Of a DNA stretch of 64,000 nt, positions 1 through 64,000 are shown piece after piece. The stretch comes from Strobilurus pachycystidiatus. Taxonomy: Eukaryota > Basidiomycota > Agaricomycetes > Agaricales > Physalacriaceae. The position numbers and the translations under genes are program-made. Where the stretch lies: NCBI GenBank assembly GCA_019915135.1, contig JAHLMK010000038.1, forward strand, positions 58,432-122,431, read 5' to 3'. Position 1 is the stretch's first letter; every line of letters starts with the position of its first letter. The notes under the pieces are model-generated. The model made no database searches and had not been told where the DNA came from. It saw only the letters and a list, made by a program, of their open reading frames with translations.

Positions 1-1344
1 CCCAAGAAACGACTAGAGGAAAGATGATGTCTCTGTTGATCCTGCGGACAGGCAAGCGCCTGCTAGAATGGGAGAGATGTGTGTGACCTTGACCGACAAA
101 GAGTAATGGACAGTTTAGCCCGTGCTAAGTGACAGGCTAGGGCAGAAGATGATAGCAAGAGAGAATATAGAGATTGGAGATGATGATAGAGAGAAAAAGA
201 TCCTGACGCCGCGTTTGGCATATCCACGCGGCCCAGGAATACAGACGATAGATTTCCAGCGGTCCACACATAGACGTGTGGGCCATGAGTTGAAAAAGAA
301 AGAACAAGAGGGGAGATGAGACAAGCCGGTCCAGCACTCAAGTGGACCGAGTCGTCGATAGGCAAAAAAGTCGTCCTTTGCGCCAGGATGTCCAAAGTTT
401 CCTTCGGGAGAGTAACAGACCATGGGAAGAGAGGAGCAGAAGGATGGTGAGGGAGAGTCCAAAATTCTCAGGCATGCAAAGGACTGGAATGAGATGGAAA
501 GCGAACCGCGCGCCCAAGACCATGAGGCGGCAAGCAAAGAAAGATGTCGACATGCACCGCGGGTCCGTTCTCAATGCGGACATACAGTCAATGTGACTGT
601 GTCAGCTATTGATGCCAGACCCTCTCCTTGTCTCTAGTGCTCTCTTGCCTTATCTAACACTTACGCTAGCCGTTTGCAAGCTTACGTAGCTTCAGCTAAC
701 AACTCTCTTGACCCGCCCTTAAATTCCGTGGCAAGCCAAGACGCGAGTCGATGCGACAACTGACTCATTGCCGGCCGACAACCATGGGACAACCAATTGC
801 CGGCAAGAATGACACTTTCCTTGCAACCAGCACTGACGAACTTGAATGCTTAAGGATACACCCATCTGTCGGCTCGTGCGACACAAAGGCAGCAGCGACT
901 AAAAGGCGTCGGACGCCACCTTTGACCCTTTCTTCTGTTTTCCTTACCCTCGACCTACTGCAGTACCACCACCTTCATGTGTTCCTTTTCTCCTGGGCCC
1001 CAGGGTGACAATGCTCACCCACAGGCAAGCGGGCACCTTAATGCAGCCAAATACAAACAATTATATAACATTCATCTTGTGAAACACTGTTTCCCTGCAG
1101 ATGATACCTGGCTGCCGTGGGACGACGCAAAGGCCTATTCCGTGAGTACTGGCAATTGAGAGGGAGACCCTGGCTGCCTGACGTAAGACAGATAAGACCT
1201 CGAACAACGGCTGGCATCAAGCCGATCAATGATCAGACGGATGCCGTCCCTCAGGCCAGTCCCCGACACTAAATCTTAGCTATAGTCATGTAGACTTAAA
1301 ATATTTACACATATGAGATGTCATTTTCACTTGAATCACAATCC
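1..1344. other. No supported gene
   Basis: Only short overlapping frames on both strands, none with a recognisable domain, splice pattern or start context. I see no convincing gene, tRNA or repeat here. Confidence 0.4.
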
Positions 1345-1466
1345 TCAATTGAGCTGTGCGGCCCAATTCTCGAATCACTCAAACTTGTAGTAGCCGGTTA
1401 TTCCGGGTAGACTCTGATAATTAAACGATGGCCTTAATTAAAAATTCGCAACCACAGCTCAATTGA
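1345..1466. repeat. Short element bounded by a perfect 14-bp inverted repeat
   Basis: TCAATTGAGCTGTG at 1345-1358 is perfectly inverted at 1453-1466, giving a 122-bp AT-rich unit that could fold into a stem. The size and terminal inverted repeat fit a very small MITE, but no clear target duplication flanks it. A simple hairpin remains possible. Confidence 0.45.
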
Positions 1467-1655
1467 TAGACCTATTATATAGTTGTATACATTCTTCCGA
1501 GGGCAAGCCGTAGACAGTGGGTGATGAAACCTGGTCGACATGTACTGGCCATTTCATACTTTACATAAGCGGCATCAAACCATATCCACCGACGCGACTC
1601 AACGCCTCGCTGACGCGCGACAAACCACCGACCCCTCCTCAGCACCCCAAGCCGA

Positions 1656-4600
1656 ATGGGGCGCTTCAAAAAACATCTACAAAGGCTAAACTTCACCAGT
1701 TCCCACCCAAATAGTGGAAATGGGAAGTATAAAAACGGACAGGCAGATAAAGAGAATACTCTTTCTCCGAGTTCCTCTCCAGCACGACGGGGCTCTCCTG
1801 CTCGGTTCGAGCTGGCAAAGGCGAAAGCTTCCAGTGCAGAGCAGCGAGCCAAGCGCCAGAAAACTCAGCTTAACACAGAAAGACACCGGGTTACGCGTCT
1901 TCGGGACAAAATTTCGGCTGTTGAAAACAAGCTTGTCACTTTGCGAGCTGAAGTGGCAAGATTCCAGTCATTGGAGAGCGGAAGGAGTCACTATATGGGG
2001 TGTCTCAAGGCAAAGGTTGCAGAGCTAGAAGCAGAGAAGGAGCATCTTGCGCAGGCGAGTGACCAACAAGCACAGTATCATCTCGGAGCTTTGACTGCTC
2101 AAAATGCGGCCTTCTATGCCTCTATGGAGCGTACCCAGATTGCTCACAGACAGTCTACTGCTGGCGAGGTAGAGGCTGCCAGACTCCGAGAGCAGACCTT
2201 GCTGGATAGAGAGCGTGACCGGGACCTAGAGTTGAAGCAGAAGGAGAACAGAGCAAGGCTAGAGAAGGGACAGGCTCTACTTCAGAAGGAGCTGCAGTAC
2301 CAGGAGACTGTTAGCGCTCTCCAGCAGCAATGCACGCGTCACGAGGATGAGTCGGCAAAGCTTAGTCGCAATGTTGACCGTCTTTGTGAAGAAAGCTTGC
2401 GACTGTCGCGGGAGAACCGGAATCTTTGCCGCCGTGTCAGCAGATTTTCCGAACGACTTGTTCGGAGGGAAGAGGAGGTTGAGAAGAACAGTAAATGGCG
2501 CTTTGTTCGTGAGAGCGGCGTCATTTCATCGGAAATCAGGACCTGTGTCATGCAGCTGGTCAGTCTTGGAGTACCTGTTGACCGTGTCTCTGGCGCAATT
2601 CTGGCTGTTTCCGATGCGCTTGGAATCCAGCTCGATGGTGCCCTTCCGAGTACACGTTCCACGGGTCGCATTGTCAAGGAGGGCGGTGTACTTGCCGAGC
2701 TACATGTCACAGACATGATGGTTCATGCAGAGCGTGAGTCTATGATTCTCCAGAGGTGCCGTACTTACTGTAATGTATTCAAGATCAAACCATTAGTGGT
2801 GATGGTACATCATGGAAGAACATCAACTACGAAACACGCCATGTTACCTTGTCAGATTACTTGATTGATTCTGATGTGCTGGAGGTTGACTGGAAAAGGG
2901 TAAGCTATTCATTTATACGTTATCCTTTTACTTCATTCATTAATCGAATAGACGTTCCTTCTTGGTCTCTAAGCAACAGCGAGTCATACGAGTGAGGCCC
3001 AAGTAGAGGGTTGGGAACGTCTTGTGTCCCACCTATACTCTGAGTACAACGACTCGCCACTGGGGACTTTGCAGCCAATGGATTTGCGAACGTTCTACAC
3101 AAAAACTTGTGGAGTACTCACCGACCACGCCTCTGATCAGAAGAAATGGTTTGGTATCTTTGACGAAAAGCGCCGCAAGTTCAATTTAGAACTCAGAGGC
3201 GAGAAGGCGCTTCACGATACTCCCTCTGAGGAAATCTTAGAAGCCGTTGCCAAACTCACGAGTCTACGCATTGCATCTTTGGGTGGCACTGAGACTTGGA
3301 ACACGCTTTCGCTCAAAGAGCGCACTCGTCACGGTACCGAGATTTATGACGAAATCATCATGAAGTACGGCCAGGAAGCATTTGATTCGTTGACACCCGA
3401 GGAGAAGGAGGGGTGCAGACTCATGTGGTGTGGATGTGCAATGCACAAGGAGGTGAACAGCTCGAAAGCTGCCTTTGAGGCTGTTGGGAAGACTTGGACT
3501 CTGCATCCAAAAGAGCCGGCACCAATCGTGCTCTTTAACAAAGACAATGCAGCGGCGGCTTGTGCCACTGATCCGTCTGTCAGAGCCCGAGCTAATGCTG
3601 TCTCCGGTTGAGGTGGCATCAAAGTCGTTGAACTCCTTGCGCTACTTCTCAACAATAATCGGAACCGTCAACTCGGGCATCAGGACATGCACTCCCTCTT
3701 CCTTCTTGCACACCGCCACGTCGGCCACATCTTGCGCTTCCCAAACATTGGCCGTTACGGGACTCTCGGCTATGGTGCGACCGAGATCATGGTACACCTC
3801 GATGTATTCATTGAGTTTCTGGAATTCGCCCGCAATCACAAAACAACCGGCAAGTTCACAAACCTGGAATAGAATGTATACAATGCTCTCCACAATAACC
3901 CCACCCTCTCCGAGCTAGCTGCTATGTCCATTTACTCGCAGTCGGTTGCCATTCCCTACATGCGGACCGTTCGACGGGACATCAAGAATCACTTTGATCT
4001 TGACCCATTCCTTAAACGTGTCCTGGCCTTCGTTCAACGTGTTGCCGCCAATCCGGACCTAGTTCTTGCTCAGGAACTTTCTGGTTCTCCAGTCACGGCC
4101 GATGGAGGATCATACGTACGCCCCGAAGGAGTTGTGGCTATTCAGCGAATGGCAGGCGGGCTTCCTCTTCTGCGTGAACTTGTACGGGCCAAATTCACTG
4201 CTGGTGCAGAGGTCTGGGAGCGCTTCATTGAGCATGATGCAAATCTCCTGCGCCAAAAGCTTACCCAGAATCAGAAGCTCATTCGTTTCACTCCAGCTGC
4301 AAATGACCATAGCGAGGGGAGCACTGGCCAGCTGAAGCATTTGAAGACCCGAGCACCCAATGCGACAATGGGATTCACCAACAGCAAGGCTCTGTGGTTT
4401 CGTAACAAGCCCATGCAATGGACAAAAACCAAGATCGCAGCACATCCGGGCTTGATGCCGTATGTCCAAAGGCGAGTACGCGAAAAGGAGGCAGATGGAG
4501 AGGATAAAAAGGCGCGCATAGCACTGGCGAACACTCACATAGCAGTCGCAGCGGATCGGGCAGCGGGACGGGCAAGGACAAAGCAGCGGAGAGACGATAA

Positions 4601-4979
4601 GCAGTCAGAGGTGGATGCATGCATTCCAATCCTTGATGTTGCCATCCTCCAGAATCCAGACGAGCTGAAGGCCATAACCGAGCAAGAATTGCACCTCAAT
4701 ATTGACTGGCATCGCGCTCAGGAGAAGCTGCTCGGAAAGGAGGGGATTATTGTTTTGGAAGGCAGGAAGCTTCCAACCCCGGCAAAGTCCACTATCAAAG
4801 GCGGGCGGCCAGCGAAGATCAAGGCCCTCATAGAGGCAATAGAGAGGCGCCAAAAGCTTGTCAAACTTGGTAAAATACCATTGTTCTACACTCCACCAGC
4901 CGGGGATGACGAGGAAGGGGACGAATCTGCTGATGAGTCAACTGAAATGGACCAGTATCATATGTTTGTGCAAGAATAG
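1656..4979 (+). pseudogene. Coiled-coil hypothetical protein, three exons, three in-frame stops
   Basis: Exon 1 (1656 to about 2755) encodes a basic N-terminus and a long Glu/Gln/Arg-rich coiled coil. A second exon (about 2797-2898) follows an intron ending CATTAG and carries the segment GDGTSWKNINYE. A 53-bp intron (gtaagc...aatag, 2899-2951) leads into a long third exon (2952-4979). That exon stays in one frame but is broken by TAA at 2970-2972, TGA at 3609-3611 and TAG at 3870-3872. It ends in a Lys/Arg/Glu-rich region and an acidic tail. I recognise the layout as a large family of Agaricomycete hypotheticals of about 1000 residues, but know no function. The TGA fits CGA-to-TGA decay at a CpG. 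Minus-strand frames inside exon 3 are shadows. Confidence 0.65.
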
Positions 4980-5154
4980 ATTATATCAACAGTATATTTT
5001 ATACACTACTTACTTTTCCGACACTTTGACTAGTGTTGACGGGGTCTGCGCACGAGAACCGAGGCGAGGACATGAACGGCGGTGTCTGAGGATATGCCGG
5101 CCTGATGCCGAGACAGATAATCAAAATGATGTGATTGTACCTTCAGTATCAAAC

Positions 5155-5472
5155 ATGCGCAAGCGGCCAGGGTCTCCCTCCCAATCGCCAGTACTCATAT
5201 TCCGAGTCTTCCCAACTGATATCATACAAGAGATTCTGAAGCACTGTGCCATTTCACTTACACAAGTACAACACAGATGCGCGACGAGGGATTCGATTCC
5301 GACGTCAAGGTGAACTAATACACTATCAAAATGGTCCACCATAGAGGCAATCTGGCAATATGCCACACTGGACACCAGGTGGCAATCCCACTCCGAGTCC
5401 CAACTCACCAAACACGTGGCCTTCACATGCACGACGCGTTCTGTATCAATCAATGTGACAAATGCTTATTCT
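5155..5472 (+). pseudogene. F-box-like gene fragment
   Basis: A frame containing VFPTDIIQEILKHCA resembles the start of F-box-like proteins in this class of fungi. It runs to a TGA at 5311-5313 and continues in the same frame with a Trp-rich stretch (WSTIEAIWQYATLDTRW) up to about 5470. No downstream leucine-rich exons are seen before LTR element A begins at 5753. It reads as an N-terminal remnant, possibly truncated by the insertion. An unrecognised intron could remove the stop. Confidence 0.35.
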
Positions 5473-5752
5473 TGACTGCCACAACAAGATTGAAGTGGTC
5501 GACGCAGAGCGACGCTGCTCAAGGCAGGACTTCATGCGGTCTGCGGGCATTCCCTGCAGTCCATCGATGACTTCCCAGGGTTTTGCTCCCAAATGACAAC
5601 TTTTCCGAAAGTAGGCGCATTGATTTGCTCATAGTTGTCGACTGAGCGTTTTCAGGTCACTTTGTTACGTCCGACGACACAACAATCCGATAGCTACTAG
5701 ACACAAGATCTCTAAGTGTGCAAAAGCTGGTGCTGAAGTGACTATTGGAAGC

Positions 5753-6625
5753 TGTCATGACTCGGTCGCGGACCCGTCACGAGATCGCGCGCAAACTATA
5801 GATTGGGTGCGCCACATCGGAGAGAACTTGTCCCGAAGAACATGTCGCGCCATCACGGGAGTTGCCAATGGAACACGATCAGATTACTACGCGCCCCGCC
5901 GCGCCTTGCTACCAAATCAATGTCACATCCATCGGCCGTCCCCCCCCAATTCCCGCCGCTCCGTACAAGCGACGCCCCATTGGGTTGAGGAATGACTCAA
6001 CGATTGCTATCTTCTAATCAGTCCCGCATGGCATGGGCAACGGCCCGCCCCATCCCGCCTTATCCCGCCCATTGTCCAATCAGCGGCGCTCGATCTGGCG
6101 CGCCTTCCCTGTTCGGTCAAAAGCACCATGCGCAGCCGCAGCGTATCGCTCCCGACACGTCGGGAGCGCTCCCGACGGAACCTTCGAGAAGAGGAGTTAC
6201 TCATCAAGAGTTTGGCGTATAAATACAGACGCTCTTTGTAGTAGATATACAGACTTCATCCTCATCAAGTTTCCTTCCGCATTCTCTTGCCGGATACTCT
6301 GACTCCCTCTGAGCAAGGGCTCCCCCCATGCCCTCCCTCGGTAACTCCGATATTGCCCCCCACTCCTCAAATGGAGGATACCAATGCGCCACACCTCGGA
6401 CCGAGTCCAATGAGCCGCGCGACACCAGGAGACGGGGTCTCCTAGGTGTTCACTCTCTGGGCGATACGGAGGGGCATCCGTCGAGGACCTCCGCAATCCC
6501 CCCCAAGCGACCGGACGGATGCGTTCCGGAGATATGCGTGTTGTGCCCGCAGGAAAGCCACGGTTGGAGCGTAGAGACGCGCCATCGTGAGCGAGTCCTT
6601 GTCACGGCGGGATCAGGTCGTAACA
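5753..6625 (+). repeat. 5' LTR of element A
   Basis: An 873-bp LTR beginning TGTCATGAC and ending GGTCGTAACA. It holds inverted copies of TCGGGAGC upstream of TATAAATA (about 6220). A predicted RNA start near 6250 is followed by the start codon of the sense ORF at 6328, inside U5. Confidence 0.85.
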
Positions 6626-7173
6626 ATAGGACAAAGTCTCCCTACTGCCCGTACAACACCATATCAATAACTCAAGGCCCGCTCACGACAACTACTCTGG
6701 TACTCAGCACCACCTCGCACGTAGCCCCATCCCTCAATCCGCTTGACCAAACCGACATCCGGTTACTCTCCCAACTCCGAGACGTCTCCTCTCAGGTTAC
6801 TGTCCTACGAGACGAAGCGGAGGGGACGCCACCCCACCTAGAAGTAGCACAAAGGGTATTACAGATAATGGACGTGGTCCACCAAACGTCTCGAGCAATG
6901 GAGGACTGGCCCCTCCTCCATTCCTTTGTAAAAGGGTATACACTCGCCCTGGCAACATTCTCACAGATATCCGGGGAACACCTCCCCGCCTCGCAACAAC
7001 AAACTCGACGACACCTGTACCATTTCTCCCAGTGCTACCTGGAGAAACCCCTTCGACGAATACGGTCCCCTGGGTTCATCAGAGAGCTTCACATTGAACC
7101 GATATACTCAATTGAATCACCATCAACTAGTGATGGAGTGGTTCATTATAGTCCCCTCTCAGAGGAACTTTGA
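6328..7173 (+). CDS. Sense ORF of element A (Gag-like position), truncated
   Basis: A 281-residue frame that starts in U5 of the LTR and crosses the LTR end and primer-binding site into the internal region. It is colinear with the 318-residue ORFs of B and C, but ends early where CTC CAA in B/C is CTT TGA here. Position suggests the Gag-like product of the family, but I see no capsid motif. A C-x2-C motif (CVLC) is present near residue 72. The segment GSGRNNRTKSPYCP spans the LTR/internal junction. Confidence 0.6.
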   Translation: MPSLGNSDIAPHSSNGGYQCATPRTESNEPRDTRRRGLLGVHSLGDTEGHPSRTSAIPPKRPDGCVPEICVLCPQESHGWSVETRHRERVLVTAGSGRNNRTKSPYCPYNTISITQGPLTTTTLVLSTTSHVAPSLNPLDQTDIRLLSQLRDVSSQVTVLRDEAEGTPPHLEVAQRVLQIMDVVHQTSRAMEDWPLLHSFVKGYTLALATFSQISGEHLPASQQQTRRHLYHFSQCYLEKPLRRIRSPGFIRELHIEPIYSIESPSTSDGVVHYSPLSEEL

Positions 7174-8153
7174 CGTCGTTCCCGTCTACAAAGACACAAT
7201 GCTCAAATCCTTCCCAAGGGCGTCTGGCGCAAAGTTCATTACGTCGACGACATCGTATTCTTTCTTGACGAAAAGAAGGACTGATGGATTTCGCGCAACG
7301 TGCCCCCCATTTTTGGAATAAAATTCACTCGGCACAGACAACACAGGACTCAGATAATTAGGCAATTTGGCAGGGCCCCGCGTAACGAAGGACGGTCCTC
7401 AGAACCTCGGGGAGGTCGAACTGGAAGCGCAAAGAGAAATAGAGGGATCCCACCCAGCGGAAGTGATAACCCAACCACTTGGCAATCAGGGCCGAGGGCC
7501 CAATCCCACAAACCACGCTGCAATCAGTCGATTGCGACGCGCAAGCGCGACAAGTTCAGACGCATTACCAAAGATCCTTGACTGGGGAAAATTGTCTCCT
7601 CGCTCGACCAGGACTAGGCAACACCAAGACAATTGCATAGATTTATAAAAAATACAAAAAGGGCGCGCATCGAGAACTACTATTGGAGACGTATTGGGTC
7701 CATGCCCGTACCTATGCGTCCAAGAAAAAACCCCTTTGCACGACATTCCCTCGAGGCGACCAAGTCCCTCACCAATCCCGCGCCGAGTCCATTGACTGGG
7801 ACCACTCCTCAAAAGTCATGTTCCAACGGGTCTCCGATCCTGGGGTCTCCTCCGCAGCCACAAACTCACGAAAGCAGGCGGCGATGGCCGGATCCCGCTC
7901 CGACGCCCAGAGGATAGCGATGAGGCGACGGATGGAGAGGTGATCTCAAAGATAGCAAAGGATCAGGTCAAAGGCGTCGACGCAATACATCGTCGTGTCC
8001 GGCGCCAACCCAGGAAAAGCATTGACTGAACCCAAGGAAGATGTCTACCGGTTAGTAGAGTATCGCGAGGCGATGGACAAAAACCATACCGTGAGGGGCG
8101 AACAGGAGCCAAGCACAGGTCGCGAACACCCGCAGAGTAGCCGAAGGGGACGG

Positions 8154-9037
8154 TGTTACGACCTGATCCCGCCGTGACAAGGACTCGCTCACGATGGCGC
8201 GCCTCTACGCTCCAACCGTGGCTTTCCTGCGGGCACAACACGCATATCTCCGGGACGCTTCCGTCCAGTCGCTTGGGAGGGATCGCGGAGGACCTCGACG
8301 GATGCTCCTCCGTATCGCCCAGAGAGTGAACACCCAGGAGACCCCGTCTCCTGGTGTCGCGCGCTTCATCGGACCCGGTCCGAGATGTGGCGCATTGAGA
8401 TCCTTCGTTCGAGGAGTGGGGGGCGATACCGGAGTCACCGAGGGAGGGCATGGGGGGAGCCCTTGCTCAGAGGGAGTCAGAGTATCCGGCAAGAGAATGC
8501 GGAAGGAAACTTGATAAGGACGAAGTCTGACTATCTACTACAAAGAGCGTCTGTATTTATACGTCGACCTCTTGATGAATAACTCCTCTTCTCGAAGGTT
8601 CCGTCGGGAGCGCTCCCGACGCGTCGGGAGCGATGTGCTGCGGTAGCGCATGGTACCTTTGATCGAGCAAGGAAGGCGCGCTAGACCGAGCACCGCTGAT
8701 TGGACGATGGGCGGGATAAGGCGGGATGAAGCGGGATAGGGCGGGCCGCCGCCCATGCCATGCGGGACTGATCAGAAGATAGCGATCATTGAGTCATTCC
8801 TCGACCCAATGGGGCGTCGCTCGCACGGAGTGGCGGGAATCGAGGGGAGGCGGCCGACGGATGTGACGTTGGTCCGGCTAGCGAGGCGCGGCGAGGCGCG
8901 TAGGGATCTGATCGCGTTCCATCGGCAACTCCCGTGATGGCGCGACCTGTTCTTCGGGATAAGTTCTCTCCTATGTGGCGCACCCAATCTATAGTTCGTG
9001 CGCGATCTCGTGACAGGTCCACGACCGAGTCATGACA
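8154..9037 (-). repeat. 3' LTR of element B
   Basis: 884 bp, TGTTACGACC...GAGTCATGACA on the plus strand, so the element reads right to left. TATAAATA (complement at 8554-8561) and the perfect palindrome at 8602-8621 mark the promoter. Confidence 0.9.
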
Positions 9038-9050
9038 ATATCCCCTCTTT
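9038..9050 (-). promoter_or_regulatory. Polypurine tract of element B
   Basis: On the minus strand AAAGAGGGGATAT lies directly before the 3' LTR. Equivalent tracts are at 13873-13885 (A) and 16169-16181 (C). Confidence 0.8.
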
Positions 9051-9826
9051 AAGTTTCTCGTCCCGAGAAACGTAAGAGGAGCTTCCGTAGGCAGCGCCTT
9101 TTCGATTTTGGGAAAGGACCAAGTCCGAGTCGGACATTCAGTCGAGTCATCTCCAACGTGACGGGCGTCATACTCCTGGGGATTCTCTGGGGAATCCCCC
9201 GTCCAGTGCTGATTTTGGTGGAGACCGAAAGTTTAATGGACAAGGGCCCGCACGTTCGTTGGTTTCTTGATACGAGCCCAAGGCTGTGCGCTTCTTTTTA
9301 GCTGTGACTTCCTTCGGGTACAATGCGGGTCCCTGGATTTGAGTGGGTTACAGGCGCGTTCGTCACATGGCCGTGCACGCCTCTTCACGCCGGGAGGCCT
9401 CTCCGCTTGGTATAGGACAGTCCGAATAGAGTGGTGGCGTAGGCATCCCGTCGTACTCCAGTGATTTCCCGACGCCTGATTTCGTCAAGGCGCCTTATCA
9501 ATGATCGCCGTTCCCTAGAGATCTGTTTGGAACGCCGCGCGCTCAGACCCCGATGTCGTTAACTTCTGCCGATGGCATTTTCTCATACTGGATCGTCCTT
9601 TTCGAGGACGACAATTTCCTAATCCAGCGGAAGTTCTTAGCGCGCCTCCGTCGAATATATGTCGAGAATCCGGTTCGTCCCAACTGTCCAAAGCTTAAAG
9701 TTTTCTGATTCGGGAATCGTCCTGATTCTGGGGGATGGGAAGGTAATTCCCGGCAGGGCCTCCAGGAAGGGATTGGAGTACAAAAACTCTTTCTGCGTCC
9801 AATTCCTTCCTCATTCCTTTCCTGCC

Positions 9827-10641
9827 ATGTCGTCCGTGTCTTCGTTGTTGCGCTCGCCCACTCGCTCGCCCACTCCTCCGCGGGTGTCTACCCCTCGTCG
9901 TTTGAGCACTCTCTTCGTGTCGGCCCCGCTGGTGGTCAACGGAATTCGTTTGCTGTCCCGGGACGGTTTCCTGGTTTGGGTGCGAGGTGATATTGCTCGT
10001 CCTTCACCCGCGATCGTGGAGGCCTGGTCGCGCTGCGTTGGTTGCATAACCGAGGCCCTCCGAATGGCCTCGACATCGTCGAAAGAGATTACTGATCCCT
10101 TGGTATGGGCTTCACTAGTAAGCCTCTTTTCCTTTTGGCCCCGAGGTTGGTTTTAACGGAGTCGTTTTCCTAGTTCGTCTTGTTTCGCTCATCAATCGCA
10201 CATTTGGGGAGGGTGTTCTTTCGTCCGCCCTTGTCGTGGTGGGCTTTGACGCGCCCGTCTCCTTCGGCTACCCTGCGGGCGTTCTCGACCTGTGCTTGGC
10301 TCCTGTTCGCCCCTCACGGTGTGGTTTTCGTCTATCGCCTCGCGATACTTTACTAACCGGGATGTTTTTCCTTGGACTTTTTAGTCAATGCCTTTCCTGG
10401 GTCGGCGCCGGACACGATGATGTACTGTGTCGACGCCTTCGACCTCATCCTTCGCTATCTTTGGGATCACCTCTCCATCCGTCGCCTCATCGCCATCCTT
10501 TGGGCGTCGGAGCGGGATCCGGCCATTGCCGCCTGTTTTCATGAGTTCATGACTGCGGAGGAGACCCCAGGATCGGCGACCCGTTGGAACATGACTTTTG
10601 AGGAGTGGTCCCGGTCGATGGATTCGGCGCAGGGTTGGTGA
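9827..10641 (+). CDS. Antisense spliced gene of element B, unknown function
   Basis: Exons 9827-10117, 10174-10318 and 10385-10641 give 230 residues. Intron 1 (56 bp, GTAAGC...TTCCTAG) is phase 0. Intron 2 (66 bp, GTGTGG, branch CTAAC, TTTTTAG) is phase 1. The start is chosen from its context (GCCATGT) and because the signature of selection begins there. Compared with the older copy in A, many differences downstream of this ATG fall on synonymous third positions in all three exons, while differences just upstream do not. Copy A also keeps both introns, with donor GTATGG and acceptor TTCAG for intron 2. The N-terminus is Ser/Pro/Arg-rich, followed by a hydrophobic core and a Trp-rich C-terminus. 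I do not recognise a domain. Confidence 0.65.
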
Positions 10642-11121
10642 GGGATGTGGTCGCTTCGAGGGGATGTCGTGGGGATTTTTTGAATGCATAGGTACGGGCA
10701 TGGACCCAATACGTCTTCGATAGTAGTTCTCGATCCGCGCCTCTTGTACTTTTTATAAATCTATGCACCTGTCTTGATGTCGTTTGGTGTTGGTCGAGCG
10801 AGGAGACAATTCTCCTAGGTCGAGGACCTTTGGTGAGGCGTCGGAACTTGTCGCGTTCGCGCGTCGCGATCGACTGATTGCAACGCGGTTCGTGGGATCG
10901 GGCCCTCGGCCCTGATCGCCGAGTGGTTGGGTTACCGCTTCCGCCGAGTGGGAGCCCTCTATTTCTCTTCGCGTTTTCCAGTTCGACCTCCCCGAGGTTC
11001 TGAGGACCGTTTTTCGTTACGCGGGGCCCTGTCGAATTGCCTAATTATCTGAGTCCTGGGTTGTCCGTGCCGAATAAATGTTGTTTCCGAAAATGGGGGG
11101 GGGCGCGTTGCGCGAAACCCA
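10642..11121. other. Spacer between two convergent genes of element B
   Basis: About 480 bp between the 3' ends of the antisense gene and the sense ORF. It includes an AT-rich stretch with TTTTTATAAATC near 10750. The minus-strand frames here look non-coding. The same spacer is present in C. Confidence 0.5.
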
Positions 11122-12078
11122 TCAGTCCTCTTTTTCGTCGAGGAAGAATACAACGTCGTCGACGTAGTGAATTTCGCGCCAGACGCTGTTGGAAGGGTTT
11201 CGAGCATTGCGTCTTTGTAAACGGGAACGACGTTGGAGTTCCTTTGAGAGAGGATTATAACGAACCACTCCATTACTAGTCAATGGTGATTCGATTGAGT
11301 ATATCGGTTCGATGTGAAGTTCTCTGATGAACCCAGGGGACCGTATTCGTCGAAGGGGTTTCTCCAGGTAGTACTGGGAGAAATGGTGCAGGTGTCGTCG
11401 GGTTTGTCGTTGCGAGGCGGGGAGGTGTCCCCCGGATATCTGTGAGAATGTTGCCAGGGCGAGTGTATACCCTTTTACAAAGGAACGGAGGAGGGGCCAG
11501 TCCTCCACTGTTCGAGATATTTGGTGGACCACGTCCATTATCCGTAGTACCTTTCGTGTTACTTCTAGGTGGGGTGGTGTCCCCTCCTCTTCGTCGCGTA
11601 AGATCGTCACCTGGGAGGAGATATATCGGAGTTGGGAGAATAACCGTATGTCGGTTTGGTCGAGTGGATCGAGGGATGGAGCTTCGTGCGAGGTGGTGCT
11701 GAGTACCAGAGTAGTTGTTGTGAACGGGCCTTGAGTTATTGATATGGTGTTGTACGGGCAGTAGGGAGACTTCGTCCTATTGTTACGACCTGATCCCGCC
11801 GTGACAAGGACTCGCTCACGATGGCGCGCCTCTACGCTCCAACCGTGGCTTTCCTGCGGGCACAACACGCATATCTCCGGGACGCATCCGTCCAGTCGCT
11901 TGGGAGGGATCGCGGAGGACCTCGACGGATGCTCCTCCGTATCGCCCAGAGAGTGAACACCCAGGAGACCCCGTCTCCTGGTGTCGCGCGCTTCATCGGA
12001 CCCGGTCCAAGATGTGGCGCATTGAGATCCTTCGTTCGAGGAGTGGGGGGCGATACCGGAGTCACCGAGGGAGGGCAT
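11122..12078 (-). CDS. Sense ORF of element B, starts in LTR, Gag-like position
   Basis: 318 residues. The ATG at 12078 lies in U5 and the frame reads out of the LTR through the primer-binding site. The N-terminal ~100 residues are Ser/Arg/Pro-rich with CVLC. The central part (about residues 120-270) is predicted helical with conserved Trp and Leu (VEDWPLLRSFVKGY). It ends YVDDVVFFLDEKED. Its homologue in the very diverged element D shares GSGRNNRTKSPYCP and the helical core (compare DVV..DW.LL.S.V.G, then R.HL..F...YLEKPLRRI). This supports a real protein. I infer a Gag-type role from position only. Confidence 0.65.
   Translation of the reverse strand: MPSLGDSGIAPHSSNEGSQCATSWTGSDEARDTRRRGLLGVHSLGDTEEHPSRSSAIPPKRLDGCVPEICVLCPQESHGWSVEARHRERVLVTAGSGRNNRTKSPYCPYNTISITQGPFTTTTLVLSTTSHEAPSLDPLDQTDIRLFSQLRYISSQVTILRDEEEGTPPHLEVTRKVLRIMDVVHQISRTVEDWPLLRSFVKGYTLALATFSQISGGHLPASQRQTRRHLHHFSQYYLEKPLRRIRSPGFIRELHIEPIYSIESPLTSNGVVRYNPLSKELQRRSRLQRRNARNPSNSVWREIHYVDDVVFFLDEKED
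11766..11778 (-). promoter_or_regulatory. Self-complementary primer-binding site of element B
   Basis: On the minus strand AGGACGAAGTCTC begins two bases after the 5' LTR. It is the exact complement of GAGACTTCGTCCT, read on the minus strand at 12156-12144 about 30 nt downstream of the TATA box, which is the expected RNA 5' end. This is the arrangement known for Tf1-type fold-back priming. Equivalent pairs are 18897-18909 with 19275-19287 (C) and 62453-62465 with 62831-62842 (D). Confidence 0.75.
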
Positions 12079-12664
12079 GGGGGGAGCCCTTGCTCAGAGG
12101 GAGTCAGAGTATCCGGCAAGAGAATGCGGAAGGAAACTTGATAAGGACGAAGTCTCACTATCTACTACAAAGAGCGTCTGTATTTATACGTCGACCTCTT
12201 GATGAATAACTCCTCTTCTCGAAGGTTCCGTCGGGAGCGCTCCCGACGCGTCGGGAGCGATGTGCTGCGGTAGCGCATGGTACCTTTGATCGAGCAAGGA
12301 AGGCGCGCTAGATCGAGCACCGCTGATTGGACGATGGGCGGGATAAGGCGGGATGAAGCGGGATAGGGCGGGCCGCCGCCCATGCCATGCGGGACTGATC
12401 AGAAGATAGCGATCATTGAGTCATTCCTCGACCCAATGGGGCGTCGCTCGCACGGAGTGGCGGGAATCGAGGGGAGGCGGCCGACGGATGTGACGTTGGT
12501 CCGGCTAGCGAGGCGCGGCGAGGCGCGTAGGGATCTGATCGCGTTCCATCGGCAACTCCCGTGATGGCGCGACCTGTTCTTCGGGATAAGTTCTCTCCTA
12601 TGTGGCGCACCCAATCTATAGTTCGTGCGCGATCTCGTGACAGGTCCACGACCGAGTCATGACA
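11781..12664 (-). repeat. 5' LTR of element B
   Basis: 884 bp. TATAAATA (complement at 12181-12188) lies 41-60 bp downstream (in the sense of transcription) of the perfect palindrome CGTCGGGAGCGCTCCCGACG at 12229-12248. A third half-copy follows at 12249-12259. The predicted RNA start is near 12156. Confidence 0.9.
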
Positions 12665-13096
12665 GACGGGCACGTCAAAGCCCACCGCAACAACGGCGGG
12701 CGGAAAAACACCCTCCCCAAATGTGCGACCGCTGAGCGAAACAGGATGAACTAGGAAAATAACTCCGTTAAACCAACCTCAGGGCCAAAAGGAAAGGAGG
12801 CTTACTAGCGAAGCCCATACCAAGGGATCAGTGATCTCCGCCGACGATGTCGAGGCCATTCGAAGGGCCTCGGTTATGCAACCGACGCAGCGCAACCAGG
12901 CCTCCACGACCGCAGGTGAAGGACGAGCAATGTCACCTCGCACCCAAACCAGGAAACCGTCCCGGGACAGCAAACAAATTCCGTTAACCACCAACGGGGC
13001 CGACACAAAGAGAGTGCTCAGACGACGAGGAGTAGGCATCCGCGGAGGAGTGGGCAAGCGAGTGGACGCGCGCAGCAACAAAGACACAGACGACAT
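12665..13096 (-). pseudogene. Antisense gene of element A, 5' half (split by B)
   Basis: Start at 13096, exon 1 to about 12806, the same GTAAGC...TTCCTAG intron, and the first part of exon 2 up to the B insertion at 12665. The rest lies at 8153-7690 on the far side of B. There intron 2 (GTATGG...CTAAC...TTCAG) and exon 3 are recognisable, but a Trp codon has become TGA. So the gene is inactivated both by insertion and by a nonsense change. Confidence 0.6.
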
Positions 13097-13885
13097 GGCA
13101 GGGAAGGGATGAGGAAGGAATTGGACGCAGAAAGAGTTTTTGTACTCCAATCCCTTCCTGGAGGCCCTGCTGGGAATTATCTTCCCATCCCCCAGAATCA
13201 GGACGATTCCCAAATCAGAAAACTTTAAGCTTTGGACAGTTGGGACAAACCGGATTCTCGACATATATTCAACGGAGGCGCGCTAAGAACTTCCACCGGA
13301 TTAGGAAATTACCGTCCTCAAAAAGGACGATCCAGCATGAGAAAGTGCCATTGGCAGAAGTTAACCACATCGGGGTCTGAGCGCGCGGCGTTCCAAAAAA
13401 ATCTCTAGGGAACGGCGATCATTGATAAAGCGCCTTGACGAGAGCAGGCATCGGGAAATCGCTGGAGAACGCCAGAATGTCTACGCCACAACTCTATTTG
13501 GACTACTTTATACTAAGCGGGGAGGCCTACCGGCGTGAAGAGGCATGCACGGCCATGTGACGAACGCGCCTGTAACCCACTCAGATCTAGGGACCAGCAT
13601 TTTACCCGAAAGAAGTCACAGCTAAAGAAGCGCACAGCCTTGGGCTCGTATCAAGAAACCAACGAACGTGCGGGTCCTTGTCCATTAAACTTTCGGTTTC
13701 TACCAAAATCAGCACTGGATGGGGATTCCTCAGAGAATCCCCAGGAGTATGACGCCCGTCACGTTGGGAATGACTCGACTGAATGTCCGACTCGGACTTG
13801 GTTCCTTCCCAAAAGAAATTGAAAAGCGCTGCCTACGGAACCTCCTCTTACGTTTCTCAGGACGAGAAACTTAAAGAGGGGATAT

Positions 13886-14293
13886 TGTCATGACTCGGTC
13901 CCGGACCCGTCACGAGATTGCGCGCAAACTATAGATTGGGTGCGCCACATCGGAGAAAACTTGTCCCGAAGAACATGTCGCGCCATCACGGGAGTTGCCG
14001 ATGGAACACGATCAGATTACTACGCGCCCCGCCGCGCCTTGCTAGCCAAATCAACGTCACATCCGTCGGCCGTCCCCCCCCCCGCTTCCCGCCGCTCCGT
14101 ACAAGCGACGCCCCATTGCGTCGAGGAATGACTCAATGATCGATCAGTCCCGCATGGCATGGGCAACGGCCCGCCCCATCCCGCCTTATCCCGCCTTATC
14201 CCGCCCATTGCCCAATCAGCGGCGCTCAATCTGGCGCGCTTTCCCTGTTTGGTCAAAAGCACCATGCGCAGCCGCAGCGTATCGCTCCCGACA
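13886..14293 (+). repeat. Truncated 3' LTR of element A
   Basis: Matches the first ~408 bp of the A LTR up to ATCGCTCCCGACA. It then switches to unrelated sequence just before the conserved palindrome and TATA box. Confidence 0.8.
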
Positions 14294-15279
14294 TTTGTTT
14301 CATGTTCCTACCATGTTGATCACACCCTCAGAATCATCCGTCATGAACTCGATGATACTCCAAATCTGCCACGCCACATTGAGTGTGTCTGCAAGTCTCA
14401 CCATCTGTGAAGTGTACTGATACAAGATCATAGAACCAATGTATTAATGCCAATACTGCCTTTGAGCCCTGCTTCATCTAAGTGGCCATTTGTTATGATC
14501 TTGGCCCGGAGGTCCGACAGGCACCAGGCCTCGCCGTCCTCCTGGTTCCCGAGAGGTCGTCTGGAACCCCTCGGGGCGCTCGAGGAGCGCACCCGCGGGC
14601 AAAATCTATATCTTGTTCCACCACGAACCCCGCTCACAGATATCGCCTCCGCGGAAGCATCGTCTTCCTCCCTGTCCCTGCAACATACCATTGGATACGA
14701 CCTTACGAGAAGCCAGCGTAACCGAGTTGCGGACTCTCTCTGTCATTTCGACACCTCAGGGAAAGCCTAGCAAACTAAGTAACATACGCGCCCACATCCG
14801 GATCACTCGGTCCGACTACAGGAAAGTTCGAGGGAACACTCTCGCCACATCAACTACCGAGCTCGCTCGTACAAATCTAGACTCAGCAGGGCGGCCGACC
14901 GCCATAGGAGAAAGACGCGTCCGACCGTCTCCGTTCGGCCGAGGACCTTTCCCAATTGCCCGCCCCTCGCACAATTATGTCCACGAGGGCTCTCCCCTCT
15001 GGTAGAGCTGGCTGGCGCTTCTTGAGAAGAAGCACCATGCGCTCCCATGATACCGCCTGCCCTATCGCGCCCATCGCCATCGATTCCGCCTCACGACCGC
15101 GTGGGTGAATTCCGCCGCTGATCAGCATCGACTCCCCGCCGCGTCGGCTGACAACCCGCCATCGCCGGACAGGCCTGGGTCGTTTACGCTTTTAGCCGGG
15201 ACCTCGAAGAAGGTTCTCGATGTTTGGAGAATGAGTCAGGAGCGCCCTTTTGGGTAAAGGGCGGGACAGCGCGGTCCCG
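14294..15279. other. Unassigned sequence between element A and element C
   Basis: GC-rich and without a recognisable gene. Short overlapping frames occur on both strands. Together with 19801-20100 it is the preinsertion sequence of C. That sequence has TATAAATACAGCGCT just right of the insertion point, so it may be part of another, unrecognised LTR. Confidence 0.3.
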
Positions 15280-15284
15280 CCGCC

Positions 15285-16168
15285 TGTTACGACCTGATCC
15301 CGCCGTGACAAGGACTCGCTCACGATGGCGCGCCTCTACGCTCCAACCGTGGCTTTCCTGCGGGCACAACACGCATATCTCCGGGACGCTTCCGTCCAGT
15401 CGCTTGGGAGGGATCGCGGAGGACCTCGACGGATGCTCCTCCGTATCGCCCAGAGAGTGAACACCCAGGAGACCCCGTCTCCTGGTGTCGCGCGCTTCAT
15501 CGGACCCGGTCCGAGATGTGGCGCATTGAGATCCTTCGTTCGAGGAGTGGGGGGCGATACCGGAGTCACCGAGGGAGGGCATGGGGGGAGCCCTTGCTCA
15601 GAGGGAGTCAGAGTATCCGGCAAGAGAATGCGGAAGGAAACTTGATAAGGACGAAGTCTCACTATCTACTACAAAGAGCGTCTGTATTTATATGTCGACC
15701 TCTTGATGAATAACTCCTCTTCTCGAAGGTTCCGTCGGGAGCGCTCCCGACGCGTCGGGAGCGATGTGCTGCGATAGCGCATGGTACCTTTGATCGAGCA
15801 AGGAAGGCGCGCTAGATCGAGCACCGCTGATTGGACGATGGGCGGGATAAGGCGGGATGAAGCGGGATAGGGCGGGCCGCCGCCCATGCCATGCGGGACT
15901 GATCAGAAGATAGCGATCATTGAGTCATTCCTCGACCCAATGGGGCGTCGCTCGCACGGAGTGGCGGGAATTGAGGGGAGGCGGCCGACGGATGTGACGT
16001 TGGTCCGGCTAGCGAGGCGCGGCGAGGCGCGTAGGGATCTGATCGCGTTCCATCGGCAACTCCCGTGATGGCGCGACCTGTTCTTCGGGATAAGTTCTCT
16101 CCTATGTGGCGCACCCAATCTATAGTTCGTGCGCGATCTCGTGACAGGTCCACGACCGAGTCATGACA
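15285..16168 (-). repeat. 3' LTR of element C
   Basis: 884 bp, nearly identical to the B LTRs. The palindrome and TATA box are intact. Confidence 0.9.
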
Positions 16169-16957
16169 ATATCCCCTCTTTAAGTTTCTCGTCCCGAGAA
16201 ACGTAAGAGGAGCTTCCGTAGGCAGCGCCTTTTCGATTTTGGGAAAGGACCAAGTCCGAGTCGGACATTCAGTCGAGTCATCTCCAACGTGACGGGCGTC
16301 ATACTCCTGGGGATTCTCTGGGGAATCCCCCGTCCAGTGCTGATTTTGGTGGAGACCGAAAGTTTAATGGACAAGGGCCCGCACGTTCGTTGGTTTCTTG
16401 ATACGAGCCCAAGGCTGTGCGCTTCTTTTTAGCTGTGACTTCCTTCGGGTACAATGCGGGTCCCTGGATTTGAGTGGGTTACAGGCGCGTTCGTCACATG
16501 GCCGTGCACGCCTCTTCACGCCGGGAGGCCTCTCCGCTTGGTATAGGACAGTCCGAATAGAGTGGTGGCGTAGGCATCCCGTCGTACTCCAGTGATTTCC
16601 CGACGCCTGATTTCGTCAAAGCGCCTTATCAATGATCGCCGTTCCCTAGAGATCTGTTTGGAACGCCGCGCGCTCAGACCCCGATGTCGTTAACTTCTGC
16701 CGATGGCATTTTCTCATACTGGATCGTCCTTTTCGAGGACGACAATTTCCTAATCCAGCGGAAGTTCTTAGCGCGCCTCCGTCGAATATATGTCGAGAAT
16801 CCGGTTCGTCCCAACTGTCCAAAGCTTAAAGTTTTCTGATTCGGGAATCGTCCTGATTCTGGGGGATGGGAAGGTAATTCCCGGCAGGGCCTCCAGGAAG
16901 GGATTGGAGTACAAAAACTCTTTCTGCGTCCAATTCCTTCCTCATTCCTTTCCTGCC

Positions 16958-17772
16958 ATGTCGTCCGTGTCTTCGTTGTTGCGCTCGCCCACTCGCTCGC
17001 CCACTCCTCCGCGGGTGTCTACCCCTCGTCGTTTGAGCACTCTCTTCGTGTCGGCCCCGCTGGTGGTCAACGGAATTCGTTTGCTGTCCCGGGACGGTTT
17101 CCTGGTTTGGGTGCGAGGTGATATTGCTCGTCCTTCACCCGCGATCGTGGAGGCCTGGTCGCGCTGCGTTGGTTGCATAACCGAGGCCCTCCGAATGGCC
17201 TCGACATCGTCGAAAGAGATTACTGATCCCTTGGTATGGGCTTCACTAGTAAGCCTCTTTTCCTTTTGGCCCCGAGGTTGGTTTTAACGGAGTCGTTTTC
17301 CTAGTTCGTCTTGTTTCGCTCATCAATCGCACATTTGGGGAGGGTGTTCTTTCGTCCGCCCTTGTCGTGGTGGGCTTTGACGCGCCCGTCTCCTTCGGCT
17401 ACCCTGCGGGCGTTCTCGACCTGTGCTTGGCTCCTGTTCGCCCCTCACGGTGTGGTTTTCGTCTATCGCCTCGCGATACTTTACTAACCGGGATGTTTTT
17501 CCTTGGACTTTTTAGTCAATGCCTTTCCTGGGTCGGCGCCGGACACGATGATGTACTGTGTCGACGCCTTCGACCTCATCCTTCGCTATCTTTGGGATCA
17601 CCTCTCCATCCGTCGCCTCATCGCCATCCTTTGGGCGTCGGAGCGGGATCCGGCCATTGCCGCCTGTTTTCATGAGTTCATGACTGCGGAGGAGACCCCA
17701 GGATCGGCGACCCGTTGGAACATGACTTTTGAGGAGTGGTCCCGGTCGATGGATTCGGCGCAGGGTTGGTGA
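16958..17772 (+). CDS. Antisense spliced gene of element C
   Basis: Same structure as in B: exons 16958-17248, 17305-17449 and 17516-17772, 230 residues, phase 0 and phase 1 introns. It is intact and oriented opposite to the LTRs. No function recognised. Confidence 0.65.
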
Positions 17773-18252
17773 GGGATGTGGTCGCTTCGAGGGGATGTCG
17801 TGGGGATTTTTTGAATGCATAGGTACGGGCATGGACCCAATACGTCTTCGATAGTAGTTCTCGATCCGCGCCTCTTGTACTTTTTATAAATCTATGCACC
17901 TGTCTTGATGTCGTTTGGTGTTGGTCGAGCGAGGAGACAATTCTCCTAGGTCGAGGACCTTTGGTGAGGCGTCGGAACTTGTCGCGTTCGCGCGTCGCGA
18001 TCGACTGATTGCAACGCGGTTCGTGGGATCGGGCCCTCGGCCCTGATCGCCGAGTGGTTGGGTTACCGCTTCCGCCGAGTGGGAGCCCTCTATTTCTCTT
18101 CGCGTTTTCCAGTTCGACCTCCCCGAGGTTCTGAGGACCGTTTTTCGTTACGCGGGGCCCTGTCGAATTGCCTAATTATCTGAGTCCTGGGTTGTCCGTG
18201 CCGAATAAATGTTGTTTCCGAAAATGGGGGGGGGCGCGTTGCGCGAAACCCA

Positions 18253-19209
18253 TCAGTCCTCTTTTTCGTCGAGGAAGAATACAACGTCGTCGACGTAGTG
18301 AATTTCGCGCCAGACGCTGTTGGAAGGGTTTCGAGCATTGCGTCTTTGTAAACGGGAACGACGTTGGAGTTCCTTTGAGAGAGGATTATAACGAACCACT
18401 CCATTACTAGTCAATGGTGATTCGATTGAGTATATCGGTTCGATGTGAAGTTCTCTGATGAACCCAGGGGACCGTATTCGTCGAAGGGGTTTCTCCAGGT
18501 AGTACTGGGAGAAATGGTGCAGGTGTCGTCGGGTTTGTCGTTGCGAGGCGGGGAGGTGTCCCCCGGATATCTGTGAGAATGTTGCCAGGGCGAGTGTATA
18601 CCCTTTTACAAAGGAACGGAGGAGGGGCCAGTCCTCCACTGTTCGAGATATTTGGTGGACCACGTCCATTATCCGTAGTACCTTTCGTGTTACTTCTAGG
18701 TGGGGTGGTGTCCCCTCCTCTTCGTCGCGTAAGATCGTCACCTGGGAGGAGATATATCGGAGTTGGGAGAATAACCGTATGTCGGTTTGGTCGAGTGGAT
18801 CGAGGGATGGAGCTTCGTGCGAGGTGGTGCTGAGTACCAGAGTAGTTGTTGTGAACGGGCCTTGAGTTATTGATATGGTGTTGTACGGGCAGTAGGGAGA
18901 CTTCGTCCTATTGTTACGACCTGATCCCGCCGTGACAAGGACTCGCTCACGATGGCGCGCCTCTACGCTCCAACCGTGGCTTTCCTGCGGGCACAACACG
19001 CATATCTCCGGGACGCTTCCGTCCAGTCGCTTGGGAGGGATCGCGGAGGACCTCGACGGATGCTCCTCCGTATCGCCCAGAGAGTGAACACCCAGGAGAC
19101 CCCGTCTCCTGGTGTCGCGCGCTTCATCGGACCCGGTCCAAGATGTGGCGCATTGAGATCCTTCGTTCGAGGAGTGGGGGGCGATACCGGAGTCACCGAG
19201 GGAGGGCAT
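18253..19209 (-). CDS. Sense ORF of element C, Gag-like position
   Basis: 318 residues, starting in the U5 part of the LTR and crossing the primer-binding site, as in B. One noticed substitution relative to B is Ser for Cys near residue 66 (LDGSVPE versus LDGCVPE). Intact. Confidence 0.65.
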   Translation of the reverse strand: MPSLGDSGIAPHSSNEGSQCATSWTGSDEARDTRRRGLLGVHSLGDTEEHPSRSSAIPPKRLDGSVPEICVLCPQESHGWSVEARHRERVLVTAGSGRNNRTKSPYCPYNTISITQGPFTTTTLVLSTTSHEAPSLDPLDQTDIRLFSQLRYISSQVTILRDEEEGTPPHLEVTRKVLRIMDVVHQISRTVEDWPLLRSFVKGYTLALATFSQISGGHLPASQRQTRRHLHHFSQYYLEKPLRRIRSPGFIRELHIEPIYSIESPLTSNGVVRYNPLSKELQRRSRLQRRNARNPSNSVWREIHYVDDVVFFLDEKED

Positions 19210-19795
19210 GGGGGGAGCCCTTGCTCAGAGGGAGTCAGAGTATCCGGCAAGAGAATGCGGAAGGAAACTTGATAAGGACGAAGTCTCACTATCTACTACA
19301 AAGAGCGTCTGTATTTATACGTCGACCTCTTGATGAATAACTCCTCTTCTCGAAGGTTCCGTCGGGAGCGCTCCCGACGCGTCGGGAGCGATGTGCTGCG
19401 GTAGCGCATGGTACCTTTGATCGAGCAAGGAAGGCGCGCTAGATCGAGCACCGCTGATTGGACGATGGGCGGGATAAGGCGGGATGAAGCGGGATAGGGC
19501 GGGCCGCCGCCCATGCCATGCGGGACTGATCAGAAGATAGCGATCATTGAGTCATTCCTCGACCCAATGGGGCGTCGCTCGCACGGAGTGGCGGGAATCG
19601 AGGGGAGGCGGCCGACGGATGTGACGTTGGTCCGGCTAGCGAGGCGCGGCGAGGCGCGTAGGGATCTGATCGCGTTCCATCGGCAACTCCCGTGATGGCG
19701 CGACCTGTTCTTCGGGATAAGTTCTCTCCTATGTGGCGCACCCAATCTATAGTTCGTGCGCGATCTCGTGACAGGTCCACGACCGAGTCATGACA
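18912..19795 (-). repeat. 5' LTR of element C
   Basis: 884 bp. It ends GAGTCATGACA and is followed by the target duplication CCGCC. Confidence 0.9.
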
Positions 19796-19800
19796 CCGCC

Positions 19801-21480
19801 CGACGTATAAATACAGCGCTATCATACTTGTAAAACCTTAGAGTGGACTTTACGTTTAACTATCCCGTTCTTCGTCCTCGTCCCCGTCTCCCCATTCAAC
19901 AGACCGTTCTCTTAGATATTGACCGGGTCGATCCCTAAGTGAACGCCCTCTCGCGAGAACAGACCAATAGACGACTCGGGGAGTCCGTCTGATTGACATC
20001 TCGACTCCCATTCGTGTTGATTCCTGCCAGCGGAACACTCTCGATTTCGACAGACAGCTCGACCTACTCAGGACCCTAGGACGGACGCTAACACCATTCA
20101 CACCACGTCAGGACTCCGGCAAACAACCAATCACCAGAGAATGTTTGGTCACAGGGCCACATCTATCCCACTGAGTTACTCCAAACGATGCTCCGGGAAA
20201 GACAATCTACTATCTCAGCCTTGGTAGTGTGGACATTTCTGAGCCTTCACTTCAAGCAGCCAAAGCAGTGGGTACTGTCTTCATGCATACCAATCTCACT
20301 AGGAGGAGCAGACAGTTATGGATCTGGTCAATTGCTGAACGCTGAGAGATTATAAATTATCCTGATGGTGATATCAATGGCCATATTGCACATCCTCACG
20401 CTCGTGATAGATATTTCAATCTCACACCTATAGAATCTACACCCACCGGGATTAAAAGAGTCTCAATACTGAAGCTTTATGCAAATAATGAAATCTAACT
20501 CCTCTGTATATTGTATGTCCGGACGTCGGGATATACGGACAATTTGGATGGCCGACATCGGGATGTCCGGCCAGTACCAATATGAGACTGATATTTGGAA
20601 CCCGGGAAATAATCTTGAATTGATTTTTAATTATACATACCCTCCAAATTCAAACATAATACATGGCTTACGTATAACTCAAATTCCCAGATGCCGAGTA
20701 CTTGATTTTCAGTGGCTCCTAGAATTATAGATACTAGCTGAGTTCAACAAACTCAGGAAGGCAGAGTTGATTCAAAATACCATACAAATACACTGAGTTG
20801 AAGAAAGCTTTCTGAACATAGAAAACTGTAAGAATGTTTCATTCATTCCTCACCGCTTGATATGTGATGTGAACTTTACCTTTGCCGCTATTTCAAGTTA
20901 TCCATGAATGGATAAGAAATTTTATATTCAAAGAGAATTCAGGGCTGTCAGGTAAGTGCTGGGAACGTCCTAAGTCTCTGAAATACTCACCCAAAATCAT
21001 AGCCCACAAAACTCACTTGAAATTTGAAATACACAAAAGATATAATAGACTCGAGTTTTATATTGAAATATTTGCTGTATTCAGAGTTCGCAACACATAC
21101 TTATTCTAATCTGGGGATTCCTGTTTGACCTGTGAAATCAAAATCTCCTAATTATTCCAATGGCCCGCATATTAATTGGGACTTAAACATACCCAAACCT
21201 ATACAAAATACTTACGTGTCGCCCCGGTACGACCTAATCCCTCTAGTGTAAGGCGCAAGGTTGAGAAATTGACAGCATGTCATACTTCATCAGTAAAAAA
21301 CTTACAGCAACACGCCTAGAAGTAAAATCTCATCCTTGGACAATACAAAGATTTGGTTGTATCAGCATAAAGCCGCATTTACAGCCTCCATGTAATCCAG
21401 GTAGTGATACAGCGGGCAATCTGGTTGCAGTTGGGTCTCTCCATCACTGTTGACTGGTAGAACATCAATATCTGGACTCA
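19801..21480. other. AT-richer intergenic sequence
   Basis: No supported gene. TATAAATACAGCGCT at 19805-19819 looks like a promoter, perhaps of a degraded LTR. A self-complementary CGTCGGGATATACGGAC...TCGGGATGTCCGG segment sits near 20520-20580. Confidence 0.3.
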
Positions 21481-21483
21481 GAG

Positions 21484-21836
21484 TGTCCAATTCATTGAGA
21501 TTGCCTGGGAGTTAGAACATCCCGGCCAGGCACGGTCGCCGCAGCCGGCCAAGTCAAACCAGTGGTTTCTTGCGTGGGATCAGTGATATTCCGCAGGAGA
21601 GCAGTAGTCTTCTGCGCGGGATCAGTGATGACTCGCACAAGAGAAGTAATCTCTTGCGGCAAACCATCGTGCATGGTACGGCACACGGCGGACATGACAC
21701 GGCAAAGGACTGGCCTCCTTCGGCAAATGAGTGACCCGACGCGGAGACACGCGTATCGACACCAGATTGTTGTAATAAGTATTGCAGTATGTGACTCGGC
21801 ATACGTACTATCAAAGGCTGGGACATCATGCATCAT
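21484..21836 (-). repeat. Dispersed coding repeat, copy 1
   Basis: The minus-strand frame contains degenerate repeats of the type ITDPTQETTGL ending in a Trp-Pro motif and CCGGGATGTTCTAAC. The same nucleotide block, diverged, lies on the plus strand at about 55240-55470 (GGCCGGGACC...GGTTCTAAC...CAATCTGAATT). The two define a dispersed repeat with a protein-like internal periodicity. Nature unknown. Confidence 0.4.
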
Positions 21837-21904
21837 GCATAAGTAAAGAGCTCAGCGCTGACTCAGTGACTGACCTTGCGTTTGTACTTTGGAGAAAAAG
21901 AAAT

Positions 21905-21990
21905 CAAGCAGAGAGAACAACTCCGGCATTCGAACCCGACATTTCTACCCTACTACTCTAATGAGATGAGTTAACCACAACTACTTAGTG
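21905..21990 (-). ncRNA. Possible tRNA-derived Pol III head (SINE or tRNA relic)
   Basis: The minus strand reads TGGTTAACTCATCTCATTAG then GGGTTCGAATGCC, resembling Pol III A and B boxes at about the expected spacing. The acceptor stem does not pair well, so it is not an intact tRNA gene. A SINE head or tRNA pseudogene is the best reading. Confidence 0.35.
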
Positions 21991-22646
21991 TAATCTTTCG
22001 TACTCGTCAATGCCGTGCTCTCGAAATGATCGCTGAGTCTGAGTCCATCGAATTTCCAAAGTGCGATCGACGAATATCGCACCCCTTAGGCTTTGTAGTC
22101 CCTTCGCAACCCCTCATCTAGATCCCGATCTCTTGGAAATCTGATCCCAATATCCAAGCATCCCTATAACTCTAGACCTCGTCGCGGACCTTGCGCGCAC
22201 CATCCGTAAATACACCCCCCTGATCATACACTTGACGCACCGAATCACTGGTTGTGCGCGACAGACAAGTCGTTCTACTCCACAATGGCCCTTTTCTGTG
22301 CCCGCAACCACTGACCTCCCTCGGCAGGTAATCTCCCCTCCCGCATGGTTTCCGGTACTCTCCCAGGGTTATCTGTCGACTGTGACGACATCTACCTGTT
22401 CCGCATGTTGGAGCATGTAAATTGGTCCAGATTTTGTCCACCTTTTTGCAACGTTCGACAGACCCTTCCACAGCTATTGCATTATCTCACTCGATGTCGA
22501 ACAACATTTTCAGCTGTCCTGCCTCCAGAGAAGTACACTTGACTATACATGATACAACAAATAATAGCATCTAGTTTTAATGAGCTATACTTTAAAATAC
22601 AATTCTTGCCTTCGTAATGCTTGATGGTGACCAAAAAACTGAAGTA

Positions 22647-25600
22647 CTAACCACCCTTCCACCCATCCAAGAGTCCCGCACGCTTCAGCTCACGTTTGCA
22701 TACAACATCCAGACCCTGTGCTACCCTCCTTGTCTGTTTATTGAGCCGTAAGCTTCCCGTCCAGTCAGCTTGATTCAGAGGTGGCTTGTTTGCAGTCAGG
22801 TAAGCTCCCACTCGCGCTTGATACCAAGACTCTGCATCCTCGGACCAAAAGCCAACGTTCAACCCACTTGCCCGCCAAGGACTATGTTGAGGAAACCAGG
22901 ACACATATTGTGCTGGAATGTCAACCCGATCTGTGTGCCACACTTTGTATACCCCGCAAATCACGTCAATCTGGTCATCTGTCAAAGCTTCCTCGCACAG
23001 AATCTCTCCGGTTTTGAGGGTATAGCGTTGACCTGTCACTTCCACCAAGGATCCAGGACCGGAACCCACGATGGCACTACTGGTGGCATGTTCCATTGCT
23101 AGCCGCCAATACAGCCCCCTAGCCATCAGTGCTGCGCAGAGGACAGAGCTGTGGGAGAACAGCGCCCTTCGTCGCTGGACATACTGCTGGTAGTCCTGTA
23201 GACCGGCGGAAAAGGGAAATGAACGTGTTGGCAGTGCTGTCGGAGGGAGTTGTCGCTCTAAGCGTAGTCCTGTAGCCTGAATGGCGAAGGTGAATCATAT
23301 GCCCAAAGAAGCCAGGTGGAGTAGTGCTTCCTGGGGTGAGTTGCGCCGACGTTGTCGTAAATAGACTATGACATCGGCTGCTCTGTACAAGAGCAGGTGC
23401 CTGTCATTTGTCGATTGCTCTGTCCACTATATGTCATAGGCCAATTGGTTGCGGTAGAGGTAGTCAACGATTTTGATGTTGGGTTTATACCCTGGGGTGT
23501 CCAAGACACATGAGGGATGCAGACAATTGAGGTCGCAGCAACCAGGAAGGCCAATGTCTTGGACAGGGAGATCATCGTGATTCCCATAGGACGACAAATA
23601 GGAAAGATACGCCCCGAGTTCCTGGAGAGAATGCAAAGAAAACCTGCAGTTGAATGTCGCAGATGCACAGGAAAGTTTGCGTTGACATCGTAGCTCCAGA
23701 TCCGGTGCGTCGACAGTCACTTCCGACTCTGCTATGGTCGTCCCATGGATGATCGTCAAAACACCACGCAAAGTCAATGTCTCAAGATGACGAGGTTGGA
23801 GAAGGCCCACATTGACCAAATACACAGCCCGGTAGATGGTCGTCCAATCCATCTTCTGAACCATCGCTGTGAACTTTCCCAGTCCTTGGTCTTCTATCTC
23901 CCCCTCCTCAAGATCTGGGATCGCTATCTCCTCCTGTGGTGAAGATGTTGGCGGTTGTGACACAAAATCGACGGCGGCATCAGGATACGGCTCCTCCAGC
24001 ATTTCCTTGAGTATAGTTGCATCCATCACTACACTGGTGCCACCTGTCTTTCCTTCCAATCCACACTCCCTGTAGTCCTTCGATCCTACCGAGAACTCCT
24101 TGCATACGTCCCATTCATCGAACACAGCACAATACACCCTTTGCTCAGGTAGATGTTGACCCCATACCCTCAAAGCTTTATGACCCCATACCGGCACCCG
24201 TATGAGGTCAGGTCCGGTTCCAGGAGGATGCCACGATCTCTTCCATCGAAATAGATGAGAGGTCCGGATAAACCCCTTGGTATTTGCATCAATCTGGCGC
24301 TGATGTATCCTTGCGGCGTCCTCTTCAGACACCTTCCATGCGACGATGGTTCTGTCTCGTCGCAGAAGGAAATCTGACCAGGACTCGTATGGTGCAGGTG
24401 CAAATTGAGATGTGCTGGTGACGAGTTGAACAGGACGGTTGGTGGGTGCCGTTTCATATGGGCGTTTGAGACGAGCAGGCTCGAAGTACTTGCCAGCTTG
24501 CAGCTCAGCCATCGAACAATCTTCAAGAGCCAAGTACTTCGAAACAGTTTCTTTGTGAAAACTATGCCGACGAAGAAGATATGGATCAGAGGGTGTGAAG
24601 GTGCGCGTTCGGTTTCCCCAGTGGAACCATACCGGCACCCGAAAGTACTCATAGCTCCAGAATCCCCTGCAGATCGTAGTCGTTGCTGTGTTGACAAATA
24701 TGCCAAACCGGGGGACTACGGTGCAACCATCTGGTTCACCATAGCCGTCCCCTAGTGAGTGCTTATAGAAACCTGCAGCGGGTATGAACACCCAGCAGTG
24801 CAGGATATCTTGGACGAGCGCCTCATCCTCGAATTCAGAGCGTATCTCGGACAGGAAAAGCTTCTGATTGTCCGTGGCAACAAGAAGTGGCGCGTAAAGG
24901 TAGGAGATTTCCGCTCCCAAGACCAGGAAAGCAGCTCGGGCGCATATGAGGCGTTTCTGCAGGAAGACAGGATTGGAAAGAGGCAGATTGTACAGGTAGG
25001 TGGTCGGTAGTGGGGCTGGTAGATGTTCTTCGCTACCTCTGCTTTTCATCGTCTTCCACAACAGCCCCCGCAATTGTGTCAACACAGATGCTAGAAAGTC
25101 CCATTCATGCAACATAGCGTCTGGCAATCGCCAATTTCCACCTGGCGTCTGTTCCATTGGTATGTCCCATTTACGACGGAAGAGGTGCGAGAACATCGTG
25201 TCGTCAAAGCACGTTCGAAACGGCTCCCTAGGGATGAATCCAAAATAAGGGATCGCGTTCATGGACCAGTAACAACCTATGAGTAGCTCCGGTTCAAGCA
25301 TGTGAACACGTACTTTTGTCTGCAATATGAGGGGACGGCCAGGTATGGGTGGTAAGGCGTCACCGTGGAGGACAGTGAAACTGTGTTTGAGCGTGTTTAT
25401 CAGAAACTGCATTGGTGCCGGACTAGGTATTAACAATTATGACGTGAAAACAGCCAAAGAACAACTCAAGACGTACCCTTGTGGATCACTAGCCTCTATA
25501 TTCCCTTCCATGTCGTACAGAGCCCCGCGGGCTTGCTTGACCTCCTTGTGTATCTGCTCGACGTCTTTCGGCAAACGGGCCACTCCCAGCTCTTCCCGAT

Positions 25601-25937
25601 CGCTATTCAGTACATATCTCAGCACAGCTGGCTGACCCTACCCAGAACGACTTTAGCTTGTCATCTTCATAGTCAGACATTGAGGCCCACGTACCATGCC
25701 TGTTTCCGCCTGGCCTGTCACGTCTGTTCCGCGGTTATGTTGCGTCCGCAAGGTTTCGATTGTGCGAAATAAGATCGATTTGTCGCCCCCCCCCACAACG
25801 TGAAGACCGTGTTTCCTTTGGAGCGGACACTTTTGGCATAGTGTCAGTGTATCGGGACGCCCCAGATTAAACCGAGTACGTGAGTGAGACAGAACAAGAA
25901 TGTCGAGCCAAACAACACCACATCTTTGCTTTGCCAC
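22647..25937 (-). pseudogene. Large Agaricomycete-type hypothetical protein, two in-frame stops
   Basis: Exon 1 is 25937-25695, with a C-x2-C motif (CQKC) and the segment ILFRTIETLR. Exon 2 is 25637-25477, a short amphipathic coil. Exon 3 starts at 25422. The introns are GTACGT...GGGTAG and GTACGT...ACCTAG, and the phases fit. Exon 3 stays in one frame down to 22647 but is broken by TAG at 23427-23429 and TGA at 23295-23297. Beyond the stops the frame still encodes family-like sequence (LMARGLYWRLAM, then ICGVYKVWHTD, SWFPQHSPWRASGLNVGFW). I recognise this order from proteins of about 1000 residues in mushroom-forming fungi, function unknown. The TGA fits CGA decay. An alternative is two separate genes split at 23427. 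Confidence 0.6.
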
Positions 25938-26109
25938 TTAGCCGCCACGCTCTGGCCTACCTTTCGCCATGTTATCTTTGTGACGCTGTCTTACAGTGCA
26001 CAACCCTCCGCGATGGATCAACACTCACAGTGGTCCCTCTGGTATCTGTCAAAGCCCGCCGTCGTGGAAGGTATTGAATATTGTCGGTAAGCATGCTACC
26101 ACAATCGTA

Positions 26110-26753
26110 CTAGTCTGCCTCTGTCATCTCCCCGTCCTCCTCGACAACGAAATGGTTGGGGGGATGGCCCTTGTGAAAGCAATTGACTATGTCCAACACA
26201 TCTTTCTCTCCCCACACGGTAACGAGTGTTCGGAGGGCTCGATGGGCGTCGGCTAGGGCTTCATGGGATAGGGAGTGTTCCTGGCATGCATATTCCACCA
26301 GCTTCCCAAAAGCTTTTGTATGGTGCACCTCACTCAACCATTCACAGTGCCAGAAAGGATCCAGGAGTATGCCAGCACCAAACTTTGAACCTACAATGAG
26401 CCAACTTGACCAAAGTGGCGTTCATTATCACGTACCAAAGCATAAACCTCGTATAGGTTGTCCACCCGCTCCAAAGACGCCTTATAGCGCCTGATTAGGG
26501 TACGTCTGAGCAACCCTAACTGCTTTTTGATCTTCTCACGTCTCGCTGGGGGTGTGGATGCAGGTTCCATCCCCTTTTCGAGATGGATTAACTTGTGTTT
26601 TGAAACTGGCTGGATGTAATCGTTGCGTGTGTGCGCACCGTCCATCCACTCCTCCCACATAGTGAGTGCGTCTGATAATTCCGTTTGCTTGATAAAGTTG
26701 ACAATGTGGTACAGGAAAGCATGAATCCAGTTATGATGTTGCGCCGTCAGCAA
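26110..26753 (-). CDS. Hypothetical protein, two exons, junction unresolved
   Basis: A basic, Lys/Arg-rich N-terminal frame (26753-26391) is followed by a second frame (about 26390-26110) that ends in an acidic VVEEDGEMTEAD tail. A plausible intron GTACGT...TTGTAG lies between them, but its phase does not join the two frames cleanly. So a frameshift or different splice sites are possible. No domain recognised. Confidence 0.35.
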
Positions 26754-26822
26754 TTCCTGGAAAATTCAAACTCGTAAGCATGTCTCCCAAACGCAAGGGG
26801 TGTCATTGACACATGCTAGTTC

Positions 26823-27860
26823 TCGAAGTAAAGACGGATTCCAAGGGTAGGGAGCGTTTTCAGAGGCCTCTGCACCTCTCACACTCTCCCTCATACTGTC
26901 TGAGCTCACTCAGTACAGTCTGGCAGTGAGCAGCAGTGTTTTCATTGTGGTATCTCAACTTTCTCCAAATGAGCTCAAAATCATTTGGCAGTAAATCGCA
27001 AATCACACAACATCGGTCATAGCTACCATGTTGCTGTTTGCACTCTCATGTCTCTCATGATGTCCCCAACTCATCCTATGAGTTTGGACATGTCACACCA
27101 TCATGCCCATGTGTGGTATCAACTTTTCTCCAAATGAGCTCAAATGCATTTGCGAGTAATTTCCATTTTTGGAGATGTAGCCTCATGCTACTGACTTCCT
27201 TTCTTGACCCACTAGCCTCAAGGCTATCTCCCCTACTTAGGGATGCTATCTCCGATCACAGGAGCTGTCAATCATGACAGCATCTGTCAATCATTTCCAG
27301 AAGATCACTTCTGATGCCATGTGTTCAGTTACCCATATCTCAGCCATGTGACATGGAATAACTTTGCACTTTCCCAGGATCAATCTGTCATCATCTGGCC
27401 TAGGCCCAGTGCTGTCTGTCAGCTGATGCTGGGTCTAGGGCGCCCCAGAGTTGCGAGTTTGATCCCCACTGTGTTGCAGCTTGCTTCCTGCCTTCATCTT
27501 CGCATTTTGGCTCTGCAAGGTTTGCACACAGTGTCCCTCCAGTTCTGCTCACAGGAACTGATGCTCCTTTCACCAGTGTACGCTTTGGACAGTCTCTAGC
27601 CCTCCCTGCTGTCTGCTACAGCTAGATCTAACTCGATCTTTCACTGCTGTCCATTGTCACTGGTATGCTTATCCAACTTGATTTCGAGTTGATGCCTTAT
27701 CTTGTGCACAGTGTCCAATCCCTGCCTGCTCCCACGCTTCCTGATAGCGTCGCACTTGGGATTCTGTGCACAGGTGTGTCCCCAGTCCACTCTTCATAGG
27801 CTACAAGCTCAATTTCGCTTCTGTGCACAGTTTAGCTTGCTCTGCCTTTGTTTCTGCTTC
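26823..27860 (+). repeat. Split direct repeat A1
   Basis: 1038 bp, starting TCGAAGTAAA, repeated at 32314-33351 with very few differences. It presumably carries the promoter; the ORFs begin just after it. Short frames inside it are not supported as genes. Confidence 0.9.
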
Positions 27861-27906
27861 ATCACCCTTGCTCCTACCTCGCACATCGCTCTGCTCATCC
27901 ATCTCT

Positions 27907-29319
27907 ATGCCCCCCATCGCTGTCTCTGAGTCCTCCCACAATGATCTCGACGTCATTGCCTCTCCTCAGGCCTCCCCTGATCCTGAGGCCTCTCCTGCGC
28001 CCCATACCATCATTCCTGACTCTGAGATCGACCGCTCTCGCATCAAGAAGCTCAGTGAGAGACTGCAGCTCCTTGTTACTCAGTTCTCTGATGGCACCAT
28101 CGGTAACCACGCTGAGTTCATGCGTCAAGCACGGCTCACTGGTGCCAGCGCTCACGAGATGGCCGACTACATTGACCAAGTCACCCAGGTCATCGCTGCT
28201 CGACGCGCTGCCCGCGTCGACTCTGCACCTGCTGAGCCCACTGCCGACCCAGCCACTGTTGCTGCTCGTCAGGTTCAGGAGGAGCAGCAGCGCCAGCACA
28301 AGCAGGCTGTCGAGGACGCCGCTTGGGCCGCTCTTGCTGCCAACTTGGATGCCCTCGATGCTGAGGGCAACAGAGCAGCACCCGTTGTTCCTAGTCCGAA
28401 CACCGGTCCTCTCTCTGCTGCCTTGTTTGCCAAGCTCCTTAATCCCACCTCCACTTCGGAGTCAGGGATTCCTTCCTCCATTCTTGCTGCAGCTCCTCAT
28501 CTTGCGCAGCTCTCCTCTTTGTCTGATCTCTCTCCACATCTACAAGAGACAGACCGCCTCCGCAGACTCTTTAGAGCGGACAAGGATGCAGATGCTGTTG
28601 CAGACCTTCTCCGTTCCCTCTCTCATCCTGATCCATTTGCCCATTCTTTGTGGCGTCTCATTGTCCAAGATCTTTATGTTGACTTTGAGAAACTCCTTGC
28701 TTCCTTTGGGTCTCACCCATCTCATCATGATGATGAACCCAAGGACTTTGGAGGTGGTTATGCTCTTGTGCGCAAGGACCACGTCTCTGCACGTCGGTCT
28801 CTTTCCACAGAGTCAGACTGGACCCGCTGCTTTGATGCATGGTCTCGAGGTGTTCTCCTTGTCTACCCTCACCGGAACAAGGAGTTGGAGAAGTACAGAG
28901 CCATTGTGGTGGAGATGTTCCGTGCTTCTGAACCAGATCTTTCATTTCCTATCCGCTTTGATTGTCAGACTCGTGAACGTTATGCCAAGTCTCCTTTTGA
29001 GCTGCATGACCGGTCTCAACTTCATTTCCCTATGCTCTCTGAAATGCTTCGCTCTCGAGGCAGCCCATCTGCGCTTAAGCGTCCTGCAGCTACTTCAGCT
29101 CAGGAGCCGTCTCCAAAGCGTCAGAGGGTTATTTGTCAGAACTGGAATCTGGGGAATTGTCCCAAGACTCCTTGTGCTTTCAAGAGGATTCATGGCACCT
29201 GTTCTGAGTGCGGCGGCAAGCATCCCGCTCGTGACAAAGAACAGTGTCTTGTCCTCCTCAATGCCCGACGAGCAGTTGCTCATAGCAAGTCGGGTGCTGG
29301 AAGCGCAGGCTCAGCCTAG
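27907..29319 (+). CDS. Gag-like protein of the Ngaro element
   Basis: About 470 residues from the ATG at 27907, chosen as the first ATG in frame just past A1; an upstream extension lacks an ATG. The N-terminal third is Ala/Pro-rich with a helical segment, the middle holds a predicted helical core, and the C-terminus has a cysteine/histidine cluster. The cluster runs from CQNW...CPKTPC to HGTCSECGGKHP (about 29134-29250), suggesting nucleic-acid binding. It overlaps the next ORF by about 59 nt. Confidence 0.8.
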   Translation: MPPIAVSESSHNDLDVIASPQASPDPEASPAPHTIIPDSEIDRSRIKKLSERLQLLVTQFSDGTIGNHAEFMRQARLTGASAHEMADYIDQVTQVIAARRAARVDSAPAEPTADPATVAARQVQEEQQRQHKQAVEDAAWAALAANLDALDAEGNRAAPVVPSPNTGPLSAALFAKLLNPTSTSESGIPSSILAAAPHLAQLSSLSDLSPHLQETDRLRRLFRADKDADAVADLLRSLSHPDPFAHSLWRLIVQDLYVDFEKLLASFGSHPSHHDDEPKDFGGGYALVRKDHVSARRSLSTESDWTRCFDAWSRGVLLVYPHRNKELEKYRAIVVEMFRASEPDLSFPIRFDCQTRERYAKSPFELHDRSQLHFPMLSEMLRSRGSPSALKRPAATSAQEPSPKRQRVICQNWNLGNCPKTPCAFKRIHGTCSECGGKHPARDKEQCLVLLNARRAVAHSKSGAGSAGSA

Positions 29320-31153
29320 AAGCTTATCTGGCTCAAAGCGGAAGGCAGAAGATGAGCAGTCTGCACCGCGTTTCAAAAGAGGCTATGTTTTTACTTCCAA
29401 TGTATCATCAGAATCCAAAGCTCCTCCGAGCATTTCTTCCACTTATACTGCTCCTCCTCTACCTAGACCACCTCAGCAGATCCTAGATGATCCACAGATC
29501 CAAGCCTCGCTTGCAGCTGTTGCGGATTACATCCGTGTTGATACTCCTTTCAATGTTGACCGCATTGAGCACTTGTTGACCAAACATCCCAACCGTCCAT
29601 TTGTTGATTCTGTCATTTGCTCTCTCTGTCAAGGTTTCTGGCCTTTCCATGATGGAGAATGGGAAGCTCATCTCAAAGAGCGCTATGATAACTATGCCAC
29701 AGAGGCTCAAGATCTTGCAGAACTTCGAGTTTATAGAGATCAAGAGATTGCAGCTGGTCGCTGGTCTCCAGCTCTTCCAGAGAACTTTGTACTTCTTCCT
29801 GGAATGCGCATTTCTCCCATGTTTGTTGTCTGGCAGAAAGGCAAACCTCGTGTTGTCATGGATCATACTGGCAATGGTCTCAATGATGGCATATCCAGAG
29901 AAGATGCCAAAGTGCGCTATGATGATATGCATTCATTTGGTCAACTTCTCAATGATGTGCTCAAAGCACATCCAAATGAGGAACTGTTGCTCTTCAAGAG
30001 TGATGTATCCAAAGCATTCCTCAACCTTCCTGCCCATCCCATTTGGCAACTTCATCAAGTGGTCACTGTGGATGGCAGATACCACATTGTGCGCCGTCTC
30101 ATTCTGGGCACTCGTGCTTCTCCTCGCTGTTGGTGTTCATTCTCTGGACTTCTCAACTGGATAGCTGGGGAACTTGGAGTCATTGGTCTTCATGACTATA
30201 TGGATGACTTCTTTGGCTGGGATTTCAAGCGCAATCTTGTTATGTTTCATGGCAAACTGCGTCCCCACCATCAAGTTCAACTTCTTGTCTTTTGGGATCT
30301 CATTGGTTGTCCATATGATGACAAGAAGCAGGAGCATGGAGTCACGCTCAAAATCATTGGCTTCTGGGTTGATATCCATTCTGGTTCTATCTCCCTCTCT
30401 CCAGATTCTCTTGACTCTATGATTACTTCAATCAATGAGTTCTTGGGACAACCCAAGCCTCCTCTTCAGCAATGGCAGCAACTTGCTGGTTATCTGAATT
30501 GGACTCTCAATGTCTTGCCCTGGGCACGCCCAGCTCTCACAGAGCTCTATCGCAAGATGAGCGGCAAGACCATCCGCTTCAAAGGCATTCCACTCAATGC
30601 TGAGGTTAAGCAGGACCTCAGTTGGTTTGTCAAAGTTGCAAAGGATTGCATTGGCATTCGCTTTGTTGATGCTCAATCTTGGAGTGATGATGAGGCAGAT
30701 TTCATTGGCTGGACAGATGCTAGCAATTCTGGTCTTGCATTTGTATATGCAGGCAATGGCTTTGCTTATCAGCTTAAGACTATCACGGGAGTGGACACAT
30801 TCTTCCGTGAACTTCTTGCCATTCTCTGTCTCATCCACCATGTTGCCTCATTCAAGATTCCTCCTCGTCGCATTCTGATCCATTCAGACAGCATGGATTC
30901 AGTTGCAGTTTTCAACTCCTTGTCTGCATCTCAATCATCACACAATGCTATTTTGTTAGCGATTGCTGATATTGTGCTGTGCACAGGCATTGATGTGCGA
31001 GTTAGACACATCCCTGGAGTTGACAACATCATGGCAGACTTGTTGTCTCGCCTTCTGTTTGATGATTTTTCCAAACAGTTTCCCTCCTACCGCGTCTGCA
31101 CATTCCAGCCCCCAAGAGAGCTGGTTCCGGCGCGATGGAGAGAGTGCTTTTAG
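29261..31153 (+). CDS. Reverse transcriptase-RNase H of the Ngaro element
   Basis: About 630 residues from an ATG at 29261. Reverse transcriptase motifs in order: PRVVMDHTGNGLN, LLLFKSDVSKAFLNLP (catalytic Asp), SPRCWCSF, and the YMDD box at 30197-30208. RNase H follows with GWTDASNSG (Asp), FRELLAIL (Glu), IHSDSMDS (Asp) and HIPGVDNIMADLLSR (His/Asp). No stops interrupt it. The open frame extends upstream through the Gag region, but that part is a shadow. It is reached through the overlap with the Gag frame, perhaps by reinitiation or frameshifting. No integrase or protease is present, as expected for this class. Confidence 0.93.
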   Translation: MPDEQLLIASRVLEAQAQPRSLSGSKRKAEDEQSAPRFKRGYVFTSNVSSESKAPPSISSTYTAPPLPRPPQQILDDPQIQASLAAVADYIRVDTPFNVDRIEHLLTKHPNRPFVDSVICSLCQGFWPFHDGEWEAHLKERYDNYATEAQDLAELRVYRDQEIAAGRWSPALPENFVLLPGMRISPMFVVWQKGKPRVVMDHTGNGLNDGISREDAKVRYDDMHSFGQLLNDVLKAHPNEELLLFKSDVSKAFLNLPAHPIWQLHQVVTVDGRYHIVRRLILGTRASPRCWCSFSGLLNWIAGELGVIGLHDYMDDFFGWDFKRNLVMFHGKLRPHHQVQLLVFWDLIGCPYDDKKQEHGVTLKIIGFWVDIHSGSISLSPDSLDSMITSINEFLGQPKPPLQQWQQLAGYLNWTLNVLPWARPALTELYRKMSGKTIRFKGIPLNAEVKQDLSWFVKVAKDCIGIRFVDAQSWSDDEADFIGWTDASNSGLAFVYAGNGFAYQLKTITGVDTFFRELLAILCLIHHVASFKIPPRRILIHSDSMDSVAVFNSLSASQSSHNAILLAIADIVLCTGIDVRVRHIPGVDNIMADLLSRLLFDDFSKQFPSYRVCTFQPPRELVPARWRECF

Positions 31154-32148
31154 AGGCCTTGGGCGAGAGGAGAAAGACTGATCCCTCTCGCCCACCGATG
31201 GACTTGAAGAAACTAGATGACTTAGTCTTGTATCTACAAGTCCATGCAATTGAGAAGTCCACTCGTAAAAACTATGCTACTGGTGCCAGAGATTATGCTA
31301 GATTCTGTCACAACCACAGCCTTCCTCTGGATCCCACTCCAGAAACTCTATCTCGCTATATTGCTTATACTTCTCAATTCATTGCTTCTGGCTCCAAATA
31401 TCTTTCTGGAGCACGTCACTTTCTCAAGGAGTTCTATCCCTCATTCACTGAAGCTCGAGCTTCTGCTCTAGTGCAAGCTACTATCAGAGGAGCCAAAAAG
31501 ATCAGAGCCGATCCAGTGAAGCGCAAACCACCTCTGCGCACTTCTCATCTGCAACTCTTTGTTGATACTGCAAATGCAACTCTGAGCTATGATGATCTTC
31601 TCTTTGCCACTCTTATGGCTTGTGCATTCTATGGCTGTCATCGCATGGGAGAGCTGTTACAGCCTAATTCCAAAGCACTCAAAGATTGGCGTAAGGTTAT
31701 CAAGAGAGCTTCTCTGCATTTTGAGCCTGGCTATGCAGGTTACAAGCTGCCTTATCACAAGGGTGATCAGTTCTATCAAGGAACAGACATGCTCTTCACT
31801 CCTCAGAAGATTGCAAACCCGGTTGAGCTTCTCAAGCAATATACCAAACTCCGAGACAAGCTCCATGGAGCTCGGTCTGCTCTTTTCATTTGTGAGAATG
31901 GGACTATTCCCACTCGCAGTTGGTTTGAAAGAAAGTTCTTTGCTCTGGTGGGAAGAGAATTTGGAGGTCACTCTGCTCGTTCTGGTGGTGCCACCTACTA
32001 TGCTGGCTTAGGTCTCTCTGATGCTATCATCCAGGCTTTGGGCCGTTGGTCTTCAGAGGCCTTCAAGATCTATATCCGTGATAATCCAGCAGTACGTGCT
32101 GCACAACAGCTTGCAGCACAGAAGCAAGCCTCCACTTCCAATTCCTAA
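31135..32148 (+). CDS. Tyrosine recombinase of the Ngaro element
   Basis: 337 residues, ATG at 31135 overlapping the reverse transcriptase ORF by 19 nt. An N-terminal SAM-like DNA-binding domain (KSTRKNYATGARDYARFC) is followed by the catalytic domain. Box I Arg lies in GCHRMGELL (CGC at 31642-31644). H-x-x-R lies in GGHSARSGG (31969-31980). The likely nucleophile Tyr lies in FKIYIRDNP (TAT at 32071-32073). All key residues are present. It should catalyse integration of a circular DNA intermediate. Ends about 80 bp before repeat B1. Confidence 0.93.
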   Translation: MERVLLEALGERRKTDPSRPPMDLKKLDDLVLYLQVHAIEKSTRKNYATGARDYARFCHNHSLPLDPTPETLSRYIAYTSQFIASGSKYLSGARHFLKEFYPSFTEARASALVQATIRGAKKIRADPVKRKPPLRTSHLQLFVDTANATLSYDDLLFATLMACAFYGCHRMGELLQPNSKALKDWRKVIKRASLHFEPGYAGYKLPYHKGDQFYQGTDMLFTPQKIANPVELLKQYTKLRDKLHGARSALFICENGTIPTRSWFERKFFALVGREFGGHSARSGGATYYAGLGLSDAIIQALGRWSSEAFKIYIRDNPAVRAAQQLAAQKQASTSNS

Positions 32149-32229
32149 CACAAATCTCTACTCTCATCTCGCGTCTCGTTCACATCTTTCTCACCACCAC
32201 CATCCCCCACACACAACATTCATAGCTCT

Positions 32230-32313
32230 CATAGCCAGTCACGATCCGCGTAATTTATAGGCCCTTGGGCCCGTTTTAGCCTAACTTCATCTGTGTGAAC
32301 CTTGAAGCATTGG
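32230..32313 (+). repeat. Split direct repeat B1
   Basis: 84 bp, CATAGCCAGTC...GAAGCATTGG, repeated at 33418-33501 and abutting A2 directly. Confidence 0.9.
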
Positions 32314-33351
32314 TCGAAGTAAAAGCGGATTCCAAGGGTAGGGAGCGTTTTCAGAGGCCTCTGCACCTCTCACACTCTCCCTCATACTGTCTGAGCTCAC
32401 TCAGTACAGTCTGGCAGTGAGCAGCAGTGTTTTCATTGTGGTATCTCAACTTTCTCCAAATGAGCTCAAAATCATTTGGCAGTAAATCGCAAATCACACA
32501 ACATCGGTCATAGCTACCATGTTGCTGTTTGCACTCTCATGTCTCTCATGATGTCCCCAACTCATCCTATGAGTTTGGACATGTCACACCATCATGCCCA
32601 TGTGTGGTATCAACTTTTCTCCAAATGAGCTCAAATGCATTTGCGAGTAATTTCCATTTTTGGAGATGTAGCCTCATGCTACTGACTTCCTTTCTTGACC
32701 CACTAGCCTCAAGGCTATCTCCCCTACTTAGGGATGCTATCTCCGATCACAGGAGCTGTCAATCATGACAGCATCTGTCAATCATTTCCAGAAGATCACT
32801 TCTGATGCCATGTGTTCAGTTACCCATATCTCAGCCATGTGACATGGAATAACTTTGCACTTTCCCAGGATCAATCTGTCATCATCTGGCCTAGGCCCAG
32901 TGCTGTCTGTCAGCTGATGCTGGGTCTAGGGCGCCCCAGAGTTGCGAGTTTGATCCCCACTGTGTTGCAGCTTGCTTCCTGCCTTCATCTTCGCATTTTG
33001 GCTCTGCAAGGTTTGCACACAGTGTCCCTCCAGTTCTGCTCACAGGAACTGATGCTCCTTTCACCAGTGTACGCTTTGGACAGTCTCTAGCCCTCCCTGC
33101 TGTCTGCTACAGCTAGATCTAACTCGATCTTTCACTGCTGTCCATTGTCACTGGTATGCTTATCCAACTTGATTTCGAGTTGATGCCTTATCTTGTGCAC
33201 AGTGTCCAATCCCTGCCTGCTCCCACGCTTCCTGATAGCGTCGCACTTGGGATTCTGTGCACAGGTGTGTCCCCAGTCCACTCTTCATAGGCTACAAGCT
33301 CAATTTCGCTTCTGTGCACAGTTTAGCTTGCTCTGCCTTTGTTTCTGCTTC
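32314..33351 (+). repeat. Split direct repeat A2
   Basis: 1038 bp copy of A1. Its start directly follows B1, the junction expected from the circle-type replication model. Confidence 0.9.
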
Positions 33352-33417
33352 CCCACCCTCCACTCCCTGTAACTATATCTAGTTTCTTGTATGTACTTGT
33401 ATTAGTTCGATGTAGTA

Positions 33418-33501
33418 CATAGCCAGTCACGATCCGCGTAATTTATAGGCCCTTGGGCCCGTTTTAGCCTAACTTCATCTGTGTGAACCTTGAAGCATTG
33501 G
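33418..33501 (+). repeat. Split direct repeat B2, right end of the Ngaro element
   Basis: 84 bp copy of B1. It is separated from A2 by about 66 bp of unique sequence containing TTGTATGTACTTGTATTAG. Confidence 0.85.
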
Positions 33502-33658
33502 CCTAAGTGAAGACCACTGAGCCGCATCCCCAACGTTTAGTTTTTTCGAACCCTCAAGCTGTCTATGCTAATGACAACCCTTCGTTAGTAATTGTTCAAG
33601 ATATCATAACACAGGACCGTACCCAGTTCAAGTCGCTGTCCTTGTACGTTCGAAGCAA

Positions 33659-34177
33659 TCAAATCAGAGCCGCATCCTCTTGTTTTTGGGTACTGCCGGC
33701 TTCGATGTGAGCATGGAAGGGAATCTGCGAGAACGTCTCAGCGTCAATGGGACCTTCGTGTTGTGCCGCAGCAACAATGGCCTTCCATTGCGGGTCTTTG
33801 GACAAATCGAGCTGGCTGTCACTAGGGCCCTCGTTTTGAGATGGAGTCGAGCGGGGTGTGGATTGGAAGTTCTCCGGGGTCGGCTCTCTGCCATGCCCTG
33901 TGTGCCCAGGCCTTGTACCGTCGGCCCTTGGGTTGGAGTTGTCGGCATGGGGCTCTGGTACCATTGCCGGAAGGTTGGACAGACGACTACGAGTGGAGCG
34001 CGATAAGGCATGTCGACGAGTGTTGGTGTTCTGGGTGAACTGAAAGTCTGGTGTATCCACCAGCATGGGGATCTCTTCCTCCAGTATTACGATAGCATCG
34101 TTAATGAGGGTGTTCTGCGAGAACTGGGAGGAGCGCATGACCGGAGGTGTCGCATTTGAATTTGAAACCAAGAGCAA
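33659..34177 (-). CDS. Hypothetical low-complexity protein (partial)
   Basis: An open frame of about 170 residues. The middle is Pro/Ser/Thr/Arg-rich and disordered, and the C-terminus is more ordered (LDLSKDPQWKAIVAAAQ). No ATG is certain at its 5' end, and a further exon may lie upstream. No domain recognised; could be a chance frame. Confidence 0.3.
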   Translation of the reverse strand: MLLVSNSNATPPVMRSSQFSQNTLINDAIVILEEEIPMLVDTPDFQFTQNTNTRRHALSRSTRSRLSNLPAMVPEPHADNSNPRADGTRPGHTGHGREPTPENFQSTPRSTPSQNEGPSDSQLDLSKDPQWKAIVAAAQHEGPIDAETFSQIPFHAHIEAGSTQKQEDAALI

Positions 34178-34398
34178 TTGCCACTTGATCCCCTGGGCTC
34201 ATCGATTGATCCACTGCACAAAGTCCGTGGTTTCCCTTGTCTAGTAGCACGTTTATCCTGAAGGCCTACTGCTTTCACGAAGTTGTTGGAAGCATAGCTC
34301 TCGAACTCGAACACTTCTGCCTTGCACGCCATCTTCTGTCTAACCACAGAATTGAAGCCAATTGGCAAACTGACATGGATGATCATTCTGGCGTAGCC

Positions 34399-35884
34399 AT
34401 GACAGGCCACCATTTGAATAGCAGAAGGTGCGCTGGAAAATACATTTGTTTCTGCTGGCTGACGTTCTGTCTCCAGCCTGCCTGGATTGCCCGCCGAGAT
34501 TATCGACGCTATCATCAAGCTGGTTTGCACTCAAAAAGGTCGCATAGAGAGCCGAGACGATATCCTGACCGCTGTTCAACTGCGTCTCTTGTCGAAGGCC
34601 TCCGAGCCCTCAGCAACCGCACTTGCATTTTGCATGATTGTCTGCTACGTGCAGGAGGATTGGTCCATCAGACCAAGTGGTGTTCCATGGGGATCTCAGG
34701 CTCACCTACGTGCTGAAGTTTGTCGTCGTTCCGACAGGCGCATGATCAACTTTCCCACTGGTCCCTACAAACCGGCGCACCTCCAGGTATCAACAACCTG
34801 CTTGCAAACTCCAGGAGGGTGAGCACTGCCCTTCGCCACTTCAAGATTACAGGCCTAGATGTCATGGACGGCATGGACGACGTCGATCTGTGGTTCACCT
34901 TACAAGGTTGCCAGAACTTGAAGTACTTGACCTGGGCAAACGTCACCCCTCATCTGCGACCCAACGGGCATGCACTACTTCCCCAGCTAAAGGCTACGGC
35001 TTGGGTGGGTCGTGGTGGTATGAGAGTGGCGGAGTTTCTTTCAAGCTGGGCTCCCAACGCCATCGTCCTCCGCATCCTTGACGAGGATCTCTTCTTCCAA
35101 GGAGAAGATGCAGGACTTACTGGACAACTGTTAGGGAGGGGCATTGTCATCAACAATGGCCAGGAAGCGATTACTCTGACGGCCTTCCCTGATGGTCATG
35201 ACTGGGATTCTATGTATGAAGTCGAACTAGTTCGTCTCCACGCCACTGGTTTACAGGTGCGCTGTGAGGCCAATCCCTTGGACTTCGGGTACGTCGATGA
35301 GTTCTTGGCCTACATTGTTGGACTGGAGCGATTTAAGCTAGAGGTGTCTTGTAAGTCACTGATAAAACCACAGTTTCCCCACTTCTGACATGTCGCTAGG
35401 GAATATCACTTATGTTCGTACCGGCAACGAGCTAGCATTCACAGAGAAACAGTTGGAGAAATGCCAAGAGTGTGTCACCTTGGAGTCCATCCATTTCCGG
35501 TTCTGCTTCCAGGCTGTGGGCGCTCTCCTTGGAGCTTCTCTTGCCAAATTCCCAGCCATTCAATTCGTTCACGCCGATATCTTCTGGTTGTGGGAGGAGT
35601 CCCCATTAGACAGTGGAGCGGTATGGAATCTCTGGGATGGATTGGAGTGCATCTTGATGCGTGGTGGATACGTCTATGTCCGGTGGTCATGGATGAGAGG
35701 CACATCCTGGAGCGGTGCGCCCGTCACTGACAGATGTTGGGAAGAGACTGCACAACTTGTCAGCCATGACTTGCGAAGAGCGTTAGAGGTCAAAGGTGGC
35801 AGCAGGCTCTCATGGGAGTTTGGGAGTGAATACTTACAGAGAGAAGATGACTGTGTGTGGTGGGATGGTGTCGACTCAGGATAG
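34399..35884 (+). CDS. F-box-like, leucine-rich hypothetical protein
   Basis: Exon 1 is 34399-34427 and starts MTGHHLNSR. Intron 34428-34476 (GTGCGC, branch GCTGAC, CTCCAG) leads into an exon with GLPAEIIDAIIKLV, a typical F-box-like start. The middle part continues in a different frame from about 34720 through 35350, with LRR-like segments (FKITGLDVMDG, LKYLTWANVTPHL). Intron 35351-35399 (GTAAGT...GCTAG) joins the last exon 35400-35884 in phase. The junction near 34700-34800 is unresolved: an unrecognised intron or a frameshift. F-box-like proteins usually act as substrate adaptors of SCF ubiquitin ligases; here this is inferred from the N-terminal motif only. Confidence 0.5.
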
Positions 35885-36621
35885 TATCAATTTCTATCTC
35901 GACGAAAGGCTAGTTCACACAATCATGGTTTTGATTGCTTGAATCCCTATCTTGTATGCATACCTTGGGTGGGAGGCTTCGATTGTAAAGTAAACAGGTT
36001 ACATTCATGTCAAGCATACTACATTTCACCGTCCACTTGCTTATACTTATGCGTATTCGTAACCATGACGCTTGTCTCGTAACAACCGGCCCTCAACCAT
36101 GACACGTGCACCGTGATGCACTTATTTGCCTCCAAGTTCCGCTTACTTACCTTTGAACCACGACGTTGTTCCAACTCAAAAGTTCACTGGTCTGTACTTG
36201 TCGCCGGTGTTCCACCAGACAGTGTACTCATTGTTTCTTCGCGCTGTGACAGCTACGGTGTTCCACTACACTGTCCTTTGTCGATTCTCGTGTCGCCGGT
36301 GCTCCACCAGACGCGGAGCTTTTCATATCCTTGTGCTGCACAGACCTCTTATCCAATGTAAGTCTCCCACTTCTTTTTGCAACCCTTCTTCGACGTGTTG
36401 CCTCTATTTTTTTCCCACCGCCGCCACGCTTAGCAGCGCAACGGACGAGTTACCTATGACCGCCCACGCGTTCATTTCGAATTTAGCTGACCATCGCGTC
36501 TGGTAGGTCTACCTCTAAAGCTTCTCGTCGCGCCGCCTACCTACCCTCATTGACGATTCCGGAAATACGCCCACCGTCACTTGAAGACCTCTCGCCGTTA
36601 ACCCCGCTTCATTCCTCCGCA

Positions 36622-37903
36622 ATGTTTGTCGATCTTGGTCCCCTCTCCCCTCTCTCTCCTCTTACGCCCGCACCTCCCAGTCCCCCTCCAGGTCAGTCGC
36701 TCTCTCAAATCACCTCCTCGCCACTCACCCTAATCATCAGGCCCGGATCCAAGTCCTCATGTCAAGAAGATCTATCGTAACTACAAACACAATTACAGCC
36801 AGGACTTGAACGTCTCCCCACTTTGGCCGCGAGATGCTTGGCAAAAAATGATGAAGTTGTTTGATGTCATGGCCCAACCAGAGAATACATGTGTGTCTAC
36901 CGTCCTCTCCCTCGTGCTTAACTCACCAACTCCAGGGCAATCCAACTTCAACATCAACAAGCCTCAGGCCAGCACTCGTGGATTGCCCATTGTGTCCTGG
37001 GACTTCTTTCGTACGATGGAAGACGGCGTCCCACGGCGTGTTGTATCTTTTGATGGGTCTACGCTTGTGGCATACTTTCCAGGGGCTATCACAGGAGGCG
37101 GCCAGGTAATTCCTCCAACCGTGAATGAGCCAACAGAGCCTGATGTATCTCTCAACCTTCCCAGCAACACCTCAATCAGGTCATCGAGAGATACATCGAG
37201 ACAGTCCCACCTAAGGAAGGTGCATCTGCTACTGCGCCCAAAAAGGTTGGCTGCTACCTACAGGTACCTGGGCAACTAACTGGAGAGATATGTGTATCTC
37301 GATGCTGGCATGCGATAGGACAATCTGTATGTGATTTCCTGTTGAACTTCTTTTGCCTCCACCTCATCCCATCTTCCATTCCAGCGAACTGGCCTTGCTG
37401 TACCTAGCAAAGATGGATTCAGTAACACAACCTCCGCTACAGCCACGGCTTGCCTCTGGAAGAGCCTGGAGACTTTGTCATGGCATATCAACGAAGGAAT
37501 TCACCTCCTCGATGAGCCTCTCTACGATGCTCTGACTCTTCTGCGCCAGCAATCTGCGGCCAGACACCCCATTGCCCAAGCCCTTAGTCACATTGACCCA
37601 TTGCTCCTCGAGGGGAGGGAAATCTACTTTAATCGCCAATCTGGGCTCCACACCGACTCGCATGACCCTCCCAAGGGTTTTGCTGTTCTTACCGTCGCTG
37701 GTGGCCCATTCACAGGAGGGTATCTACGTGTGCCCAAGCTCCAAGTACGTCTCCGATTGCACCCAGGCGATCTGATATACCTTCGAGGACGTATCCTCAA
37801 ACACGAGATAGAGCCATGGCAGGGGGGAGTTCGTATCGCTATGCCACACTTTACACATACCAGTTTGTGGCGTGAAGCCGGCCTTGAGCATCTTGTCTTG
37901 TAG
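36622..37903 (+). CDS. 2OG-Fe(II) dioxygenase, probably TET/JBP-like
   Basis: Exons 36622-36691, 36741-36890, 36936-37105, 37165-37293 and 37385-37903 join in phase to 345 residues without a stop. The N-terminus is Pro/Ser/Leu-rich. The C-terminal half (about residues 245-335) has a double-stranded beta-helix pattern: HTD at residues 262-264 (iron ligands His262 and Asp264), the distal ligand His313 in LRGRILKHE, and Arg323 in GGVRIAMPHFTH for 2-oxoglutarate. The GGYLRVPKL...LHPGDLIYLRG strand order fits TET/JBP-like enzymes expanded in basidiomycetes and often linked to KDZ transposons. Such enzymes oxidise 5-methylcytosine or thymine in DNA. The exact substrate here is not shown. The neighbouring CxC gene fits that association. 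Confidence 0.65.
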
Positions 37904-38646
37904 ATTATATTGGTCTTAGTTGTCACTCGTTGTTCTTTGTAGTGTTACATCTTTTGTCATATGGTTTTGTTCGTGCCAAAGCAATGAATTACACTTGAAT
38001 TATCCTTTCAAATTGTCAAGGGTGAAAAATAGTAAGGCGTTGACTATTAGTGAATGGAATGCCACGACAAACACCTGTGTGATAGAGTGATTCTGTGACT
38101 ACCTGCAAGCAAGCAGTGGCCAGTGGCAGATTTCACTGAGTTCACGCACTACATCCTTTGTTTAGTACGTGGTATCACTCACACTCCAAGAATCCTCACG
38201 TTCTTTCCCACCAACTTTCGAATTCTCGCTGTCTTGATCCATGAGTTGTCTTGTTAATATGCGCTTACGTCAAAGCATAACCTCGGCAGTCACACGACTA
38301 CACCTCTTTCTCTCGATCTTCTATCACCAATTCGTGCCCTCCCATTATTTCTTTCCAAACCGTTCCTGTTTGCTATGTCGTCTACATGACGGACAAAAAT
38401 AATCACTTGCGAGGACTCAAGAACGCGCATGGACGGACCACGGCTCGACGGACCGCGCATGAACGAACGCAAGCTGAGTGCTCATACTCGAGCTCCCTCC
38501 TCCCGCCCTGGATTTCTGGGATACCGACGTTGACCGGGACCCTTTGTGCGAGCCGCCGCAACGATGGATACTACGGCTACGCACCAAGGTGAGCCGCTTC
38601 ATGCCCTGGGCCCAAGTCATTTGTACTGAACAAATGGTCGATTTCC
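37904..38646. other. Intergenic, no supported gene
   Basis: About 740 bp between the plus-strand dioxygenase gene and the minus-strand CxC gene, so both genes end here. Short frames only. Confidence 0.4.
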
Positions 38647-41085
38647 TTAGGCTTTGCCTGCCCCATTTCTTCCTGCTGCAGCTTCCCGCTCTTGGCCTGC
38701 CCAGGTCCCATCCCAGTACTCGGTTGGGAGGATCATGGGATGGTAGCCTTTGGTCTCCAAGTTTTTGGCCACGATCTTGTTATGAACCATGATCATGTTG
38801 TCCATGAAGAAGTTGAAGCTGTAGCGCACATTCAACATGCGATTCAAAAACGTGGTCAGTCACCACCTGCCTTCTAAACGACATCTCTTTGACAATGGTC
38901 TGGTAGGCGCCGTACCAGACGTTTGTTTCTTCACAAGCCAAGGAATTGAATACACACCGACCCGCCTCGTTGAAGATCTCCCTGCAAAGGGCCGGATTAC
39001 AGTGGACATTACAAAACTTGTCACTCTCCGCATGACACTTTGCGCCATGAAAAATGTCAAGTAAGTAACGACATCTTTCCGTCAGTCGGATGTACCCATG
39101 CTTATGCAGATGCTCTAGCAAATGGCACGCTTTATCGAAGAATATAACGTCCGGAAAGGCCTCAGGTAGATGTTGGGGGAACAATGTCTCTATGAATGTC
39201 TGCCACATGTCACCCTTAGTTGGATCCACTACATGCAATGACATACTCACTCGCTGTGCCTTCACTCCTTCAGCCCGGAAGAAAGAGTTCCTCCCTACGA
39301 TCATCCCACAGGGCCGGACAGCAACTTGGTCGTTGTGAATGTACCTCGTACGCGTCAGCACCTTCCGGCGCTTCTTCCAACCGTTATCTTTGACTGCACC
39401 GCCTGCTGAGCTAGATGGTTTCACTACATTGTCGTCGCTCTCGGAGTCCTCATCAGAATTATCCTGGTCCTCCCCGGCGATACAGTGGTCGTCTGGATTT
39501 GACATCAAGTGAGCATCGAGGTTCCTCTGCGGACGGGGGTCAGCTGGAACTCGCGCTGCCCTACAATGCAGTTTGTTTGTGGAGGACCGTAGATTGGCTG
39601 CCTCCTCAGCCTCTAAAGCCATGTGGTGGGGATCTGAACATGCACGCCTCCCGGGTGCATGATCGTTGGCGCAGCTGATGTGGAAGCACTTCATCCTGCA
39701 AACGGCGTGAACGGGGCAGAACTTGTCTTTGGGAGATTCAAGTGGGACGATACATGGCAGGCCCGATTCATTTGGGCCCACAGAGCAACACGGGGGGACC
39801 AATGGAGACTCCATCAAAAACACAAGCATGCAACCTCTCTGTATCAATTCCTCGTCAGCACAATGGCAGCTGGAGGCTTATCACTCACGAATTGCGCCAT
39901 CGTCATTTTGACAAAGCTTGAAGCAAAGGTTGCACACATGGCCATACATTGGTTGGCCTGGTCCAGCCAGCGCTAGGTTCCGCTCGTCAATGAGAGCATC
40001 GAAACGTTGGGCTTGTTCCCCAAGATGAGGGACTGTGATACACCTCTCGCTCTCCATCGACAAATCCATCCATTTATAGAGCCCGAGCAGCCAGAATGTA
40101 TCCCAGACAACCTCACCGTTCAACGTCCATGAGAGATACGATCCTTGCGCCCAAGGCCTTTCTGAAAGCTCCAGATTATAGACTGTACAAATGCCAACCG
40201 ACGAAGCACTAAACACTCGATCACCACCGCCGTCTTCGCCAATGGTGTCTGTCACTCACTGTTGAACGGCCATTTGGTACCTCCAGTGCTCTGCCAATTC
40301 TCTCTCAACAAACACGGTTTTGTCTGCATTGATGTATCGAGGGATTCCTGAATAATACACTCTCACCGGGGCGGTACTGTCTGCATTCCGAACCTAATAG
40401 CATGGCCAGAAATACGTCTTGCACTCTGTTCATCATCATCACACTGCAACGACCAGGGTGAATGGACTATGTGCTCACTTCGGCAATATTTAGAGATGGC
40501 CCAGACCGGTTGAATACCATTCGCCTTTGTGAAGAGTTTACTTTCTACGGGTTTGTTCTTCAACTGCTGCAAAGCGAGTTTCGGGCAGTTCGGGCATAGC
40601 TTCATAGGTGGCGTCAGCACGCGCACACCTTAACAAGAGTACATCAGCCTGTGGTCGTTGGCAGTGGCTCGTACGAAGCCTTACCTGTTCTTTGACTGCC
40701 GCCGAATTTGGCCAACAACAGTTCGATGTCTTTGGGTTGAGGAAGCTGAATGAGCTCGTCCATTGTATCGCGGACAACAAGCCACATCTCGTCCACCTGA
40801 GCCACAGACCAATCCAATGCTAGACATATAGTAACCACCAGCGACTCTGGTAACGTTACAGCCCAGAGGCCTGATGCGTCGTGAAGCGATTTGGCATGGA
40901 GAGTCACTATCCCAACAAAGGTTTGAAAGGTCGAGGTGGTCAAGTCCTTCGCCCAGGAGTATTGATGGAGGGAAGTTGTAAGCTCGAGGAGGAGCATTTC
41001 TGCCCGCCCCAAGGCCGGGGTGGTGGCAGCAAGAAAGCCTTCGCAGCGTTCGACGAAAACTTTTTCACCCTACAGGTCGGATATT
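38647..41085 (-). pseudogene. CxC5/CxC6-type cysteine-cluster protein (KDZ-associated), frameshifted
   Basis: Read right to left. A first exon (from about 41085 after an acceptor CTGTAG) ends LLLAKFGGSQ. After intron GTAAGG...TTAAG comes a cysteine motif KLCPNCPKL. Then VYYSGIPRYINADKTVFVEREL and, after another intron, VYNLELSERPW to MYGHVCNLC (CxC5-like part). The final part has VFDGVSIG, PPCCSV and several C-x-C/H pairs (CPVHAVC, CFHISC, ACSDPHH). It continues CGMIVGRNSFFRAE and FDKACHLLEHLH, then a C-terminus AKCHAESDKFC (CxC6-like). DGVSIG and PPCCSV lie in different frames, separated by a C6 run at about 39792-39797. One base too many breaks the gene unless the run is a sequencing error. 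These proteins accompany KDZ DNA transposons; no KDZ transposase is seen here. Confidence 0.6.
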
Positions 41086-41156
41086 CTGCATCACATAACA
41101 CATGTCTTGGGATAAACGAGTGACATTGGGTGGTATCTACTGCACTGTAACCATTG

Positions 41157-43224
41157 CTAGCGTGCTGCTTTGACTCCTGCATTTGCCCATTCATCAATGA
41201 CCTTCTTTGCTCTCGCTGAAGGTGTGAACGCAATGCCCGGTGGCCTTATAGCGAGCAGTTCTTTCCAAGCCCTCTCCGCACTAATGGGTGCTTCCCACCC
41301 TTTTTTTGAAGAGCTCTGGACTAGCGCCTCAACATCTTTACTGAATTGTTTAAACTGAGCATCATCACTGTCGACAATTTTCATCAGCCTCCCAAGTTCG
41401 CTCAAGTCTGTCAGCCAGCCTGAGCTACAATTGAAGATGGCGCACTTCCGGTTATTAGTCAATTGGGCGGTGAGCGTCTCTGACATAAACATCAGTAAGT
41501 CACAATGGTTCGAATCCGCATTAGCACAAACTCACTCTCGTCTTTGAACTCAGGATACTCAGCCAGTTTCAAATCAGCCAGTTTATTGATTTCGTAGGCT
41601 TCCAACACTAAGGGCGCCCACACCCTTAGTTGATTCCAGGTCGCAGCGCGGCTACTGGCTCGGCCGGTGGTCTTCTTGGCTTCATGAAAAGCCCTGATCT
41701 GTTTACACACAGTCGCAGTGTGCTTATCCTGAGTGAGGAAGTACTGGATGAAGTACTCCGCTGCTGATTCACGACGCATGACTCTTGGGGCAAGGTTCGA
41801 AGTCTTCACTGGAACCTACAATCATCAGAGACGTTGAAACCGGAGATTGTGGATGTCAACTCACGACTATGTTGCCCAAACTGAGATGGATGGAGTGATG
41901 GAGTCCTTGTGCGTCGACTTCAGTCACCAGGGGCAGCCATATCTCTCCATTGCCAGCGCTGGCCCACTCGGCAGGGGGAAACTTCTCAATGCTCAAATTA
42001 ATGTGGTAGAAATCCTTCCCCCAGACTCCCACGTTCAGTTCATCATCATGTCCGTCGTGCTCGTCGAAGCGCAGGAATGGTTGAATGAATGGCCGGAAAT
42101 GTGTTCCACTGATGAGCGCAAGACTGAACGGGCAGATGTTAGTCATGGTCATCCCGAATAAATCCTGCAGATACATATCAAGCGCCTTGCAGAGCGCACG
42201 TGCATAGATGCCACGCTGGCCGGTAACGCCACACTCTGTCTTGGTGAAGTCCACTGGAACATTGGCCATCCCGGAGACGTTCCTGGCATCCCCAATTACA
42301 AGCTCATCTTGGTCACGTTTGTCTTTCACGACGAGGAGAATGTGCTCCATGTGTTCGTCTGCACAAGGTGGCGTCGTTTGAAGGAATCGAGCGTTGACAT
42401 AGGCCAGTGTTGCTTCATCTGCTTCATTGACGCCTCGGGGAGCAAAGTTTCCGTCTTGCCGGAGAACGAAGCGGGCTTCATCTACAGCGACGTCAGTCAT
42501 AGATCGACCTCAGTTTAGGGAATCTTGTCTTTGCACCGCTGTTATCCGGGTCGAGACGGCGCTTTTTGGCAGCTGATACAGGTATGAGGTCTGGGTCTGT
42601 TTGGCGGTGGTGGAAGGATTGTGCCAGTGGTTCAAAGTCCATCTGTTGGGTGGGTCCCTCTGTGTCCGCCTGGTCGTCATGGTCGAAGGATTGGGCTGGG
42701 GGTTTCTGTTCAAACTCAGGTTTCGATTCGAACTCCATGTCTCCATCGTGTCTCTCGTTGGGTCCCTCCCCTTGAGCGGGAGCGCGCCGCATATTCGATG
42801 TATCCCCTCCATGAGATCCCGCCGGGGTTTCGATCCAGGTGTCCATAGGGTTCACCGTCGTGGGCGGAACTGCAGCTGAAGGTGGAACTGGAGCTGAAGG
42901 CGGACCTGCCGCTGTGCACGATGCTTTCAATGTCTTGTCGTAGGGAAAGTCTTGCTCCCTGTACTCAAAGCTGCAGAGCAATGTCTCCAAGGGACTCTGT
43001 GGCTTGTTGTCTTTGATATTACACCACCAAACACGATGCTCCGCTTTATTGACGGCCAGTGCTTTGACAACCTTACTTCTGAAAGTGGGGAAAGACACAG
43101 ACTGGGTCTCTTGTGTCAAGCCCAGATAATCGCTCAGTTTCTGTGCAGACCACTCAATTCGATGACACCGTGCAGTCAACACCAGGAAGTGACAGACCTC
43201 AATTTGCGGCTTTTTCAGATGCAT
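41157..43224 (-). CDS. Multi-exon hypothetical protein
   Basis: The ATG at 43224 opens a 243-residue frame with a folded N-terminus (KLSDYLGLTQET...) and a Pro/Gln/Glu-rich linker. A second frame begins in the overlap ATGACTGA at 42493-42500 and runs to 41870. It joins in phase through GTGAGT...GATTGTAG to the exon starting VPVKTSNLAPRVMRR, then through GTGAGT...ATGTCAG to the last exon ending at 41157. Whether the first two frames are one protein (short shift) or two genes is unresolved. Upstream, a further coding-looking block (43870-43760, TYVDLRNERKLVQETW) ends in GTGAGC and may be an earlier exon. No domain recognised. It resembles multi-exon hypotheticals near KDZ-type loci. Confidence 0.5.
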
Positions 43225-45369
43225 CCTTCGTGGACAATCAGCTATATGCTATGACAGAGAGAATGAATGAGACATACAGGTCTTTGTTCTGGAGGAGAAC
43301 CATACCTTTCATAAGGTGTGAGGTGTAATTGTCCGTCATGTCGGGATAGGTCGGTATCGAGTGGGAGGTGACTCAATCACGCTTGGAAACAGCCAATGGT
43401 CCGTGCGTATCCACGCAACCCTCGTGGGAAGTAAATGTATAGTTGCATCAAATGCTCCCTTAGCTTCGAACAGACAGGTTCTCCCCAGTTGAAAGCCAGC
43501 GCTTGTAACAAATTTCTTGTATTTACGATTACATCTGGGGCTGCGGTATATTGACTGTTGCTCGGACTTTCACCTGGGCCAAAATCTCACTCCATTCTCC
43601 GCCGGGTCTTCTCCCCAGCCTGGCGATACCAAGCGCCAATTTGCGATTCTCCCTCAGCATTTTCAAGTTGTCGTTGAGTGTCAACTTGGCGTACACAGGG
43701 TGTGCCTCCTACAAAAGAACAATTCAGCACATTGTCTGTTAAACGCCACGCAGAGCTCACCGTCGTCTTGAATAACTTCTTCAGGGTGCCAATCCAGGTC
43801 TCTTGAACCAATTTCCTTTCATTCCGAAGATCAACATAAGTGTCCAAGAACTCGATGGTGTCGATGGCGTAGGTGAAAGGGAATGAAGTTCTGGAATTGA
43901 GGGGGGGAGGTTTGTGTGGCCGATCTGTGGGTACCTGTGGACCTTATGTAGTTGGGCTAGAGGAAACATTATTGGTAAGAACATCTTGTATACCTTGTGA
44001 GATATCACTCACGCCTCTACGACAGGGTTAGCCGGAGCCGCCGTTCTCTGTGTTGCCGTTGGGATGGCCTCCAGTCAATCATTCAATTCTCTCAGCTCTT
44101 TATCGCTGGTAATTTCGGTTCTATCTTCCCATTCTGGGTCTGAATCGTCCTCTAATGCTCTGTGGACCATATGAGGAGTAAAATCATCATTAAGGCAGAG
44201 TCTACAACACTTATGATTCGGGGTTCGCTCGCTTCCCTAACACGGAGGGACCTTCTTCGCCAAGATCCCAACGACCAGGAGGGGGGATCGGGTAGTAGTC
44301 CCGGCATGCCAAGAGATTTATTCGCTGATGAGGATTGACTTTCAACCGTTCTGCCATCTCTATTCACTGGGATGGTCGCCCTCGCCGCCAGTGAAGGAAA
44401 CTGTCTTCTGGTTTCTCCAGCACCCTCAGTCATTCATGGTCCCATACTACGAGAAACGGCCAAACGCCCTTCTTCAAGATTAACTTGATAACGGGCCCCA
44501 CACGCTCACCGGACCGGAGTCGGATGAGTACACACCAACGACGGCAGAGTTGTCACCTACTTTGTTCCAGCATCAAATAAAGACAACACAGTCCTCCAAT
44601 TTCCGCCACGTTTCCGCCATGTTTGGGGTCGGTGTGGAGAATACCTTCCTCTGGGCAAAGGTTCCAACGTTGATAGTGTTGATCCCACCTTTGTACAGAG
44701 CTTGTAGGAGTAAAGGGCCACAGTTGACTCCGGCGGTTTGACGAAATGCGGTTTCCTGAGATCGTTGGGCTGCCTGCGTGTCTTCGTCGTTAACAACGAC
44801 AACCTGGAGATTGTGGGCCGGACACTGCACATGTCGCAGTCTGGCATCCCTTGCTCTTGCAAGCAGAGTGCTCTTGCAACAATCCTTGCAAAGGAATCAG
44901 GGGTTTTGGCCTGTGTCCAGAATAAACCAGTAGGAGGACACGCTTGGGTTCGCGGCTTTTGGGGAGAAGCAGGGGGAGTGAGAATGGTACCAGACATGGC
45001 GGTGTCTTGTTGTGGAACCAGACAAGTTGTGTCTGGCAGTGAGACTGACGTCTGCTACGGACTTTTGGTGATCTCGTTCGGTGAGTGCTTAGATCGACCG
45101 GTAACTTCGCATTATGTTGACTGGTGTTAGTGGTTTAGTAACCGTTCTGACTGGTTTGCCTTGTCAGATTACAACCATAGCGGGCCAGACAGGGAACAAT
45201 CTGCAACACAAGACTGGATTGCTGCGGTATATCTCTGGTCACCGAGAGAAGTACGAGAAGGGCACCAAGTGATTATTAAAATAAAGCATAATAATATGCG
45301 TACAAAAAGAAACTCTACAAAATGCAAGTCTACAAAATGAAAGTCTGCGAAAAAAAGGTCTATGTGGCT
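43225..45369. other. Possible further minus-strand exons, unresolved
   Basis: Coding-looking minus-strand blocks occur at about 43760-43890 and 44557-44997. Neither can be joined confidently to a gene, and stops separate them. The block 44152-44433 has several stops in the alternative frames. I see no recognisable domain. Confidence 0.25.
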
Positions 45370-46207
45370 TCAATCGTTGTCACTTATGTCGATGATTCCA
45401 TCTGGGCGCATGAAGGTGGCTTTGTGGTACTTGGAGCGCTTCTTAGGGGTCAACGGGGGGGTCATGGGAGCCTTGCGTTTTGGTGGGGTTCGTGGTTGAT
45501 GTGGTTCCGGACGAGTCAATGAGCGCCGAATAGAGACACCCTGTCCGAGCTTTACTTGCTTGGCTGTCTCCTTCTTTTGCCAGGAGTTGCCCTCTAAGCA
45601 GTCCCAAGGAGACGCCTCAGCTACCATGCCAAGCTCTGCACGGAGGTTCGGATGGTTGAACGGAGACAAGTATGGCCAGTCCAGTGCAGATATAACCAAC
45701 TGCTTCCCCGGAGCTATCTGAATCCCTTGCTAAGAGTCCGTTTTAACCATACAATTTCGTGACTATCCTCAAAGAGAGTCTTACCTTGTCACATATGTGC
45801 ACAATGACAAAACGTTTCTCGGGGGGAATGACCGTTGGCGGGACTTTTGGCTTACGATGACTATGCGGTTTGGAACGAGCGCCTGAACAACTGGGCGTGG
45901 AGGGAGAACGTTGGTTCAGCGTGGGTGGTCTGCTCTGGTGTTCACATGGCTGGCCATCCTCATCCACCCAGCGGTAACCACGGCATCCACCGGCCTCAAA
46001 TTGGTTGTAGGTGCACTACCAAGCCCGCTTAGTGGAAGCGTGTTGTTAAGTGGAATGCGACTTACTTGTTAGACTGTGTGTAGAAGCCCACGCACTTCTT
46101 CGCCTTAGTCCACAAGCTGCCGCAGAGAACGCACATCTCGGCGGTACGGATGAGTAGATAGTAAGTGGGCCAGTCTAGCTCCATGTCCATGAGCATAGAA
46201 TAGATCA
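45370..46207 (-). CDS. Hypothetical protein with N-terminal cysteine motif and basic C-terminus
   Basis: A first exon from about 46207 reads LDWPTYYLLIRTAEMCVLCGSLW with further Cys residues. After an intron (GTAAGT...TTGGTAG) the frame continues CTYNQFEAGGCRGYRWVDEDG. A clean phase-0 intron (GTAAGA...ATTCAG, about 45786-45722) joins to IAPGKQLVISALDWPY. The C-terminus is Pro/Arg/Lys-rich with a nuclear-signal-like cluster (PKKRSKYHK). The first junction is out of phase by my reading, so the model is provisional. No family recognised; a nuclear, zinc-binding role is only an inference. Confidence 0.4.
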
Positions 46208-46418
46208 TGGCGGTTTCAGTCTCAGACCAGAGTCAAGGGTCTTTCTAAACATCATTCCCCATGATGTTGCTGGTTTGATGGGTATACTGGACAAAACCTT
46301 GAAGAGCTTGGTATTTGTGCCTATGTGGTACATGATCCCATACAACGATCGAGCAAGTTCTCCAACCCTTCTAGTGGTGACCTGGTGATTGACTTTGACC
46401 TCAAACATCATTGACATC

Positions 46419-47775
46419 ATGAATGAAGCGTCATCTGGCCTCAGTGATTCTAGCTTGAGAAGTATCCGTCCACTGAGCTCATTGCGAGGGTATGGTTCCC
46501 TACCTTGCCCTTCCTAAACATGCTAACGCCACTATGAGAACAGGAGTGTCCCTCAAGAAGTGGCAGACATGATCATCGAAGTGGCCTGCACAACGGACGG
46601 CGAAGTCTGTACTCCTGAGCAGCTAGAGACAGCTCAAAACTGTATGGAAACCTGCGCAGCCTTCGTGGCGATCAGTCGAAAGAAATTCTTCAAGATCGTT
46701 GTTTGTGGGGAGGACTCCACCCGTCAGCGTAACTGGTCTCGACAGACGTTTGTCCCTCACTCGCCAACCAAGGTGTACTACATCCTGGTCAAGTCGATGG
46801 CGATCTTGTCTTCGGTGAGACATTTCATTGTGTGCAAAGACGCCGCCATGGAAAATGCCTACACTGAGAAGGTGATCACGGCACTGAACTCTCAGAGAAG
46901 ATTTACTCGCCTATCTTTCTTCGATGTCTCCCGAGCCCATCTCCGCAAAACAAAGATCTCATCCTCACACGCGACTGAGGTGGCTTGGATGGCGCAAGTA
47001 GGGAGCTCCAAAGATCTGGAGGCACTACTTTGAATAGTACCAAATGCTGTGGTCGCTCGTCTTCTCAATTCCACCCCAATTACCTTCGACACATGTCCTC
47101 GGGATGCACCAATGAGGTGCAGTGGGATGCTGCTGGACAATGGGACGGAACTGATTCTCTTGGATGGAGACATGAGAGCGAGGAGGGTTCAGATTCAATG
47201 CTCCATAGCTCATGAAAACATGTGGTGGATACACTCGGTTATGTACAATATGCTCCAGGTAGAGGAATTGAGAATGGATACCAGTAAGTGTCCATCTCAT
47301 TGAATAGCTTGACCTTGCGGGATGCTGATGACGACTAGTCCGGTGGTACGGTAGTGACTCGGATTGGATCCCCGGGGATAATCTGCGCTTGCACGATTTC
47401 GACGAACTGAAGCGGTTACTCATACGCTTTGAGTTCACATGGCTGGAGAAATCGATCACGGATACTCTGAATACACTTCCAATCACGGTAGAAGGGGGCT
47501 TCCTTGGTCTACACATCCTTCTGAGAGACCCTTTCGAAACCTCTCTGGCCACAACGACGCGCTGGGACGCTGCTATGAGCAGGTTTCTTGGACGTGGCTG
47601 GAAAGTCGAGGTGGAATGTCACATTGACATGAGAGCAGCAAAGGAAGAAAGCGTTTGGCGACAGGGGATGGAAGAACTGTTTACGAAGGCGAGGAGCAAG
47701 TTCGGAGAGCAGTTAGTGCTGACGTGGAGTGACATGCCTAGCACGCACGCTGCTTGGGACAAAGCTTGGCTGTAG
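46419..47775 (+). pseudogene. F-box-like, leucine-rich protein with one premature stop
   Basis: Exon 1 is 46419-46489. Intron 46490-46543 (GTATGG, branch CTAAC, GAACAG) joins in phase to an exon starting SVPQEVADMIIEVACTTDGE, an F-box-like motif. The frame runs to TGA at 47031-47033 and continues in the same frame with clearly coding sequence (MLLDNGTELILLDGDMRARR). An in-phase intron (GTAAGT...CGACTAG) leads to the last exon ending at 47775. The single TGA fits CGA-to-TGA at a CpG; everything else is intact. It could be a recent pseudogene or a sequencing error. Similar in type to the genes at 34.4 and 48.0 kb but not a tandem copy. Confidence 0.55.
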
Positions 47776-47982
47776 CATAGAAGGGTGGGATGGGATCGTG
47801 TGTATAGTTTACATCCTTGTCGTGATACAGAGAATGTGAAGGAATTATTGGAGGATGACAAACAGTGTCCTCTTCTTCACAGGAGGTAGACAAGAGTATA
47901 GTCGTGATACATGGACGGGTTTGGTATAGAGTACTGGTAGTAGTATGTCTTGTCTTTCTAGGGAGTAGTACGTTCATCCCAT

Positions 47983-48879
47983 CTACTGCACTCCCGAAGC
48001 GCTGAACAACTTGACAGCGTTTGTCACAGACATAGTAAAACGACCTGTTTCGAAATTCTCTTCAATGTTGGTTATCCCCATGCTCATCAGCATCTGCGAA
48101 CACCGAGGCAAGTAGCGGGCGATGAATTGGATGAATACAGTGGGGTCAGGGGGAGGAGGGGACTGGGGAGACATTACGAGATGAAAGTGATCCCAGGGGA
48201 AGGTGACAACGGCGGGATTGAGTTCGTAGGCGATGGGAGCCCATAACTCTTTCCCAACGGTGTCATTGACATACGCATCTCTCGGCCATATGATGCTGAT
48301 CTGGAAGGTATTGAGGCCCTCGGGCCAAGGTTGCCGGAGCAAGCGCACAACAGCCTTGACATGGATGATGCTGCACTTGAACGTGACATGCTGCAGCCGA
48401 GCGAAATTCGAGAAAGGATGGGAGAGGATTGTGGAATCTTGGGAAGGAAAACTCGTGAGTCAATCATGGAGAAAGATTTGAGAGTACCCACCATGGATGT
48501 ACAGACACAATTCCACTAACGTCCTCTCAGAAGATGACAGAATCTTCTCGGTTTGGGCAACGCGCCGATGATCATGATGGACATGAAGTACGCTCAAGTT
48601 GCAGAGATTGACAAACGCTTCGTTGATATCACGACAGGTCGAACAAAGGGCGTCAATGTCGGATGAATCAAGGTCCATGATGTCCTCCAGGAGCACGGCC
48701 CAGGATGCGATCTTGCCTAGGAGTTCAGCGGGAAAGGAAGCAGTGATAACCTGATAGTGGGACTGAGGGAGCAACGTGGTCTCAAAAGAGATTTGCCTGA
48801 GATCAGTCAATGGATGTGAGTAACGCGTAAGATACCGTGGAAAAATGCTGATTGCCTTGAAGTTGCGTTCACCCTGCAT
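47983..48879 (-). CDS. F-box-like hypothetical protein
   Basis: The ATG at 48879 (context GTGCATGCAG) begins a frame containing FPAELLGKIASWAVLLEDIMD, an F-box-like motif. It runs through SSDIDALCSTCRDINEAFVNL to LVELCLYIH. An intron with donor GTGGGT, branch TTGACT and acceptor CCCAAG (about 48420-48470) joins in phase to STILSHPFSNFARLQHV and the final stretch ending at 47983. An additional intron in the N-terminal part (about 48760-48830) is possible. Divergent or convergent neighbours are also F-box-like, suggesting local family expansion. Confidence 0.5.
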
Positions 48880-49115
48880 GCACGCTTGACGTCCGAGTGC
48901 GCCGGTCACCTACAGGTAAGTTTGGTGGTAAATAGCTTGATTGAATAGGGTATTGACTTGGAGACGGTAGATTGTACCTTTGACGCTTGCTCTTTGGTCT
49001 CTGAACTGAGTGTGTCCTCTTGTCGTGGTACTATGTGAGTATATGTAACTAACAGCCTGTAGACGATGGATTTGTCTCGATTTGCCCTTTGGGAGGGTTC
49101 TCCAGTGCCAAACAG

Positions 49116-50939
49116 ATGGTTCGGACTGCACGTGGATACACGGGACGGTTAATGCGTGCGGTCCTTGCCACAACACCAGAAGATGAGGACGCTCTATGGG
49201 CAGCCGTCTTCCACCTGGTTTCCCAGCTCAACAGTGGATGGAGGGCGAAACCGGGATTCACCGATCCAGGTCCAATCAAACGATACAAGCATTGTGTGGA
49301 CAATATGCGCAAACTGCTTCAGGATCTGGCACTGGTGCTTGCAGCTGGATCAATGCTCCAGCGTTTGGAGGCCGTCAATCGTTCTGGATCTGCAGAAGCA
49401 AAAGATCATCCTCACGGTTGGTCTGAGGCCCCGAGTGTCGACCAAATGGCGGATGTCTTGAACGAGGTTGTGCGGTTCTGGGCGGGCATGGATCGTTACT
49501 ACGACGTCCTTTGGGAGAATCACATAGCTGATGAAATGGGGCGGCTCTATCATGGAATGGTCGTCTTCTCCCTCCTTGGTCGCCACAACTCTTTGCTTGG
49601 TACCGTCGCCAAGCCGTTCACTCAACTTGAGACGCCGGATGATGACAAGTTGTACAAGCTTTGGGGTCCTAACGTTTTACCCCGTGCATGTACGACGGTT
49701 GTTGGTCTCATCGTGGCCGAAGATTGCAATATGGGCACCATCGTGGGCATCCTGGTGTATATTTCGGACTATTGCGAGCTGGAGAGGAAAAGGGGAGATG
49801 AGATCCTGCGGGAATCCAAGATGAGTTATTGGCTTGCCGTCCTGCTTGCAAAGATCGTGGGCAAGAAAGAGCGCGAGCGTAATGGACCGGCGACGAGAAG
49901 GCACACGGCTTTGGAAGCTTTTGCAGCGGCCTTAGGGTTATTGGGCGGCAGATTGTCCTCGCGAGAGTGGATCGTACAGGCGCTGAAAGGAGGTGTCTTG
50001 AAGGCCATCACATACTCCAATCACCTAGATGCGACTAACCAGGAGACAAAGACTGAGTGGATCCGCCCCCGTCTTTTGAACTTATGGAATGCCGTTTGCT
50101 CCTTGGCTGCTGATCCAGAGGTGTTCTGGTTGATCTCACACTCCATTGCGATACGACGGTGGCGGGCGCGTGAAACTTGTGGGCTGGTAGGACAGGCAAT
50201 CAACCGAAGACAGGATCCTTGGGTGACATGGCTCAGGGATTACGACGAAGTCTGGCGTCTATTCGAAAAGATCAGAAGGGATATCTGGCTGCGATGCATG
50301 GTGGTACGTGGTCCACGCCAGTGTGAATCCCCCAATCTGTGCTAATAAGTTATCAGTGCTTTGAGACCGTGCAAAACAGCAGACGTAAGCGATGTTCCGG
50401 ATGCCAACAGAGGATATATTGTGGCCAAGAATGTCAAAGGATTGATTGGAAGGGCGGTCATCGATTGGTCTGTAAGGATTGGGGAGGATCCACAGGTGAG
50501 TGAATGAACGTCCAAGACGTCTGTTGCTAATAATAGAGCAGATGGACAAAGAATCTGTCATTTCCTCTTTGAGCGACAATTGGCTTTGGCCTGGTTACAC
50601 AAGCACCGTGAGCAGGTGCTGCACAGGCTGGAGACGTACATCTTGGCGAGACAGATGGGTGTTTCGCCCGTTGCACAATCCATCCCGCCAGCAGAGCATG
50701 TTCATGTCTTCAGCGAAGAAGTTCAGGACGGCAATCTAGCCACCATCATTGGTGGTACTCGCACATGGGGTCTCGACCCGAAGACGCCAGTCATCTGTGT
50801 CAACTATAGCGCAGGGGAATGTGAGGTTTTGGTTCGTTCCATGCCTGGCTTGCTTGATGTGTTTCCCTTGAAACGGTCTGAAGGGAAGGTTTATATGTGC
50901 TTGAAGGTCACAAAGGAGGTTGGGCCTTGCTACGTATAA
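49116..50939 (+). CDS. MYND-type zinc-finger protein
   Basis: Exons 49116-50303, 50357-50495 and 50542-50939 give 574 residues, all junctions in phase. Introns: GTACGT...TTATCAG (phase 0) and GTGAGT...GAGCAG (phase 1). The first ~395 residues are helical, repeat-like and of unknown function. The MYND finger is at about residues 397-440: CFETVQNSRRKRCSGC, YCGQECQ, DWKGGHRLVC, with all eight Cys/His ligands visible. A C-terminal domain of about 130 residues follows. MYND fingers bind short Pro-rich peptides, so an adaptor role is likely but inferred. The ATG at 49116 is the first in frame; an upstream exon is possible. Confidence 0.75.
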
Positions 50940-51426
50940 GATGTGCTATCGCCCGATTTCTGGGAAGGTTGGGTGGACGCTCATACATTGGATTAGTACC
51001 CAGGACATGATTGCTACCTTTCATATATTACACATTGAAGTGTTCCAATATAGAGTCACCAAAGGGAGTACGCTCACGGTGCGACGCAAGCATACGAAGC
51101 TTTGGGAGGGAGTGTTTGCTCAGAAGGTGTGTGGCACAATCTCCCAGAGACGCAGAAAGAACTGACAAGGCTTGGAGCCAGACTTCGGACTACCACTCAG
51201 AAGTCACACATGTTTGTTCATTGTTGGGGAAGGTCTCGTCATTTGCCGACTCCAACCACTGAATAAGCGTAGGAGATCTGGGTTTTTAGCGAGAAAAAGC
51301 ACGGGATTGCGGTAGGAAAATACTGATGTTCTGCAAAGATTCATCTGTTTTGTGGGCGCCATTGTGGGTTTACATGGGAAATCGTCTGATACACAACCAG
51401 GATATCCTCCTATCTGGGAGCTATGA
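50940..51426. other. Intergenic, no supported gene
   Basis: Short frames only, with no domain or splice pattern. Confidence 0.4.
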
Positions 51427-51600
51427 TGACTTCACTCAAATGGTGGGTGACTTTGTTCGAGTGATGGGTGACTTCGTTTGAGTGGTCAGTGACTTCGTTC
51501 GAGTGGTCAGTGACTTCGCTCGAGTGGTCAGTGACTTCGCTCGAGTGGTCAGTGACTTCGCTCGAGTGGTCAGTGACTTCGTTCGAGTGGTCGGTGACTT
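51427..51600. repeat. 21-bp minisatellite, about eight units
   Basis: Tandem units of the type GAGTGGTCAGTGACTTCGYT plus one base, with a homogeneous core and degenerate left edge. 21 bp keeps frame; on the minus strand it reads as a heptapeptide repeat (SEVTDHS). No ordinary gene surrounds it. Confidence 0.85.
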
Positions 51601-53285
51601 GAGGCAGCACTAGTTCCTCAAGGAAGTGACTGATAGCACATAGCGAGTGTGTTACAACACTCCGCGAGATCATCTTCGATTGACGGTGTCCAACCCGGCT
51701 CTGACTGCTGAGTTACTTAGCAGTTCTCTTCATGATTGCTTCAAGGCTGGTGAGTGACGGTGCGTTTGACCTTTGGATCGATTTCTTACCGTTCATGAAA
51801 CAGTGCCAAGTCAAACAGTGCCCAAATGAACAGCGAACGAGTGATGGATGCAGGAAAGTTCTAACGACAAAGAACTCACCTGTCATATAGTCATGAACTC
51901 ACCTTCTATATAGTCATGCCACTGTTAAATGTGTTCATGTTGAAGGTCGCCGGTGCTGTCAAGGTGAATCAGGTTAGTATTGATTATTTCGCCAAGTCTA
52001 AATCTCATAGCTTACCTTTCTATAATGTTCCACTCAACGGTGCGGGGAATGGAAGGGTCAGCGAGTACGGGGACCACGGCTCCAGGAGACGAGGGTGGCG
52101 CAGTGACAAGCCCCACGACGCCCACCACCACCTGCGCCGACAGCCGCCCTAGCACAAGTGGAGCTCAACATCAACCACACGACGACAATAATGGACACGA
52201 CCGGCCCCAATATCCACACCCCGCACTGAACTTTCAAGTATTTGTCCGTCAACACAAGTGCGGACACGGACATACGACTCGTCAACCCCAACACTTACCT
52301 CGTCAGTCCACGGGAAGCTTGCTCAATAATCATGACCTTGACCGTAAGTGGAACATTTGACACCGAGACTGCAAAACATGTACTTACCTGCACGCCAGAC
52401 GCAAGAGAGGAGGTGGAAGTAGGAAAGAGAGGGACCAGGGACTCAAACAGCCTATATAGGCTCGACTGTCAACATGACGACGACCACGGAGTCATTGAGG
52501 AATGAGGATAAGCTTGGAAGAGCACGAACTGGCCAATGGGTACACGATGGTGATCACATCTGCGGCACATTTTCCTTTCTCCGGTTCTACAGCTGGTTTT
52601 TGGTAGTAGGGATCCGTACTCGAGGCCAGGGCTGGGGCATGCGTGAATGTAAACTGGATCCTATGGCAGTGAGTTTGCGATGGCATCGGTGTGTTTCTTT
52701 TGCTTGCATGTTCTTTTGTAAGTCTCAAGGTGATTGATTCAGATTGTACGATGCGTGAATTTCACCTGGGAGCGCGTAATTTTGGCACCATTGGGGTATC
52801 CCGTCCTTGGATATTGAATGAACAAAAACGCTGATCTTATGGGTCAATTACCTATCAATGGCGAGCCGGGGGAGACTTTCAATGAGTCCCTTACAAACCG
52901 CAAGAGACCTGCAAATAATCCAACCATGGCGTCAACTAGGCTCGGGGTCAGCTCACAGTGCAGTTAATTGGGAATAGGAAAAAGGGAACGTACTGACAGC
53001 GTAGGGCGACTCTCTGTCAATGTGGCGTCCTTGTTATCCTGCGAGACGTGTCACATTGGTAGGTGCAGGTGTGCAAAATGTGCAGAGCGTGTTTGAGAAC
53101 AAAATCCGTGACAATGTCATGACTCTGTAAGCGATGGGAAGGGCTTAACAGCAAGCTAATCAATCCTTACCTCCTACTGTCACCAGCTCCTCACCACCAT
53201 CTCTTAACATGGGTATTCTACAGTAGGTCATGCTATCACTCACTGGTGGACTACTGATCTGACAATTGGCCAGAAAGATTCAGAA
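51601..53285. other. Sparse region, no confident gene
   Basis: A Ser/Thr/Pro-rich plus-strand frame starting at about 52022 (MFHSTVRGMEGSASTG) runs to 52360 and could be a small disordered protein. I cannot support it further. The remainder shows nothing recognisable. Confidence 0.3.
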
Positions 53286-53747
53286 TAGACATGACCACGA
53301 ATAAGGAGTAAAGGAGAATATTCATGAATATATTCCTAATCTTATTCATGAATATGAATATGATGAATATATTATATTCGTGAATAAGAAAAAGTTGACG
53401 AATATAGAATATGAACCTTCAAGTTCACATAATCCTCAACTCATTCATGAGTGTCTGACAATACTGAATTCTCAGTACTGAAGACAAGTTTATGATAAAT
53501 TTAGATGCTGTTTGAATGATTTATAGTTCATTCAATAACTTTAACTGTGATTTTGAGTGACATTGAGATGATTATACTTGTATATTCGTGAATATTCATG
53601 AATAAAAGCGAAATATTTGCAGTGAAGATTAAGTTGACGAATAAGATTAAGAGTATATTCATGAATAACAATTATGACCCTTGGAGGGGGGATTATTCGT
53701 GTGCATGAATAAGAATATACTCGAATATATATTCGTGGACATCTCTA
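53286..53747 (+). mobile_element. hAT-type MITE, copy 1
   Basis: 462 bp, very AT-rich, with imperfect 18-bp terminal inverted repeats (TAGACATGACCACGAATA and the complement of TATTCGTGGACATCTCTA). It is flanked by a perfect 8-bp duplication ATTCAGAA at 53278-53285 and 53748-53755. TAGNG-like termini and an 8-bp target duplication fit the hAT superfamily. No coding capacity. Confidence 0.88.
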
Positions 53748-54057
53748 ATTCAGAAGATCATCACCAGCATTTGTGGCCCATGGTATGTGTCTAATCTTGC
53801 TTTGGTTTGATCCTTTCATGCTGTGGGTGGCCTCCAGCGGCGACGACCACGCCATTCTGGACGCCAAATACGAGCTCCGCGCGGTCGCGGGTCCCGGATT
53901 GATTGGGCGGGTAAGTGGGCTGCTCCGCCACCCAGAGGACGGTTGGATTCAATCAAGCGGCAACGTTCTAGGATACTCGGAAGGCCGAACGAGGGGTTAA
54001 AAGAGAGTATAGTGACGGCAGTAAAGCGGAATCCAAAGTGAGTGGTTTCTTTGTAGT

Positions 54058-54369
54058 ATGGCGCGTGTCGTTGACAAGCGCGGACATCGCGCCCCTCAGC
54101 TCGCTGCTGGAGGTCCCGCCATCGACGCTGCCAGCGCAAAGGTCCAAATCCAAGGTGGATTCACCTCAGACAACAAGATGGACGGGGACAATATCACAGC
54201 AGGACCGAGTGGCACACCCGTGAGTGTGTATTCAGTTCTTTGCGCCGGTCTTGTTGGCGGCCGGACTAACCAGACGTTTCAGGTCACTTTGACCAGGCAA
54301 CGCCTGACAAATCGCCGCCGCGTCAACCCGTACCAAAGCTACACGGGTGATGGTGGAGACTTAGCGTAG
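54058..54369 (+). other. Possible small gene with an intron
   Basis: A frame beginning MARVVDKRGHRAPQLAAGG is followed by a good-looking intron, GTGAGTGTG...CTAACC...TTTCAG (about 54221-54283), then a short basic end. It is too short and featureless to call a gene with confidence. Confidence 0.25.
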
Positions 54370-55239
54370 CCGTAGTCGTGTCTCTCTTCCTTCATTGATG
54401 CAAAGAAAATGTATATTACTTGGCCTATATTGCTGTCTGACATCTTTCTTGAATGAAACATTGATTTGAAATAATATGCATGCATGATGAGTAGCCAAAA
54501 AAGTCTCTATTAAAATATACTAGTGTGTGAGTAAACAACTAAAGGTGGGACGGGACGCGTCGCGTCGCGTGAGCAATGGGGTAATGAAATATCATTGACG
54601 GACAAATTTGCAGGGTTCGATTGGAATGATCGGAAGAGGGACGCGGACGACGAGGGCCATCAGGAATAATTTGTTATTGGGCTAATTGGCAGCGGGATCG
54701 GAGGAACGTAGGAACGCGACGGACGTCACGAAGAGGAGTTCTGGGAATAATGAAGAAAGGCGGCGAAAGGTGTGAGGAGGACGCACCCAGTGGCGAGCGT
54801 GGACTGAGTCAAGAGGTGCGAGCTAATCTCTCGCGAGAGGATGTGACGGGACGTTGCCATTAGGCGCACAAAGTCAAATTTGTCCGAGACGGACTGCCGA
54901 CACATGATCAGGTCAATTGAAGAAGATTGGAATGTCGGGACACACCAAGTACACTGATTCAATATAGAGAATGAAACGTCCAAGAGTAATGGCGGGAAGG
55001 AGCGACGGGCAGCGGCGACGGCGGGCGGCAGGTCTAACAACCGTGGTTTGGGTGACGGTGGTGGCGAGTAGAGCGGCGGAGGCGCGACGGGCGGCGGCGG
55101 CGGCGGCAGCAGGTCTGAGGAACGAGTCCTAGGCCGCAAGTGGTGACGGTGGTGGCGGGTTGAGCGTGAGTCATGACTCGCGAGCCGAGCCGAGGCACTG
55201 CCGTGGCACGGCAGATCACTGACTTAGCCCAGCTATGAA

Positions 55240-55470
55240 CTGGGATTGTGCAGAAGATCAGTGGACTTACATTGCAGACGAGTAGCTCACCTGGGCCCTT
55301 GACGACTCCGCGGAGTGCATTCACTCAGCTGCCGCAGCAGACTGCTAGCTCTACCCGGAACACCAGTGGTCTCTTGCACAATACCACTGGTTTGCTGCAG
55401 GAGGTGACTGGTTTCAGTTGGCCGGGACCCTGGCCAGCTGGTTCTAACACCCGGACAATCTGAATTCATC
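55240..55470 (+). repeat. Dispersed coding repeat, copy 2
   Basis: Plus-strand match to the block at 21.5-21.8 kb. Shared pieces are the ACCACTGGTTT...TTGGCCGGGACC and GGTTCTAACAC..GACAATCTGAATT segments. The plus frame has NTSGLLHNTTGLLQEVTG-type repeats. Confidence 0.4.
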
Positions 55471-55842
55471 GGAGAAATTGCCAGCATTGAATCCGACTTC
55501 GGCAATGAGGTGTAGCAAGGGGTTGGTTTCTGCCTCTGCATTAGAGGGCAAAGCCGTCTGTGAAGACCCAATACTTGCAGAGTTGTCATTTCCGGATAGA
55601 AAGGGGATGATGTGTTCTTCTAAATGAAAGGTACTGAGGGCCTGATCAACAGTCAAAGCTTGACGCGGCCGTTCATTGGGACGACGGTTGTTTACGGGCT
55701 TCCTAGTCAGTGTTGCTTTCTTTGAGCTTGTGAGTCGGGGTGCAGATTGACGAGTGCAAGTAAGAGGCTTTGGTGATGCTGGTCTCTCCAGTACCTTTTG
55801 CTTTTGAGGCGCTGGGAGATTGGAGGCGGACATGAGAGTCAA
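55444..55842 (-). other. Open frame, uncertain
   Basis: 132 codons, Ser/Pro/Arg-rich, lying antisense to the downstream part of the dispersed repeat. No ATG in good context and no domain. Could be chance. Confidence 0.2.
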
Positions 55843-55989
55843 GATGTAAGTTGTGCCATTGGGTAATTAAATAAATTGCATGGGTAGTGCGCATTGTCCC
55901 AGGTATGGTGCGACCGCTCGTAAAACCTGCCAATCAATTCGAGGAGAAAAGATGTGAAGTGGTAGTGGGCTGTGAGATCAGCGGATTAG

Positions 55990-56600
55990 CATGAGACGTA
56001 TCAGGAAGTGGCAGGTTTCCATACCTGCGGCGTAAGCAACAAGTATTATTGACGGGCTATGAGAGCCGTTAACAGGGGAGAGCACAGTTTTCCAGACTCG
56101 CAGAATGAACGTCCAGAGGTAGCGGGCTGTAAGAACTGTAAGATAGTGATTGTCGTGCAAGGAAGGGACGGGTTTCCATAACCGTAGATCAATTGGTGGC
56201 GGGCTGTGAGACCGGTGAAAAACTGAGAGAAGAAGCAGCGGTTTTCTGGACCCGCAAAATGAAGCGCAATTGATAGTGGGTTGTGTAATCTGTAAGCTGA
56301 CAGGCAATGTGCAAAGAAGAGGCGAGTTTCCAAACTCGCAGAGTGAAGGTCGACAGGTCGCTGTAGTACCTGTTACATAGCGCAGAAAGAGCGGATTTCC
56401 AGACCTGCAGAGTGAAGGTTGATTGAAAGTAGGCTCTGTAACCTGCAAATTAGTGAAAGGTGTGTACGAGGAATTTGCAAGTTTCTAGACCTGCGCAATG
56501 ATTGTCCAGTGGTAGCGGGCTGTGGGACCCATAACAAGTCAGAGGTGTACAAGGCGGTGCCGGTTTCCTGAACCCTCAAACTCAGTGTCCAGGGGTGGTG
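55990..56600. repeat. Degenerate tandem array of hairpin-bearing units
   Basis: About seven or eight units of roughly 70-105 bp. Each contains a GYRGGTTTCC..GACCYGC-like inverted repeat, then a core like AGAATGAAGGTC and GTAGCGGGCTGTGAGACC. Stems differ between units: GCAGGT/ACCTGC, CGAGTTT/AAACTCG, GGTT/AACC. Apparent frames through it are repeat artefacts. Confidence 0.6.
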
Positions 56601-57072
56601 CGCAGGCGATGAATCGGGCGCACAGGCGCATGCACAAGCTGTGAATCTGGTGTCAGGGAACCCATATACACGGAATTCGCATCAATCAGGCTCCGAAAGC
56701 AGGCATAAATATCAGGGAGCGCAAATTTTGGGCGCCCGCCCATTGACAGTTTTGCAGCCCCACAGCAATTGATAGTTTTGCAGACCCGCAGAAAGAAACA
56801 AAGATGTAGCAAAAGGACGCAGTGTTGAGCAAGCTACTAGCCGGCTATGTCCGGTCACAGCTAGTGACTCCAGCTATGCCGACTGATGCCACGGGCGGCG
56901 GAAGGGTGGCTGGACACTCAGGGGCTCCCGGCGTTTCCCGAGATGCATGTCCGCCGTTTGTATCCGCGCAATCCTGCCCATTCTCGCAATTTGGGGGTCG
57001 ATACTTGATAGGTTAGAGTACAAGACACTGTATCTCAATGGACAATACAACCATTTTGATCAGAAATAGTAA

Positions 57073-57508
57073 CTAAATGACAAAATGCTCAACATCTGGG
57101 TCAATGTCACCTTCGTCATCATCTTCTGCTGCGTCAAGATTTAACCACTCATAAACAAGCTGCTCATCCCTGTAAGCACCTTGGCTGCTTCTCAAACTTC
57201 TCCACCCAGAAGTCCGCTGTAAAGTCAAATACATCATGCAGTTCCATGGGAAAACTGGAACCAGCTCGCCGCCCGCGCACAGGCAGATTGTCCGTGTCAT
57301 TGTTGTCGAGCCATTGCAATTGCTGAGTAAGCCAATCACGAAGAGATCCCGCTGGCTGAGTAGAACCTGACAAGCCAAAGATGGTGGTCTCGCGATAAGC
57401 CAGATCAGTAATGACGCGCAGTCCCAGGCTGACCGGTGATCGGCAAAAGTCCATACCCGGTCCAGCCACGTAGCTGTGACTGTAGCTAGCCGCCCCGACT
57501 TTGGTCAC
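57073..57508 (-). pseudogene. Frameshifted hypothetical gene, C-terminal part
   Basis: One frame (57508 to about 57185) ends ...FWVEKFEKQPR. A second frame one base away continues GAYRDEQLVYEWLNLDAAEDDDEGDID to the stop at 57073. Both look coding, so a one-base shift near 57183 separates them; the only possible intron would be about 10 bp, too short. The acidic C-terminus and conserved Trp/Tyr recall a hypothetical family of mushroom-forming fungi with no known function. The upstream part is missing. Confidence 0.45.
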
Positions 57509-60081
57509 TATCTTAATTGGGAAGGTGTCTAGCTACAAGTCACAATAGCCGCTCAACACTGAAAGGACGGTCATGAAGACTCGCAAAGATGAATATGGCG
57601 GTCTAAAGAAACCCTAAAATCCGGCCGTCGCCGGAATCAAACGCTTATTGCATGTGAAATTGGGGGGCAGAGGAAACTGTAAGTAATTTGAAAGCGTTTT
57701 ACGCTGCAGAGGTTGATGGTTTTCAAAAGTCACAGAGGGATGCAGAAAAGGATGGTCATGACAACCTACAGACAATTGTGGGTAGGTAACAATATTACGG
57801 TTTGTTAGACCCAGCAATGATGACTACTGTCCATGGACATGTCTACGGAGTGCTGTAACCAGAGTTTTTTGCAGTCGCGGCTAGCCGTGACATTCTAGGC
57901 CGGCTAGCTGTGCTTGTTTATATTATCATGGTATCGACGACCTACCCCTCATACTTTGTCCATGACTCCTCAAAATAGACTGACCTGCAGGGTTGCGTCC
58001 CTGGGAACTTTGCTATAAAACCCTTGTGATCAGTGGCTGTGCTGCTGAGCCCTGTTCCAACTTAAACTCCATTGGTTCAGTGCCTAAAGAAGGGGGTACT
58101 GTTATAGACATGTGGAACAGTTTATAACACATGATATATATAGCCCCAACCACACTAAAATGACAAATCGTCATAGTAGCCTTTTGGCTCAGTAGTTATT
58201 GTGTCAGTACTTGGGCACAATTATTACAGTACTGTTAAGACCGTGCCTCAGACCAAGTTAGTTGGATGTCCAAAATTAGATTTCTTGATAAGCACAGCAC
58301 AAGCGGTGCTCCGAGCTTGTGAAAAAATAAGCATAGAAGTGTTTGAAAAAAAGAAAGGTAAAAGGTTTACCTATTCTGTATTGGCACGTGTTTCCACACC
58401 TGCAACCCTATGGATCCTCGTCAAGCGGTATTTCAGCTATTCCTCAGTTATGGTGAAAGTTGCAAGGGGCCCAATCTTAAAGATTGTCAGTGGTCCAGAA
58501 CCAGGGCTGCCTGCATTCAGCAGATTGGTCCCTTGAGTCGAGCCTTGAATTCGGGAATCCGCAAGAAAGAGCAAATCCGGAGGAAAGATATAAGTAATGA
58601 GTTCGGAGGTTTGTAAGGACAACGCGAGTTGGAGAATGTAAGTCTTGGCCAACGAGCGGAGTTCCGCAAGTTGAGTTCAGACAAGAAAGAAGAAAGGATG
58701 AAGACTAAACTGGAGCGTCTAAGTTGATATTTGAACTGAGCAAACATAAATAAAGTACAAGCACTTAAATACTGAATTGAGTAAGTAAATGCATAAGAAG
58801 ATAAGTAAGATCACAAGCGGAGATCCACATGTGTTGGGCAAAGAGCAGCATGGTCTGGATCAAGGGTATGGCAAGTTTGGCGGTAGAGATGCTGAGTAAA
58901 GGATCACATGCGGGGGTCCGAGCGGTCCGGCTGAACTTGAGAAGACTTGGCGAGGATGAATGATTAATAGAGTCACAAGGAGACGCATGACTGGCTGAGT
59001 AAGTCAGAGATTTGATCTGATCCTGTGTCATGACGCATGGATATGACAGCAGCGTGATCAGCAGATGCACTGTGCCCTATAATCCTACTACATCTGTTTA
59101 GAAAGTCCACGCAATAATGAATGTGGTACTTGTTCATTAATCTTCAGTGTTTTGACAATTATTGTACAGCATCCGCTGTCTGTTGCTACAGCCACAACAT
59201 CCTAGTAGTAACAGTCTTCTGAGGTTGTTCTGAAATCTGGCCCTCTTAAAGATCAGGCTAGAGTCAGAAAGGCAAGGCCAGTTGACAATATTGTCAGACT
59301 AGCAGGGTTGACAAATGTCAAGCCTCAAGATGGTATCAGAAGACAGCAATCAGGTCTGACCAAATGGGTATTAGGTCACCAGATTGTAACCCGACCTCAA
59401 CCCATGACTGCACTCAAATCAAATCTGTGCTGTTCATTATTTAAGACACTACTTTAAGTCTTACGTTCAATATCACAATCATCTCAAACTCTCATGAAGT
59501 CCTTACTTAAATCTAAGTTTTCTGTGAAGCCTTACATTTTTTATTTTCATTTATCATAAGTCTTACGTCTGATATTGCGCATCTAACTCAAGTATGTTAT
59601 ATGATGATTAAACAATTTAAACGTTTTGCTTTGAATAATCGTGCTTTGCTTTTTGATGTATTTTGCAGTCTTTATTTATTCAATATTTTTAATAGAGACA
59701 TATTTGGAGAAATATTAGTACCTTTAGTTGTCATTTTATCACAGAACTTCTTATTACACAATTCACCTCTGACAAATTCTCTAAAATAGTGGGACATAAT
59801 ACTATCACAACTGAGTAAGTTGATTTCGACAAGATAGTTATGTTGCGAAGAGTCCATCAGACTCGTCAGGCTGTCACCAATTCTTGTACACAAGAAAGAC
59901 CCCACTTAAACAGAGCTGCAACAATTTGCATGAAAGTTATCAGAGAGTATTATGAGATGCTTAAGGAGGCTGATGACGGCAGCTAAGGTGTTAGAACTGT
60001 AAATGATTGATTTTCACAATGAAAAGGTCAAGCTGCACCAGCAACAGGTAACTCTGCAAATGCAGCAATTGTGGCTGCAAC
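57509..60081. other. AT-rich, no confident gene
   Basis: A plus-strand frame at 58201-58536 (111 codons) is the longest and has no recognised domain. TATATATA near 58137 could be a promoter. AT-rich frames near 59.6 kb are not supported. Confidence 0.3.
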
Positions 60082-60543
60082 TAAAGATGTTCATAAATAT
60101 ATATTCAAGTATATTCTTATTCATGCACACAAATAATCCTCCCTTCAAAGGTCATAATTATTATTCATGAATATACTCTTAATCTCATTTGTCAACTTAA
60201 TCTTTATTGCAAATATTGCAATTATATTCATGAATATTCATGAATATTTGAGTATAATTAACTCAATGTCACTCAATATTACAGTTAAATTTATTAAATG
60301 ATTTATAAATCATTCAAACAGCATCTAGAATTATCATAAGATTGTCTTTAGTACTAAAAATTCAGTATTGTCAGATACCCATGAATGAGTTGAGGATTAT
60401 ATGAACTTGAAGGTTCATATTCTATATTTGTTGACTTATTCTTATTTACAAATAAAATATATTTGTCATATTCATATTCATGAATAAAATTAAGAATATA
60501 TTTGTGAATATTCATCTTTATTCCTTATTTGTGGCTATGTCTA
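60082..60543 (-). mobile_element. hAT-type MITE, copy 2
   Basis: 462 bp, the same length as copy 1 and in the opposite orientation. Termini are TAAAGATGTTCATAAATA and TATTTGTGGCTATGTCTA. Flanks GCTGCAAC (60074-60081) and GCTGCAGC (60544-60551) are an 8-bp target duplication with one transition. It differs from copy 1 largely at CpG-type positions. It lies directly upstream of the remnant antisense gene of element D. Confidence 0.85.
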
Positions 60544-60561
60544 GCTGCAGCTACAGCTAAG

Positions 60562-61180
60562 AAGGTGTGTATATGGTCATGCGCGAATTCTGAGCATCGT
60601 TCTGGAGGAATGGATCCGATGCATCGTTGCCGTCGATGACGGCTTGTTGAATAACAATTTGCTCGAATCTGGAATTTTGTTGCTGTCGGAGTGGCTGGCC
60701 CTGGTAAGTCGTCGAATTGGCTCCGGGCAGTTCCCATTGACCGGACGCCTTTGGTTGGGTGGGTATATTAGTTCACTTTGTTACATGCCGCGCTTGCCCT
60801 TGCCAACGACGTTGAGTTTTGTCCACCGACAATCTGAAGTCGCCTCTCGCTCGTGCCGCCTCAAGGCAACGAGACTTCTTCTGCGCTAGCCGTGAAAGCC
60901 TGGGTGCTTTTGTCACCATGGGGTGAGTTTTGGTTTTTGATTCTTTGTATTTGTCTGACACGGGGTCCAGTGGCCAAAGGGCTGCCTCCCGCCATCATTC
61001 TTTAAGGGAATGTCGATTTCCATCTCCCGCTTTGATATCTCTGGCGGCATTCGTCCCGTAGTGACGGCGTTCTGGGCTTTGACTGACGGGGAGGAGAGGG
61101 ATTGGTGGGAGGAGAAGGTGAAGACGGAGGGTCTGTCCGAGATGAGGATGGCGAGCGAGTGGGAGGAGGTGACCGAGGAG
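60562..61180 (+). pseudogene. Antisense gene of element D, 5'-truncated homologue
   Basis: The exon 1 remnant ends at 60703 with VYGHARILSIVLEEWIRCI...LSEWLAL, aligning with RGDIARPSPAIVEAWSRCV...LVWASL in B. It is followed by GTAAGT at the same codon boundary (phase 0). Exon 2 ends AVKAWVLLSPWG at a phase-1 donor GTGAGT, aligning with STCAWLLFAPHG in B. Exon 2 carries a stop. Exon 3 after GGGTCCAG shows only weak similarity and needs a frame change. So the intron positions and phases are conserved although the gene is dead. Confidence 0.5.
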
Positions 61181-62021
61181 TAGTGGCTTGGGGCGATGGA
61201 CTTTGTTTGGTAGGGCGTCGATGAATCCTGTCTTGGATTTTGTTCCCCGTAGTTTGCATACGGATGTATACCACTTCTTGTTTTTTGATACCCAACTCTG
61301 GAGAGTTTTAGTTGCATTGTTTTCATTGTGACCGGCGCGTTGCGTGAGCTTTCACAACCACGTATTTGTGGTGATGGGTGATGTTCCTGATTTGCGTGAT
61401 GGTCAATCATCCGCTGAGATATTTGTCGTGTAGCTTATTCTTAGAGGTCATGTGTCAGGATGATGCGGGCTCTCGTTTTGGAGGTGTTCCTGAGGATATG
61501 CCGGTTGGTGAGATAGACGCCCGTTTTTTTGGAAGGTGCTGCAGCATTTCTTAGTGCGAGGATTGCTGCTGGCGAAAGTTATCGTCCTTTCTACCGGTGG
61601 ATCTGAATTTCAATTATGACAGTCCTCGACTGTGTTTCTCTTTTTGAAGGGGATGGGATACGTTTCGGCTCGTAATCTGTTTTCGGTCTTTTTCACTGCT
61701 GGTTTCTGTTTCATTCAGGACTCTCCTCCACGAGGAGATCCCTTGTGTTGTCTGTGTGTTTTATTCCTGATTCATGTGGAAAGGTTTTCCGTTGTCGGAA
61801 TAGAGTACTGGGTGTCGAAAGAGGATGAGTCCTCGATCCAAAGGTTGGGCGGGGTTCGTGGGTTTTCTGAGCTCCACGCCGTGCAGAAGACATAGGCGGC
61901 GCGGGGTATTGCAGTTTTGTTCTGTGCTGTGTAGGTGCACGGCCCAGGGGTCTAGGGTGAGGGAAGGGGGGTGGTAGAACACCGTGAGGTCAAAACGCGG
62001 TTCAGTGTAGAACGTAGGGGT

Positions 62022-63062
62022 TCATATACGTTGTAGCGGTCCCTGTAGATATCTTGCCTGAAGAAGGCGTAGTCCCTGTTTCGTGTGTCGAGATAGATGT
62101 TGGGGAGCTCTCCACAGAACTTCCATACATCGTGCCATGGTGGGGATATGTCCGTTCACCAGAGACCAAAGAAGAACCCAGTCTTTCTCTAGTCTTAGCA
62201 ACCTACAGACCACGTCTATGACCCATGCAGCTCTGCCCAGAAGGCTCCGGTATTGAGTAGGACCTGATCGTACTGTTGGTTTAAATTCCGCGATGTGGAT
62301 GGTCAACTCTCTAAGGAGGGAGAGTACTCGATGTTTGGTTCTGCGAGCTCGTACAAGGGGGGAGATAGTGTCGGAGGTCGTGGTGATTGGAGGCGTTACC
62401 CCAACGCCGGGGGAGGAGGGAGGTTCCGATGTAGTGGTACGTGGGCAGTATGGAGACTTCGTCCTATTGTTACGACCTGATCCCGCCGTGACATGGACTC
62501 GCTCATGAGAGACTACCCCTGTAGTTAACCCATAGCTTTCCTGCGAGCGTACCACGTACATCCTTGTATTGTGCTCAACTGGTCGTACTGTACCAGCCGT
62601 AGGGACCCTCAATGGTCGCACGTCCGTCTCACCAGAGACTGTAGTACCGTAGGAACCTAATCCCAAGGTACAAGGCTCGCCACCGGACCTAGTCCCAGGT
62701 GTGGCGTTGGAGAGCCTTCCCTCGTTGAAGTCAACGACGTTGACGGAGGTATCGAAGGGAGACATGTGGATGAGTCCTATCACGGAGAGCTCAGAGTGCC
62801 CAACGGAGTTGTATGGGGGAAAACTGGTTAAGGACGAAGTCTGAGTAGCTAGTACAGCGCTGTCTCTGTATTTATACTGATCCCATGCTTGCTCATTGTT
62901 CCTCTTCTCGAAACTTCTACCACATACTCCCGATGCGTCGGGAATGGTCCGACGCTGCGGATGACGGAGATCCCGACATCCCGATGGTCGCCCGACAGAT
63001 CGATGGCCGCCCATTGGTCGGGAAGGCGGGTTTGATCGGGTACTGACTCCCGCCTGACTCAC
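62022..63062 (-). CDS. Sense ORF of element D, Gag-like position
   Basis: 346 codons, starting in the LTR and crossing the LTR end and primer-binding site, as in A/B/C. The junction segment GSGRNNRTKSPYCP is identical to the other copies although the flanks are highly diverged. A helical core aligns with the B protein (DVVCRLLRLEKDWVLLWSLV; YLQGPLQRI). The open frame despite divergence suggests it evolved as an expressed protein before truncation. Confidence 0.55.
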   Translation of the reverse strand: MSQAGVSTRSNPPSRPMGGHRSVGRPSGCRDLRHPQRRTIPDASGVCGRSFEKRNNEQAWDQYKYRDSAVLATQTSSLTSFPPYNSVGHSELSVIGLIHMSPFDTSVNVVDFNEGRLSNATPGTRSGGEPCTLGLGSYGTTVSGETDVRPLRVPTAGTVRPVEHNTRMYVVRSQESYGLTTGVVSHERVHVTAGSGRNNRTKSPYCPRTTTSEPPSSPGVGVTPPITTTSDTISPLVRARRTKHRVLSLLRELTIHIAEFKPTVRSGPTQYRSLLGRAAWVIDVVCRLLRLEKDWVLLWSLVNGHIPTMARCMEVLWRAPQHLSRHTKQGLRLLQARYLQGPLQRI

Positions 63063-63299
63063 GCGGCCTAAGTATATTCCCGGGGCGTCTTACACCCTGT
63101 GTGCTCGCTCCAAAGTGTATCCGGGAGGGCGGGACTTCAGGATCCCGGTTCTGTCGCCATAAGGGATCGAACTCTCAACCCCTTGATATATCTCCCGGCA
63201 TCTTCCGGTGTGGCGCTGGTTCGTGTAGCCGTAGTATCAGGACGCCAAAGTGTGACCAAAGTGGAGGGCCTTGATCTACGGTGAGGCCACATCATGACA
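62468..63299 (-). repeat. 5' LTR of element D
   Basis: 832 bp. TATAAATA (complement near 62871) lies about 33 nt upstream of AGACTTCGTCCT (complement at 62831-62842), which pairs with the primer-binding site at 62453-62465. Confidence 0.75.
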
Positions 63300-64000
63300 G
63301 CTCTCTAAGATTGACACACTCTGGCAACATGGTGCTGGCATCACGACAACGCAACCGGTTGCCACTGGAGACTGATAACTACTTAATTACCCTCACAGCT
63401 GGTAAACTGATGGTATGTTGCGGTATGTATCAGGACAGACTTTGTGTCATAAATATGGCAATCTTGCAGTGCTCATTATGTATTTTAGAGGTGGCGGTAA
63501 ACACGGAAAGCATGAATCTGTAAACCAGGTGTCCAGCATTTTGGCCTTATTGTATCTTGATGTTCAGCTTTTCTTGCTATTGAATGTGCAAGTCTTCAAA
63601 CAAGCTTTGACTCTTCTCCAGACCAAGTGGTTCTCATTGTTGTCTTCAATTGACTCTTGAGGTCATGGCACTCCTGAACGACTCGCCTACTGTGAACCCG
63701 ACCAGTGTATAATGTTCAGAGCAGGATATGGGGCTATTTGTGGAGCCTAAGAAGCAGTCAAGCAAGCTCATTCTCGCTACCAAACAGTACAACAAGCGGA
63801 ATCAGAGTAATGTAGACAACGATTAGGACTGTAAGAAGTTACAAAATACTAGCTACAGCCCTTGTAAGGGTCCCCCAAGGCTCACAGAATCTTGGTCCTG
63901 ATGTACAGACATGGGCCCACCGGTGACACCAAACCTGGGCAAAAATCCGGACATGAGAAGGGAAAATTGGCGGTCTTGGGATCAACGATTCAAGGGTACT
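63300..64000. other. No supported gene
   Basis: Two overlapping short plus-strand frames (63281-63660) without recognised features. Confidence 0.35.

Follow-up and report, generated by a model that had tools for sequence, protein, structure and literature searches.

The analysed window, a stretch of 64,000 nucleotides from Strobilurus pachycystidiatus (assembly GCA_019915135.1, contig JAHLMK010000038.1, positions 58,432 to 122,431), contains members of two families of LTR elements, A and D, which carry a spliced gene on the strand opposite to that of the element (Table 1). LTR pairs with TG..CA ends, a target duplication, a priming site and a polypurine tract mark them as LTR retrotransposons. 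Element A1 runs on the minus strand, as indicated by the TATA box in its LTR, the polypurine tract before the 3′ LTR and the like order of features in the chromovirus L064, where pol reads in this direction. The gene reads on the plus strand and is therefore antisense, as an earlier note on this DNA had proposed. It lies between a sense ORF and the 3′ LTR, and no pol was found in the element.

Table 1. Features of the A, B and D elements, with positions in the window and strand
Feature	Position	Strand	Remarks
Element A1	8154-12664	-	884-nt LTRs; internal region about 2.74 kb
A1 target-site duplication GACGG	8149-8153 (left), 12665-12669 (right)		
A1 3′ LTR	8154-9037	-	
A1 polypurine tract AAAGAGGGGATAT	9038-9050	-	core as in chromovirus G (L064)
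A1 antisense gene, exon 1	9827-10117	+	97 codons from ATG; next intron phase 0
A1 antisense gene, intron 1	10118-10173	+	56 nt, GTAAGC...CCTAG
A1 antisense gene, exon 2	10174-10318	+	145 nt; next intron phase 1
A1 antisense gene, intron 2	10319-10384	+	66 nt; TACTAAC branch-point-like site
A1 antisense gene, exon 3	10385-10641	+	stop codon included
A1 sense ORF	11122-12078	-	318 aa; starts within 5′ LTR, spans LTR/PBS junction
A1 primer-binding site (PBS)	11766-11780	-	complementary to own R region (self-priming layout)
A1 5′ LTR	11781-12664	-	TATA box 12181-12188; R-region copy of priming sequence 12144-12156
Element A2	15285-19795		target-site duplication CCGCC; probably element C of the earlier note
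A2 antisense gene	16958-17772	+	exons 16958-17248, 17305-17449, 17516-17772
B antisense gene, exon 1	12806-13096	-	older element B, split by the A1 insertion
B antisense gene, exon 3	7769-8025	-	one internal stop
D antisense gene, decayed and truncated	60581-61215	+	exon 1 remnant to 60703, exon 2 60772-60922, exon 3 from 60971
D 5′ LTR	62468-63299	-	PBS/R arrangement as in A (sequence read by eye)

Gene model and copies

Joining the three A1 exons (9827-10641, plus strand) gives an open frame of 230 codons followed by a stop. Both introns start with GT and end with TAG. The two splice junctions and the 230-residue product predicted in the earlier note are reproduced exactly by this frame, and the gene would be expected to be spliced in vivo. 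The note had assigned the gene to four elements, A, B, C and D. It is intact in A1 and A2. In B one stop interrupts exon 3. The D copy of the window is decayed, with a truncated exon 1 and stop codons in both other exons; intact D relatives occur elsewhere in the genome. A1 and A2 are not a tandem duplication: their target-site duplications differ (GACGG and CCGCC), so A2 is a separate insertion. An unclassified stretch (14300-15280) separates the right end of B from A2.

All comparisons were made within this one genome (51.8 Mb, 61 contigs). The A internal region gave 70 candidates, 40 of which were scored, with 21 full-length copies at 95-100% identity among the matches scored. The A sample consisted of A1, A2 and B plus 20 genomic loci, of which 19 are full copies from elsewhere in the genome and one, L028, is a copy at 81%. 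Of the 24 A-family rows, 21 have an intact spliced frame, the exceptions being L028 and the two halves of B, which were counted as two rows; L021 and L024, both scored as intact, lack 12 nt of exon 1 without a change of frame. Intron 2 measures 62-72 nt across the A rows that hold it.

The D family has at least 42 matches in the genome. The sample of 31 comprised 20 loci in full, ten over the gene only (L049-L058) and the window's copy, and the frame is intact in 23 of these (16 of 21 and 7 of 10, respectively). The others are truncated (L032, L040, the window's D), have frame-shifting length changes (L037, L047), or carry stops in exon 3 (L049, L058) or exon 1 (L055). Left out of the 31 rows were L059 (E, see below), L060 (D-like, with a broken exon 3) and L061 (C6:2086500-2088600), a D copy whose 5′ end is missing and which has a tandem duplication spanning the end of exon 2, intron 2 and the start of exon 3.

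The D gene has exons of 228, 151 and 251 nt, constant in untruncated copies except L037, L047 and L049, and introns of phase 0 (58-76 nt) and phase 1 (47-70 nt). Its second acceptor was picked by hand, among three in-frame candidates in L030, as the one common to the other D copies. A, D and a single-copy homologue, E, have identical intron phases. The alignment of A with D on which the earlier note had relied (VEAWSRCV with LEEWIRCI at the end of exon 1, and STCAWLLFAPHG with AVKAWVLLSPWG) is real: the A and D type 1 proteins are 32% identical over 174 residues (E about 1e-17 in a four-protein set).

Elsewhere in the window, two plus-strand ORFs are found at 1656-2864 (402 aa, coiled-coil-rich by eye) and 3924-4979 (351 aa). 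An element at 26823-33300 has repeats at 26823-27122 and 32314-32613 and contains two frames, one resembling an RT (27848-31153) and the other a recombinase (31135-32148); by its motifs it looks DIRS/Ngaro-like, but neither frame matched a Pfam family at 0.001. Two AT-rich inverted repeats of 465 nt, 87% complementary (53286-53750 and 60079-60543), end exactly at the truncation of D and possibly belong to a terminal-inverted-repeat insertion into it.

Priming, mobility and a putative helper

Within the 15 nt behind the 5′ LTR of A1, 12 nt are complementary to A1's own R region, 32 nt from the TATA box. A complement of this length was matched by one of 2000 letter shuffles of the 25-nt site. 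The arrangement, which A and D have in common, is presumably the self-priming layout of the Tf1 type. A search of the genome for the LTR/PBS junction (up to three mismatches) gave 63 matches, 25 on A and 38 on D elements. Because every junction found at this limit belongs to A or D, a third family with the same primer site is ruled out as a helper.

Of the loci L009-L048, 40 in all, 31 were tallied by hand as having LTR pairs of 800 nt or more; in the other nine the pairs are shorter or there is none within the stretch fetched. The LTRs are at least 99% identical in 28 of these 31, so the elements moved recently, and such recent insertions carry the gene. Target duplications of 5 bp are equal in 19 of 21 rows scored by pattern, two of these being D.

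RT, RNase H and integrase are not encoded in the A internal region (about 2.74 kb; Pfam search). Neither the A sense ORF nor the antisense product matched a Pfam family at E 1, and the sense ORFs of B and D gave weak, sub-threshold matches. The chromovirus L064 (G) encodes RT, RNase H, integrase and a chromodomain. Its LTR start, TGTCATGAC, is common to A, the D start being TGTCATGA, and it has the polypurine core AGAGGGGATAT in common with A (one G copy examined). L064 or a relative is thus the probable helper that mobilises A and D. The likeness concerns the termini, however, and L064, although self-priming in layout too, has its own 10-nt match at a primer site that differs from that of A and D, which speaks against this assignment. 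When the antisense proteins were compared with gag and pol of G, the best BLAST match had an E of 0.12, which rules out the antisense gene as a relative of the G Gag.

The sense ORF is 318-319 aa long in A and 333-334 aa in D. Most copies have it extending across the LTR/PBS junction; a broken or shortened version is found in L027, L028, L031, L037, L041, L045 and the window's D. The A and D versions are 35% identical over 222 residues, partly in a stretch that is constrained as LTR and primer site. Its dN/dS is 0.24-1.84 in the LTR part and 0.30-0.75 in the internal part, with few changes in both. A second protein encoded by the internal part is moderately supported by these sequences. No domain was recognised in Pfam, NCBIfam or PDB sequence searches, and a structure model (mean pLDDT 37, mostly helical) was too weak for a structure search. 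Fragments resembling the sense ORF occur in another repeat, at L065 388-663 (C1:3868900-3870300; 40% to residues 132-233 of the D sense ORF) and eleven other places; all twelve contain one or two stops, and no credible match to the antisense gene was found in the 1.4 kb of L065.

Selection on the antisense frame

In the spliced frame, dN/dS is 0.12-0.17 between D types (dS 0.24-0.97), 0.26 within D type 4 (pair L042-L044), 0.30-0.38 within A and 0.22-0.29 between A and B. Values near 1, which the earlier note had set against a functional gene, were thus not observed. In 14 forward comparisons the true frame gave 0.12-0.38, against 0.50-2.77 in the two shifted frames, which reach 1.1-2.8 between D types. 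Fisher tests of synonymous versus non-synonymous changes in seven comparisons gave p values of 1.6e-11 to 6e-25 for the four D pairs. For A, p was 8e-6 in the comparison with B, and 1.3e-3 and 2.9e-3 in those with the two copies at 95%. Among the four D types the exons have no gap columns, in contrast to intron 1 with 2-18 and intron 2 with 4-19. The gap contrast and the dN/dS values together form the pattern of a translated, spliced gene. They reflect purifying selection on source elements and not on individual copies.

Chance open frames, or the shadow of a gene on the sense strand, might appear to draw support from one mirrored opposite-strand frame with a dN/dS of 0.23-0.29 in two D pairs; such a low value is expected where third positions face each other, and the idea is all but ruled out by stops in all three opposite-strand frames over the exons (5, 4 and 8 in A1; 3, 2 and 4 in L030) and by the gap-free exons next to introns with 2-19 gap columns each.

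We therefore have very little doubt that the antisense gene is real and selected as a protein. The earlier note argued that a spliced antisense gene kept for so long should have a function, and the long purifying selection in two diverged families, A and D, bears this out. No credible domain or solved relative of the product was found in Pfam, NCBIfam and PDB sequence searches, no relative of A exon 1 was found in viral contigs, and the structure model of exon 3 (pLDDT 56, mostly helical) was too weak for a structure search.

A divergence island in the D family

At 95% identity the 23 intact D genes form six groups, two of them adjoining at this level. Four types were compared region by region, with one copy each (L030, L034, L038, L044; the LTR gap counts of type 1 stem from cut ends). 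Apart from the close pair of types 1 and 2, exons 2 and 3 differ by 13-32% between types, and the upstream flank, sense ORF and LTRs by only 0-5%. For types 3 and 4, for example, the difference is 1% over the first 550 internal bases and 2% directly before the gene, and the sense ORF and LTR are at 1% and 4%, respectively, as against 31% in exon 2, 19% in exon 3 and 53% in intron 1. Even types 1 and 2 differ by 5-9% in the exons versus 2-4% in the same flanks. Introns differ by 10-53% between types, and the stretch directly downstream of the gene (internal 1508-1800) has diverged too, by 7-25%.

A windowed comparison of 16 D copies with L030 gave 91-100% identity in most windows outside internal positions 650-2150. 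The exceptions are one LTR stretch at 85-86% (L038, L047) and one L045 window at 85%; outer-LTR parts of L029, L045 and L046 are foreign or missing in this comparison. Identity is 88-89% for types 2-4 at positions 651-750, directly upstream of the gene. Between 851 and 1350 it falls to 58-76% in type 4 and 66-83% in type 3, and from about 1350 to 2250 it recovers.

Gene and flanks also support different trees (L032, L039, L040 and the window's D were excluded from the full-length alignment and trees). The gene tree joins types 1 and 2 as sisters (support 96/97), which the flanks reject (AU p 0.0037), and makes type 4 a single clade (100/100), which the flanks likewise reject (AU p 0.0011). Types 2 and 3 could form a clade as far as the flanks are concerned, but the gene rejects this grouping (p 0.0135). 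Gene and flanks of the D family have evolved as a mosaic. In view of the contrast in divergence and the conflict of the trees, the gene lineages look far older than the backbones that now carry them. In L055-L057, exons 1 and 2 match type 4 (94-100% in protein) and the best match of exon 3 among the sampled copies is at most 80%, which suggests exchange within the gene as well.

Deep gene types on similar flanks, with a type 4 clade that the flanks reject, fit selection for different types. Since only the antisense gene keeps such deep types, we infer that its product takes part in a type-specific interaction. Against this stand the A family, which has no divergence island and whose sampled copies are essentially one type, and the low dN/dS between D types, which gives no direct sign of positive selection. 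A type-specific regulator is thus a tentative proposal, to which we give somewhat less than an even chance. Both objections can be read in favour of a passive origin of the island. The gene would be real and selected, but its diverged segments may have ceased to recombine in reverse transcription (a heterology barrier) or may have come in by hybridisation, similar flanks staying homogenised; a type-specific function would then be unnecessary. The 0-5% difference of flank, sense ORF and LTRs in the four types, and their conflict with the gene tree, would also be expected. However, drift should lose types, and six clusters of intact genes coexist in one genome. Five of the six include a copy with an LTR pair at least 99% identical, the sixth (L056/L057) having been fetched over the gene only, and divergence is maximal at the gene and declines on either side. 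We regard a passive island as possible but rather unlikely.

A single-copy homologue

The homologue E (L059, C1:1953700-1956300) encodes a product of 215 aa whose identity is 35% with A and 37% with D type 1. Its introns of 47 and 51 nt are bounded by GT..AG and have phases 0 and 1. E lies between genes for a nucleotide-sugar transporter and IMPDH (IMP dehydrogenase); on the IMPDH side, unclassified frames on the minus strand intervene. No LTR pair was found in the 10 kb around it, but an LTR-like stretch, 74% identical to the L064 LTRs, lies about 0.4 kb upstream. Of 81 candidate DNA matches to L059, 40 were scored; the first 358 bases of the locus resemble about 40 other places, both L064 LTRs (74%) included, and beyond these bases no match was found among those scored, nor was a second copy of E. 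When E was used as a protein query, 92 matches were obtained, three of which are E itself. Of the other 89, 84 fall on known A or D intervals and two in L061, a copy of D; the last three are at C6:1390900 and C1:4033403/4033639. No relative of the E product was found in phage records.

E may be a donor or a domesticated copy of the element gene. As a donor lineage, it would represent a host gene that an LTR element captured in antisense orientation and that serves the host or travels as a passenger. Its 215 open codons, two introns of the same phases, identity to A and D, apparent single-copy state and position between two cellular genes are what a captured gene would lead one to expect. On the other hand, the upstream stretch resembling an L064 LTR would suit a domesticated copy (compare yeast DRT2, PMC10951436), and the long conservation across two element families argues against a mere passenger. 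Capture of a host gene is, to our mind, doubtful, though a serious candidate.

Possible function of the antisense gene

The elements can be described beyond what the earlier note had observed, in that they lack pol and have a sense ORF, a self-priming layout, a divergence island and a single-copy homologue. For the gene, the note had put forward copy control, packaging or host interaction as candidate roles. An explanation that combines these features would run as follows. A and D are LTR retrotransposons without pol, and a chromovirus in the same genome probably moves them in trans. The gene for their accessory protein points to the 5′ LTR and presumably has a promoter of its own. Both introns could persist because the packaged genomic RNA would be the opposite strand, where these splice sites go unread. 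The protein would be maintained by selection acting on the elements and would most likely act in trans on the life cycle of the element, at the level of RNA, capsid or integration, possibly as a type-specific regulator or self-limiting factor with a role comparable to that of Ty1 p22. That the gene serves the element is, in our judgment, probable. The combined explanation, with trans-mobilised elements, a selected accessory protein and its type-specific or self-limiting role taken together, we consider evenly poised between right and wrong, its core being independent of the last of these steps.

A more specific version is that the gene is a spliced antisense self-recognition gene whose product, in each element type, either restricts or licenses elements of that type. 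Many old types would then be maintained on recombining, similar backbones by negative frequency dependence, much as in the analogy of plasmid incompatibility groups, and E would be a progenitor or a domesticated restriction factor. This remains speculative and we think it unlikely to be right in full.

The antisense RNA, rather than a protein, might be what matters. Convergent transcription would yield double-stranded RNA for RNAi, and divergence at silent sites would evade cross-silencing. The island roughly overlaps the antisense gene, and synonymous and intron sites are the most diverged (dS 0.24-0.97; introns 10-53%). For antisense ORFs of plants, PMC7264820 considers a role of this sort. 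However, the amino-acid sequence is strongly conserved and frame and splice sites are kept exactly, which favours a protein, so that a role of the RNA instead of the protein appears improbable; both could act jointly.

Comparison with known systems

Antisense genes in LTR elements are already known, and no established function is assigned to them in the reviews considered here. Plant LTR retrotransposons with antisense additional ORFs include Grande (gene23), RIRE2 and Retand (ORF4), grouped as aORF-3R, and some Retand elements are non-autonomous (PMC7264820, PMC11963269). As described there, the plant aORF-3R is an antisense coding ORF upstream of the 3′ LTR in most copies; A and D likewise carry a conserved antisense ORF at this place in most copies (21 of 24 and 23 of 31). 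The plant ORFs sit between pol and the 3′ LTR, whereas the A/D gene sits between the sense ORF and the 3′ LTR. The Grande ORF has its own promoter, and the function of plant aORFs is given as not established (PMC7264820, PMC11963269). The word intron is absent from the main text of both papers, in contrast to the two introns of the A/D gene, and a divergence island like that of D is not part of their descriptions of plant aORFs.

The earlier note knew of no fungal case, which does not hold: Boty of Botrytis cinerea has an antisense gene, brtn (Zhao et al. 2011, as cited in PMC7264820 and PMC8365987). As these citing papers describe it, Boty is, like A and D, an LTR element of a fungus that bears an additional antisense gene. 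Our search of open-licence papers yielded none on a spliced gene of this kind in a fungal LTR element. The A/D gene combines conserved intron positions, strong purifying selection, a single-copy genomic homologue and, in D, a divergence island that sets it apart from the rest of the element. The A/D gene offers a direct handle on the purpose of antisense genes in LTR elements, and it illustrates how introns may survive in a retroelement on the strand that is not packaged.

Tf1-type self-priming chromoviruses resemble A and D in that the PBS is complementary to their own R region. In contrast to them, A and D lack pol, which their putative partner chromovirus G has.

Yeast DRT2 is, like E, a genomic homologue of an element gene outside the elements. 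According to PMC10951436, it derives from gag and was shown to restrict, whereas E is known from its sequence.

The nearest evolutionary parallel to the D types is, by analogy, that of Ty1 and Ty1′. These are described in PMC7055915 as mosaic elements that are alike except for the regulator-bearing segment, which decides type-specific restriction. Ty1 p22 is the C-terminal half of Gag, encoded on the sense strand, whereas the A/D gene is separate, antisense and spliced, and its products are not recognisable as a piece of Gag in the comparison with G described above. For Ty1, restriction has been shown (PMC7055915); the regulatory role that we propose for the A/D gene is read from sequence, and in the D family, as in Ty1 and Ty1′, elements that are otherwise alike differ in the segment carrying the candidate regulator.
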